This document shows positions 1 through 64,000 of a stretch of DNA of 64,000 nucleotides, piece by piece. The notes under the pieces are model-generated. The model was not told the DNA's origin. It searched no databases and saw nothing but the letters and a program-made list of their open reading frames with translations. Every line of letters begins with the position of its first letter. Position 1 is the first letter of the stretch. The translations under genes were made by a program, and so were the position numbers. This DNA comes from Tenacibaculum singaporense (GTDB lineage: Bacteria > Bacteroidota > Bacteroidia > Flavobacteriales > Flavobacteriaceae), in NCBI RefSeq assembly GCF_003867015.1, contig NZ_CP032548.1, forward strand, positions 2,423,001 through 2,487,000. The letters are read 5' to 3'.

Positions 1-1
1 A

Positions 2-1192
2 GAAAGTTACACAAAAGCTTTTAAGTTAATTAAAGCAGCTGCTAAACAAGACAATGCTATTGCCGCTACTGATTTAGGAATACTGTATAAGTATGGTAGA
101 GGATGTAAACTCAATTACAACAAAGCGAGAAAATGGTTTGAAAAAGGATTTGAGTTAGGGAACACCAAAGCAGCTTATTTATTAGGCTACCTATATTTAA
201 AAGGTTTTGGAAACATACAACAAGACTATACCAAAGCGGTTAGTTGGTTTGAAAAGAGCGATTACCCAATGGCGAAGTATTGGTTAGGGGTTTGTTACTA
301 TTATGGCTATGGAGTAGAGAAAAATGTAGCCAAAGCAAATGAGTTATTAAAAACCAACTTTGATACAGTAAAAGAGACTGACGTAAATGAAGTTTCTAAA
401 AACTCTGAAGTAATAAACGTAGAGGAAATTAAGCAAGTTATAAATGAAGAAGAGACAGCTACATCAGCAGAAGTTACCAAACAACAACTTAACGGAGTGT
501 GGGAAGGCGATTTATTATTTTTTGATTGGTCAGCAACTCATATAGAAAACAAAATTCCTTTTAAAATTACAGCGAAATATGATGCAGAAAGTGATGTATT
601 ACATATCACTACGACCATTGCTGATAAAAAACAAAATGTAGACTTTACTAAACTAGATAACAGTCTTTATTTTAATGATGTTACTGTTGAGTTACCTCAT
701 AGTTCATTTAGTCAAAACATTCCTTCTGTTTTAGAACATCAATTACTTTCTTCTGATGTTTCTATCAAACAATTTAATTTAGAAACCTACTTAACAGGAA
801 ACTTAGAGACTTATGTGAGTGCTTGGAAAGAATCAGGGGTTCCTATTCGTTTTGTGTTAAAAAAGAAAAAGAAATTAGAAAACTCAGAAGAAGAGCTTTC
901 AGAAGAAGCTTTGGCAGCCCTTTCAAAGCAAGAAGATAGTTTTATAAAGCTATATCCAAACCCTTTTGAAAATGATGTAATTGTATCCTATTCATTAGTA
1001 CAGCCAGCAAATACAAAGGTTACCATCACCAACATGAATGGATTACAAGAAAAGGTAATAAAACCTTTAGCTAGTCAGGAAATAGGTAGCTACCAATATT
1101 ATGTTGAGGGAATGGATTTACCAAAAGGAATATATGTAGTAACCATACTGGTAGGAAAAGAAAGAAAAACAAGAATTATCATCAAAAAATAA
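2..1192 (+). CDS. Sel1-repeat protein with T9SS type A sorting domain (5' end outside window)
   Basis: The reading frame is open from the first codon of the window, so the gene starts upstream; the first internal ATG at 269 is not the real start. The visible N-terminal part (about 120 residues) consists of Sel1/TPR-like repeats, with cores such as AATDLGILYKYGRG, AAYLLGYLYLKGFG and AKYWLGVCYYYGYG spaced about 36 residues apart. A middle region (codons for about residues 160-290 of the visible part) is a probable beta-rich domain I do not recognise. The last 80 residues form a T9SS type A sorting domain: KLYPNPFENDV, a central NMNG, and a basic end KTRIIIKK. Family knowledge: such proteins are exported by Sec, then secreted or surface-anchored by the T9SS with removal of this tail. 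Only 19 bases separate it from the toxin-like gene downstream, so they are probably co-transcribed. Sel1 repeats usually mediate protein-protein contacts; a role in delivering or binding the next protein is inference. Confidence 0.85.
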   Translation, partial: ESYTKAFKLIKAAAKQDNAIAATDLGILYKYGRGCKLNYNKARKWFEKGFELGNTKAAYLLGYLYLKGFGNIQQDYTKAVSWFEKSDYPMAKYWLGVCYYYGYGVEKNVAKANELLKTNFDTVKETDVNEVSKNSEVINVEEIKQVINEEETATSAEVTKQQLNGVWEGDLLFFDWSATHIENKIPFKITAKYDAESDVLHITTTIADKKQNVDFTKLDNSLYFNDVTVELPHSSFSQNIPSVLEHQLLSSDVSIKQFNLETYLTGNLETYVSAWKESGVPIRFVLKKKKKLENSEEELSEEALAALSKQEDSFIKLYPNPFENDVIVSYSLVQPANTKVTITNMNGLQEKVIKPLASQEIGSYQYYVEGMDLPKGIYVVTILVGKERKTRIIIKK

Positions 1193-1211
1193 TTACTAGA
1201 AAAACACACAA

Positions 1212-3329
1212 ATGAAAAGAATATATATACAGTTTTTACTACTACTTTTAGTAAGTACATTTAGTATTGATTTACAAGCTCAAAGATTAAATATACCTGA
1301 AAAATCAACTATTGGAGATGAATTCTTAATTGCTCCAGACGGTACATATAGTGAATTAAAGCCTTATTTATCAGGAAGATGTAATGGATGTGAAATTTCT
1401 GATTTAAGTTTTAACTGGAGTGGCTCTTTTAATGATGCAATAGTTAACGAGAACTTGATTAGGCTAGCGAGAAAAAGAGCTTTAAGAAAATGGTATAGTA
1501 ACCAAATAAACAATATAGTTAAACCAGCCATAGACAGAAAATTTGGTAGAAAATTTTCTAATTTCGAAAAAGCTAAAAATGAACTTTTAATAGATTCTGA
1601 AAGAAAAAACATAGCTATTCTTTCAAGACCAATTCAACGTAAATATTCTCGTTTAAGAACACAAGGGTTTAAAACCAAAGAAAAGCATTTAAAAGAGTTA
1701 AAGTTATTAAAACTAAGAGAAGCAGAAATTAAATCAGGAAACATAAATAACTCTTCCTTCGGTTATATTAAAGTACAAGGAGTATACTTGAAAGATATAA
1801 AGAGTTTAAGCTCTTTAAAGTCAAAATGGACTCCTTTATTTATTGATTTTAGTAAGAACATGGCTGAAACTCATATAAATAACCATATGTTTAAAAGTAT
1901 TGGTAGAGGGGTTGAACCAGAAGTAATAAAACTTAAAAACCAACATTACAATAGTTTAAATATGTGGGATAAATTAAGTTTACTACAATTTTTAGTTCAT
2001 TATGAAGAGTACAAAAAACTAAGCTCTCCTCCATACCTTGTACCTGAACATATTAATAATATGTTTAAAAAATTTAATAATATAGATAAAGCTACTCCTA
2101 AGTTAATAGAAAGCTTATCTATAAAAAACAGAACAGGAGGATATTCAGTCTTCGATATAAGAACCTATTACAAGTTGTTAGAAACTAATATGCCACCTCC
2201 TACTTCAGAAGATGAGTATATGGCAAAAATGGAATGGGAAAGATTAAAAAATCAAGCATTAGACAAATTATTAAACTCTACGAGTACAGCGGATTTTGCG
2301 ATAACTAATTTTATAGAAGAGTTAAAGATTACTAATACTAAACAAAAAGAATGGTTATATAAACACAAATCAGAAGCCAACAAACTTGTAAAATTTGCAA
2401 ATGATAATAGATATAGAGGTTTTGTTAATCTTTACGCTAAGAAGTTTGTAAATAATGCCATTGAGGCTTATATGAAAAATATTGATGTAGTTTTTGAGCA
2501 AACTAAAGTAACAGAGGTTATAAACAATATTCAAAATCCAATAACAGGAAACCCTGTTGAGTTGTATTTAATAGCAAAACACAAACGAAATATTTTACTA
2601 TACCTATCATCTTATAGTACTTCTAGAGAAATAAAAGTCGGAGACTACTACCTTAAACCTCATTATGATAAAGCTAAAAAGCTTGTTTTTTATACTGCAT
2701 ATAGAACTGATAGTTCTGGAAGATCTTTGTTTGGTATAGAAATGCTTATAAAAGCAAGTGGTTTAAAAGATTTTAAAGAAAATATAAGTTTATATACTTC
2801 TGGTGCTAACTTATTTTATTTACAAGGAGTACCTTCAGAAGGACAAATTGCTTTGGCTGCTGGTGATTATTGGAACGGATTAGGAAAAATGTGGAAAGAT
2901 GCTGTTCATTCACCAGAATGGTGGGCATACGTAATTACTAGTTTTGGACATGCTATTACTAACTTACCTACTAATTCAACAGTTAGTTCAACCAAAACAG
3001 TTACTAAATGGAAAGTGCCTTTAAATAGGATGACTAACAAATCATTTCAAGGCAAAGTTGTGAAAAATCCTCAAGGAGTAAAGGTAACCATTAATATTCC
3101 AGATAGTTATGTTCCTAGAATTGTTGATAATGGTAAAGGTATTAAATTTGTACCTCAAGGAACTCCTTTAAACTCTGATGCTAACGCGATAAGAATAATG
3201 AAACCAACAACGACAGGAACATATCCTAAACCAAAAGGTTATGTAGTATTTCACAATAATTTTGGTCAACCAATGAATCCTTTAAATGGACAAACTTTAA
3301 GTAAGGGTAATTGGCATTTCGAATTTTAA
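1212..3329 (+). CDS. Secreted polymorphic-toxin-like protein
   Basis: A 705-residue protein with a clear Sec signal peptide (residues 1-23, ending LQAQ). The body (about 25-600) is lysine-rich and mostly helical; it contains RCNGCEISDLSFNWSG near residue 56, which looks like a structured module, but I cannot name it. The C-terminal 60-70 residues resemble the tail of many polymorphic toxins, where a segment of the type 'YPxGYVxxxNxxGQPxxPxxGxxxxxxxxHxxx' ends the protein: here KPKGYVVFHNNFGQPMNPL followed by NGQTLSKGNWHFEF at the very C-terminus. There is no T9SS sorting domain, since the toxin-like segment occupies the C-terminus. Three small genes follow, the last in the Imm8 immunity family, which supports a toxin-immunity locus. 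The enzymatic activity is not determined; nuclease is a guess only. The ATG at 1212 places the signal peptide correctly. Confidence 0.72.
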   Translation: MKRIYIQFLLLLLVSTFSIDLQAQRLNIPEKSTIGDEFLIAPDGTYSELKPYLSGRCNGCEISDLSFNWSGSFNDAIVNENLIRLARKRALRKWYSNQINNIVKPAIDRKFGRKFSNFEKAKNELLIDSERKNIAILSRPIQRKYSRLRTQGFKTKEKHLKELKLLKLREAEIKSGNINNSSFGYIKVQGVYLKDIKSLSSLKSKWTPLFIDFSKNMAETHINNHMFKSIGRGVEPEVIKLKNQHYNSLNMWDKLSLLQFLVHYEEYKKLSSPPYLVPEHINNMFKKFNNIDKATPKLIESLSIKNRTGGYSVFDIRTYYKLLETNMPPPTSEDEYMAKMEWERLKNQALDKLLNSTSTADFAITNFIEELKITNTKQKEWLYKHKSEANKLVKFANDNRYRGFVNLYAKKFVNNAIEAYMKNIDVVFEQTKVTEVINNIQNPITGNPVELYLIAKHKRNILLYLSSYSTSREIKVGDYYLKPHYDKAKKLVFYTAYRTDSSGRSLFGIEMLIKASGLKDFKENISLYTSGANLFYLQGVPSEGQIALAAGDYWNGLGKMWKDAVHSPEWWAYVITSFGHAITNLPTNSTVSSTKTVTKWKVPLNRMTNKSFQGKVVKNPQGVKVTINIPDSYVPRIVDNGKGIKFVPQGTPLNSDANAIRIMKPTTTGTYPKPKGYVVFHNNFGQPMNPLNGQTLSKGNWHFEF

Positions 3330-3341
3330 TAATTTTCTAAG

Positions 3342-3776
3342 ATGAGTACAATCAATTTTTTAAAAAGTAAATTATCCAAATATTATATTCTTGATGGTGC
3401 CTTTGCATCATTTTGTCAAAAAAACACACATAGAGATTTTGAAGTTTTTATCTATTCTGATTTTGGAGAAATTAAACTAAAAGTTACACTTAAGGGTGTC
3501 ATTTCAGTAAATTATTTATCTAAGGTAAAACAAGATGATTTTATTATGGATAATGAATATATAGAAAGTGCACAACCTAACCCATTGAATGGATTTTATT
3601 GGGGAATAAAAAGCTTTATAATAAACAATTGGGAAATAAAAGATAGCGATCCTGATCTCATTGAACTACAAAAAGATTATAACTTCAAACTATACAAATT
3701 AGTTTTTAGTGTAAACAGTTGTAATATAAGTTTTATTTTTCATGATTTAGAAATTGAAGAAGAAAAAAATAACTAA
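3342..3776 (+). CDS. Small cytosolic protein in toxin locus, candidate immunity protein
   Basis: A 144-residue acidic protein without signal peptide or membrane segment. I do not recognise a family. It starts 12 bases after the toxin-like gene and ends 2 bases before the next small gene, so translation is likely coupled. Visible traits are alternating hydrophobic stretches typical of a small alpha/beta fold and a motif IINNWEIKDSDPDLIEL that echoes the FENWEI segment of the next protein, so the two may be distant relatives. Its position directly behind a toxin C-terminus is the classic place for the cognate immunity protein. That role is inferred from context alone. Confidence 0.6.
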   Translation: MSTINFLKSKLSKYYILDGAFASFCQKNTHRDFEVFIYSDFGEIKLKVTLKGVISVNYLSKVKQDDFIMDNEYIESAQPNPLNGFYWGIKSFIINNWEIKDSDPDLIELQKDYNFKLYKLVFSVNSCNISFIFHDLEIEEEKNN

Positions 3777-3778
3777 TC

Positions 3779-4189
3779 ATGAAAGAAAAAATAATTTTTG
3801 AAGGAAAATCTAAAATTAGAGAAATAGTTTACGATAATAATAGTAATTTATTTTATTTCTCTTTTGAAGAAATTCATTTAATTCCGACAGATTTTTGGAG
3901 GTTTTTTAAGAATAATAAGATAGAACTCATTTCAAAAGACCATAATTTAAAATATAGCTTTCAAGAACCTAAAATAGATTTAATTAGTTTTTTAAATAAA
4001 GAATTTAAAAATGATTATTTATTAAAAATTGAAATAACAAACAATAACGATTTAATATTATACTTTTCTTCTACTAAAAAAATTGAAGTATATATTACAT
4101 CCATGGCTTTTGAAAACTGGGAAATAACTATTAAAAACAAACAGTATATTTGTTTGCAAGGAGGGGATGATATTGCTGTCATTGAATAA
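3779..4189 (+). CDS. Small cytosolic protein in toxin locus, candidate immunity protein
   Basis: A 136-residue protein with no signal peptide. It has alternating beta-type segments (IREIVYDNNSNLFYFSF, LILYFSSTKKIEVYITSM) and ends in YICLQGGDDIAVIE. It sits 2 bases after the previous gene and 11 bases before the Imm8-family gene. Family not recognised. It shares a 'xNWEIxxxxxxxI' segment with the preceding protein. In polymorphic toxin loci several unlike immunity genes often sit in a row; this is the most economical explanation here, but there is no sequence evidence for binding to any toxin. Confidence 0.58.
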   Translation: MKEKIIFEGKSKIREIVYDNNSNLFYFSFEEIHLIPTDFWRFFKNNKIELISKDHNLKYSFQEPKIDLISFLNKEFKNDYLLKIEITNNNDLILYFSSTKKIEVYITSMAFENWEITIKNKQYICLQGGDDIAVIE

Positions 4190-4200
4190 ATCTTTATTAT

Positions 4201-4581
4201 ATGAAAGCAGTAATAAAAACCATGCATAGTGCAGATTTGAATGTAATACTTGGAAAAGATTTTGAAGAATATGAACCTATAGAAAAAGATTTTTTTGGAT
4301 TTGACTTTTCTATAGAAGTAGGACCCTTAAATGAAAGAGGACAGGAAATTTTTAATTTTTTAGTGGCTTCTCCCAAGTTTTTAACGGAGCGTTATTATCA
4401 TCAAAAAGGCAAAAAAGCTGTTTTTGGAAGACATATCATAATTATGTTTGAATATGATTTTAATGAATTATACACGCTTGTAAATGAATATATAAAAAAA
4501 TTAGACGAACCAAACTGGGACATTTTAGCAACTAAAATTGGTAGAATAGGCCGTTGGGAATTTGAAGACTATCAAGAATAA
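4201..4581 (+). CDS. Imm8-family immunity protein
   Basis: A 126-residue protein matching what I know of the Imm8 family: it opens with a short strand and a Asp-Leu segment (MHSADL), has FGFDFSIEVGP and a GRHIIIMFEYDFNELY segment, and closes with the hallmark RIGRWEFEDYQE. Imm8 proteins are cytosolic antitoxins found next to polymorphic toxins of contact-dependent and other secretion systems; they bind the toxin domain and protect the producer. The gene is the last of the locus and is followed by hairpins, so it marks the 3' end of the toxin operon. Whether its partner is the adjacent 705-residue protein or a lost toxin cannot be settled from sequence alone. No frameshift or missing segment is visible. 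Confidence 0.8.
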   Translation: MKAVIKTMHSADLNVILGKDFEEYEPIEKDFFGFDFSIEVGPLNERGQEIFNFLVASPKFLTERYYHQKGKKAVFGRHIIIMFEYDFNELYTLVNEYIKKLDEPNWDILATKIGRIGRWEFEDYQE

Positions 4582-4599
4582 TATCTTTGTTAAAGATAT
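4581..4599 (+). repeat. Short hairpin after Imm8 gene
   Basis: Perfect 8-base inverted repeat ATATCTTT / AAAGATAT with a 3-base loop, starting on the last base of the immunity gene. It lacks a following T-run, so it is more likely an mRNA-stabilising hairpin than the terminator, which lies about 90 bases further on. Confidence 0.4.
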
Positions 4600-4686
4600 T
4601 TACAACTCTAACGTTAAAACTTAAATCTATATTTAAAGAATTAAATAGAATTGGATAAGTAAGATGGAGTTGTAATTTTACAATAT

Positions 4687-4720
4687 AACGAAGCCACTTT
4701 TAGAAGTGGCTTCGTTTTTA
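4687..4720 (+). terminator. Rho-independent terminator of the toxin-immunity operon
   Basis: A 13-base perfect stem (AACGAAGCCACTT / AAGTGGCTTCGTT) with a TTAG loop, overlapping a T-run on its 3' side. It lies about 105 bases after the last immunity gene and upstream of the purB promoter, separating the two transcription units. Confidence 0.85.
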
Positions 4721-4837
4721 TTCAATAGCGTTCTATTTCTTCTTAAAGGTTTTATACTTCTTTGTCCCTAAATAAGATTGCTTTTTGTTAGTACTAAAAT
4801 TCCTGTAGTTTATCTCTAAAAAAAGGGAAGTATTTTC

Positions 4838-4845
4838 TATTTTTG
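4838..4845 (+). promoter_or_regulatory. Probable -7 box of purB promoter
   Basis: TATTTTTG matches the Bacteroidota -7 consensus TAnnTTTG exactly and lies 24 bases before the purB ATG. A matching TTG at -33 is not obvious. The box itself contains a TTG codon in frame with purB, which makes a longer start seem possible but is explained by the promoter. Confidence 0.5.
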
Positions 4846-4869
4846 TGCCTTTCAACACAACAACAAAAC

Positions 4870-6213
4870 ATGAAGTTAACAGAATTAAACGCCATCTCTC
4901 CTATTGATGGTAGATACCGTAACAAAGTAGCAAGCTTAGCAAACTATTTTTCAGAAGAAGCTTTAATAAAATATCGTGTAAAGGTAGAAATTGAATATTT
5001 CATTGCTTTATGTGAAATTCCATTACCTCAGTTAGCCGATTTCAATAAAGATTTATATGCTGATTTACGTAAAATTTATGAAGATTTTTCTGCAGAAGAC
5101 GCACAAAAAATTAAAGAAATTGAAAGCGTTACCAATCACGATGTAAAAGCTGTTGAGTATTTTATTAAGGAAAAATTTGACGCCTTAAACTTGCAGAAAT
5201 ATAAAGAGTTTATCCATTTCGGATTAACGTCTCAAGATATTAACAATACTGCTATTCCATTATCTATTAAAGATGCGATGGATGAAGTATACTACCCAAC
5301 TTTAGATACTTTAGTTTGCAAATTAGCTGATTTATCAGAAGAATGGGAAAACGTACCAATGTTAGCAAGAACTCACGGGCAACCAGCCTCTCCTACCCGT
5401 TTAGGAAAAGAGTTTTTTGTATTTGTAGAGCGTATTAACAATCAGGTTATTCACATACAACATACACCACATGCTGCGAAGTTTGGTGGAGCTACAGGTA
5501 ACTACAATGCACACAAAGTAGCGTACCCAGATATCGACTGGAAAAACTTCGGAACTCATTTCGTTGAGGAGGTTTTAGGATTGCACCACTCCTTCCCTAC
5601 TACACAAATTGAGCACTACGACCACATGGCAGCTTTATACGACGGATTAAAGCGTGTAAATACAATTTTAATCGATTTAGATCGCGATGTTTGGACGTAT
5701 GTTTCTAACGACTACTTCAAACAAAAAATTAAAAAAGGTGAAGTAGGCTCATCTGCAATGCCACACAAAGTAAATCCTATCGATTTTGAAAACTCTGAAG
5801 GAAACTTAGGGATTGCAAACGCTATTTTTGAGCATTTAGCAGCTAAGTTACCAGTTTCTAGATTACAACGTGATTTAACGGATAGTACGGTATTACGTAA
5901 CGTTGGAGTTCCTTTTGGACATACGTTAATTGGTTTTGCTTCTACCTTAAAAGGATTAAACAAGTTATTATTAAACGAAGCTAAGTTCGCTGAAGATTTA
6001 GAAAATAACTGGGCGGTAGTTGCTGAGGCTATTCAAACAATTTTACGTCGTGAAGCGTACCCTAATCCATACGAAGCTTTAAAAGGATTAACACGTACTA
6101 ACGAAAAAATCAACAAAGATTCTATCGCTAATTTTATTGATACTCTAGAAGTTTCTGATGCGATTAAAAACGAATTAAAACAAATTACACCATCTAATTA
6201 CACAGGTATATAA
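4870..6213 (+). CDS. purB: Adenylosuccinate lyase
   Basis: A 447-residue enzyme of purine biosynthesis. It splits SAICAR to AICAR plus fumarate, and adenylosuccinate to AMP plus fumarate. The N-terminus LNAISPIDGRYRNKV and the fumarase-superfamily signature GSSAMPHKVNPIDFEN (about residues 293-308) are diagnostic; the catalytic serine is in the GSSAMP loop, and the conserved THGQPASPT (about 171-179) and TSQDINNTA substrate segments are present. Length equals the E. coli type PurB. I chose the ATG at 4870, since the in-frame TTG at 4843 falls within the -7 promoter box and adds residues absent from the family. It overlaps the next gene by one base (TAATG), indicating an operon with the small lipoprotein and the TerC-like gene. 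Confidence 0.95.
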   Translation: MKLTELNAISPIDGRYRNKVASLANYFSEEALIKYRVKVEIEYFIALCEIPLPQLADFNKDLYADLRKIYEDFSAEDAQKIKEIESVTNHDVKAVEYFIKEKFDALNLQKYKEFIHFGLTSQDINNTAIPLSIKDAMDEVYYPTLDTLVCKLADLSEEWENVPMLARTHGQPASPTRLGKEFFVFVERINNQVIHIQHTPHAAKFGGATGNYNAHKVAYPDIDWKNFGTHFVEEVLGLHHSFPTTQIEHYDHMAALYDGLKRVNTILIDLDRDVWTYVSNDYFKQKIKKGEVGSSAMPHKVNPIDFENSEGNLGIANAIFEHLAAKLPVSRLQRDLTDSTVLRNVGVPFGHTLIGFASTLKGLNKLLLNEAKFAEDLENNWAVVAEAIQTILRREAYPNPYEALKGLTRTNEKINKDSIANFIDTLEVSDAIKNELKQITPSNYTGI

Positions 6214-6629
6214 TGAGATATTTACTTACTTTTTTAGTTTTATTTTTAGCTATTTCATGTACTCCAGAGAAAAAAGGAGATCCTACACGTTTTGTCCACG
6301 GAACGTTTGAAATTCCTGCTGGAGATAACTACGGAAAAACAACTATTGTAAGAAAAGATAGCTTACAAATAGAAGAATATACTAAAAAAGTAAGTATTTC
6401 AACTGACAGCTTGGTTACTGAAAAAGAAGTAAAACATATAGATACACTCTACATCAAATGGAAAAATAATTTTGCATACACTTTGCAAATGAAAAGCCCT
6501 AAAACTGATTTAGATAAAGATCCTATTTTTGTTCAAATAACTAAAGTAACTGACAGCTCTTATAGTTTTACCGCAAAAATTGGCTATTCTAACTTTAAGC
6601 AAAAAGGAACTGTATATAAAGTAAAATAA
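6213..6629 (+). CDS. Small lipoprotein of unknown function
   Basis: A 138-residue protein with a lipoprotein signal peptide: hydrophobic LLTFLVLFLAISC with the lipobox cysteine at residue 16, followed by TPEKKGDP. The mature part is a small beta-rich domain with HGTFEIPAGDN at its start and repeated lysines. Similar short lipoproteins next to purB occur in flavobacteria and are sometimes mislabelled as topoisomerase IV in databases; nothing in this sequence supports such a function. The start overlaps the purB stop (TAATG), and only 3 bases separate it from the TerC-like gene. Function unknown. Confidence 0.8.
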   Translation: MRYLLTFLVLFLAISCTPEKKGDPTRFVHGTFEIPAGDNYGKTTIVRKDSLQIEEYTKKVSISTDSLVTEKEVKHIDTLYIKWKNNFAYTLQMKSPKTDLDKDPIFVQITKVTDSSYSFTAKIGYSNFKQKGTVYKVK

Positions 6630-6632
6630 ACT

Positions 6633-7412
6633 ATGGAAATTTTCTTACAAGCTGATACCTGGGTTGCCTTGCTAACCCTAACTTTTTTAGAAGTTGTATT
6701 GGGTATTGATAACATTATCTTTATCTCTATTGCTTCTAACAAGTTACCTGAAAATCAGCAAAAAAAAGCTACTCGAATAGGTCTTCTATTAGCTATGATT
6801 TTTAGAATTCTTCTTTTATTAGGAGTTTCTTATTTAATTAGTATGAAAGACCCTATCTGGAATATTGATTTGTCTTGGTTAAAAGTAGGTGTTACAGGTC
6901 AAGCTTTGATTTTATTTGTTGGAGGTATATTTCTACTATACAAAAGTACTAGTGAGATTCACCATAAAGTTGAAGGAAGAGATGAAGCACACGCTTCAGG
7001 TAATCCTAAAAAGAGAGCTACTTTACTAAATGTTATAACTCAAATAGTATTAATTGATATTGTTTTCTCTTTTGATTCTGTTTTAACTGCTGTAGGTATG
7101 ACAAATGGTATACAAGGAGCATTAATCATAATGATTATCGCCGTTATTGTCTCAATCTTAATTATGTTAATGTTTGCTACTCCTATTAGTAATTTTGTAA
7201 ACAAACATCCTACAATTCAAATGTTAGCTTTATCCTTTTTAATTCTAATTGGGTTTATGCTAATTACAGAGAGTGCACATTTGTCTCATACAATAGTTTT
7301 TGGACAATCAGTTGGTGCTATTCCTAAAGGATATTTATATTTTGCCATTACATTTTCTCTACTTGTAGAAATGTTAAACATGAAAATGCGAGGGAACTCA
7401 AAAAAGCATTAA
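6633..7412 (+). CDS. TerC/YkoY-family integral membrane protein
   Basis: A 259-residue inner membrane protein with seven or so hydrophobic segments. The TerC family signature is plain: an acidic pair in the first membrane helix (LEVVLGIDNIIFISI, about residues 20-34) and a second one later (IVLIDIVFSFDSVLTAVG, about residues 138-155). Family members handle metal ions, notably manganese efflux that loads exported enzymes, and were first linked to tellurite resistance. It is the third gene of the purB operon, followed at once by a strong terminator. Substrate is not determinable from sequence. Confidence 0.88.
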   Translation: MEIFLQADTWVALLTLTFLEVVLGIDNIIFISIASNKLPENQQKKATRIGLLLAMIFRILLLLGVSYLISMKDPIWNIDLSWLKVGVTGQALILFVGGIFLLYKSTSEIHHKVEGRDEAHASGNPKKRATLLNVITQIVLIDIVFSFDSVLTAVGMTNGIQGALIIMIIAVIVSILIMLMFATPISNFVNKHPTIQMLALSFLILIGFMLITESAHLSHTIVFGQSVGAIPKGYLYFAITFSLLVEMLNMKMRGNSKKH

Positions 7413-7434
7413 GAAAATATTAATATTATAAGCA

Positions 7435-7477
7435 AAAGACCTAGCAAACATTTATCTGTTAGGTCTTTGTTTTTTTT
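7435..7477 (+). terminator. Rho-independent terminator after the TerC-like gene
   Basis: Perfect 9-base stem AAAGACCTA / TAGGTCTTT, 16-base loop, followed by G and eight T residues. It ends the purB operon. The -7 box of the next gene starts directly behind the T-run. Confidence 0.85.
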
Positions 7478-7478
7478 A

Positions 7479-7486
7479 TACATTTG
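7479..7486 (+). promoter_or_regulatory. -7 box of the uptake cassette promoter
   Basis: TACATTTG fits TAnnTTTG exactly. The ATG of the next gene lies only 11 bases downstream, which implies a very short leader. No TTG stands at the proper -33 distance; the closest TTTG belongs to the preceding terminator stem. Confidence 0.5.
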
Positions 7487-7497
7487 CAACACTACGC

Positions 7498-7818
7498 ATG
7501 TTTAGATTAAAAAGACATATTGCACTTGTAAGTATACTTGTATTACTGTTACCTTCAGTTATACTGCTAGTACATTCCTTTGAAAATCATAAACATCCAG
7601 TTTGTTCTTCTACTAATGAACAACACTTTCATGAGCAAGAATTAAATTGTTCTTTATTTAATTTTAACTTCCAAGTTTTTTCGCTTGATTTTAACTCAAG
7701 TTATGATTTAATTCCAGTTGCTTATTTTAAAACTAGACAAAACTTACAACCGCAATTTATTCCGGTTCATCATGTTGTAAAAACCCTACCAAGAGGGCCT
7801 CCTTTTAATTTAATTTAG
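7498..7818 (+). CDS. Small histidine-rich exported protein, first gene of uptake cassette
   Basis: A 106-residue protein with one N-terminal hydrophobic segment (ALVSILVLLLPSVILLVHSF, residues 9-28) acting as signal peptide or anchor, then a short mature part rich in His and Cys (ENHKHPVCSS, EQHFHEQELNCS) and a C-terminal LPRGPPFNLI. Small proteins ending in such a R-G/A-P-P motif often stand directly before TonB-dependent receptors in Bacteroidota. The His/Cys pattern suggests metal binding in the periplasm; this is inference. It lies 34 bases before the receptor gene and shares its promoter. Confidence 0.7.
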   Translation: MFRLKRHIALVSILVLLLPSVILLVHSFENHKHPVCSSTNEQHFHEQELNCSLFNFNFQVFSLDFNSSYDLIPVAYFKTRQNLQPQFIPVHHVVKTLPRGPPFNLI

Positions 7819-7852
7819 TTATCACATAAATTAAATTAAAAATAAATCTTAA

Positions 7853-10261
7853 ATGAAATCAAAACGTATCATTTTGATTCTTTTGCTATTACTAAGTTAT
7901 AGTAATGTAAAAGGTCAAAATTGTAAACATACATTCTCTGGTCTTGTTGAGGATTTTCACGATAAATCTCCTATAGTAGGTGCTACAGTTTTTATTAAAA
8001 ACCAAAACAAATACGTCGTTACTGATTTTCAAGGAAAATTTTCAATTCCAAAGGTATGTTCTGGTAAAATTATAGTTGAAATATCTCATGTAGCTTGTGA
8101 TCCACAAACTCTTGAATTAAATATTTCTGCAGACATATATAAAATTATTGATTTAGAACATCACGAAGAAGAACTAAATGAAGTTAATGTAAAAGGAGCC
8201 ATTGGTTTAAAAACTAAAACAGCCCAAGAAACTCTAATTAAAACACAAACATTAGAAAAATTTAGTGGTGCTTCTTTAGGTGATGCTTTAAAAAACATTA
8301 CAGGAGTTTCCTCTATTAATACTGGTAATAGTATTGTTAAACCAGTAATTAATGGTTTAAACGGAAGTAGAGTTCTTGTTTCTTTTAACAATGTTAGACT
8401 TCAAGATCAAGAATGGGGAATTGAACACGCACCAAATATAGATGTTAATGCTGCTAAAACTATTTCAGTTGTTAAAGGAGCAAATGCATTACAATATGGA
8501 GGTGATGCTATTGGAGGTGTTGTTATAATAAACCCTGTTAAAAGTGTTATTGACAAAGATACTTTATATGGTAAAAGTATAATTTCTCAACAAACTAATG
8601 GACGTTTATTTTCCGTTACTACAAGTTTGAATAAAAGCTATAAAAGTGGTTGGTTTGTTAATGGTCAAGCATCGTTTAAAAGAGCAGGTGATTTTGAAGC
8701 TGCAAACTATAATTTATCTAATACTGGGATTAACTCAAAAGCTTTTACTTTTAACATAGGGAAAAAGCAGTTTGAAAAAGGTTTTGAACTTTTTTACAGT
8801 TACCTAAGTAATGAAATAGGTATTTTAAGAGCATCTCATTTTGGTAATGTTGCCGATTTAGTTGATGCTATTGAAAGTCCAATTCCTCTTTTTATAAATG
8901 ACTTTAGTTATGATATTGATAACCCAAAGCAAGATGTTACACATCATTTATTAAAAGCTGCTTATTACAAAAGGTTTAAAGGACTGGGTAAACTTTCATT
9001 ACAATACGATTTCCAGTTTAATAACAGACTAGAGTTTGACAGAAGAATTGGTGATAATAAAAATTTACAAGCTGTTGATTTAGACTTAACAACTCATAAT
9101 TTTAAATCTGATTTTCAGTTAGACTCAAACCCTAATCATCTTTATAAATTTGGATTAAGTGCATTATATCAAGATAATTTCCCTGATCCAATTACAAAAG
9201 TTAGACGATTAATACCAGATTATAAGAGGTTTAGCTTTGGAAGCTATGCAATTGCTGACTTTAAATTTGATGATTTAGTATTTTCCGCTGGAATTAGATA
9301 TGATTTAGAGCACATTGACGCAAAAAAGTTTTATCTGCAAACTAGATGGGACAATTTGAATTATCAAAATGATTTTAGTCATATAATTATAGATCCTAAT
9401 GCACCAGGTTCTCAACTTTTAACAAATCCAAAGTTTACATACCACAATGTTTCTACATCTCTTGGTTTAACTTATAATCTTGATGCTAAGAATTCATTCA
9501 TTGTAAACTATGGACTAGCCAACAGAGCTCCTAACCCTTCTGAATTGTTTAGTGACGGTTTACATCACTCTGCAGCAAGAATAGAAATAGGAGATTTACG
9601 TATGCAAACAGAGACATCAAATAGATTTTCTGCTTCGTATATGTATAATAGCGATAAGTTGAATATTACTGTTGAAGGGTTTTATAATCATATAAAAGAT
9701 TTCATTTATATAGAACCTACAGGAGAGGAAACAACCAACAGAGGTGCTTTTCCAGTATGGTCTTATAAACAAGTTAATGCACAATTATTTGGAGTTGATA
9801 CAAATATATCTTTTCAACCTACAAATAATATTGTGTTAACAAATAAAAGTTCTCTTTTAAAAGGTAAGGATTTATCAGGTAATAGACCGCTGATAGATAT
9901 TCCTCCTTTTAAAACAGTTACTTCACTAGTTTTCAAGAAAGAAAACTGGAAAAATTTTTATGCTTCTATAGAAAGCGAATTTAATGCAGAACAAAACGAG
10001 TTTCCGAATAATAACTTTCAAGCTTATTTACCGCTTGAAGATCGTTTCGTAACCGTAGATGTTAGCACTCCCCCATCAGCATATCATTTATTAAACTTTT
10101 CTACAGGATTAGATTTTAAATTATCAAAAACAAAACTTAATTTAAACTTTTCAGTAGATAATATTTTAAATGAGAGCTATAGAAATTATTTAAATAGGTT
10201 AAGGTACTTTGCTGATGACCTAGGAAGGAATTTTAAAATTCAATTAAAAATTAATTATTAA
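7853..10261 (+). CDS. TonB-dependent receptor
   Basis: An 802-residue outer membrane active transporter. Signal peptide at residues 1-22; a CarboxypepD_reg-like domain follows (about 25-110: FSGLVEDFHDKSPIVGATVF). The plug domain is at about 115-230, with typical LGDALKNITGVSSI and GGDAIGGVVIINP. The rest is a 22-strand barrel ending in an aromatic C-terminus (FKIQLKINY) as needed for BAM insertion. The barrel motif LSNEIGILRASHFGN and LRYFADDLGRN near the end are typical of receptors annotated for metal or haem uptake. Flanked by a small His-rich exported protein and a lipoprotein in one operon. Substrate not proven; a transition metal is the best guess from the neighbours. Confidence 0.92.
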   Translation: MKSKRIILILLLLLSYSNVKGQNCKHTFSGLVEDFHDKSPIVGATVFIKNQNKYVVTDFQGKFSIPKVCSGKIIVEISHVACDPQTLELNISADIYKIIDLEHHEEELNEVNVKGAIGLKTKTAQETLIKTQTLEKFSGASLGDALKNITGVSSINTGNSIVKPVINGLNGSRVLVSFNNVRLQDQEWGIEHAPNIDVNAAKTISVVKGANALQYGGDAIGGVVIINPVKSVIDKDTLYGKSIISQQTNGRLFSVTTSLNKSYKSGWFVNGQASFKRAGDFEAANYNLSNTGINSKAFTFNIGKKQFEKGFELFYSYLSNEIGILRASHFGNVADLVDAIESPIPLFINDFSYDIDNPKQDVTHHLLKAAYYKRFKGLGKLSLQYDFQFNNRLEFDRRIGDNKNLQAVDLDLTTHNFKSDFQLDSNPNHLYKFGLSALYQDNFPDPITKVRRLIPDYKRFSFGSYAIADFKFDDLVFSAGIRYDLEHIDAKKFYLQTRWDNLNYQNDFSHIIIDPNAPGSQLLTNPKFTYHNVSTSLGLTYNLDAKNSFIVNYGLANRAPNPSELFSDGLHHSAARIEIGDLRMQTETSNRFSASYMYNSDKLNITVEGFYNHIKDFIYIEPTGEETTNRGAFPVWSYKQVNAQLFGVDTNISFQPTNNIVLTNKSSLLKGKDLSGNRPLIDIPPFKTVTSLVFKKENWKNFYASIESEFNAEQNEFPNNNFQAYLPLEDRFVTVDVSTPPSAYHLLNFSTGLDFKLSKTKLNLNFSVDNILNESYRNYLNRLRYFADDLGRNFKIQLKINY

Positions 10262-10271
10262 AAAACAAAAA

Positions 10272-10832
10272 ATGAAACATATTAAATTATTAGCCGTATT
10301 ATTTATTTCTGCAATCACTATTACCTCTTGTTCAGATGATGATCCAGTAGTTATTAATGAAGACGAAGTTATTACAACAATGACTATTGAATTAACCCCA
10401 AATGGTGGTGGTGATAAAGTAACTTTACAAAGTAAAGATGCTGACGGAGATGGTCCTACAGCTCCTGTTGTTACTGGTGGTACTTTAGCTGCTAACACAA
10501 CTTACAATGCTGTAATAACGTTGTTAAATGAATTGGAAAGCCCTGCTGAAAATATTACTGAAGAAGTTGCTGAAGAAGCAGATGAGCACCAGTTTTTTTA
10601 TAGCCAAACAGGTTTAACAAGTACTTTTACTTATGCTGGAGCAAATGACTCAAATGGAAATCCTGTAGGTATTAACTTTACCATTGCTACAGGAAGTGCT
10701 GGAACTGGTACTTATATCGTTACTTTAAGACATGAACCAAATAAAGGAGCTTCTGGAGTAAAAGAAGGAGATATTACAAATGCTGGTGGAGAAACAGATA
10801 TTCAGGTGAGCTTCCCTATTACTGTTGAGTAA
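10272..10832 (+). CDS. Probable surface lipoprotein paired with the TonB receptor
   Basis: A 186-residue lipoprotein: signal peptide with lipobox ITITSC, Cys at about residue 20, then SDDDPVV. A Ser-Asp-Asp-Asp run directly after the cysteine resembles the lipoprotein export signal of Flavobacteriia that sends lipoproteins to the cell surface. The mature domain is beta-rich with GGGDKVTLQSKDADGDGPTA and an acidic segment EVAEEADEHQFFYSQ. Proteins of this type follow TonB-dependent receptors in many flavobacteria and are often labelled as type 1 periplasmic binding fold; I see only a small beta domain. The Asp/Glu/His patch may bind metal. The gene starts 10 bases after the receptor and is followed by a strong terminator. 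Confidence 0.8.
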   Translation: MKHIKLLAVLFISAITITSCSDDDPVVINEDEVITTMTIELTPNGGGDKVTLQSKDADGDGPTAPVVTGGTLAANTTYNAVITLLNELESPAENITEEVAEEADEHQFFYSQTGLTSTFTYAGANDSNGNPVGINFTIATGSAGTGTYIVTLRHEPNKGASGVKEGDITNAGGETDIQVSFPITVE

Positions 10833-10854
10833 TAAAATTGAAACTAAAATATAA

Positions 10855-10885
10855 GAAACTCCCCTGTTTGGGGAGTTTCCTTTTT
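10855..10885 (+). terminator. Rho-independent terminator of the uptake cassette
   Basis: Perfect 10-base stem GAAACTCCCC / GGGGAGTTTC with loop TGTTT, followed by C and five T. It also precedes the 3' end of msrA on the other strand and could work in both directions. Confidence 0.9.
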
Positions 10886-10915
10886 ATATAAACAAACTTT
10901 AACTTAATAAAGTTT

Positions 10916-11572
10916 TTAATGCTTTTCCTTTTTTAGCAATTCCGGAAACTTACGTTTAAACCGGTTTAATCGAGGAATTGATACTTTTTGCACATACGGA
11001 TTCTCTGGGTGCAAACGCTCATAGTTTTGATGATACTCTTCCGCAGGATAAAACTTCTCCATCTTTTTAACCTCTGTAACTATTTTCCCATGATACATAT
11101 CTTCGTTTAACTTTTTAATAGTATTTTCTATTATCTGTTTTTCTTCTTGTGTTTTATAGAACGCTATTGAACGATACTGCGAACCATAGTCGGGATGTTG
11201 TCCGTTTTTAGTGGTTGGATCGTGTGAACCAAAAAACACCGTTACTAATGTTTGGAAACTAACTTTTTTCGGATTATAATACACTGCTACCGATTCAGCA
11301 TGTCCTGTTCTACCAGTTCCAATCGTTTTATAGGTCGGGTTTTTAGTATGTCCTCCTGCATATCCTGATACAGCTTCCTCTACTCCATTCACACTTTCAA
11401 AAATTGCTTCAACACACCAAAAACAACCACTTGCAAAGTAAGCTACTTTTGTTTCTGAGCTTGTTTCTACTGATACCTCTTTTAGTTTTTCTTCTTTTTT
11501 TTGTGAGAAACTTAATAACGTTACCGCTAAAACAACAGCTGTAAATACTGTTACTCCCTTGAATATCTTCAT
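10916..11572 (-). CDS. msrA: Exported peptide methionine sulfoxide reductase A
   Basis: A 218-residue MsrA that reduces methionine-S-sulfoxide in proteins. The catalytic motif GCFWC is at residues 49-53 with the nucleophile Cys50. The family segments GYAGGHTKNPTY, GHAESVAVYYNP, FFGSHDPTTKNGQHPDYG and FYPAEEYHQNY are all present. Compared with the cytosolic enzyme it has about 40 extra N-terminal residues with a hydrophobic segment (VTVFTAVVLAVTLLSFSQ), so it is probably periplasmic. No lipobox cysteine is seen. Transcribed divergently from dnaX. Confidence 0.93.
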   Translation of the reverse strand: MKIFKGVTVFTAVVLAVTLLSFSQKKEEKLKEVSVETSSETKVAYFASGCFWCVEAIFESVNGVEEAVSGYAGGHTKNPTYKTIGTGRTGHAESVAVYYNPKKVSFQTLVTVFFGSHDPTTKNGQHPDYGSQYRSIAFYKTQEEKQIIENTIKKLNEDMYHGKIVTEVKKMEKFYPAEEYHQNYERLHPENPYVQKVSIPRLNRFKRKFPELLKKEKH

Positions 11573-11662
11573 ATAATTCCTATTATTTATATGTTAGTTG
11601 GTCGTACAAAGAATACAATTTTTACAATTGTTTACAACTTTAATATTTCCTTAAGAATTTTG

Positions 11663-11694
11663 TTTGCGTGTTGCCACTGTGTTTTCTATTTTTG
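11663..11694 (+). promoter_or_regulatory. dnaX promoter
   Basis: TTTG at 11663-11666, 20-base spacer, then TATTTTTG at 11687-11694: a full match to the Bacteroidota sigma factor consensus (TTTG, 17-23, TAnnTTTG). The dnaX ATG lies 22 bases after the -7 box. Confidence 0.75.
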
Positions 11695-11716
11695 TTCAAG
11701 TAAACAGTAGATTTTA

Positions 11717-13420
11717 ATGGAACATTTTATAGTATCGGCACGTAAATATCGTCCTCAAAATTTTGAAGATGTGGTAGGGCAACAAGCCATTACCAATACG
11801 TTAGAAAATGCTATACAAAACAACCATTTAGCTCAGGCTTTATTGTTTACAGGACCTCGTGGAGTTGGTAAAACATCGTGTGCTCGTATCTTGGCTAAGC
11901 GTATTAACCAAGAAGATGCAACTACAGATGATGAAGATTTTGCTTTTAATATTTTTGAATTAGATGCGGCTTCTAACAACTCGGTTGATGATATTCGTAA
12001 TTTAACAGATCAAGTTCGTATTCCACCTCAAACAGGAAAGTACAAAGTGTATATTATTGATGAGGTGCACATGCTTTCACAAGCTGCTTTTAATGCCTTT
12101 TTAAAAACCTTAGAAGAACCACCTGCACACGCTATTTTTATTTTAGCAACTACTGAAAAACATAAAATTATACCAACGATATTATCTCGTTGTCAAATTT
12201 TTGATTTTAAACGTATAGGTGTTTTAGATGCTAAAGAGTATTTAAAAACAATTTGTGCTAAGGAAAATATTACTGCTGAAGATGATGCATTACATGTAAT
12301 TGCCCAAAAAGCTGACGGTGCAATGCGTGATGCGCTTTCTATTTTTGATAGAGTTGTAAGTTTCTCAGGAAATAACTTAACACGTGAGGCTGTTACTCAA
12401 AACTTAAATGTGTTAGACTACGATGTGTATTTTAACATTACCGATTTATTACTTCAGAATAAAATTCCAGAAGTATTAATAGCTTTTAATGATGTGTTAG
12501 GAAAAGGTTTTGAGGGACATCATTTTATAAACGGTCTAGCTTCTCACTTTAGAGATTTGTTAGTTGCAAAAGATCAAGCTACTATAGCTTTACTAGAGGT
12601 TGGTGATAACACTAAGAAAAAATACTTAGAACAGGCATCAAAAGCTAGTATGCAATTTTTACTCCCTGCTATAGACAAGGCTAATGATTGCGACTTGAAA
12701 TATCGAGGAAGTAAAAACCAACGCTTATTGGTAGAACTTACTTTAATGCAAATTGCCTCTATCACTTTTGATGGAGCAAAAAAAAAATCTAGCAACTACA
12801 TAATTCCTGCTACTTTTTTTACCTCTTTATCTCCTTCTGTTAAAAAGACTGAAGTGAAACCTGTTTTTGCAAAAACTCCTAAAAAAGCTGAACCTGTCCC
12901 AGTAACTACTACAGCTATAAAAGAAGAGGTTCCTGCTAAACCAGTTTTAAAAAATATTAAACGACGTACTTCTGCTTTATCTCTAAAGAGTTTACAACAA
13001 AAGAAAGAAGTAAAAAGTACTATTGATGTAGAGGAAAACTACGACAATCACCCAAGGACTCCTTTTACTCAAGATGAGTTAAAAGATGCTTGGAAAAAAT
13101 ATTATTTCCAATTACAAGGTTTTGGAGAGCGAAGTATCGCTGCCATTTTAGCTTCTGATGAACCTAAATTACAGGAAGATTTTACTATTGTTTTTTCGTT
13201 GCCTAATGACTTAATGAAGTCTCAACTTGAAAAAGGAAAACCTAAGTTATTACGTTTTTTACGAGAAAAATTAAATAACTATGGTATCCAAATTAATGTT
13301 ATTGTAAATGAAACTGTAGAAAAAAAGTTTGCCTATACTCCTCAAGAGAAGTATGACAAACTGAAAGAAAAAAATCCGTTAATTGAAAAGTTAAAAAATA
13401 CTTTTGGGTTAGATGTTTAA
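11717..13420 (+). CDS. dnaX: DNA polymerase III subunit gamma/tau
   Basis: A 567-residue clamp-loader ATPase. Walker A GPRGVGKT is at 46-53, Walker B IIDEVH at 113-118, sensor 1 LATTEKH about 143-149, and the SRC arginine-finger motif at 157-159. The zinc-binding Cys cluster usually found between Walker A and ELDAASN is missing: the stretch KRINQEDATTDDEDFAFN has no cysteine, as I recall for other Flavobacteriia. After the ATPase and collar domains (to about 350) comes a Lys/Pro-rich linker and a C-terminal tau-like domain (about 445-567). I see no slippery A-run with a clear programmed frameshift, though an A8 run occurs near 12779-12787. The 3' end overlaps the convergent antiporter gene by 12 bases. 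Confidence 0.95.
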   Translation: MEHFIVSARKYRPQNFEDVVGQQAITNTLENAIQNNHLAQALLFTGPRGVGKTSCARILAKRINQEDATTDDEDFAFNIFELDAASNNSVDDIRNLTDQVRIPPQTGKYKVYIIDEVHMLSQAAFNAFLKTLEEPPAHAIFILATTEKHKIIPTILSRCQIFDFKRIGVLDAKEYLKTICAKENITAEDDALHVIAQKADGAMRDALSIFDRVVSFSGNNLTREAVTQNLNVLDYDVYFNITDLLLQNKIPEVLIAFNDVLGKGFEGHHFINGLASHFRDLLVAKDQATIALLEVGDNTKKKYLEQASKASMQFLLPAIDKANDCDLKYRGSKNQRLLVELTLMQIASITFDGAKKKSSNYIIPATFFTSLSPSVKKTEVKPVFAKTPKKAEPVPVTTTAIKEEVPAKPVLKNIKRRTSALSLKSLQQKKEVKSTIDVEENYDNHPRTPFTQDELKDAWKKYYFQLQGFGERSIAAILASDEPKLQEDFTIVFSLPNDLMKSQLEKGKPKLLRFLREKLNNYGIQINVIVNETVEKKFAYTPQEKYDKLKEKNPLIEKLKNTFGLDV

Positions 13421-15232
13421 ATTCTTCCCTACATAAACTAACTTCCAATCTTCTATTTTCTTGACGTTTTTCTCAAATTCTGAAATTAATAGAATTTCAT
13501 TCTTTTGGCTCTTAACAAAAATTGGAATCGATTTTTGATCTCTATTAATTTCTTCAATCTTTTTCTTATAATCATCAATGGAATTGACTACTGTCTCGTG
13601 AATTTCAGGGAACTCTCTTACAGCTTCCATCAAGTTAATATAATCGTCTTCTATTGTAAACAAGTGATCTTCATCTTCATAATCCTTCGTAATAACTTCT
13701 TGTGAAGTTGCTAAACGATAAGCTCCTTGCTCTCCAAAAATTGAGGAGAAATTAGAGATTACAAACTTGTTTATTGAATCACTTCCTGTCATTGCAATTA
13801 AGTACCCTACATCATTTAATTCAATATTATCAGTTAACTCATCATCATAAATATTTACTTCAATTGATTCTAACCCTTCTTCTTTGGCTTTTTCTACATT
13901 TTCAATATTAGAATCTATTAATACTACCCTCCTTTTGTTCTCTTTTAAGTACTTCGCAATCATTCTTGCTAAGTCAGAAGCTCCAACGATCATAATTGCA
14001 TTAGAACGCTCTAAAAACACTCCTACCAGCTTAGAAAACAATCTTGCTGTGGTTGCATTTAACAAAACAGTTCCTAACACTACCATAAATACTAAAGGAG
14101 TAATATATTCTGCTCCTTCAATTCCTTGCTTTAGCAGTTTACTTCCAAATAACGAAGCAATACCTGCTGCTACAATACCTCTTGGTCCTACCCAACTAAT
14201 AAATAGTTTTTCGTTAGTTTTTAAATTAGATTTTGAGGTACTTAAGAATACTGCTAATGGACGTATCACAAACACAATTAAAGCAAATAAAAGCAATGTT
14301 TTCCACTCATATAATAGCGTTAATTCTTTATAATCAATATTTGCTGATAATAAAATAAATAGAATAGAGATTAATAAAACACTTAATGACTCTTTAAAAT
14401 ATAGAATTTCTTTTAAGTTCTTCAGTTTACTATTTCCTAGTACCATTCCCATAACCACAACAGCTAATAATCCTGATTCATGAGCAAATAATTCAGATTC
14501 TACAAACACTAATAAAACAGTAGATAAAGAAACTACATTTAATAAGTAATGTGGCACCCATTTTTTATTGATTACAAATATTAAAGCATGCGCGAAAGTG
14601 AACCCGAAAGTGGTTCCAAAAAGGATAATTTTTAAGAATTCTAACAAAGCGGTTCCTGTAAACCCAGCACCTCCACCTACACTTATAAATTCAAAAACAA
14701 GTACGGCTACTAATGCTCCAATAGGATCTATTAATATTCCCTCCCATTTTAAAACTGCTGAGACATCTTTTTTAAGCGGTATATTTCTAAGAATTGGTGT
14801 TATTACTGTAGGTCCTGTAACGATTATTAATCCAGAAAACAAGAATGATAACTCCCATCCTAATCCAAACACATAATGAGCAATTATAGCTCCTCCAAAA
14901 AAGGTAACTGCTGATCCTAAAGTTATTAATTTGGTAATAACAGGACCTATATTTTTTATTTCTCCGCGTCGTAAGGTTAAACCTCCTTCAAAAAGAATAA
15001 TACTAATAGATAATGACACAAAATAGTACAGTCCATCTCCAGGAAATAGTCCTTTTTCACCATCCCAAATAGGTTCTATCCATTTACTTCCATCATCATT
15101 AAAAAATTCTGCTGCAATAGGTCCTACAAGTAATCCTATTAAGATTAAAGGTAAAATTGCTGGAATTTTAAACCTCCAAGCTACCCATTGTGCTAAAATT
15201 CCAAGTATAATTATCCCTGCTAGTTCTAACAT
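13409..15232 (-). CDS. CPA-type sodium (or potassium)/proton antiporter with TrkA-N domain
   Basis: A 607-residue inner membrane protein. About 12 membrane segments occupy residues 1-400, with family motifs LFEGGLTLRRGEI (about 83-95), VTGPTVITPILRN (about 142-154) and an acidic ion-binding site in WEGILIDPIGALVAVLVFEF. Residues about 412-530 form a Rossmann-type TrkA-N domain (AIMIVGASDLARMIAKYL, with VVLIDSN as the acidic nucleotide-binding strand), which in this class senses NAD(H) or similar ligands. Overall it is NhaP/KefB-like; the transported ion is not certain. Its 3' end overlaps that of dnaX by 12 bases. A 58-base gap separates it from pbpC upstream. Confidence 0.88.
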   Translation of the reverse strand: MLELAGIIILGILAQWVAWRFKIPAILPLILIGLLVGPIAAEFFNDDGSKWIEPIWDGEKGLFPGDGLYYFVSLSISIILFEGGLTLRRGEIKNIGPVITKLITLGSAVTFFGGAIIAHYVFGLGWELSFLFSGLIIVTGPTVITPILRNIPLKKDVSAVLKWEGILIDPIGALVAVLVFEFISVGGGAGFTGTALLEFLKIILFGTTFGFTFAHALIFVINKKWVPHYLLNVVSLSTVLLVFVESELFAHESGLLAVVVMGMVLGNSKLKNLKEILYFKESLSVLLISILFILLSANIDYKELTLLYEWKTLLLFALIVFVIRPLAVFLSTSKSNLKTNEKLFISWVGPRGIVAAGIASLFGSKLLKQGIEGAEYITPLVFMVVLGTVLLNATTARLFSKLVGVFLERSNAIMIVGASDLARMIAKYLKENKRRVVLIDSNIENVEKAKEEGLESIEVNIYDDELTDNIELNDVGYLIAMTGSDSINKFVISNFSSIFGEQGAYRLATSQEVITKDYEDEDHLFTIEDDYINLMEAVREFPEIHETVVNSIDDYKKKIEEINRDQKSIPIFVKSQKNEILLISEFEKNVKKIEDWKLVYVGKNLNI

Positions 15233-15290
15233 ATTTTATTTTTAAAAAGACTAAAAATACAGCTTTTAATTAAACCGTATTTATATTTAT

Positions 15291-17636
15291 TTAATTTTTT
15301 ACCTCAATAATTCTCTTTAGCTCATTACCAAAATCATCTATAACAGTTATTGTATGAACTCCTTTTTTTGGCATAACAGCTTGTTCGTGATATTGCTCTG
15401 TTATACCTATAAATTGTTTATTTAAATACCAATATACTTTTGCTTCTGCATTAGCATGTGTAAGCTTTAAAATTATAGGGTTTAACTTATTATTTTCTCC
15501 TCTTGTTAACGATATTTTTGAGGTGTATTTAGCAGGAAAAACAAAATCCATTGTATTGCTTTCCAACTGGTTACAATCTGTTCTATACTTTGGAAGTGAC
15601 CTGTAATCTGCATTATTCTGCTGATAATAATAAGCCATTAGAGGGGGTAATACAAACCATGGTTTTGTTACCATGTTCGAAATTGATTCGCAATTTGAGT
15701 TTACTCTAAATTTTTCAGATATATCTACCGTTATTTCTTGATGATATGGACATGATTTAGCCTTCATTGCACTTTTTTGAACTCTTTTGGTTACTACTGA
15801 AGGACAAATTGTTTTGGCTAAAAATCCACTTTTCTCACAAATAGCAGCTTCTATTAAATCTTCATAAGGTTCTAAAAACCAATTAGATTTTGGTAACACA
15901 TCAAAAACATTAAACATTAATGGAGCTGCACTTCCAACTCCTGTAAGATCTGGACGTCCCTCTCCATCAGAATTTCCTATCCATACTCCTACTACATAAT
16001 TTGGGGTTACTCCAACTGCCCAAGCATCTTTATTTCCAAAACTGGTTCCTGTTTTCCACGCTATTTTTTGAGACGAATCATAATATTTCCAAGCCTGATC
16101 TGTATAAGGTCTATTTACCTCAATCAAAGTGTTTAGTGTTAAGAATGTAGCACCAGCATCTAAAATTGTGTAATCTTTTTGAATCTTACCAAAATTTGGA
16201 GTTCCTTCAAACAAAAAACTAGGTTCTATGAACTCATTTTGGTAATACTTATGTTTTAGTTCTTCATAGTGATTTACAATTCCTGCATATCCAGCAAAGG
16301 TTTTACATAAATCCCATAAACTGGCTTCTGCTCCTCCTAAAATTAATGAAAGTCCATAATAATCTGCTGATTTATTAATATCTTTAATATGATATGCTTT
16401 TAAATCTTCTCTAAATTTTTCCAATCCGTATCGCTGTAACATGCGTACTGAAGGAATGTTCAGTGAACGTGTTAATGCTTCGTTCGCAGGAACTGCTCCA
16501 TCAAAAGTTAAATTGAAGTTTTTTGGTGAATATCCTGCAATTTCTGTTGGTACATCTGCGACTAATTGATTGGGTAGTAAATCTCCCGATTGCAGCATTT
16601 GCGCATATAAAAAAGGCTTTAGAGTACTTCCTGTACTCCTTGGAGCAATAATATTGTTCACATCTTTTTGATGTGCTTTATCGGTTGGAGAATTCCCTAC
16701 ATAAGACAGTACTTTTCTTGTTTTAACATCTAACACCAATACCGCCATATTGTAGACTTCATTTTGTTTCTGACGGAAATAATGCTGCTTTACTAAATTA
16801 TTTACTTGCCTTTGTAAATGAATATCAATAGAACTTTTTACACGTTGTTCTCTATACTGTTTAGTTACTTCTTGCACAAAATGTGGTGCTACTGTAGGTA
16901 ACGGATATGGTTTTTGTGGTAACTCTTCTTCAATCGCTAAATCATACGTTATTTGATCTATAACTCCTTCTTCATGTAATTTTTGTAATAATCTATTTCT
17001 CTTGTTTTTTAGTTTTTGTTGATTTTTTCCCGGATAAATCAATGAAGGAGCATTGGGCAATACAGCTAGAGTTGCTGTTTCTGCCCATGACAATTGATGC
17101 GGCTTTAAACCAAAATAACGCCACGAAGCCATTTCTAATCCAACAACATTTCCTCCATAGGGAGCATGAGATGCATAGAGGTTTAAAATTTCTTTTTTTG
17201 AGTGACGAAATTCTAATCGAGTCGCTAGTATTAATTCTTGTAGCTTTTCAAAATATGAGCGTTTTTTATTCTTTCTTGATAAGCGAATTACTTGCTGTGT
17301 CAATGTGCTTCCTCCTCGTACAACTCTTTTCGCTTTGATATTTTCTATCATTGCTTTTCCTATAGAGATAGGATTGAACCCGAAATGCTTATAGAAATAA
17401 GCGTCTTCAAATTGTAAAATACAATGTTCGAATTTTCTAGGCACAGAGTCTAACTCAGGAAATCTCCACTGACCATCGCTAGCTATTACAGCTCCTAATA
17501 ATTCGTTGTTTTTTGCAGTAACAACTGTTGACGTAGGTGTTTCAAATAATTTTTTAGGTAGGCTGAAATAATAAGCAATCACCACAAAAACTGTGATGAT
17601 TGCTTTAATTTTATTTTTCTTTATCAGTGGTAACAT
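15291..17636 (-). CDS. pbpC: Penicillin-binding protein 1C
   Basis: A 781-residue bifunctional peptidoglycan synthase. One N-terminal membrane anchor (KAIITVFVVIAYYF). The glycosyltransferase domain (about 60-225) has EDAYFYKHFGFNP with catalytic glutamate, GGSTLTQQVIRL, and NLYASHAPYGGN. The transpeptidase domain (about 290-570) has the active-site STLK near residue 335, SLN and KTGTS near 529. The last about 90 residues are the BiPBP_C domain typical of PBP1C. In many bacteria pbpC pairs with a periplasmic alpha-2-macroglobulin, and such a gene does lie upstream here, though a small peptide gene intervenes, whose stop codon is only 6 bases before this ATG. Confidence 0.95.
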   Translation of the reverse strand: MLPLIKKNKIKAIITVFVVIAYYFSLPKKLFETPTSTVVTAKNNELLGAVIASDGQWRFPELDSVPRKFEHCILQFEDAYFYKHFGFNPISIGKAMIENIKAKRVVRGGSTLTQQVIRLSRKNKKRSYFEKLQELILATRLEFRHSKKEILNLYASHAPYGGNVVGLEMASWRYFGLKPHQLSWAETATLAVLPNAPSLIYPGKNQQKLKNKRNRLLQKLHEEGVIDQITYDLAIEEELPQKPYPLPTVAPHFVQEVTKQYREQRVKSSIDIHLQRQVNNLVKQHYFRQKQNEVYNMAVLVLDVKTRKVLSYVGNSPTDKAHQKDVNNIIAPRSTGSTLKPFLYAQMLQSGDLLPNQLVADVPTEIAGYSPKNFNLTFDGAVPANEALTRSLNIPSVRMLQRYGLEKFREDLKAYHIKDINKSADYYGLSLILGGAEASLWDLCKTFAGYAGIVNHYEELKHKYYQNEFIEPSFLFEGTPNFGKIQKDYTILDAGATFLTLNTLIEVNRPYTDQAWKYYDSSQKIAWKTGTSFGNKDAWAVGVTPNYVVGVWIGNSDGEGRPDLTGVGSAAPLMFNVFDVLPKSNWFLEPYEDLIEAAICEKSGFLAKTICPSVVTKRVQKSAMKAKSCPYHQEITVDISEKFRVNSNCESISNMVTKPWFVLPPLMAYYYQQNNADYRSLPKYRTDCNQLESNTMDFVFPAKYTSKISLTRGENNKLNPIILKLTHANAEAKVYWYLNKQFIGITEQYHEQAVMPKKGVHTITVIDDFGNELKRIIEVKN

Positions 17637-17642
17637 TTCTTT

Positions 17643-17819
17643 TTATGAAACACAATCAGCATGAACATCACTACAAGCCTGATATTCTGGAGGTAATGCC
17701 CAAAATTCCTCACACTGTGTTTCATCAAAAACTAAGCCACATTCGTAACCACCACCTACAATAGATTTTTGTTCTTTTCTATTTAAAAATTTTCCTGTTT
17801 TTAAAAACTCTTTTTTCAT
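17643..17819 (-). CDS. Double-glycine leader peptide, putative RiPP or bacteriocin precursor
   Basis: A 58-codon gene that I read directly from the minus strand. The N-terminal part is a leader of the kind seen in Bacteroidota natural-product precursors: MKKEFLKTGKFLNRKEQKS then IVGGG (residues 20-24), i.e. 'M-K-K-x5-G-K-x-L-x(3)-E-Q-x-x-I-x-G-G'. The rest (about 34 residues) has four cysteines (27, 36, 49, 56), a FWALPPEY centre and acidic character. Family knowledge: double-glycine leaders are cut by C39-peptidase ABC exporters. No exporter or modifying enzyme is encoded within this window. It sits 100 bases after the macroglobulin gene and 6 bases before pbpC on the same strand, so it is probably co-transcribed with pbpC. 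The alternative is a small non-RiPP protein whose leader resemblance is chance; the match seems too specific for that. Confidence 0.72.
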   Translation of the reverse strand: MKKEFLKTGKFLNRKEQKSIVGGGYECGLVFDETQCEEFWALPPEYQACSDVHADCVS

Positions 17820-17919
17820 GATACTACTAAGATTTAAAACTGTAATTAAATCCTTGAACTTTTAGAGACACTCAAGGTTTGTGTCCATTCTTCGCGAAAG
17901 AATATTGTTATTGAATTAT

Positions 17920-20900
17920 TTATTTTATTACTTTAATCCACTGTCCTTTAGTACGAGCTATATAATCGTTGTCATACATTGCTTCTACCTGTACTCCTGG
18001 TAAATAATATTCACCTAAATACGAAGCATTCACTAATACTCTAAATGTTTTGGTTTCGTACTTCTTCAAGGTAAAGTAGTTACTGATACTTGCATCTCGT
18101 ATATCAGTATAATCTACTTTTGAAGATGTTGTATTGTTTCCAAAATCAGTAAAACGTGTATTCACGATTTCCCACCCTGAAGGAATGTATTGCGTTAATG
18201 CTACATTTTCAATCGTTTCACTTGTTGGATTCTTTACTGTAACTTCAGCTACAAAGTTGGTTCCTTGTGACAAGTTATCTGGAGTAATACGAGCCCCATC
18301 TTTTGTTTTGTATGTAATAGTGGTTTCTAAATTCTTTTGGAATACTTTTTCTTCACCTACTGGCAAAATTCCTTTGTTTAGTATACGTACATATAAAACA
18401 CCATTGTTTTTGTTGGTTATTTTTAATGAATTTTCTTTTTGAATAGCTATTAAATCTTTTGCTAACAGCGATTTTGAAGTATTTGCTTTTCCTGAAGCCT
18501 TATTTAAGATATAACTTGCGTTAATTCCGTCACTACCTCCATTTTTCATAGCATATTGGCTCATTGCCAACAAACTATAGGCTGTAGTTTGTGTACTCAT
18601 CCAACGCTCGCTTGATAGATTTTCAGCAATTTCTTTTGCTAATTTTATTGATTTTGTTTCATCGTCCAACAACATATAGGTTTCTAACGACATTGCTTTG
18701 TTTCTAGTTTCAGAACCATAGTTTGAATAATATCGTTTTGTATGGGTATAACCGGTTATTCCTTTTAAAATAGATTTTGCAATAGCCTTTTTACCTATTA
18801 AAGCATACGCACTTGCTAATCTCATTTTTGCTTCATCTGAAACTCCCATTGATTCTCGTAAACGGTTCATTGATGCTAAATCAGGACTATTTGCTAAGCT
18901 TAACGTGTATAACCTATATGCTTGTGATAAAGAGTTGTTGTAATAACGTGAGTTATTTCTCCAATTACGTGCTTGTTGCTTTTGATATCCTATCCATTTT
19001 GATTTGAATCCAATAGGTAACACATATCCTTTCTTCTCTGCTACTATCATAAAATGACCTGCATAAGACGTTCCCCAACTATCCGCGGTACTATTTCCTT
19101 GCCAGTACGACAATCCTCCATTAGATAATTGGAAATCTGATAAACGTTGAATTGCTGCTTTTATATTTCTTTCTGTTGAAGCTATCTTTTCTTTTGATAA
19201 TTCAAATAATTCTGGTAAAAATAATTGTGGAAAGGCACTTGACGTAGTTTGCTCTACACAACCATGTGGATAACGAATTAAGTATCCCAAACGCTTGGTA
19301 AAGTTCATTGGTGGTAAGGTTGATAACTCTAACGTAGCTGCGTTCGTTCCTTTAGTACCAAAACTTGTAAAGTTAATCTCCCCTACTTCATTAGATTTCA
19401 ATACGACATCTTTTACTTCAGTAGTTACTGGATTTGGATTTAACACATCTATTTCTACTTCGTAAGATGCTTTTTCTCTTCCTGAACTTGCGTCTATTTT
19501 TACTTTGCCAATTCCTTTAAAATCATTTACTTTCAAGGTGAAATACGCCATTTTTTCATCTGGCTGACTAAATGAAACGGTTTGCGTTTTATCTCCTACA
19601 ATAGTATATGCTTCGTTTGGTTGTACTGTAACTTTTACATTTTTAATGTTTGGTTTCATTGCAAAAACAGTAACTGGTAAGGTAACAGTTTCTTGTGGTG
19701 TTATTTTACGAGGCAATGATGCTAAAATCATTACTGGTTTTCGTACAAAAGCTGTTTTTTCATCGCTACCGTACGCATCTTTTTTAGTATCAGTAGCCAC
19801 CACCATAGCTCGAACAGATCCTACATATTTAGGTATTTTTATTTTATGTTCCTTACTGTCTCCTTTTTCTAAATCGAAAGGGCCTAAATACGCAACCATT
19901 GGTTTGAATCGATTCGCTTTTCGGTTTTTACTTCCTGCCTCTGCTTCATCTCCTCCAATACTTAATATTTGATTTACTTTTCCACCGTAAGCACCAATAA
20001 CGTCATCAAAAATATCCCATGTTTTTACTCCTAAAGACTGACGTGCATAGAACACTCCCCAAGGGTTTGGTGTCTTAAAACGTGTTAAATCTAACAAACC
20101 TTCATCTACCAGTGCAATGGTATAAGTCATCGCCCTACCTTTTTCTTCTTTTACTCGAATGGTAGCTGTTGATTCTGGTCTTAACTCGTCCGCTAACTGA
20201 ATTTTTGGTTCTAATTTGGTTGCAGGATTATGTACCAACATTGGTATTGAACCGTACATACGAATTGGTAAATCGTTTACTGTTTGACTATGTTTTTGTA
20301 ACAATGAAATGTTTACAAATACATTTGGTGTATAACTCGCTTTTACTGGGAAACTAAACGATGTTTGTTGTGCTTGTGTTGGTATCCAGAAATGATCTAA
20401 TACTTCTGTTCCGTTTTCTATGGTAATAAACGCTTTTCCTCCTTCTGAAGACGGAAACTTCACAGTTGCTTTTTCATCTACTTCATACGATTCTTTATCG
20501 GTTGTAAATATCAGCATCGTAGCGTTACTCTTATCTTGATTTCCTTTTTTCTTAGCATACCAAGAAGGCCAATCAAAATACACTACATTTGAGGTAACGT
20601 GCTTACTTTTTGAGTCTTTTACTTTTATCAAGTAACGTCCCCAATCGTTTTCATCAACCTTTAATTTAAAAGTTCCTTTACCACTTGCATTTGTTGTTAC
20701 TTTCAGTTTTTTATACGGCTCATGGTAACGTGTACCATCATAACTAGACAATCCATTATCAGAAGTACTCCACCACCAACGCCATGATAATTTATATACA
20801 TTTACTTCTAAAGTATTTGCTATTCCTACTCCTTCTTCGTTTACTGAAGCTACATTAAATGTATAGTTTTCATCTGTAAATAAATAGTTTTTAGATTGTG

Positions 20901-23439
20901 GTTCTTCAGCATCTTGTAACCCTGCATACGAAGTATACGGTGACACTTTATTAGAAAATACATCTGTACTAAAGTCTCCTCCATTTTCATACACTTTTGT
21001 AATAAAACTCGCTCTTAACATTCCTGGAGCTTTACTATCTAATTTAGGTTTTACCGAGAACTTAGTAGTTCCTTCGCTACTTAAACTTCCTTTTAGTACT
21101 TTAAACTCTTCTGTTCCAAATCGACGAGTTACATCATCAAAATTATAGTTTTTGAATTTTGAAAACTCCGTATTGGTTTGTGAGAATTTTCCGTTGATAT
21201 CTAACTTTAATCCTCTTGCTATTGCTCCATGTAACCATTTTACTTCTACATTTCCTGTAATAGTTGAATTTGCTTTGATAAACTCTGCATCTGTAGCTAG
21301 TTTAATCTTTAATCGATTCGGTTTGATAGTTTCAACTTTTAATGTTTTGTTGAAAACAGCTCCACCAACACTTACACGTAACTTCCAATTCCCAGTAATA
21401 GCTTCTGGGTTTGTTGTAGGAGCGTATGTGTATACATTGTTTGATTTTTTTGGAAGTACTTTTCTATCGATTATTTTTCCTTGCGGATTTATTAATTCAA
21501 ATTTTATTGGGTGTTCCTCTGGAATTGGATTCGCATTATCATTTAAAACAAAAGTTAAAAATAGTTGGTCTCCTGGTCGCCACACTCCACGCTCTCCATA
21601 AATATATCCTTTAATTCCTTCTTGTAATTTCACTCCAGAAACATCAAACTTACTCATTGAAAGCGCTTCACCGTCTTTCAATTTCACATAAGTTGTATTG
21701 TTGTTTTTAGTAACTACTGCAAAAAAGGCATTAGTAATATCAGAAAAAGAAACAATTCCTTCTTTATTTGTAGCTGCTGATGTAACTGGTTGTTTTTGTA
21801 AATTGTATAAAGTTACTTTAGCGCCTTCAATAACGTCAGTGGTAAGTATATCCGTAACTGCTACTACTATTTTATTATTGTTTCCCTTTTTAACTATAAC
21901 ACCAATATTTGTAGCTAAAATGTTTGTGCTAATATTTTTATTGTAGTAGTATGATGTTGTACAAGGATTTTCTCTATCTCTCCAACTATAATCATAATAA
22001 TAGTCATCATAATAATTAGGATTATCATAACTTTTAGTATCTATTTCTTTTTTCCCAAAAACTATAGTTTTGGTTGAAACACCTTCAGCACATTTATAAT
22101 TTGAATAGTCTTTATTGAATGAAAACTCAACTCTATACATTGCTCCATTCTCCACTTTTACTATATCTGCCAAATCAATAGCAAAAGCATTTTCTTTACT
22201 TAAATCTAATCCTTGATTGCCTAGGTTTACCGTGTATTTTGCTACTGGACGACCTACGTAACGTAAGTTTCCTTGGTTACTTAAATCATTATACTGTAAA
22301 AACTGTAGTACATTCTCTTTATAAATTTTATAAACAGTTGCATCTACGGCTTTTAAATTTACAGCACTAAAGTTTATTTTTAAGTTATTAGAATTTGGAA
22401 GTATTGATCCGCTTTTTATAAACTTTACAGCAGGTTTTAATTCTTCAAAATACACTGTTTTAATTGTATTTTCTTTTAAAGTATAACCATCTGCACTCTT
22501 TATTCCTTTGAATATTTCTATATCTACTTTTTGTGTAAATGATGATTTAGGATATACAGTTACTTTATTGCTTTTTATCTTATAAGTGAAAGCTCTTTTT
22601 TGAGTGTTTAAAAACTGAATTAATCCTTTTAAGTTTTGTGATTTTTGTAATGGGTCTGAAAAGTTTATTTCAATATGTTGCTTATCTGTATCAACAACTT
22701 CTACACTTAATACTTTAAAGTTGTTTTTCCCTGTTATCGTTACTTCTCTACTCCCTTTAGATTCTGATTGTACTGGAGCTCCTGTCCACTCTACTTTTAA
22801 TTGTTTATCATCTTCAAAACGTTGTATACTATCTATTTTAAAATAGACTTTAGAACTTACTTTTCCTACAGTACTAAACTTTATAGGCTTTGTCTTTCCA
22901 TTATAAGTCGCTTTTACTAAAGATGGTATTTTGTCTGTTTCAATAATATCACTAGCTGTCAACTCTCCCTCAACTGCATATAAGTTTTTATTATATACCG
23001 TCGGAGATTGTAAGGAAACGTTAAATAGTAACTCTTTAGTTTTTACATTTACTGTAAAATTCTCTAAATTTTCATCAATATCTTCGTATAATTTTGATAA
23101 GTGAAGCGTTATTAAGTATTCTTGATTACTTTTTAATTTTTCTGCAGGTACAAAAACTAACTCATTATCATTTAAAACTACTTCTCCTTTTATAGCAGGT
23201 TTGGTAGTAATAACTTCAGTTGCCTCAAAGTTTGTTGTTATTTTCTTTTTTAATACAAACTTTAAATTTGGGGTTACCGATATTAGTTTATCAGGAAAAA
23301 CACTAATATACTCTCCAAACTCATTTACATTACTTTCTGTAGTAACTGCTTTTTTACACGAATTAGCAATAACCATTAAAAAGATTAGTGCAAAAACGCC
23401 AATAATTTTTCTCATTTTTTTTAGTAACTGTAATTTCAT
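17920..23439 (-). CDS. Bacterial alpha-2-macroglobulin family lipoprotein
   Basis: An 1839-residue periplasmic or surface protease trap. Lipoprotein signal: VFALIFLMVIANSC with the lipid cysteine near residue 28, then KKAVTTE. Start is ambiguous between the ATG at 23439 and one 24 bases further in; the second gives a shorter, standard signal peptide. The body consists of many macroglobulin (MG) beta domains; a MG-bait region includes SYAGLQDAEEPQSKN. The thioester motif CVEQ is intact within YPHGCVEQTTSSAFPQLF (about residues 1390-1410), followed by the helical thioester domain and C-terminal receptor-type beta domain. Family knowledge: such proteins trap attacking proteases and are encoded next to pbpC, whose product can repair damaged peptidoglycan. 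Here the peptide gene lies between them. Confidence 0.93.
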   Translation of the reverse strand: MKLQLLKKMRKIIGVFALIFLMVIANSCKKAVTTESNVNEFGEYISVFPDKLISVTPNLKFVLKKKITTNFEATEVITTKPAIKGEVVLNDNELVFVPAEKLKSNQEYLITLHLSKLYEDIDENLENFTVNVKTKELLFNVSLQSPTVYNKNLYAVEGELTASDIIETDKIPSLVKATYNGKTKPIKFSTVGKVSSKVYFKIDSIQRFEDDKQLKVEWTGAPVQSESKGSREVTITGKNNFKVLSVEVVDTDKQHIEINFSDPLQKSQNLKGLIQFLNTQKRAFTYKIKSNKVTVYPKSSFTQKVDIEIFKGIKSADGYTLKENTIKTVYFEELKPAVKFIKSGSILPNSNNLKINFSAVNLKAVDATVYKIYKENVLQFLQYNDLSNQGNLRYVGRPVAKYTVNLGNQGLDLSKENAFAIDLADIVKVENGAMYRVEFSFNKDYSNYKCAEGVSTKTIVFGKKEIDTKSYDNPNYYDDYYYDYSWRDRENPCTTSYYYNKNISTNILATNIGVIVKKGNNNKIVVAVTDILTTDVIEGAKVTLYNLQKQPVTSAATNKEGIVSFSDITNAFFAVVTKNNNTTYVKLKDGEALSMSKFDVSGVKLQEGIKGYIYGERGVWRPGDQLFLTFVLNDNANPIPEEHPIKFELINPQGKIIDRKVLPKKSNNVYTYAPTTNPEAITGNWKLRVSVGGAVFNKTLKVETIKPNRLKIKLATDAEFIKANSTITGNVEVKWLHGAIARGLKLDINGKFSQTNTEFSKFKNYNFDDVTRRFGTEEFKVLKGSLSSEGTTKFSVKPKLDSKAPGMLRASFITKVYENGGDFSTDVFSNKVSPYTSYAGLQDAEEPQSKNYLFTDENYTFNVASVNEEGVGIANTLEVNVYKLSWRWWWSTSDNGLSSYDGTRYHEPYKKLKVTTNASGKGTFKLKVDENDWGRYLIKVKDSKSKHVTSNVVYFDWPSWYAKKKGNQDKSNATMLIFTTDKESYEVDEKATVKFPSSEGGKAFITIENGTEVLDHFWIPTQAQQTSFSFPVKASYTPNVFVNISLLQKHSQTVNDLPIRMYGSIPMLVHNPATKLEPKIQLADELRPESTATIRVKEEKGRAMTYTIALVDEGLLDLTRFKTPNPWGVFYARQSLGVKTWDIFDDVIGAYGGKVNQILSIGGDEAEAGSKNRKANRFKPMVAYLGPFDLEKGDSKEHKIKIPKYVGSVRAMVVATDTKKDAYGSDEKTAFVRKPVMILASLPRKITPQETVTLPVTVFAMKPNIKNVKVTVQPNEAYTIVGDKTQTVSFSQPDEKMAYFTLKVNDFKGIGKVKIDASSGREKASYEVEIDVLNPNPVTTEVKDVVLKSNEVGEINFTSFGTKGTNAATLELSTLPPMNFTKRLGYLIRYPHGCVEQTTSSAFPQLFLPELFELSKEKIASTERNIKAAIQRLSDFQLSNGGLSYWQGNSTADSWGTSYAGHFMIVAEKKGYVLPIGFKSKWIGYQKQQARNWRNNSRYYNNSLSQAYRLYTLSLANSPDLASMNRLRESMGVSDEAKMRLASAYALIGKKAIAKSILKGITGYTHTKRYYSNYGSETRNKAMSLETYMLLDDETKSIKLAKEIAENLSSERWMSTQTTAYSLLAMSQYAMKNGGSDGINASYILNKASGKANTSKSLLAKDLIAIQKENSLKITNKNNGVLYVRILNKGILPVGEEKVFQKNLETTITYKTKDGARITPDNLSQGTNFVAEVTVKNPTSETIENVALTQYIPSGWEIVNTRFTDFGNNTTSSKVDYTDIRDASISNYFTLKKYETKTFRVLVNASYLGEYYLPGVQVEAMYDNDYIARTKGQWIKVIK

Positions 23440-23669
23440 TTCCTTAGAAGTTTTATCTTTCTCTATTGTATCTAAAACTACTGAAAAATATTTTTAAAAG
23501 ATTATCTATTTAGAATTTGTAGCAATTCATTTAGTATTCGTAACTCGAATCAATATTTTTTAAGCAATTTTCTTAAGAGATTTTTTTGGTAGCAAATTTA
23601 CCATTTTTAGGGTATTTATTATGCAATTAGCGCTTATATTTTTTACTTTTACAACCTCAATTACACATT

Positions 23670-24251
23670 ATGCTTGGATTACAATTTGACACAGAAACTT
23701 CATGGGTTGAAGTTGCTAAAAATGGATTAGAACAACTATTAACAGATCATGCTTTTGCTGAACAAAAAGCTGCTTCAAATGCTGTGTCAATTATTATCAA
23801 TTACTCTGAAGAAACTGAACTTGTTAAAGATATGAGTGATATTGCCATTGAAGAAATGGAACATTTTAGAATGGTACATAACATAATGATAGAGCGGGGT
23901 ATGGTTTTAGGACAAGCTACTAAAAATGACTATGCTTTAAAATTGCAAAAATTCTTCCCACATACCGGAAATAGAACTGAAGCTTTAATTCATCGACTTT
24001 TAGTTGCTGCTTTGATAGAGGCACGTAGTTGTGAGCGTTTTAAGGTTTTTGCTGATAATATGGAAGATGAACAATTATCTAAATTTTATTTGGATTTAAT
24101 GGTTTCTGAAGCAAATCATTACACCTTATTTTTAGGGTATGCCCGTAAGTATATGGATCGTGAAATCGTTGATAAAAAATGGGAAGATTTATTGGCTTTC
24201 GAAGCCGAAATGATGCGAGAAAGAGGTAAAACTGCAAAAGTTCACGGATAG
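23670..24251 (+). CDS. miaE: tRNA-(ms2io6A37) hydroxylase-like di-iron protein
   Basis: A 193-residue four-helix ferritin-like di-iron protein. Metal ligands are visible: an early glutamate (AEQKAASNA), the EEMEHF motif (residues 61-66), EARSCERFK and SEANHYTLFLGYAR in the second helix pair. This pattern and the N-terminus MLGLQFDTETSWVEVAKNG match MiaE, which hydroxylates the isopentenyl group of modified A37 in tRNA. The stop codon overlaps the GTG start of the next gene by one base (TAGTG). Divergent from the macroglobulin gene with a 230-base AT-rich intergenic region that shows no further gene. Confidence 0.85.
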   Translation: MLGLQFDTETSWVEVAKNGLEQLLTDHAFAEQKAASNAVSIIINYSEETELVKDMSDIAIEEMEHFRMVHNIMIERGMVLGQATKNDYALKLQKFFPHTGNRTEALIHRLLVAALIEARSCERFKVFADNMEDEQLSKFYLDLMVSEANHYTLFLGYARKYMDREIVDKKWEDLLAFEAEMMRERGKTAKVHG

Positions 24252-24688
24252 TGTTTAGCAAAGAAGAATCTGCTCGTTTACGCAAAGAGTTTTGGACAAG
24301 TTTTGGTAAGTCTTTTCCAAGAAAATGGTTGTTATACAATACCAAAATAAAAGGGTTTGCTTTTAAGTTTCAAGCGGATAGAAAAAAAGCTTCCGTTTGT
24401 TTAGATTTTGAACATCCTGAAGAAATAGCCAATGAACTACTTTATGATCAGCTACTTTCTTTAAAAAAAATACTGGAAAGTGAATATTTACCTGAAGTTA
24501 TATTTGACGATAACTTTGAGCTAGATAATCACAAGATTATTCGTAGAATTTACGTCCCTTTTGATAAAAAATTCAGTATTCATAATAAAGATACTTGGCG
24601 AGATTGTTATGAGTTTTATGTTGAAGCTATGACACAGTTTGAATTGTTTTTTTATGAGTATGAAGACTTTATAAAACAGGCTATCTAG
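24251..24688 (+). CDS. DUF4268 domain protein
   Basis: A 145-residue cytosolic protein starting with GTG at 24251 that overlaps the miaE stop codon by one base. The sequence matches my memory of DUF4268: RLRKEFWTSFGKSFPRKWLLYNTKIKG at the start (given in part), a Asp-phe segment CLDFEHPEEI, and the acidic-aromatic tail FEFFFYEYEDFIK-like end. The fold is not known to me in detail; the domain is sometimes found with nuclease-like proteins. In flavobacteria it commonly stands alone. No membrane segment or signal peptide. Translationally coupled to miaE. Confidence 0.75.
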   Translation: MFSKEESARLRKEFWTSFGKSFPRKWLLYNTKIKGFAFKFQADRKKASVCLDFEHPEEIANELLYDQLLSLKKILESEYLPEVIFDDNFELDNHKIIRRIYVPFDKKFSIHNKDTWRDCYEFYVEAMTQFELFFYEYEDFIKQAI

Positions 24689-24732
24689 TCACAGGAAAAA
24701 GCCCCTTTTTATATAAAACACACATTATTAAC

Positions 24733-24764
24733 TTGTTTTATATTAAGTTTTCGTTATATCTTTA
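24733..24764 (+). promoter_or_regulatory. Probable promoter of the CAP lipoprotein gene
   Basis: TTG at 24733-24735, 21-base spacer, then TATCTTTA (TAnnTTTG with one mismatch). The chosen ATG lies 36 bases after the -7 box. Confidence 0.5.
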
Positions 24765-24799
24765 CAACGTTTTTGATTAACCCCTTAACCCCTATAATC

Positions 24800-25291
24800 A
24801 TGAATAACTACCCCCTCAAGTTATTGGTGCTGTTTTGTGCACTAATAATAACATCTTGCTCTTCTAACGAAGCCGAGATAATTGACAGTACCCCAGAAAT
24901 GTCAGCTAGCATCAATGAAAAACCGATAGAAGCAGACATCTTAGACCTAATTAACACTTATAGAGTTAATAATGGCTTTTCTTCACTAAGCAAGTTACAA
25001 ACTATTAAGTCACAAACAAGCAATCATACTAACTATATGATTGAGAAAGACGAGGTTTCACACGACTTTTTTTACCAACGTAAAGAGTATTTAGCTGAAA
25101 ATGCTGATGCTGTTAAAGTAGGTGAAAATGTAGCTTATGGTTATTCTACCGCAGAAGCTGTAGTTAATGCTTGGATTAAAAGCGATGGGCACAGAGAAAA
25201 TATTGAAGGTGATTATACTCACTTTGAAGTTACTGCTGAAAAAAGTGCTAACGGTAAGTGGTATTACACTAATATTTTTGTAAAGAAATAG
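24800..25291 (+). CDS. CAP/SCP-domain lipoprotein
   Basis: A 163-residue lipoprotein with signal LKLLVLFCALIITSC and Cys at residue 20, followed by SSNEAEI. The mature part is a CAP (SCP/PR1) domain: LDLINTYRVNNGFSSL, then NHTNYMIEKDEVSHD with the conserved His, VGENVAYGYSTAEAVVNAW, and SDGHRENIEGDYTHFEV. Conserved His and Glu residues of the CAP cavity are present. CAP proteins of bacteria often bind lipids or sterols or act on cell envelopes; function here is unknown. An upstream in-frame TTG at 24773 would add nine residues before the signal peptide, so I prefer the ATG at 24800. Confidence 0.88.
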   Translation: MNNYPLKLLVLFCALIITSCSSNEAEIIDSTPEMSASINEKPIEADILDLINTYRVNNGFSSLSKLQTIKSQTSNHTNYMIEKDEVSHDFFYQRKEYLAENADAVKVGENVAYGYSTAEAVVNAWIKSDGHRENIEGDYTHFEVTAEKSANGKWYYTNIFVKK

Positions 25292-25304
25292 TGAAATTAA
25301 ATAA

Positions 25305-25334
25305 CCCCAATCCAATATGCGCATTGAATCGGGG
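25305..25334. terminator. Weak imperfect hairpin between convergent genes
   Basis: CCCCAATCCAAT and ATTGAATCGGGG pair with two mismatches around a 6-base loop, between the CAP gene and the convergent OmpA-family gene. There is no T-run, so terminator status is uncertain. Confidence 0.3.
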
Positions 25335-25375
25335 CTAAAGAAAACTACTCTACGGGAGACTAATTACTTATTTTA

Positions 25376-27253
25376 CTATTTATAATCATTCGTAATTATA
25401 AATTTTGATCGTCGGTTTTCTTGATGTTCCTCTTCTGTACAAGGAACACCATTAGAACATTTGTTTACTAATTGCTTTTCTCCGTAACCAATAGCGCTTT
25501 CTATCCTATTGGTATCTATACCTCTTGAGAAAATATAATCTCTAGTAGATTTAGCTCTCTTATCTGATAAAGTTTCATTATAACTATCACTTCCCCTACT
25601 ATCGGTGTGAGCTTCAATTTTAATAATCATTTTCGGATGATTTTTTAACACACGTACTATATGTTCTAGCTCATAGGCTGCGTCTGGTCGAATATTCCAC
25701 TTATCAAAATCAAAAAATATAGGGTCTATCACTATTTCGTTACCTATAATTAATGGTGTCAAATACAAGTCTATCTTTATATTTTTATTATCTTCATTTG
25801 TCGTTAATACATCTTTTAAATCATCTTTATAATCATTTTTTGAACCTCTAAGAACGTATTTCTTCCCACAGTTAACTTCAAAAAAGTATGAACCATCCTC
25901 TTTTGTAGTAATTGTTTCTACTACTTTTCCTGTAGTATCAACTAATTCTACTAGCGCATCTGATAACAGTTCATTTGTTCTTTTATCAAATACTTTTCCT
26001 GAAATAAACTGCTTACATTTTTCGAAACTATATATGTCATCATGCCCCTTTCCTCCTGGCCTATTTGATGAAAAATACCCAGTTTTATTATCTTCATTTA
26101 AAAAGAAGGCAAAATCATCATAACCACTATTAAAAGGTGCTCCTAAGTTTTTTACTTCTGATGAATTGTTATTTAATAAACTTGACTTATAAATATCTAA
26201 CAATCCTAAATTTGCATATCCATCTGAAGAAAAATATAGCGTATAATCTTTTGCTACATAAGGAAACATTTCTCTACCAATGGTATTAATCTTATCTCCC
26301 ATATTTACAGGGTCTCCATAAGTTCCATCAGGTAAAATGGCTACCTTATAAATATCCGTAAAACCATAACCTCCAGGTCTATCTGACGTAAAATATAGTG
26401 TTTTTTCATCTGGACTCAAGGCTGGATGTCCGCTTGAATAGATATCATCATTAAACGAAGGTTCTTCTATATTATCCCACTGACCATTTACTAGTGTAGC
26501 TTTATATATTTTTAAATGTGAAGTCCCTTCTTTATCATAATCTAACTTATCTCTTTTGTTTAAGTTATTTCTGGTAAAGTACATGGTAGTTCCATCTTTT
26601 GTAATAGCTACACTTGATTCATGAAAACTTGTGTTAATTTTTGAAGATGTAATCGGTACAACATCTTCTATCGTTTTTATTCCATTTTCTACATTTATTT
26701 TTGCTTCATATAAATCTAAATAAGGCTCATTATTCCATTCATAAATTTTACCATTATTATTTTTTGCTGATGAAAAAACAAATTTATTTCCTGTTACATA
26801 AGGTCCAAAATCAGAGTTTTTGGTATTAACTTCTAGATTGTAAATATTAATAGTATCGTTGTTTAAAGTCATGAGTTTCTCATAATCTTCTTTCGATAAA
26901 CTTCCTTTAGCATCAGGTAATTTTTGTAGCCATTCATCTGCTTTTTCATATTCACCAATACTTCGTAATGATTGTACGTATCTATGAATATTTTCATTAC
27001 TTAACCCTTCTTCACTTTCTGCAGCTAATTGATACCAATGGGCTGCTTTTTTTGAATCTGAGTTATTATAATAACAATCTCCAAGTCTTGCTAATGTATA
27101 TGCGGTACTATCTCCTTTTTTCACTGCACTTTCATAAAACTCAGCTGCTTTTACATAAGCATAATCTCTAAAGAACTTATCAGCTACTCTTTTCTGAGAA
27201 AATGAATAAGAGAATGAAAAAATTAAGATTAAAAGTGTAATTTTTGTCTTCAT
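25376..27253 (-). CDS. TPR/PD40/OmpA-family outer membrane protein, T9SS-associated
   Basis: A 625-residue protein with signal peptide (LLILIFSFSYSFSQ). TPR-like helices cover about 20-110 (YVKAAEFYESAVKKGDSTAY), PD40-type beta-propeller blades about 140-410 (SPDEKTLYFTSDRPGG, YFSSNRPGGKGHDDIY), then a CarboxypepD_reg-like domain (about 415-490) and a C-terminal OmpA peptidoglycan-binding domain (about 510-625: IKIEAHTDSRGSDSYN, LSDKRAKSTRDYI). Proteins with this layout stand behind PorP/SprF genes and adhesins in Bacteroidota; the T9SS component PorE has similar domains. It is the last gene of the adhesin operon, 11 bases after the PorP/SprF gene. Likely role: anchoring the export or display complex to peptidoglycan (inference). 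Confidence 0.9.
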   Translation of the reverse strand: MKTKITLLILIFSFSYSFSQKRVADKFFRDYAYVKAAEFYESAVKKGDSTAYTLARLGDCYYNNSDSKKAAHWYQLAAESEEGLSNENIHRYVQSLRSIGEYEKADEWLQKLPDAKGSLSKEDYEKLMTLNNDTINIYNLEVNTKNSDFGPYVTGNKFVFSSAKNNNGKIYEWNNEPYLDLYEAKINVENGIKTIEDVVPITSSKINTSFHESSVAITKDGTTMYFTRNNLNKRDKLDYDKEGTSHLKIYKATLVNGQWDNIEEPSFNDDIYSSGHPALSPDEKTLYFTSDRPGGYGFTDIYKVAILPDGTYGDPVNMGDKINTIGREMFPYVAKDYTLYFSSDGYANLGLLDIYKSSLLNNNSSEVKNLGAPFNSGYDDFAFFLNEDNKTGYFSSNRPGGKGHDDIYSFEKCKQFISGKVFDKRTNELLSDALVELVDTTGKVVETITTKEDGSYFFEVNCGKKYVLRGSKNDYKDDLKDVLTTNEDNKNIKIDLYLTPLIIGNEIVIDPIFFDFDKWNIRPDAAYELEHIVRVLKNHPKMIIKIEAHTDSRGSDSYNETLSDKRAKSTRDYIFSRGIDTNRIESAIGYGEKQLVNKCSNGVPCTEEEHQENRRSKFIITNDYK

Positions 27254-27264
27254 AACTATGCTTT

Positions 27265-28203
27265 TTAAAAATATCTAGGAGATTTAACTCTATTTACTTT
27301 ATGCAATTCAAACATTAACAATATTTCATGTGTTCCATTTGAATACTGATTAATGTCTGATAATGGGTGCTCATAAGCGTAACCTATTCGAAACTGACGA
27401 GATACTTGAAAATCTACCAAAGCTCCTAAAGCTCCTGTATCTTTATTTATCCTGTATGAGCCTCCTAACCAAAATTTTTCATTGAATAAAAAGTTTGCTG
27501 TGATATCATATGATACCGGAGCTCCATTAGTTGCTTTTATTAATGTAGCTGGCTTAAATTTTACATTATCACTCAAATCAAAAACATATCCTCCTGTTAA
27601 GTAATAACTTACTCTGTCTACAACTCCGTAATTAATTCCATTAATTTCTAAATCATTATGGTCTATATTTAATAACCTTGGGGCAGAAAGCCCTACATAC
27701 CATTTGTTGGTATGTAGTAGCAATCCACTACCTATGTTTGGTTCCCATCTATTTTGAATTCCTGAAATTCCTGGATCTGATCCTTCGGCTGCTATCAAAG
27801 CATCATCAATATTGTATTGAGTAAACCCTGCTTTAAGTCCAAAGGCTAATTTAACGTCGTCATTAAGTTGAATGGTATATGAAAAGTCTCCATATAAATA
27901 GGTAAAGTTTTCATATCCTAATTGATCATTTATAAATGATAATCCTAATCCTATTTTATCATTTCTAAGTGGTGTGTGAATAGATAGTGTTTGTGTTTCT
28001 GGTGCTCTATCTAATCCCGCCCACTGACTTCTATGCAATCCAACAATACTCAACACTTGTCTACTTCCTGCATAGGCTGGATTAATAGAAATTGTATTGT
28101 ACATATACTGTGTGAATTGTGGTAGCTGTTGTGATTGAACTGTTAAAACTGTTGTGAAAAACAGTACAATAACTGCTTGTAATAGTTTGTAATTATGGTT
28201 CAT
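27265..28203 (-). CDS. PorP/SprF-family outer membrane protein
   Basis: A 312-residue outer membrane protein with signal peptide (VIVLFFTTVLTVQSQ). Hallmarks of PorP/SprF: QLPQFTQYMYNTISINPAYAG at the mature N-terminus, LHRSQWAGLDRAPETQ, IGLGLSFINDQLGYEN, and repeated beta strands to the C-terminus including RQFRIGYAYEHPLSDI. Family knowledge: SprF-like proteins are needed for the secretion or surface attachment of the T9SS cargo with a type B C-terminal domain encoded next to them. The gene starts 10 bases after the giant adhesin, so this is the canonical pair. Confidence 0.93.
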   Translation of the reverse strand: MNHNYKLLQAVIVLFFTTVLTVQSQQLPQFTQYMYNTISINPAYAGSRQVLSIVGLHRSQWAGLDRAPETQTLSIHTPLRNDKIGLGLSFINDQLGYENFTYLYGDFSYTIQLNDDVKLAFGLKAGFTQYNIDDALIAAEGSDPGISGIQNRWEPNIGSGLLLHTNKWYVGLSAPRLLNIDHNDLEINGINYGVVDRVSYYLTGGYVFDLSDNVKFKPATLIKATNGAPVSYDITANFLFNEKFWLGGSYRINKDTGALGALVDFQVSRQFRIGYAYEHPLSDINQYSNGTHEILLMFELHKVNRVKSPRYF

Positions 28204-28213
28204 AGCTATAATA

Positions 28214-31200
28214 TTATTTGGTTCCTAAGTAAATTGCTCCTGTAAATGGTTTTAACCCACTATTTTCTAATATTACAATGTAGTAATATGTACCGGCTGG
28301 TAGTCTTTCAGCTCCTCCAAACGTAGATCCGTCTGAAGTTCCGTTCCAATTATTTGCATAATTGCTAGATTCAAATACTTTGGCTCCCCAACGGTTAAAT
28401 ATTTGTACATTGGCTATGAATCCACAGGATTCTACTCCTGTAACTTCAAAAAATTCATTCCATGAATCTCCATTAGGGGTTACTGCTTTTGAGATTACCA
28501 CATCTTCTTGTCCACATGGTAATACTATACAATCGTCGTTTATATTAATGGTAACTTTTGTTGCTATTAAACATCCATTATTTGGTGATGTATATGTAAA
28601 TATGTAATCTCCTAAGTTTAATCCTGACGGATCAAAACTTCCATCATCAGATACTGTTACACTTCCTTGAGTTACTTCCCAAGTTCCATCTTCGCTTTGA
28701 TTTGCTAAATAGTCATTCAAGTCAATTATTCCATCTTCGGTACATTTAGAATCTGCAACTTCAGTTACCGAGGTCTTTACCGTTACAGTAATATTTTGTA
28801 CAAATTCAGCTGTATTACCACAATCATCTGCTACTGTCCATGTTCTTGTGATTGTATAATCACTATCACTTCCATCAAATGTGCTTGTCTCTTCAAAGTT
28901 TGTTTGTGTTACATTTGAAGAACAATTGTCTGTGAACTCTAAAGTTGGAACTTCAGGTACATTATCACACTCTATAGTTATATCTTCTAATGTTGACACC
29001 AAGGTCGGCGCTTCATTATCTTCTATTGTTATAACTTGAGTATGTGATGTGCTATTTCCTGCACAATCTTCTACTGTCCAAGTTCTTGTAATTGTATATT
29101 TTGATGCACATCCTTCTTCTTGTCCAGAAAGCTCTTCTAAATATACAACTGTTACTTCAGAATCACAATTATCTGTACCTGTTAATGTTACAGCTTCTGG
29201 AATTGCATCACAACTTACTGTTACATTCGTTGGTAAAGTCTCTACAAATTCTGGTGCGGTAGTATCTTCAACTGTTACTACTTGAGTGTGTGATGTGGTA
29301 TTACCTGCACAATCTTGTACTGTCCAAGTTCTTGTAATCGTATACTCTGATGCACAGGCATCATCTTGTCCTGAAAACTCTTCTGTATAGTTTACAGTTA
29401 CAGAGGCATCACAATTGTCGGTTGCGGTTAAAACTACTGCTGCTGGAATTGCGTCACAACTTACTGTTGTATCTGTTGGCAAAGTCTCTACAAATTCTGG
29501 TGCCGTAATATCTTCAACCGTTACTACTTGAGTATGTGATGTGGTATTACCTGCACAATCTTGTACTTCCCATGTTCTTGTAATCGTATACTCTGATGTA
29601 CATTCATCGTCTTGTCCTGAAAATTCTTCTGAGTAATTTACAGTTACAGAAGTATCACAATTATCGGTTGCTGTTAAAACTACTGCCGCTGGAATTGAGT
29701 CACAACTTACTGTTGTATCTGTTGGCAAAGTCTCTACAAACTCTGGTGCGGTAGTATCTTCAACTGTTACTACTTGAGTATGTGATGTACTGTTACCTGC
29801 ACAATCTTGAACTGCCCAAGTTCTTGTAATTGTATACTCTGATGCACATTCATCGTCTTGTCCTGCTAACTCTTCTGAATAATTTACAGTTACGGATGCA
29901 TCACAGTTATCGGTTGCGATTAAAATTACTGCTACTGGAATTGCGTCACAACTTACTGTTGTATCTGCTGGTAATTCCTCTACAAATTCTGGTGCTACTG
30001 TGTCTTCAACTGTTACTACTTGAGTATGTAATGTACTATTACCTGCACAATCTTGAACTGCCCAAGTTCTTGTAATTGTATATACTGATGCACATTCATC
30101 ATCTTGTCCTGTAAACTCTTCTGAGTAATTTACAGTTACGGATGCATCACAGTTATCGGTTGCTGTTAAAATTACCGCTGCTGGAACTGCATCACAACTT
30201 ACCGTTGTATCTGCTGGTAATTCTTCTACAAATTCTGGTGCTACTGTGTCTTCTACTGTGATTACTTGGATATGAGTAGTCGTGTTTCCTGAACAATCTG
30301 ATACTGTCCATTTTCTTGTAATCAAATATTCTGATCCACAAGCATCGTCATCTCCACTGGTTACTTCACTTGGAATTACTGTCACAGAAGCATCACAATT
30401 ATCGGTTGCTGTTAAGGTTTCCATTACTGGAATGTTATCACAGCTTACCGTAATTTCTTCCGCTGGTAAAGTCTCTACAAACTCTGGCGCTGTAGTATCT
30501 TCTATAGTAATTACCTGAATGTGGGTAGTCGTGTTTCCTGAACAATCTGATACTGTCCATTTTCTTGTAATCAAATATTCTGATCCACAAGCATCGTCAT
30601 CTCCACTGGTTACTTCACTTGGAATTACCGTTACTGAAGCATCACAATTATCGGTTGCTGTTAAAGTTTCCATCACTGGAATGTTATCACAACTTACCGT
30701 AATTTCTGCCGCTGGTAAAGTCTCTACAAATTCTGGTGCTACTGTATCTTCTACAGTAATTACCTGAATGTGGGTAGTCGTGTTTCCTGAACAATCTGAT
30801 ACGGTCCACTTTCTTGTTATCAAGTATTCTGATCCACAAGCATCGTCATCTCCACTGGTTACTTCACTTGGAATTACCGTTACTGAAGCATCACAATTAT
30901 CTGTCGCTGTTAAGGTTTCCATCACTGGAATGTTATCACAACTTACCGTAATTTCTGCCGCTGGTAAAGTCTCTACAAATTCTGGTGCTACTGTATCTTC
31001 TACAGTAATTACCTGAATGTGGGTAGTCGTGTTTCCTGAACAATCTGATACGGTCCACTTTCTTGTTATCAAGTATTCTGATCCACAAGCATCGTCATCA
31101 CCACTGGTTACTTCACTTAGAATTACCGTTACTGAAGCATCACAATTATCTGTCGCTGTTAAGGTTTCCATCACTGGAATGTTATCACAACTTACAGTAA

Positions 31201-34200
31201 TTTCTGCCGCTGGTAAAGTCTCTACAAATTCTGGCGCTACTGTATCTTCTACTGTGATTACTTGGATATGTGTTGTTGTGTTTCCTGAACAATCTGATAC
31301 TGTCCATTTTCTTGTAATCAAATATTCTGATCCACAAGCATCGTCATCTCCACTGGTTACTTCACTTGAAATTACTGTTACAGAAGCATCACAATTATCG
31401 GTCGCTGTTAAGGTTTCCATTGCTGGAATGTTATCACAACTTACGGTGATTTCTGCCGCTGGTAAAATCTCTACAAACTCTGGCGCTGTAGTATCTTCTA
31501 CTGTAATTACCTGAATATGTGTTGTTGTGTTTCCTGAACAATCTGATACGGTCCATTTTCTTGTAATCAAATATTCTGATCCACAAGCATCGTCATCTCC
31601 ACTGGTTACTTCGCTTGGAATTACCGTTACTGATGCATCACAATTATCTGTCGCTGTTAAAGTTTCCATTACTGGAATGTTATCACAACTTACAGTAATT
31701 TCTGCCGCTGGTAAAGTCTCTACAAACTCTGGTGCTACTGTGTCTTCTATGGTGAACTTAGCACTAGTTGTATTTACAGTGTTTCCACAAGCATCTTTTG
31801 CTGTAAAAACTACCTCTACTTCTCCTGTAAAACTACAGGTGTATGTTAAAGCTGTATAATTATTACTCCATGTTACAATACTACAATCATCTGTCGCTGT
31901 CGCTCCTCCATTAGTTGCTAACCAATTATTTAACTCTGCTATGTTTCCTGCTCCATCACACTCTACAGTTTTATCTGATGGTTGCTGAGTTATTGTGGGT
32001 GCTGTCTCATCTTTAATTAAATATCCTGCTATTGTAGTACTAAAGTTTCCACAAGCATCTGTTGCAGTAAAAGTTACTGTGATATAACTTCCATCACATT
32101 TTACAGAGGTATCATCTCCATAATTATTGGTCCATGTTACAGTACTACAGTTATCGGTTGCTGTAGCTCCTGCATTGCTATTTAACCAATCTTGTAACGT
32201 AGTTTCTGTATCTCCTACTCCACATTCTATATCTATATTATTTTTGTTTGTTTCGTCTATAATTGGTGCTGTATTGTCTTTAACTGTTATTGTTTGAACT
32301 TTTTCAGTTGTATTCCCGCAGTTATCAGTAAGACTCCATGTACGAGTAATTATTACTTCTCCTTCACAGGTTCCTGCCGATTCTACATCACTATAACTAG
32401 CATCTAAAGTTGTATCACAATTATCAGATTCATTGGTAACATCGCCAGTGATTCCAATACTAGCATCATAAGTACAATTATCATCTTTATAAATTGTAAT
32501 ATCTACTGGTACTGTAAAATCTGGGTTAGTAGTATCGGTTACTGTAATGGTTTGGGTATGACTTACCGTGTTACCACAGTTGTCGGTTGATTCCCATTGA
32601 CGTACAATCTCTCCACAGCCGTCTACTACCGTATTGCTTACTTCGGTAAAGACTACATCTACTGCGCTATCACAGTTATCGGTTGCTGTGATGGTTGGTA
32701 CTGCTGGTATGGCTTCACAGTCAACACTTACATCGGCTGGTTCTGCTGATAGTACGGGTGCAGTGGTATCAGTTACTGTAATGGTTTGGGTATGACTTAC
32801 CGTGTTACCACAGTTGTCGGTTGATTCCCATTGACGTACAATCTCTCCACAGCCGTCTACTACCGTATTGCTTACTTCAGTAAAGACTACATCTACTACG
32901 CTATCACAGTTATCGGTTGCGGTAATGGTTTGTACTGATGGGATGGCTTCACAGTCGACACTTACATCGGCTGGTGTTGCTGATAATACAGGTGCAGTGG
33001 TATCGGTTACTGTAATGGTTTGGGTATGACTTACGGTGTTACCACAGTTGTCGGTTGATTCCCATTGACGTACAATCTCTCCACAGCCGTCTACTACCGT
33101 ATTGTTTACTTCGGTAAAGACTACATCTACTGCGCTATCACAGTTATCGGTTGCGGTGATGGTTGGTACTGCTGGTATGGCTTCACAGTCGACACTTACA
33201 TCGGCTGGTGTTGCTGATAGTACGGGTGCAGTGGTATCGGTTACTGTAATGGTTTGGGTATGACTTACCGTGTTACCACAATTATCGGTTGATTCCCATT
33301 GACGTACAATTTCTCCACAGCCGTCTACTACTGTATTGCTTACTTCAGTGAATACTACATCTACTACGCTATCACAGTTATCGGCTGCTGTGATGGTTGG
33401 TACTGCTGGTATGGCTTCACAGTCGACACTTACATCGGCTGGTGTTGCTGATAATACGGGTGCAGTGGTATCGGTTACTGTGATGGTTTGGGAATGACTT
33501 ACCGTGTTACCACAGTTGTCGGTTGATTCCCATTGACGTACAATCTCTCCACAACCGTCTACTACCGTATTGCTTACTTCAGTGAATACTACATCTACTA
33601 CGCTATCACAGTTATCGGTTGCGGTGATGGTTGGTACTGCTGGTATGGCTTCACAGTCGACACTTACATCGGCTGGTTCTGCTGATAATACGGGTGCAGT
33701 GGTATCGGTTACTGTGATGGTTTGGGTATGACTTACCGTGTTACCACAGTTATCGGTTGATTCCCATTGGCGTACAATCTCTCCACAACCGTCTACTACC
33801 GTATTGCTTACTTCAGTGAATACTACATCTACTACGCTATCACAGTTATCGGTTGCGGTGATGGTTGGTACTGCTGGTATGGCTTCACAGTCGACACTTA
33901 CATCGGCTGGTTCTGCTGATAATACGGGTGCTGTAGTATCGGTTACTGTGATGGTTTGGGTATGACTTACCGTGTTACCACAGTTGTCGGTTGATTCCCA
34001 TTGACGTACAATCTCTCCACAGCCGTCTACTACCGTATTGTTTACTTCGGTAAAGACTACATCTACTGCGCTATCACAGTTATCGGTTGCGGTGATGGTT
34101 GGTACTGCTGGTATGGCTTCACAGTCGACACTTACATCGGCTGGTGTTGCTGATAGTACGGGTGCAGTGGTATCGGTTACTGTAATGGTTTGGGTATGAC

Positions 34201-36931
34201 TTACCGTGTTACCACAATTATCGGTTGATTCCCATTGACGTACAATTTCTCCACAGCCGTCTACTACTGTATTGCTTACTTCAGTGAATACTACATCTAC
34301 TACGCTATCACAGTTATCGGCTGCTGTGATGGTTGGTACTGCTGGTATGGCTTCACAGTCGACACTTACATCGGCTGGTGTTGCTGATAATACGGGTGCA
34401 GTGGTATCGGTTACTGTGATGGTTTGGGAATGACTTACCGTGTTACCACAGTTGTCGGTTGATTCCCATTGACGTACAATCTCTCCACAACCGTCTACTA
34501 CCGTATTGCTTACTTCAGTGAATACTACATCTACTACGCTATCACAGTTATCGGTTGCGGTGATGGTTGGTACTGCTGGTATGGCTTCACAGTCGACACT
34601 TACATCGGCTGGTTCTGCTGATAATACGGGTGCAGTGGTATCGGTTACTGTGATGGTTTGGGTATGACTTACCGTGTTACCACAGTTATCGGTTGATTCC
34701 CATTGGCGTACAATCTCTCCACAACCGTCTACTACCGTATTGCTTACTTCAGTGAATACTACATCTACTACGCTATCACAGTTATCGGTTGCGGTGATGG
34801 TTGGTACTGCTGGTATGGCTTCACAGTCGACACTTACATCGGCTGGTTCTGCTGATAATACGGGTGCTGTAGTATCGGTTACTGTGATGGTTTGGGTATG
34901 ACTTACCGTGTTACCACAGTTATCGGTTGATTCCCATTGGCGTACGATTTCTCCACAGCCGTCTACTACTGTATTGCTTACTTCAGTGAATACTACATCT
35001 ACTACGCTATCACAGTTATCGGTTGCGGTAATGGTTGGTACTGATGGGATGGCTTCACAGTCGACACTTACATCGGCTGGTGTTGCTGATAATACGGGTG
35101 CAGTGGTATCGGTTACTGTAATGGTTTGGGTAAATTGTCCACTTGTTCTTCCACAACTATCTGTAAATGTCCAAGTATTAGTATATGTTCCTATAACAGG
35201 ACAATTAGTTGTTGAAGCCTCAAAACTTCCAGGTATTTTGGTTATTGTTAAATCACAACTAGCCTCTGGCTTAAGTAATTGTGCTGCAGCTAGGGCAGCA
35301 CCATCGTCACAAAACACTGTTCTATCTAATGAACCGACTGTAGTTGTCCAATTAGCCTCGTCAGGTTGGTTAATACTTATCTCATTAGGTAAATTATCTC
35401 CTATACCACAAGAATCAACTGATTTAGAACTTAAAGTAGTTTGTGTACTATTATTTTCTTCTCCTGCATAAGTTGCTACTAATTGCATTTGAAATTTATC
35501 GGAACACATTTCTTCTAGAAAATAACATTGTTCTTTTACTTTCACCTGAAAACTTAAACTATATGGTGTATCTCCTACATCTGTAATTCCATCAATAGCA
35601 TTAAAGGTTAATAATCTAGTTGTCGTATTATAGCTATAAGTAACTCCAAAAGGTAACCCTGTTATTGGTTCTATTAAATCTACTTCTTGAGGTATTGTTG
35701 TTTCTATTTTTAAGTCTTTTACATTGTCATTACCATTGTTTTCTATATTGACTGAAAAACTAACAGTGTCTTCTACACTACTAGTATTTGTTGAGCTTGA
35801 TAATATTAATGGTGCTAAATCTGGTTTCCAAACATCAACAGATAAACCTATTAAAAAGAGTCCGTATGTTTCTTGGTTTGATGTTAATCTTATTGTCGCA
35901 GAAGTTTGATTGTTAGCTATTATACTGTTTCCTGGATTACTAAGAGCAAATACATCTGCATCAAATCCCAAAGTATTAGTACTAGCTGGATTTCTATCTA
36001 TAAAGTTACTTCCATTTTTAGCTATTCTACTATTAAAAAAATTGCTTGCACTCCTTAAACTATATGATAAATCTACCCAATTGTTACTGGTATTTTTTAT
36101 TTGTAACCTGTCTCCTGATAAATCTCTATCTCCTTCTAAAGCACCTATTACTACATCTACATCTACATCTCCTGTTGGTACTGTTTGAAAGCCACTAAAT
36201 CCAATTTCAAAATTATTAACACTACTTGTAACATGGGCGTAACCATCAAAAAGCGATATATTTTTTGCTGGTAAAGTGGGGCTTTCATATACAAATACTA
36301 TTTGCCAACCTCCAGAAGTTCCTGTATTTCCTCCACCATGTGAAGTCAAACTTCCTTCCTTTGCCCTAACATTAGCTACTTGATAAGTCCCATAGGGTGT
36401 TGCCAAAGCTTTTACTTCATTTGTGATGTCTTTAAAACAAATATATGGGTCATTAACAAAGTGACCTACCTCGTCTCTTCCTCTATAAATAACATCATCG
36501 GCTGTTATAGTTGTATAACCTAAACTTCCTGGTAATTGCAATTTTATTTTATTGTAATCCCAGTTTGGTTCATCAGAAGGGTCGTCCTCTTCTTTATCAG
36601 CTGCTGCCCAGTATAAATATGCTTTTTTTATACTTAAACAACTAACTGTTGGCTCTGGATTAGATAAATTTGCACTACTTGAATTGAATGTACTTGCATC
36701 GTTATCTATATCAACAAAAACGTTATTACTAAAGTCATGGTTTCCATCATTTCCTGTATAGCTTGTTGTTTTATTTCTTGATAAAACGTTATTCGCTATT
36801 AATGTTACATTTCCTTTAACTGCTTCTGAAAATCTTGGTTGAAACCCTTTTTTTATTTGAGCTTCTAATCTTCCTCCAGCAACGAGAAAAACCACTATAA
36901 AAAGTAAAATAAAACTAGTAATTTTTTTCAT
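28214..36931 (-). CDS. Giant repeat adhesin with gliding-motility-type (type B) T9SS C-terminal domain
   Basis: A 2905-residue surface protein. Signal peptide at residues 1-25 (FILLFIVVFLVAGGRLEAQ). Residues about 30-370 are an unknown beta-rich head; a DUF11-like domain follows (about 375-510). Residues 609-1466 are eleven 78-residue HYR/Ig-like repeats, then single variant domains (about 1467-1730), six 83-residue repeats (1731-2228), five 82-residue repeats (2229-2638) and a last variant. Each repeat has four cysteines, including the conserved xxTDNCDxxV and DCxGN(T/S) segments, suggesting disulfide-stabilised extracellular domains. The end carries the type B sorting domain: VTPNGDSWNEFFEVTG, VQIFNRWGAKVFES, LPAGTYYYIVIL. 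The neighbouring PorP/SprF gene is its dedicated partner. Probable role: cell-surface adhesion or gliding; substrate unknown. Confidence 0.93.
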   Translation of the reverse strand: MKKITSFILLFIVVFLVAGGRLEAQIKKGFQPRFSEAVKGNVTLIANNVLSRNKTTSYTGNDGNHDFSNNVFVDIDNDASTFNSSSANLSNPEPTVSCLSIKKAYLYWAAADKEEDDPSDEPNWDYNKIKLQLPGSLGYTTITADDVIYRGRDEVGHFVNDPYICFKDITNEVKALATPYGTYQVANVRAKEGSLTSHGGGNTGTSGGWQIVFVYESPTLPAKNISLFDGYAHVTSSVNNFEIGFSGFQTVPTGDVDVDVVIGALEGDRDLSGDRLQIKNTSNNWVDLSYSLRSASNFFNSRIAKNGSNFIDRNPASTNTLGFDADVFALSNPGNSIIANNQTSATIRLTSNQETYGLFLIGLSVDVWKPDLAPLILSSSTNTSSVEDTVSFSVNIENNGNDNVKDLKIETTIPQEVDLIEPITGLPFGVTYSYNTTTRLLTFNAIDGITDVGDTPYSLSFQVKVKEQCYFLEEMCSDKFQMQLVATYAGEENNSTQTTLSSKSVDSCGIGDNLPNEISINQPDEANWTTTVGSLDRTVFCDDGAALAAAQLLKPEASCDLTITKIPGSFEASTTNCPVIGTYTNTWTFTDSCGRTSGQFTQTITVTDTTAPVLSATPADVSVDCEAIPSVPTITATDNCDSVVDVVFTEVSNTVVDGCGEIVRQWESTDNCGNTVSHTQTITVTDTTAPVLSAEPADVSVDCEAIPAVPTITATDNCDSVVDVVFTEVSNTVVDGCGEIVRQWESTDNCGNTVSHTQTITVTDTTAPVLSAEPADVSVDCEAIPAVPTITATDNCDSVVDVVFTEVSNTVVDGCGEIVRQWESTDNCGNTVSHSQTITVTDTTAPVLSATPADVSVDCEAIPAVPTITAADNCDSVVDVVFTEVSNTVVDGCGEIVRQWESTDNCGNTVSHTQTITVTDTTAPVLSATPADVSVDCEAIPAVPTITATDNCDSAVDVVFTEVNNTVVDGCGEIVRQWESTDNCGNTVSHTQTITVTDTTAPVLSAEPADVSVDCEAIPAVPTITATDNCDSVVDVVFTEVSNTVVDGCGEIVRQWESTDNCGNTVSHTQTITVTDTTAPVLSAEPADVSVDCEAIPAVPTITATDNCDSVVDVVFTEVSNTVVDGCGEIVRQWESTDNCGNTVSHSQTITVTDTTAPVLSATPADVSVDCEAIPAVPTITAADNCDSVVDVVFTEVSNTVVDGCGEIVRQWESTDNCGNTVSHTQTITVTDTTAPVLSATPADVSVDCEAIPAVPTITATDNCDSAVDVVFTEVNNTVVDGCGEIVRQWESTDNCGNTVSHTQTITVTDTTAPVLSATPADVSVDCEAIPSVQTITATDNCDSVVDVVFTEVSNTVVDGCGEIVRQWESTDNCGNTVSHTQTITVTDTTAPVLSAEPADVSVDCEAIPAVPTITATDNCDSAVDVVFTEVSNTVVDGCGEIVRQWESTDNCGNTVSHTQTITVTDTTNPDFTVPVDITIYKDDNCTYDASIGITGDVTNESDNCDTTLDASYSDVESAGTCEGEVIITRTWSLTDNCGNTTEKVQTITVKDNTAPIIDETNKNNIDIECGVGDTETTLQDWLNSNAGATATDNCSTVTWTNNYGDDTSVKCDGSYITVTFTATDACGNFSTTIAGYLIKDETAPTITQQPSDKTVECDGAGNIAELNNWLATNGGATATDDCSIVTWSNNYTALTYTCSFTGEVEVVFTAKDACGNTVNTTSAKFTIEDTVAPEFVETLPAAEITVSCDNIPVMETLTATDNCDASVTVIPSEVTSGDDDACGSEYLITRKWTVSDCSGNTTTHIQVITVEDTTAPEFVEILPAAEITVSCDNIPAMETLTATDNCDASVTVISSEVTSGDDDACGSEYLITRKWTVSDCSGNTTTHIQVITVEDTVAPEFVETLPAAEITVSCDNIPVMETLTATDNCDASVTVILSEVTSGDDDACGSEYLITRKWTVSDCSGNTTTHIQVITVEDTVAPEFVETLPAAEITVSCDNIPVMETLTATDNCDASVTVIPSEVTSGDDDACGSEYLITRKWTVSDCSGNTTTHIQVITVEDTVAPEFVETLPAAEITVSCDNIPVMETLTATDNCDASVTVIPSEVTSGDDDACGSEYLITRKWTVSDCSGNTTTHIQVITIEDTTAPEFVETLPAEEITVSCDNIPVMETLTATDNCDASVTVIPSEVTSGDDDACGSEYLITRKWTVSDCSGNTTTHIQVITVEDTVAPEFVEELPADTTVSCDAVPAAVILTATDNCDASVTVNYSEEFTGQDDECASVYTITRTWAVQDCAGNSTLHTQVVTVEDTVAPEFVEELPADTTVSCDAIPVAVILIATDNCDASVTVNYSEELAGQDDECASEYTITRTWAVQDCAGNSTSHTQVVTVEDTTAPEFVETLPTDTTVSCDSIPAAVVLTATDNCDTSVTVNYSEEFSGQDDECTSEYTITRTWEVQDCAGNTTSHTQVVTVEDITAPEFVETLPTDTTVSCDAIPAAVVLTATDNCDASVTVNYTEEFSGQDDACASEYTITRTWTVQDCAGNTTSHTQVVTVEDTTAPEFVETLPTNVTVSCDAIPEAVTLTGTDNCDSEVTVVYLEELSGQEEGCASKYTITRTWTVEDCAGNSTSHTQVITIEDNEAPTLVSTLEDITIECDNVPEVPTLEFTDNCSSNVTQTNFEETSTFDGSDSDYTITRTWTVADDCGNTAEFVQNITVTVKTSVTEVADSKCTEDGIIDLNDYLANQSEDGTWEVTQGSVTVSDDGSFDPSGLNLGDYIFTYTSPNNGCLIATKVTININDDCIVLPCGQEDVVISKAVTPNGDSWNEFFEVTGVESCGFIANVQIFNRWGAKVFESSNYANNWNGTSDGSTFGGAERLPAGTYYYIVILENSGLKPFTGAIYLGTK
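29018..30247 (-). repeat. Five 246-bp tandem repeats (82 residues each) in the adhesin gene
   Basis: Exact period of 246 bases, five units beginning with 'TxAPEFVExLPxxxTVSCD'. Units differ by several substitutions, so this is the most diverged of the three arrays. Confidence 0.9.
30248..31741 (-). repeat. Six 249-bp tandem repeats (83 residues each) in the adhesin gene
   Basis: Six units, each starting TVAPEFVETLPAAEITVSCD or near. The protein units differ at only a few positions (for example PSEV, SSEV, LSEV). Abuts the 246-bp array without a linker. Confidence 0.92.
32534..35107 (-). repeat. Eleven 234-bp tandem repeats (78 residues each) in the adhesin gene
   Basis: Eleven exact-length units beginning TTAPVLSAxPADVSVDCEAI. 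Units 2-5 (33938-34873) and 6-9 (33002-33937) are identical in protein and nearly identical in DNA, so a block of four units (936 bp) was duplicated in tandem. Confidence 0.95.
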
Positions 36932-36972
36932 GTTCTCTAAGTTTTTAATAATAACAATCTTATCTAAATAGT

Positions 36973-37449
36973 CTAATTGTCATTACTTTGATTGGGTATG
37001 TATGTTTTTATAGTAATCTTACTAGAGACTGCTGCTTTTTGCATTGACATTTGCTCTTGAAGGTCATTTACTAGAAACTCTACACAATTCCAACTTCCTA
37101 AGTTGATATTGTAAGGTTTAGTAATTTTTAAATAAAGTGCTTTACTTCTTTTAGGTAGTACTTTAAATGCTCCTGTAATAGGTTTCTTTTTTTCATCCAG
37201 TAATGAGTACTCTAATACAGTTTCTATATTCTTTTGATTATTACAAGGTATGTTATTTATAGAAAAACGATACCTTTTTTCTACTGAGCTATTATTCTTA
37301 ATTTTTAATTTATGTATGTGTACTCTTTCATAGTCTGGTTTTTCACTATGAGAAATTACTGAAAGTTCAGTTAAACCTTGTGACCATAGAGTTAAACCAC
37401 TGAATAAAAAGAATAAATACAATAATTTTTGAATAGTATTTTTTTTCAT
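36973..37449 (-). CDS. Small secreted beta-domain protein, first gene of adhesin operon
   Basis: A 158-residue protein with a Sec signal peptide (LLYLFFLFSGLTLWSQG). The mature 135 residues look like one Ig-like beta-sandwich: HIHKLKIKNNSSVEKRYRFSI, LPKRSKALYLKITKP, GSWNCVEFLVND. Two cysteines could form a disulfide. No T9SS sorting domain, so it is likely periplasmic. It lies 41 bases upstream of the giant adhesin on the same strand, and a chaperone-like or accessory role for adhesin export is plausible, but no known family was recognised. Confidence 0.75.
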   Translation of the reverse strand: MKKNTIQKLLYLFFLFSGLTLWSQGLTELSVISHSEKPDYERVHIHKLKIKNNSSVEKRYRFSINNIPCNNQKNIETVLEYSLLDEKKKPITGAFKVLPKRSKALYLKITKPYNINLGSWNCVEFLVNDLQEQMSMQKAAVSSKITIKTYIPNQSNDN

Positions 37450-37823
37450 ATCACTTGTTTTTAATTATTATACTACTAATACAAACAATCAAAGATTGTA
37501 TATCTAACCTTAGGTGGGGTGGTATAAAATGGGGTAGGGTAATTAAGGGTTATGCATTTTGAGCATTACTAGAATGTAATACTATAAACACACAAGAATC
37601 TACAATAAAAATTTTTTGAGGAAACTAAAATAATACTGAATGGGTATAGTAGTATTATTCTATAGGGATTAACGTTTTTTAAGTTCTAAAAACTGTTATA
37701 TCAAAAGTAGTACTTATTTTTAGGTAAAAAAAATGAAATGTTAAAAAAGGGGTTTTTCCCTTATACTCTTACAGGTAAAAAAATATGTTCATTGTATTTC
37801 ATTATACTTCCTTTTTAATTAGG
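37450..37823. other. Intergenic region with G-rich tract and inverted repeat
   Basis: About 370 bases between the adhesin operon and mnmE without a plausible gene. It holds a G-rich tract on the + strand (37516-37549) with runs of 4, 2, 4, 3 and 3 G, unusual in such AT-rich DNA, and a 9-base perfect inverted repeat AATAATACT / AGTATTATT (37629-37637 and 37651-37659). The divergent promoters of the adhesin operon and mnmE must lie here. Confidence 0.55.
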
Positions 37824-37831
37824 TAATTTTG
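37824..37831 (+). promoter_or_regulatory. -7 box close to the mnmE start
   Basis: TAATTTTG matches TAnnTTTG exactly and ends only four bases before the mnmE ATG, so transcription would begin at or next to the start codon. No TTG lies at the usual -33 distance. Confidence 0.45.
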
Positions 37832-37835
37832 CAGT

Positions 37836-39230
37836 ATGATACAAAACGATACAATTATTGCTTTAGCAACACCAGCAGGGGTTGGTGCTATCGCCGTTAT
37901 TAGACTTTCAGGAGAAAAATCAATAAAAATTGTAGATTCATTTTTCACTTCTGTAAAGAAAAATAAGTCATTATTAAATCAGAAATCCCATACCCTACAT
38001 TTAGGGCATATTGTAAATAATGGAGTGGTTATTGATCAAGTTCTAGTGTCTATTTTTAAAAACCCACATTCTTATACAGGTGAAGACGTCGTAGAAATAT
38101 CATGTCATGGTTCTAGTTTCATTCAACAAGAAATTATTCAGCTTTTTTTACAAAATGGTTGTAGAATGGCCGATAATGGTGAATTTACCATGCGTGCCTT
38201 TTTAAATGGTAAAATGGATTTATCGCAAGCGGAAGCTGTGGCTGATGTGATTGCTTCTAACTCTGCTGCTTCTCATCAAATGGCTATTCAACAAATGCGT
38301 GGGGGTATTACCAATGAACTAAAAGAATTAAGAGCTCAACTACTAGATTTTGCAGCTTTAATTGAGTTAGAACTCGATTTTTCTGGTGAAGATGTAGAGT
38401 TTGCTGATAGAACCAAGTTTAAAGAATTAGTAGCTAAAATTTCTGCTGTTCTAAAACGATTGATTGATTCTTTTGCTTTTGGAAATGCTATGAAAAATGG
38501 TATTCCTGTAGCTATTATAGGAGAACCAAACGTTGGTAAATCTACTTTATTAAACGCCTTACTAAACGAAGAAAAAGCTATTGTATCTGATATTGCTGGT
38601 ACTACTCGTGATGCGATTGAAGACGAATTAATTATTGATGGTGTTGTTTTCCGTTTTATAGATACTGCAGGAATTAGAGAAACTGAAGATGTTGTTGAAA
38701 ACATCGGTATCAAAAAAGCATATGAAAAAGCAGAAAACGCACAATTAATTATATTTTTAATTGACTCCAATAAGTATATACATTCTAAAGACTTATTTTT
38801 AGAGGAAATTGAGACTATACACCAACGTTTTCCAAACAAACGTTTATTGGTAATCGCCAATAAAATAGACACCTTGTCATGTCACGATTCATCTATTTTA
38901 CAATCAGAAATTGAAAATTTAATTTTACTTTCTGCAAAACAAAATATTGGAGTTGACGAGTTAAAACAAGAACTTATTTCATTAGTCAATACTGGAGCTT
39001 TGAGTAATAATGAAACCATTGTTACCAACTCTCGTCATTTTGAAGCGTTGACTTTAGCTTTGGAAAGTATCAATTCTGTTAAAAATGGTATTGAGTTAGA
39101 TATTTCTTCTGATTTATTTGCCATAGATATTCGTGAGTGCTTACGTCATTTAGGAAATATTACTGGTGAATATGATGTAGATAAGGATATTTTAGGTCAC
39201 ATTTTCGGGAACTTCTGTATCGGGAAATAG
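37836..39230 (+). CDS. mnmE: tRNA modification GTPase MnmE
   Basis: A 464-residue GTPase that, with MnmG, makes the cmnm5 modification at wobble U34 of certain tRNAs. The N-terminal folate-binding domain starts MIQNDTIIALATPAGVG. The G domain has G1 GEPNVGKST at about 229, G2 GTTRDAIED, G3 DTAGIRETED at about 276, and G4 NKID at about 342. The C-terminal FCIGK carries the catalytic cysteine. Length is standard, and the start agrees with the family N-terminus. Its 3' end faces the minus-strand oxidoreductase cluster across an inverted repeat. Confidence 0.96.
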   Translation: MIQNDTIIALATPAGVGAIAVIRLSGEKSIKIVDSFFTSVKKNKSLLNQKSHTLHLGHIVNNGVVIDQVLVSIFKNPHSYTGEDVVEISCHGSSFIQQEIIQLFLQNGCRMADNGEFTMRAFLNGKMDLSQAEAVADVIASNSAASHQMAIQQMRGGITNELKELRAQLLDFAALIELELDFSGEDVEFADRTKFKELVAKISAVLKRLIDSFAFGNAMKNGIPVAIIGEPNVGKSTLLNALLNEEKAIVSDIAGTTRDAIEDELIIDGVVFRFIDTAGIRETEDVVENIGIKKAYEKAENAQLIIFLIDSNKYIHSKDLFLEEIETIHQRFPNKRLLVIANKIDTLSCHDSSILQSEIENLILLSAKQNIGVDELKQELISLVNTGALSNNETIVTNSRHFEALTLALESINSVKNGIELDISSDLFAIDIRECLRHLGNITGEYDVDKDILGHIFGNFCIGK

Positions 39231-39263
39231 ATTTTCCTTTAGTAGGATTTTATTTTATCTAAA

Positions 39264-39302
39264 AGTAGTATAACAATCTAAATATTATTATTTTATACTA
39301 CT
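39264..39302. terminator. Inverted repeat between convergent mnmE and oxidoreductase gene
   Basis: Perfect 10-base stem AGTAGTATAA / TTATACTACT with a 19-base AT-rich loop, whose right arm covers the stop codon of the minus-strand gene. Likely a bidirectional terminator, though the T-runs are imperfect. Confidence 0.5.
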
Positions 39303-40026
39303 CTGATAAAGAATTATAAATCACTGGCATTTGTCCTTTCCATTTAGCCCAAGCTTTATCATCTGTAATTAGATTTGCCATAAAATGAGCTACATTAATC
39401 CGACTTGTTTTACCTGCATCAAAAATGGCATCTCTAATAGGTGAAGGATAGATTTCATATTTAGAAACATTATCACTATTGGTTAAGTTATCAGGTCTAA
39501 CTGCCACCCATTCAATAAAACTATTGTTTTGACCAATTTCTGTTCTTAAATAATCAGCCGCAGCTTCATTATCGACATGAGGAGGCAATAACAAGCGAAG
39601 TAGAGAAACAACTAGTCTATGTTTAAACGAAAGAGGTTCTTTCAGGTCTCTATTACGATTACCTGCTGTGTTCATAAGTACAAACTTAATGGAGTTATTG
39701 GGAGCGTTTTCCTTAATAGCATTGCAAATTAAACGCACAGCATCTGTTACCAGTTTTCTTGGTTGACCATATACGCCTTTCCAGCTTAAATTGTGACCTA
39801 TGCAAGAGGCAACAGCATTACAACCTGAAACAATTTTATTTATTTCTTCATTGTTTAACTGTAAAACACTTGCTTCTATGACTACTATATTGTTATTGCT
39901 TTTCCATGAGTTAGGGATTTTATTGATATCTCTTACAATAATTTTAATATTAGATTTTTTTATTAGAAGTTGTTCAACCAGTTGTTTTCCTGTAGCGCCG
40001 CTAGCACCCAATACTAAAGTAGTCAT
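39298..40026 (-). CDS. NAD(P)-binding Rossmann-fold oxidoreductase (NmrA/SDR type)
   Basis: A 242-residue cytosolic protein. The nucleotide-binding motif TLVLGASGATGKQLVEQLL stands at residues 3-21, followed by a basic segment IKIIVRDINK that suggests NADP preference. GCNAVASCIGHNL and KFVLMNTAGNRNRD are strands 4 and 5 of the fold; the motif EWVAVRPDNLTNSD is typical of atypical SDR/NAD(P)H-binding proteins used as flavin or biliverdin reductase-like enzymes. Substrate unknown. It starts the 3' end of a minus-strand accessory cluster and is 15 bases from the acetyltransferase gene. Confidence 0.82.
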   Translation of the reverse strand: MTTLVLGASGATGKQLVEQLLIKKSNIKIIVRDINKIPNSWKSNNNIVVIEASVLQLNNEEINKIVSGCNAVASCIGHNLSWKGVYGQPRKLVTDAVRLICNAIKENAPNNSIKFVLMNTAGNRNRDLKEPLSFKHRLVVSLLRLLLPPHVDNEAAADYLRTEIGQNNSFIEWVAVRPDNLTNSDNVSKYEIYPSPIRDAIFDAGKTSRINVAHFMANLITDDKAWAKWKGQMPVIYNSLSE

Positions 40027-40041
40027 GCTTTATTGGTATGG

Positions 40042-40665
40042 TTATAATTGTAGATTGTCTATTTTATTATCAGTTAAATGTTGAATATTCTGGGTTATTT
40101 TTTCAACTTCCCAATTCCACCATTCTAACTTTAATAACTTTTTTATTTCCTCTTCTGAAAATCTTTTTCTAATTGTTTTAGCAGGATTCCCGCCTACAAT
40201 GGTATAAGGCTCAATATTTTTTGTAACCACTGCTCTACTTGCAATAATCGCTCCATCTCCAATAGTAACTCCAGGCATTATGGTTGCTCCATATCCTACC
40301 CAAACATCATTACCAACAACAGTATTTCCTTTGTAAGGATATTCTTTACCCTCCATAGCTGAAGACCAATCTTCACCAAAAATAGCGAAAGGATAACTTG
40401 ATATAGACTTACTAAGGTGATTAGCTCCATTCATAATAAATGTAACATCTGACGCTATCATACAAAATTTACCTATGATTAACTTGTCTCCTGTAAAGTC
40501 AAAAAGATATTTAACGTTCTTTTCAAAATTCTCAACGGTTTCAAAGTCATCATAATATGTATAATCACCAACAATAATATTGGGATTCTTAATAACATTC
40601 TTTAAGAAACAGAGTTTATTATAGTTCTTTAAAGGGAATTTATTATTCTTATCAGGTACTTTCAT
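40042..40665 (-). CDS. Vat/CatB-like xenobiotic O-acetyltransferase
   Basis: A 207-residue left-handed beta-helix acetyltransferase. It matches the Vat family closely: NIIVGDYTYYDDFETVE, GDKLIIGKFCMIASDVTFIM, then NGANH with the catalytic His, YPFAIFGEDW, GNDVWVGYGATIMPGV, and the C-terminal cap VGGNPAKTIRKRFSEEE. Hexapeptide repeats run through the middle. Family members acetylate streptogramin A antibiotics or chloramphenicol-like compounds using acetyl-CoA; many chromosomal homologs have no shown drug target. It lies in an accessory cluster with a methyltransferase and an AraC/TPR regulator. Whether it gives resistance cannot be read from sequence. Confidence 0.87.
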   Translation of the reverse strand: MKVPDKNNKFPLKNYNKLCFLKNVIKNPNIIVGDYTYYDDFETVENFEKNVKYLFDFTGDKLIIGKFCMIASDVTFIMNGANHLSKSISSYPFAIFGEDWSSAMEGKEYPYKGNTVVGNDVWVGYGATIMPGVTIGDGAIIASRAVVTKNIEPYTIVGGNPAKTIRKRFSEEEIKKLLKLEWWNWEVEKITQNIQHLTDNKIDNLQL

Positions 40666-40707
40666 ACTTAGCTTTTATTTTGAAATAATTAAAAAGGTAA
40701 GCGACTT

Positions 40708-41181
40708 TTATTCAGAACTCATGTTAGAATCATGGCTTTGCACGATTACCCAACTTTCATTTTGTTTTTGCACGGTTGCCGTCCAAAAGAAGCGTTTTTT
40801 CATTTCGGGCTTTTCCTTTAGTTTAAATTTTAGTTTAACTTGAAGTGTAAACACCACTACATCTTGAGATAAAACATAAGCATTCCAACTTTCAATGGTG
40901 TTTTGTAACTCTTCCACATAAGGACCTATTTCGCTATATGATTTTTTTAAATCATTTAAAGAACTTTTTATTCCATCGTTAATGTAAAAGGCATTAGGAT
41001 CATCTGAGTAATGATTTAACCCAGATTTGAAATCTAAGTTGTTAGAGTATTCAAACACTTGTTCTATGACTTTATAAGAAGAATTTATAATTTCTTCTTT
41101 TTTTACGGGATTTAATGTTTCCACTTTACATGATTGATTTAAAATTAGTAAGCTTAAAAAAAGGAATATACTTTTTTTCAT
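40708..41181 (-). CDS. NTF2-like (SnoaL/DUF4440-type) lipoprotein
   Basis: A 157-residue protein with lipoprotein signal SIFLFLSLLILNQSC and Cys at residue 18. The mature part fits a NTF2-like cone-shaped fold: an N-terminal helix (NSSYKVIEQVFEYSNNLD), HYSDDPNAFYINDG, then paired strands ending WTATVQKQNESWVIVQSHDS. Domains of this type act as small hydrolases, isomerases or ligand-binding proteins. No catalytic residue set can be assigned with confidence. Located between the acetyltransferase and the broken SRPBCC gene. Confidence 0.78.
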   Translation of the reverse strand: MKKSIFLFLSLLILNQSCKVETLNPVKKEEIINSSYKVIEQVFEYSNNLDFKSGLNHYSDDPNAFYINDGIKSSLNDLKKSYSEIGPYVEELQNTIESWNAYVLSQDVVVFTLQVKLKFKLKEKPEMKKRFFWTATVQKQNESWVIVQSHDSNMSSE

Positions 41182-41266
41182 TTTTACATTGATTTTTTGT
41201 TATCGGTAAACCAAGTTTATTCAGATCTGTCGAAACTACTAGAATCTCTAATAACTTTTATGTCTT

Positions 41267-41761
41267 TCATTTTCTAGAACTTAATTTAAAGGTATTTCTT
41301 ATAAATTTCACATACCAGTTCCATTTCGTATGTACTTTAATTTTATTGAAATTATTTTCAATTTTATCTAAACAATCTTCTAATAATGCATTATGTAAAG
41401 AACGAATAGCAAATAACCAAATTATAGTACCAGTACCCTTAGTATTCATTTCAATTATATGAGTGACTTGGGTTTGATTATTTTGAATTTCTTTGATTTC
41501 GAATCTGTGAGTTCCTATAAAACCAGAAGGCTTCGTAAAACGAAATTGAATGAGTTCTTTTGGGTTGTATTTCTCAACTGTGTAACGAATAGGGCCATGA
41601 TCTCCTGAAGCTCCTCCCTTAATTCCTTCTTTAAAAATCATTCGAGGCTATTTTTCTACAGGCCAAACTTTATCATTTTTACCTGAAAGAGTGTCAAATA
41701 ATTCGGTTATTTTTTCAATAGGAATGCTATAAGTTCTGTGATGAACATTGGTTACTTTCAT
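41267..41761 (-). pseudogene. SRPBCC-family gene interrupted by an in-frame TAG
   Basis: An intact SRPBCC (START-like) reading frame of 165 codons runs from ATG 41761 to 41267 except for one stop, TAG, at 41648-41650. Upstream of it lie 37 codons ending GKNDKVWPVEK; downstream the frame goes on with PRMIFKEGIKGGASGDHGPI. In relatives this place reads 'WPxxxWPxM', so the TAG most likely replaces a Trp TGG by a single base change. The downstream part alone could be made from ATG 41641 as 124 residues but would lack the first helix and strand. SRPBCC proteins bind hydrophobic ligands in a cavity. Either a recent pseudogene, a sequencing error, or stop codon suppression. Confidence 0.8.
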
Positions 41762-41773
41762 TTTTAGCTAAGC

Positions 41774-42556
41774 TTATTGTTTTTCAGCAACTACATACAG
41801 ATAATCTCCCAGATTATTCTCATAAGATTTCATTACATCTTTTATCTTACCCGAATCAATATCCTCTCTTAGTTTAGATAAACCCATGACAACCTCTTCT
41901 TTATTAGCTAGAGAAGAAAAAGAAGAAATACCATGCCTTATTTGTTCGTCAAAGTAAAGTTCTGGATTATGCTTTCCACAATAAAGAAACTTATCTTCAA
42001 TATTCGGTTCAATAAAATAATTTTCAGTCTTAATATTAGTAAAACCTGCATTACTCATTGCACGCTTTATACTTTCTAGTGATGGCATTTGCGTTATTGA
42101 ATCGGCTAACATTTTTGGGAAATAATGATTCAACCAATAACCTTTCATTTGTATAGGTGTAGAGGTAAAAATAACAACTTTACCTTTGTTTCTTAAAACT
42201 GAATACAACTCTTGAAACCCTAGATTTAAATTGTTCCAATGGTGAATAGTTAGTGTACCAATAATTCCATTGACAGAGTTCTTAAGCAAACTTGTTTTTT
42301 CTGCTGTACCTATTTTCCAAGTTATATTTTTATTTTTCTCTTTTGCTTCTTTAAGCATCGTTTCAGAAGGATCCATTCCTATGAATTGAAACCCTCTTTT
42401 TTGGATTTCATGGGTATAATTACCTGTACCGCAACCTATATCTAGATAAACACCTTCTCTGGAAGGACTTAAAAGACGAATTAGGTTTTCTGTTAGCTTC
42501 TTATCCGCTTTTCTTGTGCTGTTATAATTGTTTCCTATTTTATCGTATTTAATCAT
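41774..42556 (-). CDS. Class I SAM-dependent methyltransferase
   Basis: A 260-residue cytosolic enzyme. The SAM-binding motif I YLDIGCGTGNYTHEI is at about 38-52, followed by the acidic FIGMDPSETMLKEA (motif II) and IGTLTIHHWNNL (motif post-II/III). The type is UbiE/BioC-like small-molecule methyltransferase; the substrate is unknown. C-terminal half is helical with no extra domain. It begins the cluster on the minus strand, 12 bases upstream of the broken SRPBCC gene start, and is separated by about 107 bases from the regulator gene. Confidence 0.85.
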   Translation of the reverse strand: MIKYDKIGNNYNSTRKADKKLTENLIRLLSPSREGVYLDIGCGTGNYTHEIQKRGFQFIGMDPSETMLKEAKEKNKNITWKIGTAEKTSLLKNSVNGIIGTLTIHHWNNLNLGFQELYSVLRNKGKVVIFTSTPIQMKGYWLNHYFPKMLADSITQMPSLESIKRAMSNAGFTNIKTENYFIEPNIEDKFLYCGKHNPELYFDEQIRHGISSFSSLANKEEVVMGLSKLREDIDSGKIKDVMKSYENNLGDYLYVVAEKQ

Positions 42557-42663
42557 ACTATCGATTTATAAAGTCTTTATTGATTTTTGAATAAATAAGC
42601 TTTTTTCGTTAATCAAAATTACTTTAAGGATATATGATAAAAGTTCTGATTTTAAAATCAGAA

Positions 42664-44466
42664 CTAATTTCTTCTTTTAATCTTTAAATAAGTATTTGGT
42701 GTAATTCCTTCTTTTTTCTTGAAGAATGTGTTAAAAACAGTTTTAGAGTTAAACCCACTATCATAAGCTATACTCATAATAGTTACATTTTTATTCTCGT
42801 CAAAAATTACTCGTTCTTTAAACTCATTTAACCTAAAGGTATTCACATATTCAGAAAAATTTTTATTAACCCCTTGGTTTAATAATTGAGAAACATAGTT
42901 AGTAGGAAGTTCAATGTATGAAGCCAGATCCTTTAATGATAAATTCGGATTTAAATATAACTTATTTTCCATCATTACCTGTTCCATTTCCTTTACATAT
43001 TTAGAGATGTCTTCAGTATGAAGCAAAGAGTGCCTATAACGTTTTATCGGGGTATAATTACTATTATCGCTAATTGCTTGAATCATTATCTTTTTAAACC
43101 TTTTATGATTTTTTATCGGTTTTAATATAGGTTCTGTGTTAAATAATAAAATTATAGGCAATTTATTCTTATAAGCTAATTCTACATAATCAATAGCTTC
43201 TTCATAATTACCTAACAACACATTTGTCAACACCAAAAATGTCAATGCTTTCCCCATTAATTCAGTGTTTAAATAAGTTTCCAACTCTCTTATGCCAATG
43301 TGACATTTTGAGACATCACCTAAAAAAGCATAAGACATTGTCTTTCCTCCCAATTTAGTAAGATCTTTTAAAGACACTCCCTTAAGACCGTCAAAATACT
43401 CTAAAGCCTCATTAAATTTACCAGATAACAATAGGCTTTGACCAATATAAATAGGAGGAAAAGGTAAAACTGAATTAAAGGTTAAAGATTTTTGCAAAAA
43501 TTGTATTGCTTTTTTATAATCTTGCTGTAAATAATATATATATCCTTTATAATGATGATTTATTGCAGAAAAAGGGTCTAGCTCTAACGCTTTATTGATA
43601 TAGTTTTGTGCAGGACCTAATTTTCCTTCAACTGTTAAATAGCTAGAGATAGTTAGATAAACTTCATCTGTAGATTGTATTTCTAAAGCATTATTAGCAT
43701 GTTCATATGCTTTTTGCAAATCCCAATTTTGCCAGCATTCTATCCATGATAAATTTAATTGAGATCTTGGTGAACTTAAATCTAATTCTAAAGCTCTCTT
43801 CAAATAAGGCTGCGCTATTTGAAATGCTTCGTCAGCCGGTAACAACCCCATAGTCCCTAGATAAGCATATCCTTGATTTATATCCAAATAAGGATTAGGA
43901 AAATTTGGTTTTTCATTAATGATTTCTTCAAATATCTTGATTGATTTCAAAGTGCTCTCATAATCAAACTTCATCAAATAATAACGTCCTTTTAAATATT
44001 CTCTATACGTATTTATAGAAAGATTTAATGGTTCAACTAGTTTGTCTTCAATTTCAATATGTCCAATATACTCTCGTAATTTCTCTGCAATAAATAAACT
44101 TATTTCATCTTGTACTTTAAAAATATCCTCTAAATCTCTATCAAAAGTTTCAGACCAAAAAAGAAAATCATTAACCGTGTCGATCATATGAACGGTAATC
44201 CTCATTTTCTTTTTAGACAATCTTACACTTCCTCCAATAAATGTTGCAACCCCTAACTTTTCTATAATTTCTTTTGTAGTTGTTTTCTTATTCTTAAAAT
44301 AGAACGAAGATGCCCTACTGATTACAGATAACTCTTTTATTTTGGCAAGAGCATTAATTATTTCTTCTGTTAAACCATCACAAAAATATTCGTTCTCTAT
44401 ACTTGAGCTCATATTCTCAAATGGAAGAACTGCAATACTTTTATTATTTATACCTGTATACTTCAA
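42664..44466 (-). CDS. Transcriptional regulator: TolB-like domain, TPRs and AraC-type HTH
   Basis: A 600-residue regulator, cytosolic and with no membrane segment. The N-terminal domain (about 10-125: SIAVLPFENMSS, YFCDGLTEEIINALAKIK, FIGGSVRLSKKKMRITVHMI) is the TolB-N-like/FlgO-like domain found with adenylate cyclases and regulators. TPR helices follow (about 140-445: INHHYKGYIYYLQQDYKKAI). The C-terminal AraC HTH (about 500-600) has FNSKTVFNTFFKKKEGITPN. The only start that keeps the first beta-strand is the TTG at 44466, directly after a stop codon in frame two codons before; a later ATG would cut the conserved SIAVLPF. Likely senses an unknown ligand or partner and controls the neighbouring methyltransferase/acetyltransferase genes (inference). 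Confidence 0.8.
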   Translation of the reverse strand: MKYTGINNKSIAVLPFENMSSSIENEYFCDGLTEEIINALAKIKELSVISRASSFYFKNKKTTTKEIIEKLGVATFIGGSVRLSKKKMRITVHMIDTVNDFLFWSETFDRDLEDIFKVQDEISLFIAEKLREYIGHIEIEDKLVEPLNLSINTYREYLKGRYYLMKFDYESTLKSIKIFEEIINEKPNFPNPYLDINQGYAYLGTMGLLPADEAFQIAQPYLKRALELDLSSPRSQLNLSWIECWQNWDLQKAYEHANNALEIQSTDEVYLTISSYLTVEGKLGPAQNYINKALELDPFSAINHHYKGYIYYLQQDYKKAIQFLQKSLTFNSVLPFPPIYIGQSLLLSGKFNEALEYFDGLKGVSLKDLTKLGGKTMSYAFLGDVSKCHIGIRELETYLNTELMGKALTFLVLTNVLLGNYEEAIDYVELAYKNKLPIILLFNTEPILKPIKNHKRFKKIMIQAISDNSNYTPIKRYRHSLLHTEDISKYVKEMEQVMMENKLYLNPNLSLKDLASYIELPTNYVSQLLNQGVNKNFSEYVNTFRLNEFKERVIFDENKNVTIMSIAYDSGFNSKTVFNTFFKKKEGITPNTYLKIKRRN

Positions 44467-44767
44467 CTCTTAATATTATTTGTTTTGGTACTTTGTACCC
44501 CAATCATCCATGGTGTAATATAAACTTCTTAAGATTAATAGCTAACTATTTCAATAGAAATAAACAAACAAAAGAAAGCAAAATCTTATACCATTGCTCC
44601 ATCTAAATCACCTGAACATATTGATTTTTTCAAACAAATTACTTTTTGCACCGGGGAAGTAAACTTAATTTTTCAAATTTATAACGATTCCCTACGCTTA
44701 TAAAACAGATTTCTATCCACTTACTTAAATTTATAATTTTACAATTAATTATAAACTGTAACTGAAG
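44467..44767. other. Divergent intergenic region with palindrome GGTAC-TTT-GTACC
   Basis: About 300 bases between the regulator (minus) and the next plus-strand genes. A perfect 5-base inverted repeat with a 3-base loop, GGTACTTTGTACC (44487-44499), lies 21 bases upstream of the regulator start and could be an operator. A -7-like TAATTTTA lies at 44734-44741. No convincing gene is seen on either strand here. Confidence 0.4.
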
Positions 44768-44917
44768 ATGGGAGTATACATTACTAGCGGAGTTCTTGCT
44801 AGCTTTAAGAAAATGAATGAAGAAAACAGCTTCTGGAGAGAAAAGTTAGTTTGGGGCGAATTATTTAAAGTTACTAAGCATCTTATTAGTAATAAAGCCG
44901 CTATTATTTTTCATTAA
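44768..44917 (+). CDS. Small hypothetical protein (49 residues)
   Basis: A short reading frame with ATG at 44768 and TAA at 44915-44917, giving MGVYITSGVLASFKKM and a hydrophobic-basic end KHLISNKAAIIFH. No family recognised, no signal peptide. It lies 33 bases upstream of the next gene and 27 bases after a -7-like box. Could be a real small protein or a leader; codon use looks normal but the length does not allow firm judgement. Confidence 0.35.
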   Translation: MGVYITSGVLASFKKMNEENSFWREKLVWGELFKVTKHLISNKAAIIFH

Positions 44918-44950
44918 AAACTTCAACAATTAATAAAAAACAGCTCATAG

Positions 44951-45748
44951 ATGGAAAAAGATACAATAATACAGTCACAAGAAAAAAAATATCAAACTAC
45001 AGGAAAACTTACAACTAGTAAAATTATTGATCTATTTATAGAAAGTGAAAATGAAGCTTTACAATATGAATTTCAAGGTAAATTCTATCCCTATCGTCAT
45101 TATGATATTAATGCTACTTTAACAAAAGCTTTGAAAGGAATTGATAAACAAAAAATAGTTGATGCCTATTTTCACTCAGCTAGGTTAGGTACTATTATAA
45201 AAGTAAAAGAAAACAACTACCCTCTCTTCTTAAAGGGAGTTGAGAAAGCACTATCTTCAATTGGAAAAGGACATAATATTAATGTTTTAAAACCTAGTAA
45301 AGTATTTTTTCTTTTTGGCGTTAATTCTCCTAATAACATAGAAAATCTCTATAACACAAAATATAATGAGTTTTTAGAAACTTTAAAATTTGTTACCAAA
45401 ATTAACTCTTATACCAGTTATCCTAGTTTACGAAGAAAATTAAAAGCTTCGCTTTTCTTGGAGAATCCTATACTCTTAAGAAGAGCTCAAAAAATGACTC
45501 CTTTCTTTAATCAATTCAATTTTGAAACAGCTGGAGCGTTGGTTCTACTATTGGTTGACTCTTCTGAAACCTCTAAACAAGTTCTTTTAGGATTTCATAA
45601 CACAAACTTGCCTAGAGAAACAGTTTGGATTCTTGGCAGTTTTTATAAAGATTTTAAAACATCAAAAGCAAACAAGTTACTTCTTAACGACTTATATGAT
45701 AAATACCCATTAGAATGGGTTGATGAATATTACAATTCTATTTTCTAA
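44951..45748 (+). CDS. Hypothetical cytosolic protein
   Basis: A 265-residue protein with no signal peptide or membrane segment. Helix-rich, lysine-rich; notable segments are KFYPYRHYDINATLTKAL and SYPSLRRKLKASLFLENP. No domain recognised. A hydrophobic stretch TAGALVLLLVDSS near residue 197 is probably a buried strand rather than a membrane segment. It is followed 24 bases later by the YdjM-like gene, so the two may form an operon. Confidence 0.7.
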   Translation: MEKDTIIQSQEKKYQTTGKLTTSKIIDLFIESENEALQYEFQGKFYPYRHYDINATLTKALKGIDKQKIVDAYFHSARLGTIIKVKENNYPLFLKGVEKALSSIGKGHNINVLKPSKVFFLFGVNSPNNIENLYNTKYNEFLETLKFVTKINSYTSYPSLRRKLKASLFLENPILLRRAQKMTPFFNQFNFETAGALVLLLVDSSETSKQVLLGFHNTNLPRETVWILGSFYKDFKTSKANKLLLNDLYDKYPLEWVDEYYNSIF

Positions 45749-45772
45749 TAGTTTTATAAGTATTTTTGTTTT

Positions 45773-46768
45773 ATGGATTCACTTACACAAATTGTTCTTG
45801 GTGCTGCAGTTGGAGAGGCTGTATTAGGGAAAAAAGTTGGTAATAAAGTAATGCTTTATGGTGCTATCGCTGGTACTATACCTGATTTGGATGTGTATAT
45901 TGGTAAGTTTTTCGACACTGTTACAGCGCTTGAAATACACAGAGGTTTTACACACTCTGTTTTTTTTGCAATTGTTTTTGGATGGATTTTTGGGTGGCTA
46001 ATTTCGTTGTATGAAAAAAATGCCTCCACTAAAGAATGGGCAAAGCTTATGTTTTGGGGATTCTTAACACATCCTATTCTCGATGCTCATACTACTTGGG
46101 GTACCCAACTTTTTTGGCCTTTGGACATACGGTTAGCCTTCAAAAATATTTTTGTTATCGATCCACTATATACAATACCTTTTTTAGTGTTTTTATTAAT
46201 GACAATGTTTCAACCTAAAGAGTCTAAAAAAAGAAGAAAGTATAACAACCTCGGACTTATAGTAAGTAGTTCTTATATGGTAATTACCATTATTATCAAG
46301 GGGGTTACTTATGCTAAATTTACACATGCTTTAAAAGAACAAGGAATAGCTTATAAAGAAATAGAAACCAAACCTACACCTTTTAACACCATTTTATGGT
46401 CTGCTAATGTTGAAACAGATAATGCTTACCTAATTGGATACTATTCTTTTTTTGATACCAAACCTATCGAGTTTTATTCCTACCCTAAAAACCATCATTT
46501 ATTAGAAGCTTACAAAGACGATATCACAGTAAAACGGCTTATTAAAATTACCAAAGGTTGGTATACTATTTCAGAAAAAAACAATGCTCTTTACTTAAAT
46601 GATTTGCGTTTCGGACTACTAAGTGTAGCACCTAACTTTCAACAGTTTGCATTTAGCTTTGAAATAGTTAAAAAACATGATAAAACTATTATAAATGAAG
46701 TTCCTAGGAATCGTGAAAAAGCTAAGCAATTATTAAAAGATCTTTGGGTAAGAATTCAGGGAAATTAA
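45773..46768 (+). CDS. YdjM-like membrane-bound metal-dependent hydrolase
   Basis: A 331-residue inner membrane protein of the YdjM (LexA-regulated, DUF457) family. It starts with MDSLTQIVLGAAVGEAVLG and has the metal-site signature AGTIPDLDVYIGKF, then EIHRGFTHSVFFAIVFGW and GFLTHPILDAHTTWGTQL, supplying Asp, His, His and Asp ligands. About four membrane segments in the first 190 residues precede a soluble C-terminal domain of about 140 residues. The family is thought to be hydrolytic (phospholipase-C-like), but the substrate is unknown. Confidence 0.87.
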   Translation: MDSLTQIVLGAAVGEAVLGKKVGNKVMLYGAIAGTIPDLDVYIGKFFDTVTALEIHRGFTHSVFFAIVFGWIFGWLISLYEKNASTKEWAKLMFWGFLTHPILDAHTTWGTQLFWPLDIRLAFKNIFVIDPLYTIPFLVFLLMTMFQPKESKKRRKYNNLGLIVSSSYMVITIIIKGVTYAKFTHALKEQGIAYKEIETKPTPFNTILWSANVETDNAYLIGYYSFFDTKPIEFYSYPKNHHLLEAYKDDITVKRLIKITKGWYTISEKNNALYLNDLRFGLLSVAPNFQQFAFSFEIVKKHDKTIINEVPRNREKAKQLLKDLWVRIQGN

Positions 46769-46799
46769 TTGAAAAATCACTATATATGTAGTAAATTTG
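46769..46799 (+). promoter_or_regulatory. Promoter of the tandem membrane protein pair
   Basis: TTG at 46769-46771, 20-base spacer, TAAATTTG at 46792-46799: exact Bacteroidota consensus. It lies 31 bases before the TTG start of the next gene and overlaps the end of the YdjM-like gene region. Confidence 0.7.
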
Positions 46800-46830
46800 T
46801 AGTTCTATTATAAAGTAGCGCTACTCAGGT

Positions 46831-47382
46831 TTGAGACATAAATATTTTCATTTTTTTTCAATCATTTTTTTAGTTCTTACTCAATTCGCATTTATTACTG
46901 CGTTATTGCTAGAGCACAAAAATATTTTTACGGTAATATTTTTAACAACACTTATTACTACTCTCATAATTTACACCTACATAAAATTCTTTAGAATTAA
47001 AGAAGTAGATTTTGAACCTTTCTATGTAATGATTTTTGTTATAGCTGGTGCTCTGCTTACAAATTACCTGCACCTATTTACTAGCTTGAATTCTGTTTTG
47101 GCGGCAGCACTTATTGGAACAATTGCTTCTTTTTTACCTAATGTAAACAAAAAGTCACAGGTTTTACAAAATATTCCCAATGCTATGTATTGTAGTTGTT
47201 TTGTAGGAATGTCGCAAAAACACGTTGCTATTGATTATAGCTTTATAATTATTGCAGGTATAATAGCTGGTATTTTTTATATGTTTTCAAAAAATCTGTT
47301 TCATGGGGTCGGTGGTAAACTAGGTACTCTTGCTTTTGGTAGTGTTGTTATTTCCTCTTTATTACTTTTAATTATCTCATAA
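46831..47382 (+). CDS. Integral membrane protein, paralog 1 of tandem pair
   Basis: A 183-residue protein with about five or six membrane segments. The start is TTG at 46831; an in-frame stop lies 15 bases upstream and the next ATG would remove two membrane segments. The C-terminal half (about 95-183) resembles the next protein: both contain 'SCFVGM/ASFVGM', 'IIIAGIIAGIFYMFSKNLF' versus 'IVFAGIIFGFIYTVSPTFF' and 'GVGGKLGTLAFG' versus 'GYGGALGTAACI'. Unknown family. The stop overlaps the following ATG by one base (TAATG), so the two are probably subunits of one complex. Confidence 0.78.
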   Translation: MRHKYFHFFSIIFLVLTQFAFITALLLEHKNIFTVIFLTTLITTLIIYTYIKFFRIKEVDFEPFYVMIFVIAGALLTNYLHLFTSLNSVLAAALIGTIASFLPNVNKKSQVLQNIPNAMYCSCFVGMSQKHVAIDYSFIIIAGIIAGIFYMFSKNLFHGVGGKLGTLAFGSVVISSLLLLIIS

Positions 47383-47813
47383 TGCTTACTATTTTACCAA
47401 TCTACTTAACAAGTGTTCTTGGGGCTTTTCTAACTTTTTTAGTCAGTACTAAATATAAACAAGGCCCTGTTAGAGCTTCTGCCCTACTCACTCTTTTTGT
47501 TGCAAGTACATGTTCTCTTTTTTCTGAAGATATAGCCAATCAAATTCCTTGGGTGTTTTTTGGTGCCTCTTTTGTTGGTATGACATCTAGCAAACTTACT
47601 CGTAACTATACTTCAATTGTTTTCGCTGGAATTATTTTTGGTTTTATTTATACAGTTAGCCCTACTTTTTTCAATGGTTATGGAGGCGCATTAGGAACGG
47701 CTGCTTGTATATCTATTTTAGTTATTATTGGACTAAATAACCTTATTAGACATTCAAAAATTTCAAAAAAGAAAAAGATTTTACTTCAAAAAATATCTAA
47801 AACTTCTTCTTAA
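47382..47813 (+). CDS. Integral membrane protein, paralog 2 of tandem pair
   Basis: A 143-residue protein with about four membrane segments and a basic C-terminal tail (SKKKKILLQKISK). Homologous to the C-terminal half of the preceding protein in the same order of motifs: FVGM, AGII-G-Y, F-GYGGALGT. Direct 1-base overlap of stop and start. The pair looks like the product of a gene duplication that was kept side by side. Function unknown; similar small pairs can form channels, but nothing here shows transport. Confidence 0.78.
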   Translation: MLTILPIYLTSVLGAFLTFLVSTKYKQGPVRASALLTLFVASTCSLFSEDIANQIPWVFFGASFVGMTSSKLTRNYTSIVFAGIIFGFIYTVSPTFFNGYGGALGTAACISILVIIGLNNLIRHSKISKKKKILLQKISKTSS

Positions 47814-47956
47814 ACACAGCTTTACTACTAAAAAACAAACACTTACACTTGTATTTGATTTTATAATTAATAAAGCTCAAAAAATTAAGTTAAATTAAGT
47901 TTTGTAAACAGTTTATTCCCGAATTTTGTTATCTCAAAAAAATTAAAATCTTATCT

Positions 47957-48853
47957 ATGAAACGTTATTTAAAACCTTTAAGTTTTATTCTTATATCATA
48001 TTGCCTTTTTATTTCATGTTCTAGTGATGATAATATTGAAGAGCAAAAATATTTAAACATTCCCGATGCACAATTTGAGACCAAACTAATCAATCTGGGG
48101 ATAGATTCAGATGGTATTGTCAATCAACAACTATTAAAAAGTGACGCATTAGGAATTATCAGCCTTGATTTAAACTCATCTAATGATGGTATAATTACAA
48201 ACCTAACAGGTATTGAAGGATTTACTAATCTGAAAAGATTATATGCCACAGGAAACAATTTAACCACTGTAGACTTGAGGTTTAATAAACGGTTAGATAC
48301 ATTGGTACTTGCTGGGAATTTGCTTAAAAATATTGACTTGAGTAACAATACAGAGTTAATCAAGTTGGACCTAGATGTAAATGAATTGGGTAGTATTACT
48401 GGATTAAAAAATGCCACGAATCTAAAATCGTTAAGTCTATACTATAATTTATTAGAAACGTTAAGTATTGATAATCCCAATTTAGAAACTTTAAATGTTA
48501 GAGATAACTCCCTAGTGTCTTTAGATGTAAAAAAAGCAGTAAACTTAAAAACCATTTTGGCGCAAAATAATAAGATTTTAGAAGTAGATTTTACCACTAA
48601 TAAAGCTTTAGAAGTTTTAGCTTTATCTGATAACAAGCTTCAAAATATCGACTTAAAATCTAACAATAATATTGAAGTATTGTATTGTTCTAGTAATTTA
48701 CTTACATCACTCGATATAAGCGGGTTGTTGAATTTGGATCGCTTAACTGTTAATGCTAATCCTAACTTATTCTGCATTAAGATTCATAATGGTCAAAATA
48801 TCCCTATGTTTTCTAAATCTGACTACCAAGAATTTAACACTAGCTGTGATTAA
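47957..48853 (+). CDS. Leucine-rich-repeat surface lipoprotein
   Basis: A 298-residue lipoprotein with signal FILISYCLFISC, Cys at about residue 21, and SSDDNIEE after it; this Ser/Asp-rich start resembles the Flavobacteriia surface lipoprotein signal. Residues about 35-290 are leucine-rich repeats with about 21-residue periods of the type NLKRLYATGNNLTTVDLRFN and LDTLVLAGNLLKNIDLSNN, internalin-like. The end has cysteine pair (LFCIKIHNGQ, NTSCD) capping the solenoid. Probable role: surface binding of peptides or glycans. No T9SS sorting domain is needed for a lipoprotein. Confidence 0.85.
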   Translation: MKRYLKPLSFILISYCLFISCSSDDNIEEQKYLNIPDAQFETKLINLGIDSDGIVNQQLLKSDALGIISLDLNSSNDGIITNLTGIEGFTNLKRLYATGNNLTTVDLRFNKRLDTLVLAGNLLKNIDLSNNTELIKLDLDVNELGSITGLKNATNLKSLSLYYNLLETLSIDNPNLETLNVRDNSLVSLDVKKAVNLKTILAQNNKILEVDFTTNKALEVLALSDNKLQNIDLKSNNNIEVLYCSSNLLTSLDISGLLNLDRLTVNANPNLFCIKIHNGQNIPMFSKSDYQEFNTSCD

Positions 48854-48908
48854 TAAAATTTTATGATAATAATGTCATAACCTTTTCCCTTTTTTTAATT
48901 TTTGCCTT

Positions 48909-49006
48909 AAAGATATAATGATAGAGGTCTAATAGTCATAAAAAACTACTATTTCTCCTTTAAAAAAATTAGAACACCTATTAATTAGCCTTCTATCATT
49001 ATCTTT
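48909..49006. terminator. Long imperfect inverted repeat between convergent genes
   Basis: Arms AAAGATATAATGATAGAGG (48909-48927) and the near complement ending in CTATCATTATCTTT (48993-49006), followed by T-runs. It lies between the convergent LRR lipoprotein and barrel genes and may terminate in both directions. Arms are about 50 bases apart, so this is a guess. Confidence 0.4.
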
Positions 49007-49074
49007 TTTTATTGGTGATCAAAAGTATATTCTCAAATCAATACTTTTAATCTAAATTGCTTTCATTTTACACT

Positions 49075-51453
49075 TTATTCACTTAGTGTATGAAACATTT
49101 TGGCAAAAGCTATTTCAAGAAAAATAGAAACTTCCATTTTTGTTCTACCCTCTTCTAGCATTGTTAAAATAGTATTTATGTGTGTATCCTTGAATTTATA
49201 AAAGTCTCCATCTTCTTTGTACAAATCTTCCTTCTTTAAATTTTCTAACTGCTCTAGCATATACTTATTTGCTTTGTATGCTGACTTTCTTTTTTCTAAA
49301 AACAATTGCATCTTTTTACTATCTTTTCTGCTTGATTTATTATACATGGATAAAGCTGTTTTATATTTCTGCTCTACCGACCATTCTACCCTTTTAGCAT
49401 CACGGTACAACTTCTCAAGTCCTTTAAAAGCTAATTCATAATATGTATTTATATAGTCTTGATTATTATGTAAATGATTTAAATACTCAATTGCCTTTTT
49501 CTTATACTTATTTTTAGATTTTAGCTCAGCATCTTTTAACTCTTGTTCTAAAACTAAAAGTTTATCTGCTATTTTATTTACTTTTTTTATCTCCTCAAAC
49601 CTTTTTGCCTTTCCTATAATTAATACCTCTGGAGTTATTTCATTAGGCTCTCCTGTAAATGTATGTTCCTTATAAGAAAAACTAAACTCCCCTCGAACTC
49701 TCTCTACTTTTGCTTTCTTTTTTGCAGATAAGTCAAAAGCATAATTGTAACCGAAAGTAACTGTTAAGTCTTGGGTATTCTTTAAAGAAGTATTTCTAAA
49801 TAATTGAATAGCACTTAAATTAAAATTATGCTTTTCTCTATATACATAATTTGCATTCAATCTAAAGTTTGTTGCACTTGCCTTATTTGTTTTGTTATTA
49901 TTTTGATTATAAGAAGTACTCAGTGTTGTGTTTAATTTATCTTTTAGAAATTTTTTGTTAACTGCTACTGTTGGTCCCCATGTATAGGATTCATCTCTTC
50001 CAATAGTATTATAAGTAGTATTTAAAGCAGATGTTATATTAATTTTTCTTTGTGGTAATCCTAATGTATAGGAAGTATTAAAATTATGAAATGTTGAACC
50101 ATTACCTATACGTACAATTCCATTTTCAGCATTAGCTACTGTCGCTAATGAATAATTTGTATTTAGGTTTTGTCTTCTTGTTTTACTGTTTTCTAAAATA
50201 TAACTTACATTAACGTTGGCATTTTGAGATAACTGCTTATAATTAAATCGTTCTTCTTGATTATCTAACAAATTATCATCATTTATAATCTCAAACTGAT
50301 CTAGCTTATTATTTGTATAGGTAGAAAAGTTAGAATAGCTTCCTGTTATATTTACTTTTTTACTCATAGTAAATGTTGCATTAACACTTCCAACTGTTCT
50401 ACTAGTATTGGTCTCTTTTTGATTGGCTAAATCATCTCGTTGGTATCCTATATTAAACCCTAAACTTATTTTATTATTAAATAAAGTGGTATTACCATTC
50501 AGTGTAATATTTTCAAAATCATTATTAAAATAATAAGCTCCTAATGTTTGATATCCTGGGTCTATACGCTCATAGCCTACTCCAAATCTATATTTATCAA
50601 AGCTATATTCCATTTCTGTTTTAAATGCTTTGTAATGTTCTGTTGAAGCTCTATTGTTGAATAATAAACCTGCTACTCCGTTACTATGACTTACTTTTTC
50701 TGCTCTAAGATCTTGTGTAATAGCCGTTGAAGCGTACTCTCCTTTAAAACGAAGTCCATCTATTACAGTTACAGTTCCTGACATGCTTAGCACCAGGTTT
50801 TCTTTTGGTAACACCTTTTTTTCTTCTGGTACTGCACTTATTGAGTTTATCTTGTCTTTTGCATAAAAACCAATTAATTCTAAGCTATATTTTTCTTTTT
50901 TAAACCCTACTTTAGCTCCATATCCCATTCGTTTAAAAGCAGGTTGTGTTCTGTTGTCATCTGAATCTTCAGTAGCTTTTAATAATCGACCATACATTGC
51001 TGAAAAAGTAAAACTTCCTTTAGGAGTTAAATCAACTCCACCTCCAGTAAATTGGTGTCCTGCCAACGTATATGGAGAAAAACTCATACTTACATCTCCA
51101 ATATGGGCTTGTATCCATCTATATTTAGGGTGCAGACTCAAACGATTAAAACTAAATGGTAATTGATATTCTAAATCGCCTCCTTGATTAGAAAAGCTAT
51201 AGCTTACAGGAATTGAAAATTCATAAATATTAAAATTTAAGCTTCCTTGTAAAAAATAGGTAAATGGTGCTCTTGCACTATTTTGATTGGATGAATAAAA
51301 CACAGAGTTAGCAGCGATATTTCCGCTAACTTTAAATGGTTTTCCTCTTCCTATATTCTCAAAATCTAATTGTTGTCCTACTATACTTTCAGCAAAAAAT
51401 ATGCTTAAAATAAACACTACTACTTTTAGTGTTTGCCCCCTCATTGTAATCAT
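49075..51453 (-). CDS. Outer membrane beta-barrel protein with helical C-terminal tail
   Basis: A 792-residue protein with signal peptide (VVVFILSIFFAESIVGQQ). Residues about 25-610 show a regular alternation of amphipathic beta strands as in large outer membrane barrels: RFGVGYERIDPGYQTLGAYY, LNGNTTLFNNKISLGFNIGY, LNTTLSTSYNQNNNK. Residues about 620-792 are a charged helical, coiled-coil region (KVNKIADKLLVLEQELKDAE). This combination of barrel plus helices is unusual and could span the outer membrane into the periplasm. It is the last gene of the minus-strand exoprotein operon, 19 bases after the paralog gene. Possible role: pore or anchor for the surface complex (inference). Confidence 0.78.
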   Translation of the reverse strand: MITMRGQTLKVVVFILSIFFAESIVGQQLDFENIGRGKPFKVSGNIAANSVFYSSNQNSARAPFTYFLQGSLNFNIYEFSIPVSYSFSNQGGDLEYQLPFSFNRLSLHPKYRWIQAHIGDVSMSFSPYTLAGHQFTGGGVDLTPKGSFTFSAMYGRLLKATEDSDDNRTQPAFKRMGYGAKVGFKKEKYSLELIGFYAKDKINSISAVPEEKKVLPKENLVLSMSGTVTVIDGLRFKGEYASTAITQDLRAEKVSHSNGVAGLLFNNRASTEHYKAFKTEMEYSFDKYRFGVGYERIDPGYQTLGAYYFNNDFENITLNGNTTLFNNKISLGFNIGYQRDDLANQKETNTSRTVGSVNATFTMSKKVNITGSYSNFSTYTNNKLDQFEIINDDNLLDNQEERFNYKQLSQNANVNVSYILENSKTRRQNLNTNYSLATVANAENGIVRIGNGSTFHNFNTSYTLGLPQRKINITSALNTTYNTIGRDESYTWGPTVAVNKKFLKDKLNTTLSTSYNQNNNKTNKASATNFRLNANYVYREKHNFNLSAIQLFRNTSLKNTQDLTVTFGYNYAFDLSAKKKAKVERVRGEFSFSYKEHTFTGEPNEITPEVLIIGKAKRFEEIKKVNKIADKLLVLEQELKDAELKSKNKYKKKAIEYLNHLHNNQDYINTYYELAFKGLEKLYRDAKRVEWSVEQKYKTALSMYNKSSRKDSKKMQLFLEKRKSAYKANKYMLEQLENLKKEDLYKEDGDFYKFKDTHINTILTMLEEGRTKMEVSIFLEIAFAKMFHTLSE

Positions 51454-51472
51454 TAAAATATTCTTTTCTTTT

Positions 51473-52921
51473 TTATAACTGTTTTGCTAAACACTTTTTT
51501 GAGTCTCTAACTTTTACGCTGTATGCCCCTTTATTTAACTTATTTATTCTTGTTGTCTGTGCATTGGTAAACGGAAACCAAGTTTCGTCCTCCACATTAC
51601 TACCGGTATAGTCTACCCAACTGGTACCATTAAAAAACTGTATGACCCCATCCTTTGTTAATTGATATAAAAAAGTTCTACTACTTTCTCCTGTAGCACT
51701 AATATCTATATAGCCATCATTTACCTTGAAACAATTTTGATCTGCTGATCCTGTTACTTGGAAATCAACGGGCCTTGCAGGAGTAATCGTGAATGAATCA
51801 GAAAACTCAAGGCTTTTCCAAGTATCATCTGCCTCATCTATTCCTCCGGTACCTGTATGTGTTTGATATTTTACTCTATAGCTTCCAGCATCTAAAGGCT
51901 TATTCCATGTATAGCTATAGACTCCCGAATTATTGGTTAAAGTTGATGTATATTCTTGATCATAGATTAAACTATCATCAGTTCCATCGTACAAAGTCAT
52001 TACCAATTCTTCTGAGTTTAAATTTCTATTAAAATTTAAAGTAAAACCTCCATCTGCCTTATAATTACAACTTGAGCTTTGAGTTTTAACACTATCTAAT
52101 GTTGGAGACGGTCTCAATATATCTAATATTATAATCGACGATTCCACCGTAGGAGTTGTATGAGTATATGGAGTGGGCCAAATGGTAGAAGTGAGAGTAA
52201 CTACAGGAGGTATAAAAACCCTTTTTATTTTAATATTTTTTATTGTGTTAATATCAATCCAAACTTCATCTTTTAAAACTTCATCTATAGTAGCTTTCAT
52301 AGGAAAAATATTTTTAATTTCTTCTGGAAAATCTTTAAACCCGAAGTCTTTATCTGTTTGATATTGCCATTTTACATATGGAATTTTAGCTTCAGGAATA
52401 TTAAAATTATTTACCGAAGATGTAAATATTTTATCACTCAATACTCTTTCTCTATCTAAACCTTCTGGTTGTACATATTTAGGTAAGATAACAGCTGATT
52501 GATGTAACAATCTATCTTCATTATGTATATTGGTTGTCTTAAGTGGATAACAATAATCAAGAGTTACAACATTACCTACTCTACCTATAAATATCATTTG
52601 CATTTTTTGGAAGATAAAACTTCCTTCTTCTGAACATGCAGCTCCACAACCTGGAACCCCATCTTTAGATAATTTATAATTTCCTGAAATATTACTTTTA
52701 TTAGAGGATAAAGTATAAATACCTGTATCAAATATTTTTTTATTGGGATATAAAACACTATTTACATCATTATAATGAATAAAAAAATGCTGTCTTGTTA
52801 CGCAAAAGCTATAATCATATACATTAGTAAAGCTCCCATCACCAGATACCCAAAGTTCATACTCTTGCCCAAACCCTAAAAAACTACACAAAAATAGTAG
52901 TATAAATAATCTCTTTTTCAT
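51473..52921 (-). CDS. Secreted protein with SprB-like C-terminal repeat, paralog A
   Basis: A 482-residue protein with signal peptide (LFILLFLCSFLGFG). The first about 250 residues are unknown beta-rich material with several cysteines (DGVPGCGAACSEEG). Residues about 270-380 contain an Ig-like domain (CNYKADGGFTLNFNRNLNSEEL). The last about 100 residues hold a SprB-repeat-like segment, 'ADQNCFKVNDGYIDISATGE ... TFLYQLTKDGVIQFFNGTSWVxYxGS', ending KCLAKQL. That tail is almost identical to the next upstream gene's. No T9SS sorting domain, so display of this protein must rely on partners. Twelve bases separate it from the paralog. Confidence 0.78.
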   Translation of the reverse strand: MKKRLFILLFLCSFLGFGQEYELWVSGDGSFTNVYDYSFCVTRQHFFIHYNDVNSVLYPNKKIFDTGIYTLSSNKSNISGNYKLSKDGVPGCGAACSEEGSFIFQKMQMIFIGRVGNVVTLDYCYPLKTTNIHNEDRLLHQSAVILPKYVQPEGLDRERVLSDKIFTSSVNNFNIPEAKIPYVKWQYQTDKDFGFKDFPEEIKNIFPMKATIDEVLKDEVWIDINTIKNIKIKRVFIPPVVTLTSTIWPTPYTHTTPTVESSIIILDILRPSPTLDSVKTQSSSCNYKADGGFTLNFNRNLNSEELVMTLYDGTDDSLIYDQEYTSTLTNNSGVYSYTWNKPLDAGSYRVKYQTHTGTGGIDEADDTWKSLEFSDSFTITPARPVDFQVTGSADQNCFKVNDGYIDISATGESSRTFLYQLTKDGVIQFFNGTSWVDYTGSNVEDETWFPFTNAQTTRINKLNKGAYSVKVRDSKKCLAKQL

Positions 52922-52933
52922 TTTTTCTCTTCC

Positions 52934-54313
52934 TTACTGTTTAGCTAAACATTTTTGTGAGTCTCTAACTTTTACGCTGTATGCTCCTTTATTTAAATTA
53001 CTTATTCTTGTTTTCTTTGCATTGGTAAACGTAAACCATGTTTCATTATCAATATCACTCCCTTCATATTTTACCCAACTAGTACCATTAAAAAACTGTA
53101 TGACTCCATCCTTTGTTAATTGATATAAAAAAGTTCTACCATCTTCTCCAGTGGCGCTAATATCTATATAGCCATCATTCACCTTAAAGCAGTTTTGGTC
53201 TGCAGAACCTGTTACTTGAAAACCAACTTTCGAAGGTTTACCTATTATGAATTCATCTGAAGGAACTATACTTGCCCAGGATCCATCCGTTGGGTTAATT
53301 CCTCCACTACCTTTTAAGGTTTGGTATTTTAACTGATATTTACCTGGTGCCAAATCTTTACTCCACAAATAACCAAAACTACCATCTGACATGGCTTGCA
53401 AATTCGTAATTTCTCTTTGTGGGTTCGTAGCCAAATCATACCCTGTAGTATACTCGTAATATAAAGTAGCAATTAACTTCTCATTAGCTACCAAATCTCT
53501 ATCAACACTAAACGCAAAACTACCATCTTCACTATAATTACAGCTTGTTGTAATTGAAGTAGGTTGTTGTACTAGCTCGGGTGAGCAAGGAATAATATTA
53601 TAAATTATAATGTTTGAATCCGATTCTATCCATTCAAATAACCCTGTAGTGATACTAACAATACCTTTAAAATATAAAGGACCTTCATATGATTGAGGTA
53701 TATTTATATCTTTTAAATCTAATATAACGCTATTACCACTAGTTGTAGATGTTGATAAAAAAGTTGGTTTATAGTTAATATTATCCAAACTATAATACCA
53801 AGAAATCGTCTGTTGTGGTATACAGCTATTAGAAGTTAAAGTTATACTCTCTTTTCTACAAAAAGTATTATTCGTAGAAACTTTCAATACATTATTGTTT
53901 GAAACCCTAACCGTTGTGCATGTTACTGATGGTTGGCCAAAAAGTCCTCCTGTTTTATTAACCTCACAATCTCCACTTCCAATAGTTATGTCATTATCAC
54001 AACGTGTACTACTTCCAGAAACACTCCATGAAGTTATAACTCGCGTTGGTCTTTGATCAAATACTTCATATGCAATATTTCCATCGAACACTTCTAAACC
54101 TGTAGTAGGAATAACTCTAGTTAAAATACCACTATCTTTTAATAAGGTATTACCATTGTACACTCTATAACGATATGTTTCAGTTTTTCCATTAAAAAAT
54201 AATCCCCCTGTAAACCCTGAACCAGGCCTTACAAATTGAAATGTATATTTTTTTTGAGCTTTTACACTCAAACTTACTATTAATAGAAGTACTAACAATA
54301 ATTTCTTTTTCAT
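52934..54313 (-). CDS. Secreted protein with SprB-like C-terminal repeat, paralog B
   Basis: A 459-residue protein with signal peptide (LLLVLLLIVSLSVKAQ). The N-terminal about 130 residues are unknown, with GSGFTGGLFFNGKTETYRYR at the start; a Cys-rich middle (SGSSTRCDNDITIGSGDCE) precedes an Ig-like domain homologous to paralog A (CNYSEDGSFAFSVDRDLVANE). The C-terminal about 100 residues are nearly identical to paralog A up to the end KCLAKQ. N-termini are very different, so after duplication the tail was conserved or homogenised, and the head diversified. No sorting domain. Confidence 0.78.
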   Translation of the reverse strand: MKKKLLLVLLLIVSLSVKAQKKYTFQFVRPGSGFTGGLFFNGKTETYRYRVYNGNTLLKDSGILTRVIPTTGLEVFDGNIAYEVFDQRPTRVITSWSVSGSSTRCDNDITIGSGDCEVNKTGGLFGQPSVTCTTVRVSNNNVLKVSTNNTFCRKESITLTSNSCIPQQTISWYYSLDNINYKPTFLSTSTTSGNSVILDLKDINIPQSYEGPLYFKGIVSITTGLFEWIESDSNIIIYNIIPCSPELVQQPTSITTSCNYSEDGSFAFSVDRDLVANEKLIATLYYEYTTGYDLATNPQREITNLQAMSDGSFGYLWSKDLAPGKYQLKYQTLKGSGGINPTDGSWASIVPSDEFIIGKPSKVGFQVTGSADQNCFKVNDGYIDISATGEDGRTFLYQLTKDGVIQFFNGTSWVKYEGSDIDNETWFTFTNAKKTRISNLNKGAYSVKVRDSQKCLAKQ

Positions 54314-54327
54314 TTTACTTATAGTAG

Positions 54328-55542
54328 TTACTCATCTAAGTATTTAGCTAATGAAGATCTATTCTCCTTTATAACTAGTGCCAGTTTATCTAAATTCAAT
54401 ACTTTATTCTTATCTAAAACCTCTCTTTTTAATTCAATAAGTTTGTTGTTTTCATATAAGTCATAAAGTAATTGTGGCTTAATATTTTCAAATAAACTTA
54501 CCCAGTTAGTAAACCTATCATTAATCTCAACATAACCATTACTATCTTTCTTATATAGAATGGCTTTATTAATATTATTTCTACTATACTTAATTATACT
54601 GTATGTATTGTTATTATCTTCAAATGTAAATTTTGAAATTAATGTTGTAATTTCTTTGTCTATCAAATTAAACTCTGGTTTTCTTTCATACTTTTTCTTT
54701 GTTTTCTCATTAGAAACCAATTTATTATCATTTAGTAAATATTCTGAAAAAAAAGATTTCTCTAATATAAAATCTTGTTCTGTTTTAATTTTAAAAACTT
54801 CTGGTGTTTGCCTCAGTTTCGCTTTTGGATAATTATATCCCTCAACAATAAGTCGCTTATCTTTTACTTTATATAAACTTTCTGTCTTCTTAACTTTATA
54901 CCATCCTCTATAAATATTCGCTAGCTTTTCAAAATCTAATCCTTTATTTTTCCCTCTTGTTTTTTTTATTAAACCTTTTATGAAGTCATCTTCGGACTTT
55001 CCTTTTAATAACTCTAGCAAAATAGCAGGCTCAAAATTGGAAAAAATACTTATCATGTATTCTTGATTCAATAAATCACTTATGTACCATCTATCTTTAA
55101 CTTTTTCTATGGAAATTACCCCTATAATAGGAAATGGTATCTTCTCCATAATAAATGAGTATTTTAGAAAAGCCATATTCCTTCCATTATAATTATACTC
55201 ATATACTGTTTCTATTTGTATATAATTTTTGGATGTATCATTTTTTTTAACCGCTTCAAAGTGTTCTTTATCTCTAACTATTTTAGTTCTTCCATCTAAA
55301 TATTCACTTAATGCCCATTTTCTATTAGAAGCCGAAAAAAAAGACTGTATTAAACCTTCATAAGTAGAATAATCAATTTCTTTTTGAGAAGCTACTTGGT
55401 TTATACGCAAAGGTGTTTCGTATATTTTATAAGTAGCTATTACTTCTTTTGAAAAACGAATAGCTATACCTTCTCCTTTTTTAAATTGCGAATAACTAAT
55501 TGTTACTATAGTTAATAATAAAGATGTTATTAATTTTCTCAT
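54328..55542 (-). CDS. Exported protein of unknown function
   Basis: A 404-residue protein with signal peptide (LITSLLLTIVTISYSQ). Two similar segments, ILLELLKGKSEDDFIKGL with FEKLANIYRGW (about 195-235) and LLYDLYENNKLIELKREVL with LDKLALVIKENR (about 363-395), suggest an internal duplication of a unit of about 170-190 residues. Each unit holds a beta-rich part (IQIETVYEYNYNGRNMAFLKYSF; VEGYNYPKAKLRQTPEVFKIK is the corresponding region). No known domain was recognised. It is operon member between the two-TM protein and paralog B. Confidence 0.7.
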   Translation of the reverse strand: MRKLITSLLLTIVTISYSQFKKGEGIAIRFSKEVIATYKIYETPLRINQVASQKEIDYSTYEGLIQSFFSASNRKWALSEYLDGRTKIVRDKEHFEAVKKNDTSKNYIQIETVYEYNYNGRNMAFLKYSFIMEKIPFPIIGVISIEKVKDRWYISDLLNQEYMISIFSNFEPAILLELLKGKSEDDFIKGLIKKTRGKNKGLDFEKLANIYRGWYKVKKTESLYKVKDKRLIVEGYNYPKAKLRQTPEVFKIKTEQDFILEKSFFSEYLLNDNKLVSNEKTKKKYERKPEFNLIDKEITTLISKFTFEDNNNTYSIIKYSRNNINKAILYKKDSNGYVEINDRFTNWVSLFENIKPQLLYDLYENNKLIELKREVLDKNKVLNLDKLALVIKENRSSLAKYLDE

Positions 55543-55553
55543 TATTTTATTTT

Positions 55554-56003
55554 TTATTTTTTATTTTTTTCTAATATTTTCAATCCTATATAATAAAGAA
55601 GTGATGGTATAAACAATATAATTAATGTAAGATTAAACCATACTCCTCCAAGAACTATAGATGGAGATTTCTCATTCTTTTTTCTTTTTAATATAAAGTT
55701 TCTACCTTCTTGATTACAATACCAAACCAAATAATTACCATTTTTATCTTTATCTAAAGAAGGCATATAACCTGTTATTGTTTTCTTTATTTTGTTTCTT
55801 TTTAAATATCCTTCAATATGATACAAGTCTGTAGGTTCTCCATCTACATTAAAATATTTTTCAACAATCAATACATCTTTTATAAAACAAGATTGTTCAA
55901 AATTTACAACATAAAATAATTTTATTTGATAAAAATCATTAACAATGGCAGACAATACAGCAAAAAAACCTAGTATGCTTAAAAATAAACTTAGACCTTT
56001 CAT
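55554..56003 (-). CDS. Small two-TM membrane protein
   Basis: A 149-residue protein with an N-terminal membrane segment (LFLSILGFFAVLSAIVNDFY) and a C-terminal one (VLGGVWFNLTLIILFIPSLLYYIGLKIL) enclosing a soluble domain of about 90 residues with two cysteines. The layout resembles DUF3592-type proteins (membrane helix, small beta domain, membrane helix), but I do not claim membership. It is the only inner membrane protein of the exoprotein operon, with a 1-base gap to the TANFOR protein gene. Confidence 0.72.
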   Translation of the reverse strand: MKGLSLFLSILGFFAVLSAIVNDFYQIKLFYVVNFEQSCFIKDVLIVEKYFNVDGEPTDLYHIEGYLKRNKIKKTITGYMPSLDKDKNGNYLVWYCNQEGRNFILKRKKNEKSPSIVLGGVWFNLTLIILFIPSLLYYIGLKILEKNKK

Positions 56004-56004
56004 C

Positions 56005-59000
56005 TTATTCTTTATATAAATCTATTGGATCAATTAACTGAATTCTTTCATAATAAGGTGAAGTTTCTAATTTTTTACCTAAAAAAACTAGATAAGCACC
56101 TGCATTTAAATCTAAATATACTCCCTTTCTTAGTGGAAAGACTCCAAAATTTCCATTAGTATAACCTATACTTAAAAGTTCAGCTCCTGCTATACCGCTT
56201 GCATAACCACTAATAGCAAACCAATCATTATTTTTTAATAAACTAAACTCTCCTTTTGCTCCAAAAGCAACGTTTAAACCTATTATTGCGGGATCTATTG
56301 ATTTTTTATACTCAATCCACTTATCACTCTCTACATACTTTCTCTCTTCACTAACTACTTTCACCTCACCAAAAGCATCGGCACTAGCCTCAATTTTTAC
56401 TTCAGCAGTAATATATTCTTTCGCCTTTTTTATTGCCCAATCAGGTATAGGCAACTCATCTATGGGTAATCCCCATTTCCATACAGTAACCTTACCTTTT
56501 AAACCTACTTTAAATCCTCCTTTGGTTTTCTTTTCTCTATAATATAAACGAGACTCAATATCTTCTTTATTCTCAGCAATACTTTCAAAAGGAACAATTT
56601 CATAAAACCAATTAATACCTACTGGACTTGATGTTGGTGTAGTTTTAATAAAAGAAAGACTTTCTAATTTTTTTCCATACTTTTCAATCAATTTTGTAGC
56701 TTCAAAAGCTTTTTTTATTGTTTTTGAACCAAAGTTTTCATTCCCTAAACTAAACTTCCATTTTTGAAAATCTTTATTTACCCATTTAACGGTTACACTT
56801 TTATCTATTTTATTTGAAACTCCTCCGTTCACAGTTGTTGTAGTAGTTTCTGTATCTTCATACAACCATTTAAATGTGGTTTTCTTTCCTTGATGTTCAG
56901 TCTCTAAATTATCATTGAAATACCATTTAATATCACTTTTAGAAATAATATCTTCATTTAAATTTGGTGATATTTTTATTCCATAGTCTATTATTTTAGA
57001 ATCTTTTGTGATGGAAGGTTCGTTAATCAAATAAAGAATTTGTCCTGATTTTGCAGCTCTTTTTTTATTTTCATCTTCTTTAGCAACCAATTCCAAAAAC
57101 TCAAATTCTTTAACTATTCTTTTAATTGTTACCTTTATTTTTTCTTCATTATAGTTAGAAACTATGTCTAACACATGAATATCTTTCATGTTAATACCCA
57201 AATTATCGTGGGTAGTTTCATTTGTTGCAAAATCAGAAGTGTTATCAGTCCCTAACTTTAATACTTGCCAATTAATTTTTGCTTCTTTAGGGTAATTTTT
57301 TAGTAAAAAAGCAAAATTTGTTTGCTCTCTTGAATAAGGAACCTCTATTGTATCTCCATTCTTATAACTTTTCCCGTTATGCTCTATTACTACATTTTCA
57401 CTTTCATTATTTGAAGAATTATTAGTAGTATTTGCATCACTTTCTGTATTGTTAGTTGTATCTGTACCACTACTTGTTCCTGTACTTGTATTGTCTCCTT
57501 GATTCGTTGTATCAGTATTAGTAGTATCCGTCGTATCAGAATTATTTGTGTCTGATGTTGAATTATTATCAGTACCTGAATTTCCTGTTGTTGAGCTTTC
57601 TCCTGTAGTAGTATCACTAGCTGTATCTGAATTATCTTCTACTGGTTCGTCTTCTGCAAAAATGTCATCTACAAGATCACTTATATCCTCAATAACTTCA
57701 TCAGCATCTATAATTCCTCCCCATTCAGGATCGTAATCAGTCTCTACTACTCCATCAATAAGCTCATAACTACTATTTACTTGAACATTGTCAAATACTA
57801 CTTTAATACGTGTGTATTTCCCTATATTAATATCTCCACCAGATGCTATATTGGCTGCATCAATAATTTCTTTCAGGTTTTCTAAAAATGGTAGGGTAAT
57901 ATATCCCCAACCACTAAACGTTCCATTACTTCCACTTACCTCACGTGTAGTTACTGGGAAATCACCTGCTGTAAAAGTTTCGTTTATTCCTAATTTTGGT
58001 AGTGGTTCTTTGTTTGTAATGTTTATTTGCGGAGTTAATCCACAGTTGTAATACGCAGCTTCATCGTTACTTGGCGTGGTAAACTCTTGAATATTTGAAT
58101 ACGCAAACCCTGATAACTGAGTACACTCACCTCCTACACGAAATTCATATATGGTAGCTGCTTCTAAATTTCGAATTTTACTCTCATTGGTATAACTATT
58201 TACTTCAAACCAATCATCATCTCCAAATCCTTTTTTACGATACTGAATTCTATAGCGTAAATGTTCTGAACTTTGCCAATTTACTTGAACTGATTCTGCT
58301 GTTAACGCTTGCGAAATAACAAAGCTTGGTGGTTTACAATCTTCTAAATATTTAAACCAAAAAATCTCACTTTTTCCGTCATTTTTAAACACAGAGGTTT
58401 CATTTACTCCATCACTTACAAAAGCACGTACCTGCCAACCGTATATTTTACCTGAAAGTAACTGTGGTGCTTCTGGTCCTACTAATAGTGTTGTAGTATA
58501 GGTGTTTGTTTGATAAAAAGGAACTGATGCTAAAAAGTTAGCTTGCGGATTTTGTAGATCCCACAATTCTTTTAATGTAAATTCATATTGTACGTTACTT
58601 ACATTACTATGGCGAGGTGTCCAAGTAAATAATATGTTTTGTGGATTGGTAGCATTTACAATATTATCTTTAAATGGTAAATTTAAAATTGGTGGATCAT
58701 TTTGTAATAAGTATACGGTAGTACAACTTTTAGATGATAGTTTTCTGTTGGTAAAATAGTCGTACACTTCAAAACAAAAATCATATCCTCCATTTGGTAA
58801 AGGTGCATTGTACTGTTGTGGTGTAATTCCAACCAAATTATCTAACTGAAAGTATGGTTGTAAGTCTAAATTAGACAGTCTTAGGTTTATCCCTCCATCA
58901 ACATATATAGGAGTTTCTCCAATAATTACATCACGCGAGGTTATAGAAAGCCCTTGTCCTTCTATATACATTTTTAACCGTATTCTACGACCAACTTCAT

Positions 59001-59202
59001 TTACATCGGTTAATAAAATATTGATATACAGTTTTTCACTCGACGTTGTAGCATAGTCTGATATTTTTAAACTATACGGTGGTATTAATTGTGGAGTTAC
59101 TTGAACTGGATACGTTTGTGAGTATAGTACTGTACTTATAAATACAGTAAACAACAACATTACCTTTTTGAATATATTACTATCGTTTGAATTGATTTTC
59201 AT
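56005..59202 (-). CDS. TANFOR and fibronectin type III domain exoprotein
   Basis: A 1065-residue protein with signal peptide (VMLLFTVFISTVLYSQ, residues 13-28). Residues about 30-285 fit the TANFOR domain (YPVQVTPQLIPPYSLKISDY, DVNEVGRRIRLKMYIEGQ, GLPNGGYDFCFEVYDYFTN-like). A Fn3 domain follows (about 290-380: ESVQVNWQSSEHLRYRIQYR). A conserved region to about 515 precedes a low-complexity Ser/Thr/Asn/Asp linker (about 517-605; DNA about 57390-57655). The rest (605-1065) is a beta-rich unknown part ending in hydrophobic SIGYTNGNFGVFPLRKG and DLNAGAYLVFLGKKLE, which could be a small barrel-like or surface domain. No T9SS sorting domain. It follows the PKD lipoprotein by 10 bases. Confidence 0.85.
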   Translation of the reverse strand: MKINSNDSNIFKKVMLLFTVFISTVLYSQTYPVQVTPQLIPPYSLKISDYATTSSEKLYINILLTDVNEVGRRIRLKMYIEGQGLSITSRDVIIGETPIYVDGGINLRLSNLDLQPYFQLDNLVGITPQQYNAPLPNGGYDFCFEVYDYFTNRKLSSKSCTTVYLLQNDPPILNLPFKDNIVNATNPQNILFTWTPRHSNVSNVQYEFTLKELWDLQNPQANFLASVPFYQTNTYTTTLLVGPEAPQLLSGKIYGWQVRAFVSDGVNETSVFKNDGKSEIFWFKYLEDCKPPSFVISQALTAESVQVNWQSSEHLRYRIQYRKKGFGDDDWFEVNSYTNESKIRNLEAATIYEFRVGGECTQLSGFAYSNIQEFTTPSNDEAAYYNCGLTPQINITNKEPLPKLGINETFTAGDFPVTTREVSGSNGTFSGWGYITLPFLENLKEIIDAANIASGGDINIGKYTRIKVVFDNVQVNSSYELIDGVVETDYDPEWGGIIDADEVIEDISDLVDDIFAEDEPVEDNSDTASDTTTGESSTTGNSGTDNNSTSDTNNSDTTDTTNTDTTNQGDNTSTGTSSGTDTTNNTESDANTTNNSSNNESENVVIEHNGKSYKNGDTIEVPYSREQTNFAFLLKNYPKEAKINWQVLKLGTDNTSDFATNETTHDNLGINMKDIHVLDIVSNYNEEKIKVTIKRIVKEFEFLELVAKEDENKKRAAKSGQILYLINEPSITKDSKIIDYGIKISPNLNEDIISKSDIKWYFNDNLETEHQGKKTTFKWLYEDTETTTTTVNGGVSNKIDKSVTVKWVNKDFQKWKFSLGNENFGSKTIKKAFEATKLIEKYGKKLESLSFIKTTPTSSPVGINWFYEIVPFESIAENKEDIESRLYYREKKTKGGFKVGLKGKVTVWKWGLPIDELPIPDWAIKKAKEYITAEVKIEASADAFGEVKVVSEERKYVESDKWIEYKKSIDPAIIGLNVAFGAKGEFSLLKNNDWFAISGYASGIAGAELLSIGYTNGNFGVFPLRKGVYLDLNAGAYLVFLGKKLETSPYYERIQLIDPIDLYKE

Positions 59203-59212
59203 ATACTTTTTC

Positions 59213-60565
59213 TTATTTAGCTTCTTTTTGAACTTTTATATCAACTACTATGTATGAGTTTGTACCGTCTTTCACAAACTGCTTTATTTTTATAACTCCT
59301 TTTCGACTATCTGAAGTTTTAAAAGGAATGATTCTTGGCGTTACTGTATTATCAAATTCTTTTAACCCTTCATTGATTTCATCTACCGCCAAGGCTGCTA
59401 ATAACTGATCGTTTACCATTGCATCAAACTCTGAAACAGACAAATGAGTACTACAATTACACGATTCTTGCTTGTTTATTAATTGAGTCTTTTGAGCATT
59501 AGGAATCGATGAAAAAGCAACTGTTGATGCTTGATTTGGGCTCACAAATTTGTTATATGAAAAGGTTTCGCTTAAACCAAAGAAAACAAGATCTATATCC
59601 TTTCCTGTCTCATTAGTAACTTCACTCTTCGTATATACTTTTCTTGTTTTGGTTGAAAAAAAAGCTCCAATAGCATTCTCTTTATGAGCTGTGTTAATTC
59701 CTAATTTTACATTTTCTAAACTTCTTAAGTTGGTATTTTCATATACAGTTATTGTTTTTGAAAATACTTTCTCTTGTTTTCCATTACTTGCTTTTAGCTG
59801 TAATGTATGAGTTCCTGGTGTTTGAATTTCTATTTCTGGATTTTCTTCTAAGCTACTTGTTATATTAGCGCCTTCAAACGTCCAATTGTAATTAGTTGCA
59901 CTGATACTTTTATTAGTTAATGTAACTTTTACTGGAACTTGATAATCATCGTCTTTAAAAGCAACTGAATATTCAAAATCGGCTGTTAGATAAGGTGCAA
60001 CTTCTATTATTTTTTCTTGAGTATAACTTTCCTCTCCATTACTTACTTTTAATCTTATCGTATGCTCTCCCGGAGTTGTAAAAGTTATGTTTTCTGGGTA
60101 TTCTTTTGATGATGTCTCTGGTATTCCCCCTTGAAAAAACCACTCAAAGGTTGTAGCCCCTTTTGTTTTATTAGTTATTTTTACTTCAACTGGTGAGTAA
60201 TTATTTTCTAATACCTCTACATCAAAATCAATAAGAACAGTTGGCTTTACTGTAATTTTTTGAGTTTTTACGTCTACACTACCATCTCTATTAGAGGCTT
60301 CTAAGGTGATAAGATATTCTCCTTCTGTATTATAGGTTATAATACCAGGATTTTTACTTGACGAACTACTAGGCTCACCTCCTTTAAATGTCCATTTATA
60401 GGTATCAGCTCCTTCTGTATCATTGAGGATTTTTACTTTTACAGGCACAGTATAATCTTGATTAACTATTTCTGTATTAAAGTCAACAATTACAGGTAAG
60501 GCTACTTCATTTACACAAGCACATATACCTAATAGCGTTATTATAAAAAATAAACTCTTTCTCAT
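59213..60565 (-). CDS. Triple PKD-domain lipoprotein
   Basis: A 450-residue lipoprotein: signal FFIITLLGICAC with lipid Cys near residue 17. Three PKD domains cover about 25-275, each with the core 'ADTYKWTFKGGEPSSSS', 'ATTFEWFFQGGIPETSS' and 'ATNYNWTFEGANITSSL' and the strand 'GEHTIRLKVSNGEE'. The C-terminal about 170 residues form an unknown domain (KLGINTAHKENAIGAFFST; NKQESCNCSTHLSVSEFD). The gene's ATG overlaps the stop of the upstream SprB-repeat gene by one base (TAATG). PKD domains bind proteins or polysaccharides; as a lipoprotein it may hold the giant protein at the outer membrane (inference). Confidence 0.85.
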   Translation of the reverse strand: MRKSLFFIITLLGICACVNEVALPVIVDFNTEIVNQDYTVPVKVKILNDTEGADTYKWTFKGGEPSSSSSKNPGIITYNTEGEYLITLEASNRDGSVDVKTQKITVKPTVLIDFDVEVLENNYSPVEVKITNKTKGATTFEWFFQGGIPETSSKEYPENITFTTPGEHTIRLKVSNGEESYTQEKIIEVAPYLTADFEYSVAFKDDDYQVPVKVTLTNKSISATNYNWTFEGANITSSLEENPEIEIQTPGTHTLQLKASNGKQEKVFSKTITVYENTNLRSLENVKLGINTAHKENAIGAFFSTKTRKVYTKSEVTNETGKDIDLVFFGLSETFSYNKFVSPNQASTVAFSSIPNAQKTQLINKQESCNCSTHLSVSEFDAMVNDQLLAALAVDEINEGLKEFDNTVTPRIIPFKTSDSRKGVIKIKQFVKDGTNSYIVVDIKVQKEAK

Positions 60566-63500
60566 TACTCAACAATTACTTTTTGTATTCTTTTTGCTTT
60601 TGGAGTTTCTAATAGTAATACATATACCCCTGCTGATACATTCATATCATACAATACTTCATATTTTTTTTGTCCTTTTAGCAATTTGTCGGCTACTACA
60701 GAGTTTGCTCCTAAACTAAAAAGACGTAAAGAAATTTCTGATTCCTTTTCTAGTTCTACATCAACAGTAAACTTTCCTTTATTAGGGTTTGAATAGACTA
60801 CAAACTCTTTTACAAATGGATTCTTCGTTTCTCCAATATCTGTAAGATCTCTTGCCTTTAAAACATTCACTGTTTTGGTTGCTACTTTTTTACAATTTCC
60901 TTCATTTGAAATTAGAGATATATCGTAATTTCCTGGAGCAGGAAAACGTAAAACTAGACCTTCATCCGTTTTTTGGACTATTGTTACATTTGAAGGTATA
61001 TTCCACTCTACCTTTTCACTTATTGGATTAGACACGTTAATTAGTACTATATCTTCTCCTACAAATGCTTGAGAGGTTAAAATTAATTGTGCATCTATCT
61101 CTACATTTGACTTATGTATTATAATTTCTTTTGAGACTTTACAACCATCTTTAGTAGTAATTGTTAATGTATAAATCCCTTCTTCTGACAATAACACTAC
61201 ACTTTCATTGCTTGTAAAACCATTTGTTGAAGTCCATTCATATTCAGATGTTCCAACCATAGTTACATCATACTCTATAGTTTCACCATAACAAAGGGTT
61301 ACTTCACTTGGAACAACATCAAATATTAACTCTTCTGCATTTTTAACTAAAATTTCTTTTGTTGCTTGACAACCCTTTTGGTCAGTAACTGTAACTATGT
61401 ACGTTCCTGCGCATAATCCAGTTACATTACTTCCTTTTTGTCCAGTATTCCATGTCACACTATATGGAGCAATACCTCCTTCAATATTTAAGTCTATTTC
61501 TCCTGTACAACTGTTATAACAAATAACATCTTTTACAGTTTCTGTAATTGTTAATGAGCTTGCTTTTTCTACTGTAAAACTGCCTGTAGTTTGACAATCA
61601 TTTGCATCTGTAACTAAAACGAAATAACTTCCTGCTGCTACATCAGTAATTTCTGCTGTTGTTTGTCCAGAACTCCATGAATAAGAATATGGTGATGTTC
61701 CTCCTTCAACATTTAAACTTATTACTCCGTCATTATTACCAGAACAAGTTACGTTTGACACATCACCTGCAACTTCTAGTACCTCAGGCTGTACTACTGT
61801 GAAAACTTCACTAGTATCTTCAATTCCTTTTAAATCGGTTACTTTTACAAAATATCTTCCTGTAGGTAAATTATAAATAACTTGAGAGTTTCCGACACTA
61901 TTTCCTGTTACAGCATTAAACCATACATAACTATTTCCTCCAACACCACCTGTTGCTACCGCTTTTAATACTGCCGATATGTCTCCATTACATTTTATCG
62001 TTTCTACTTGTTCAATTGCAACTATTAATGGATCTGGTTCATCTAAATTATAAACTTCATTTAACTCACAGCCCTTGGCATCTACTACTGTTAAATAATA
62101 CTTTCCTGTAGGTACATTATTTATTGATGTAGTATTACTTATACTATTAGTTGCTTGATCTTTCCATTCATATGTAAACGGTGTTACGCCTCCTTCAATC
62201 TGAACTGATATACTTCCATCTGATAAACCTGCTCCTGAAGGTTCTTCAAAAGTTGTTACTAATACCCTATATACATCTGGTTGCGTTATGCTTATTGTTT
62301 CTTTTAACTCACATCCATTTTCATCTTTTACAGCTACTGTATACACTCCTTCTGTTAATGTATTTACATCTTCTGTTTTATCTCCATTGCTCCATTCGTA
62401 AGTATATACTCCTGTACCTCCTGTAACAGAAATATCAATGCTTCCATCATTACCATTGTAACAGGTTACTTCTGTTTTTGTAAAAGTGATTACAAGGGGT
62501 GGATTTTCTGTTAACTCTTGTTCTTTGTAAGTTGTATTTCCGTTAGAGTCGGTGACTACCAATCTATACGTTCCTGCTAAAGCTGTTAAAGAAGCTTCTG
62601 TACCTATAACTTTTGTTAAATCACTACTATTATACCATTGATAATTATAGTCTTCACCTGATAATACATATCCTCCAATTACTGTTGAACCAATCGTTCC
62701 TGTTCCTCCGTGACAAGCTATTGGCTTTGTAATTGCTAAGTTTAGCTCTAATTTGTTAGGTTGAATAAGTGTAAATTCTTTTTCTACTGAACAGTTATTA
62801 GCATCAAGAATGGCCATGACATAAGTAGCTGCGTCCAGCCCTGTTGGATTGCTTAGATTACTGATAACTGTTGTATTTCCTTTTACTCTTAATTCATAGG
62901 CATAAGGTGCAGTTCCTCCTGATGCTTCTTCAATATTAATTTCTCCGTTTGCCGTTTCAAAACCAGTTAAGTTTTTTTGAGAATCTGTAACTATCGTTAA
63001 AGGTGCAGTTGGTTGATTTATTATAATTATTCTTTCAATTGGCGGATTTGGACAGTTATTGGTATCTGTAATTACTACTTTATACTCTCCAGCACTAAGA
63101 TTTAATATGCCTTTTTCTGTTCCTATTACAGTACTATTTCCAACTTTATACCATTTATAAATATAAGTATCTGTACCTCCAATTACATCAACATCTATAT
63201 TTCCTGTTGAATCTCCATAACAAGCAACGTGATTTACAATAACATTACTAATTTCAACTTTAGTTGGATTTACTACCGTTCCTTCACTATACGACTTTAT
63301 ACCATTACTATCTGTTATTTCTACACCATAATCTCCTGCAGGCAAACTTCCAATAGTATTATTAGTAGCGCCGGAAATAAATACTTTTCCTCCACTACTA
63401 CCTACTTCATACCAATGATATGTATAAGGAGAAATTCCTCCCGTAACAGCAACTTCCAATTTACCATCAGTATCTCCATTACAATACAACTCTCCATCAT

Positions 63501-64000
63501 CTGGAATGTTTATAGTTCCTATAAGCTTATCAGGCTGTGTAAGTGTTTGATATAGCTCATCAGTACATCCTTTAGCATCTGTTACTACTACTCTATAATT
63601 ACCATCTCCAATATTTGAAATGTTTTGTAAAGTTCCTACAACACTTCCTGCTTCATTAAACCATTGATAAGAGTACGGTAAAGTTCCTCCTGATGTAGAA
63701 ATATTGATACTTCCATCCTCACTTCCAAAAGCTAATGGCTCTTGATGACTTACATAAGAAACACTCAAACTTTCTGAAGGTTCAGTTATAGCATATGTTT
63801 TTTCTAAAGTACAGTCATTTGCATCCGTTACAGTTACCGTATATGAACCAATTGATAATCCTGACAAATCTCTTGTAATTGCTCCGTTTGACCAGTGATA
63901 TTGGTAACCTTGTGTTCCTGGCGTTCCTCCTTCAATTATTAGAGTTATTGCCCCGTCATTCCCTCCTTTACAAGATACGTCTTGTATTGTTTCTGTAACT
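60565..64000 (-). CDS. SprB-repeat giant protein with T9SS type A sorting domain (5' end outside window)
   Basis: The frame is open to the right window edge, so the start lies outside. At least eleven SprB-type repeats of about 75-85 residues are visible, each with the core 'C-x-G-x-x-D-G-x-I-x-(3-5)-G-G-x-x-P-Y-x-Y-x-W' and ending in a 'V-x-V-T-D-x-x-G-C' strand, for example CYNGNDGSIDISVTGGTG and CSGNNDGVISLNVEGGTS. A final non-repeat part (about residues 880-1000 of the visible portion) includes an Ig-like domain. The C-terminus is a T9SS type A sorting domain: VVYSNPNKGKFTVDVELE, SLGANSVVADKLL, and basic AKRIQKVIVE. Related to gliding adhesin SprB in its repeats but lacking the type B end. 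First visible gene of the operon. Confidence 0.9.
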   Translation of the reverse strand, partial: VTETIQDVSCKGGNDGAITLIIEGGTPGTQGYQYHWSNGAITRDLSGLSIGSYTVTVTDANDCTLEKTYAITEPSESLSVSYVSHQEPLAFGSEDGSINISTSGGTLPYSYQWFNEAGSVVGTLQNISNIGDGNYRVVVTDAKGCTDELYQTLTQPDKLIGTINIPDDGELYCNGDTDGKLEVAVTGGISPYTYHWYEVGSSGGKVFISGATNNTIGSLPAGDYGVEITDSNGIKSYSEGTVVNPTKVEISNVIVNHVACYGDSTGNIDVDVIGGTDTYIYKWYKVGNSTVIGTEKGILNLSAGEYKVVITDTNNCPNPPIERIIIINQPTAPLTIVTDSQKNLTGFETANGEINIEEASGGTAPYAYELRVKGNTTVISNLSNPTGLDAATYVMAILDANNCSVEKEFTLIQPNKLELNLAITKPIACHGGTGTIGSTVIGGYVLSGEDYNYQWYNSSDLTKVIGTEASLTALAGTYRLVVTDSNGNTTYKEQELTENPPLVITFTKTEVTCYNGNDGSIDISVTGGTGVYTYEWSNGDKTEDVNTLTEGVYTVAVKDENGCELKETISITQPDVYRVLVTTFEEPSGAGLSDGSISVQIEGGVTPFTYEWKDQATNSISNTTSINNVPTGKYYLTVVDAKGCELNEVYNLDEPDPLIVAIEQVETIKCNGDISAVLKAVATGGVGGNSYVWFNAVTGNSVGNSQVIYNLPTGRYFVKVTDLKGIEDTSEVFTVVQPEVLEVAGDVSNVTCSGNNDGVISLNVEGGTSPYSYSWSSGQTTAEITDVAAGSYFVLVTDANDCQTTGSFTVEKASSLTITETVKDVICYNSCTGEIDLNIEGGIAPYSVTWNTGQKGSNVTGLCAGTYIVTVTDQKGCQATKEILVKNAEELIFDVVPSEVTLCYGETIEYDVTMVGTSEYEWTSTNGFTSNESVVLLSEEGIYTLTITTKDGCKVSKEIIIHKSNVEIDAQLILTSQAFVGEDIVLINVSNPISEKVEWNIPSNVTIVQKTDEGLVLRFPAPGNYDISLISNEGNCKKVATKTVNVLKARDLTDIGETKNPFVKEFVVYSNPNKGKFTVDVELEKESEISLRLFSLGANSVVADKLLKGQKKYEVLYDMNVSAGVYVLLLETPKAKRIQKVIVE

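What the first reader, a model, noticed from the sequence alone, without database searches (positions are those of the whole stretch)
49075..64000. Tightly packed operon of at least eight exported proteins around a giant SprB-repeat T9SS cargo
Seen: eight same-strand genes with gaps of -1, 10, 1, 11, 14, 12 and 19 bases. All but the two-TM protein have signal peptides: SprB-repeat protein, triple-PKD lipoprotein, TANFOR/Fn3 protein, unknown duplicated protein, two paralogs sharing a tail, and a barrel with helical tail. Known: T9SS cargos end in sorting domains; only the first visible gene has one. Inference: the other products form one surface or envelope assembly with this cargo (anchor lipoprotein, outer membrane barrel, minor subunits). 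I know of no named system of this composition.
Basis: partly seen in the sequence, partly recalled or inferred. Interest (0 to 1): 0.75.

Follow-up and report, generated by a model that had tools for sequence, protein, structure and literature searches.

The report
Twelve-gene TANFOR toxin delivery operon
The "surface-protein operon" is the downstream part of a 12-gene locus that looks like a bacterial weapon: a swappable toxin with its immunity genes, set among conserved exported proteins (a type IX-secreted fibre, adhesins with variable heads and an outer-membrane barrel module); it matters because how this class of toxins is delivered is unknown.

Summary
In detail: eight minus-strand genes with gaps of -1, 10, 1, 11, 14, 12 and 19 bases. 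The operon actually has 12 genes and starts 11 kb beyond the window edge. That signature is present here. The N-terminal ~515 aa are conserved while C-termini are swapped: T. gallaicum keeps the N-terminus (92%) and flanks (87-93%) but has an unrelated C-terminus and other genes in place of g08/g09. What looks new is a conserved core that the parts of the 2020 paper I read do not mention: a large outer-membrane barrel (g12), a 1574-aa all-beta protein without a Pfam family (g01), and an Fn3-like protein (g02). The core and TANFOR co-occur almost perfectly in 199 genomes, and 45 of 47 barrels lie near a TANFOR gene. In 12 more distant genomes TANFOR and g01 are one polypeptide, so TANFOR is probably the docking module for this core. 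Heads of the SprB protein and of four paralogous adhesins are hypervariable. Toxicity and the delivery route are inferred, not shown.

The parts
60565..64000 (-). g05, SprB-repeat T9SS cargo; 3' part of a 1656-aa gene that starts at extrapolated window position 65535; N-terminal head (outside the window) hypervariable
   Evidence: SprB 4.3e-81; full gene; head 31-57% against stalk 85-95% identity in close relatives
60571..60798 (-). type A T9SS sorting domain (CTD) of g05
   Evidence: TIGR04183 4e-14, above cut-off; Por_Secre_tail 1.7e-10
59213..60565 (-). g06, triple-PKD lipoprotein, candidate surface anchor
   Evidence: PKD 1.1e-20, 3 stretches; homologues in many loci
56005..59202 (-). g07, TANFOR-class polymorphic toxin candidate (1065 aa)
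   Evidence: TIGR02542 5.5e-5, below its cut-off; N conserved and C polymorphic
57658..59202 (-). conserved N-module of g07 (TANFOR plus Fn3, residues 1-515), proposed docking module
   Evidence: shared by relatives; fused to g01 in 12 distant genomes
56008..57657 (-). variable C-terminal region of g07, putative toxin
   Evidence: replaced in T. gallaicum between conserved flanks; rare type shared with G056
55554..56003 (-). g08, 149-aa protein with two TM-like segments, candidate immunity
   Evidence: two TM-like segments; present with the same toxin type in T. discolor and T. larymnensis, absent with the swapped toxin
54328..55542 (-). g09, 404-aa exported protein, candidate periplasmic immunity
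   Evidence: follows related C-termini in G056 and G177a, orphan piece in G001; 95-99% identical in same-toxin relatives
52934..54313 (-). g10, SprB-tail paralog, putative adhesin with variable head
   Evidence: shared ~230-aa C-terminal module, unmatched N-terminal half in relatives
51473..52921 (-). g11, SprB-tail paralog, putative adhesin with variable head
   Evidence: as g10
49075..51453 (-). g12, outer-membrane barrel with helical tail (792 aa)
   Evidence: co-occurrence and linkage with TANFOR
49729..51333 (-). barrel domain of g12, about 25 strands (residues 41-575)
   Evidence: AlphaFold2 model, mean pLDDT 65; usher- and MtrB-like matches
49081..49647 (-). helical tail of g12 (residues 603-791), absent from many distant homologues

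Best explanation
The finding is the downstream two-thirds of a 12-gene TANFOR polymorphic-toxin operon in a Tenacibaculum chromosome. Shown by sequence: g07 has a conserved N-module and a swappable C-terminus; g08 and g09 are swapped together with that C-terminus; barrel g12, g01, g02 and TANFOR form a co-occurring, linked set; in the loci examined only the SprB-type protein (g05 here) carries a T9SS sorting signal; the N-terminal heads of g05 and of the four paralogs diversify fast on conserved stalks. Inferred: all products reach the periplasm by Sec. T9SS displays g05 as a fibre whose variable head, with the paralogs, recognises the target. The TANFOR module docks the toxin on the barrel/g01/g02 complex at the outer membrane, on which or through which it is exposed. 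On contact the C-terminal domain is delivered. g08 (inner membrane) and g09 (periplasm) protect the producer, which suggests a toxin acting in the envelope. In distant Bacteroidota the TANFOR module is covalently part of g01, so the toxins probably carry the docking module of an older envelope system.
For: TANFOR toxin class with SprB/CTD/Fn3/PKD neighbours (PMC7073777). Conserved N-module and unrelated C-termini; second own copy ends in an endonuclease domain; TNT and NADAR genes in relatives' loci. Cassette swap in T. gallaicum between flanks 87-93% identical. Core co-occurrence in 199 genomes and linkage of 45 of 47 barrels. g01-g02 synteny in 76 of 80 loci. TANFOR-g01 fusions in 12 genomes. 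Variable heads. CTD in 41 of 42 SprB-type proteins, in 0 of 11 complete TANFOR proteins, and in no short paralog. SprA present.
Against: No known toxin domain was recognised in g07's own C-terminus and no immunity family in g08 or g09. TIGR02542 matches below its curated cut-off. The export route is unproven, since TANFOR proteins lack a CTD. The barrel's channel function is not shown (pLDDT 65, g01 topology unresolved, pTM 0.41). The three-gene module also exists without the SprB cargo or separate TANFOR toxins in several genomes, so the core need not be a toxin exporter.
Confidence: 0.7

Rival explanations
1. Non-toxic surface assembly: the operon builds an adhesive or gliding-related envelope structure and g07 is a variable structural subunit.
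For: SprB repeats, PKD and Fn3 domains are adhesin-like; no recognised toxin domain in g07; the three-gene module exists without SprB cargo or separate toxins elsewhere.
Against: Complete replacement of g07's C-terminus together with the downstream genes between 87-93% identical flanks; nuclease C-terminus in the second own copy and TNT/NADAR genes in relatives; toxicity tested for another member of the class (PMC7073777).
Confidence: 0.15
2. TANFOR toxins are exported by T9SS alone, as Jana et al. proposed, by hitch-hiking on the SprB protein; the barrel, g01 and g02 only anchor the fibre.
For: One CTD-bearing cargo in nearly every locus; T9SS present; enrichment reported in PMC7073777.
Against: TANFOR proteins have no CTD; the fusion and linkage tie TANFOR to g01 and the barrel, also where no SprB gene was seen nearby.
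Confidence: 0.3
3. Mere genomic-island clustering: unrelated exported genes kept together by transfer as one island.
For: Patchy distribution, about 10% of sampled genera; accessory genes between conserved ones.
Against: The set stays together in two different gene orders; near-perfect co-occurrence; TANFOR-g01 fusion.
Confidence: 0.05

Closest known systems
TANFOR-domain polymorphic toxins of Bacteroidetes (Jana, Salomon, Bosis 2020, PMC7073777)
   Same: N-terminal TANFOR with Fn3, Sec signal, polymorphic C-terminus, downstream immunity-like gene, SprB-CTD, PKD and Fn3 genes nearby, T9SS in the genome
   Different: g07's C-terminus is of no described toxin family; the paper's parts I read do not mention the barrel, g01, g02, the variable-head paralogs or the TANFOR-g01 fusion
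SprB/SprF gliding adhesin loci and type B T9SS cargo with PorP/SprF anchors (general knowledge; PMC9143113)
   Same: SprB repeats and T9SS export of a surface adhesin
   Different: g05 has a type A CTD; the partner barrel is not of the PorP/SprF family (none of the 10 TIGR03519 places in this genome is g12) and is larger, about 25 strands
Contact-dependent inhibition (CdiA/CdiB) and other polymorphic toxins (general knowledge)
   Same: Swappable C-terminal toxin plus immunity, conserved delivery part, outer-membrane partner barrel, variable receptor-binding region
   Different: Toxin and fibre are separate proteins; no two-partner-secretion or POTRA-type family was recognised in g12; fibre goes by T9SS
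Chaperone-usher pili (FimD/PapC)
   Same: Barrel model of similar size and shape (Z 15-17); several small proteins with variable heads and a conserved C-terminal module
   Different: No usher family match and 10-13% identity; no chaperone recognised; the similarity may reflect only a large barrel

Membership tests
TANFOR polymorphic toxins | N-terminal TANFOR domain | tested here: met
   TIGR02542 E 5.5e-5, but 23 bits against a cut-off of 67; no genome in a sample of 385 Bacteroidota passes that cut-off
TANFOR polymorphic toxins | Sec signal | tested here: met
   N-terminal hydrophobic stretch by hydropathy only, MKINSN..VMLLFTVFISTVLYSQ
TANFOR polymorphic toxins | polymorphic C-terminus on a conserved N-terminus | tested here: met
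TANFOR polymorphic toxins | immunity gene downstream, linked to the toxin type | tested here: met
   genetic linkage of g08/g09 with the C-terminus only; protection not tested
TANFOR polymorphic toxins | toxic activity | not testable with these tools
   no known toxin domain in g07C
T9SS type A cargo | C-terminal sorting domain | tested here: met
   g05 only, TIGR04183 4e-14
T9SS cargo (claim that g07 is one by CTD) | C-terminal sorting domain on the TANFOR protein | tested here: not met
   no match in g07 and in 0 of 11 complete relatives
PorP/SprF anchor family | match of g12 to TIGR03519 | tested here: not met
   10 places in the genome, none at g12; no NCBIfam hit for g12
Chaperone-usher | usher family match by sequence | tested here: not met
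   no Pfam family for g12
Chaperone-usher | usher-like barrel fold | tested here: inconclusive
   Z up to 17.2 with ushers, but MtrB 16.3 and porins 14-15 close behind; model pLDDT 65

The most novel reading that the evidence does not exclude
Barrel, g01 and g02 form an undescribed Bacteroidota outer-membrane module that recognises TANFOR domains and exposes or translocates TANFOR cargo independently of the T9SS channel: an older three-gene system with a TANFOR-g01 protein as its own component, later recruited for toxin delivery together with a T9SS-exported targeting fibre.
Probability: 0.3. Interest if true: 0.9.

Novelty: new variant of a known kind. Interest (0 to 1): 0.68.

Why it matters
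How TANFOR toxins leave the cell was left open in 2020, with T9SS as a hypothesis. The conserved gene set, the TANFOR-g01 fusions and the large barrel name concrete parts whose deletion would answer it. They also point to a wider Bacteroidota envelope module (barrel homologues in 68 of 385 sampled genomes) whose central protein g01 has no Pfam family. The hypervariable fibre heads would make target specificity testable.

Tried and rejected
g01, g08, g09 and g12 have no Pfam, NCBIfam or PADLOC family beyond weak sub-cut-off hits that I discount. No useful PDB sequence relatives were found for g01, the barrel or g07C. TIGR02542 alone is a poor detector (9 of 385 genomes, none over cut-off), although the longer N-module finds more, so I did not use it for counting. 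The g01 fold search gave LptD, porins and ApoB, mostly at large rmsd (about 10-35 A; pTM 0.41): I conclude only a large all-beta protein, possibly barrel- or sheet-like. Two family scans failed on my coordinates and were repeated. For structure prediction I used only the window's own proteins and loci from the search for related loci, so the barrel alignment had 8 rows. A general clustering-by-chance reading was rejected on co-occurrence and fusion. Paper searches found nothing on this system besides PMC7073777; subscription papers and preprints are not held, so unseen work is possible.

Full report
OBSERVATION. The eight minus-strand genes and their seven gaps are as described. The window cuts the operon. 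In the genome (window = G000:C1:2423001-2487000) it runs from 2498051 down to 2472075 with 12 genes: g01 (1574 aa), g02 (698 aa, weak Fn3), g03/g04 (450/448 aa), g05 (SprB, 1656 aa, start at extrapolated window position 65535), g06 (PKD), g07 (TANFOR), g08 (149 aa), g09 (404 aa), g10, g11, g12 (barrel). All eleven gaps lie between -19 and +19 bases. g03, g04, g10 and g11 are four paralogs sharing about 230 C-terminal residues (52% between g03 and g04, 57% between g10 and g11); an SprB module is recognised in g03 (4.2e-7). Of the products only g05 carries a T9SS sorting domain above cut-off. The organism is near Tenacibaculum discolor (g01 96% identical).

THE KEY GENE. TANFOR proteins were proposed in 2020 as polymorphic toxins. 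One C-terminal type, BaCT, was tested as a DNase with an immunity protein encoded downstream, and TANFOR neighbourhoods are enriched in SprB, Por_Secre_tail, Fn3 and PKD domains (PMC7073777). g07 fits that layout. Its first ~515 residues are conserved in relatives while the C-termini are mostly unrelated. A second copy of the system in the same genome (C1:1863551 onwards) ends in a DNA/RNA non-specific endonuclease domain (4.6e-17). Two other Tenacibaculum loci have a TNT-domain gene or a NADAR gene after the TANFOR gene.

CASSETTE SWAP. T. discolor and T. larymnensis keep g07C (95/92%), g08 (52/81%) and g09 (95/99%). T. gallaicum keeps the TANFOR N-module (92%), the PKD lipoprotein (87%) and the barrel (93%) but has an unrelated C-terminus (a 2158-aa protein) and other small genes where g08 and g09 would be. 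Elsewhere the rare g07 C-terminus type is followed by g09 relatives (G056, G177a), and G001 carries orphan g08/g09 relatives. This is what exchange of a toxin-immunity cassette looks like; toxicity itself is not shown.

CONSERVED CORE. In 199 genomes of the family, nearly one per genus, barrel, g01 and g02 were each found in 19. Their pairwise overlaps are 18, and all 16 genomes with a strong TANFOR N-module have all three (Fisher p 2e-23 to 6e-21; related genomes are not independent, so these p-values overstate). Of 47 longer barrel copies, 45 have a TANFOR gene within 20 kb on the same strand: in 23 the TANFOR gene follows the barrel within 700 bases, in 22 it lies several kb away. Around 80 g01 genes from public genomes (Flavobacteriaceae, Chitinophaga, Ohtaekwangia, Apibacter) g02 was detected in 76 loci; the others end early. 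The usual order is g01, g02, paralogs, SprB protein, PKD lipoprotein, TANFOR. All 14 of these genomes searched whole also carry barrel and TANFOR.

FUSION. In 12 more distant genomes the TANFOR N-module and g01 are a single polypeptide of about 1500-2500 aa, beside g02 and (in all but one of the stretches read) a barrel match (first seen as the G073 protein). Such a fusion is good evidence that TANFOR and g01 belong to one assembly. I infer that TANFOR is the docking module by which toxins attach to it. Barrels of many distant genomes are about 550-600 aa and lack the helical tail seen here.

STRUCTURES. The barrel model has about 25 strands between residues 41 and 575, then helices (pLDDT 65). 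Its best matches are FimD/PapC ushers (Z 15-17, rmsd 3.7-6.0, roughly 350-400 residues) and MtrB, with porins not far behind. I take this as a large outer-membrane barrel, not as usher ancestry. The g01 model (residues 60-1255 of the T. discolor protein, 36 sequences, pLDDT 74, pTM 0.41) is nearly all beta with long strands; matches to LptD, porins and ApoB are mostly at high rmsd, so its topology is unresolved.

TARGETING. Between close Tenacibaculum relatives whose g01 is 90-96% identical, the SprB protein is about 85-95% identical along most of its stalk but much lower, down to 31-38%, in parts of its first 300-400 residues. The paralogs keep their C-terminal modules, their heads often align poorly or not at all, and their number varies between loci. 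This is the pattern of receptor-binding tips. In related loci 41 of 42 complete SprB-type proteins end in a CTD-like domain (the exception is masked), against 0 of 11 complete TANFOR proteins and none of 70 complete short paralogs. T9SS is present (SprA).

MODEL. Sec exports all parts; T9SS displays the g05 fibre; lipoprotein g06 and barrel g12 hold the surface parts; the TANFOR toxin docks on barrel/g01/g02; contact through variable heads leads to delivery; g08 (two TM-like segments) and g09 (signal-peptide-like start) give immunity, suggesting an envelope target. Shown: composition, synteny, fusion, cassette swap, head variability, CTD distribution. Inferred: docking, route of exposure, contact delivery, toxicity and immunity.

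NOVELTY. The toxin class is known, so this is an extension of a known kind. The core module with barrel and g01, the TANFOR-g01 fusions and the fixed locus plan are not mentioned in the parts of the one paper that I read. The finding's idea of an anchor-barrel-subunit assembly is supported in outline but lacks the toxin, which is probably the point of the system.

Noticed in passing
G000:C1:1863551-1886000 (L032, L067): A second copy of the system in the same genome, in the other gene order (barrel, TANFOR ending in an endonuclease domain, 238-aa gene, g01, g02, SprB protein).
   Followed up: partly
window 27307-28173, minus strand: A PorP/SprF family gene, one of ten in this genome, which suggests another T9SS cargo locus within the window.
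   Followed up: no
L189:20818-23016 and the G023 locus (L058): Probable decay products of the system: an in-frame PKD lipoprotein-barrel merger, and a PKD plus barrel pair without TANFOR, g01 or g02.
   Followed up: no
L034:8514-8873 (G021 locus) and L256 (G204 locus): A 119-120-aa ORF of similar sequence sits between the PKD lipoprotein and TANFOR genes in two loci; by eye it resembles the four-helix-bundle proteins of 23S rRNA insertions.
   Followed up: no
L251 (T. gallaicum), between toxin and barrel: A NADAR-domain gene (1.4e-43) and a 191-aa ORF that by eye looks like a REP-type transposase lie in the swapped cassette; NADAR may be an immunity factor against an ADP-ribosylating toxin.
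   Followed up: partly
L063/L082 (G016:C112, about 17443-21564): A 1373-aa ORF that by its N-terminus looks like Cas9 lies a few kb downstream of a copy of the locus with g01, g02, SprB, PKD and barrel but no TANFOR beside it.
   Followed up: no
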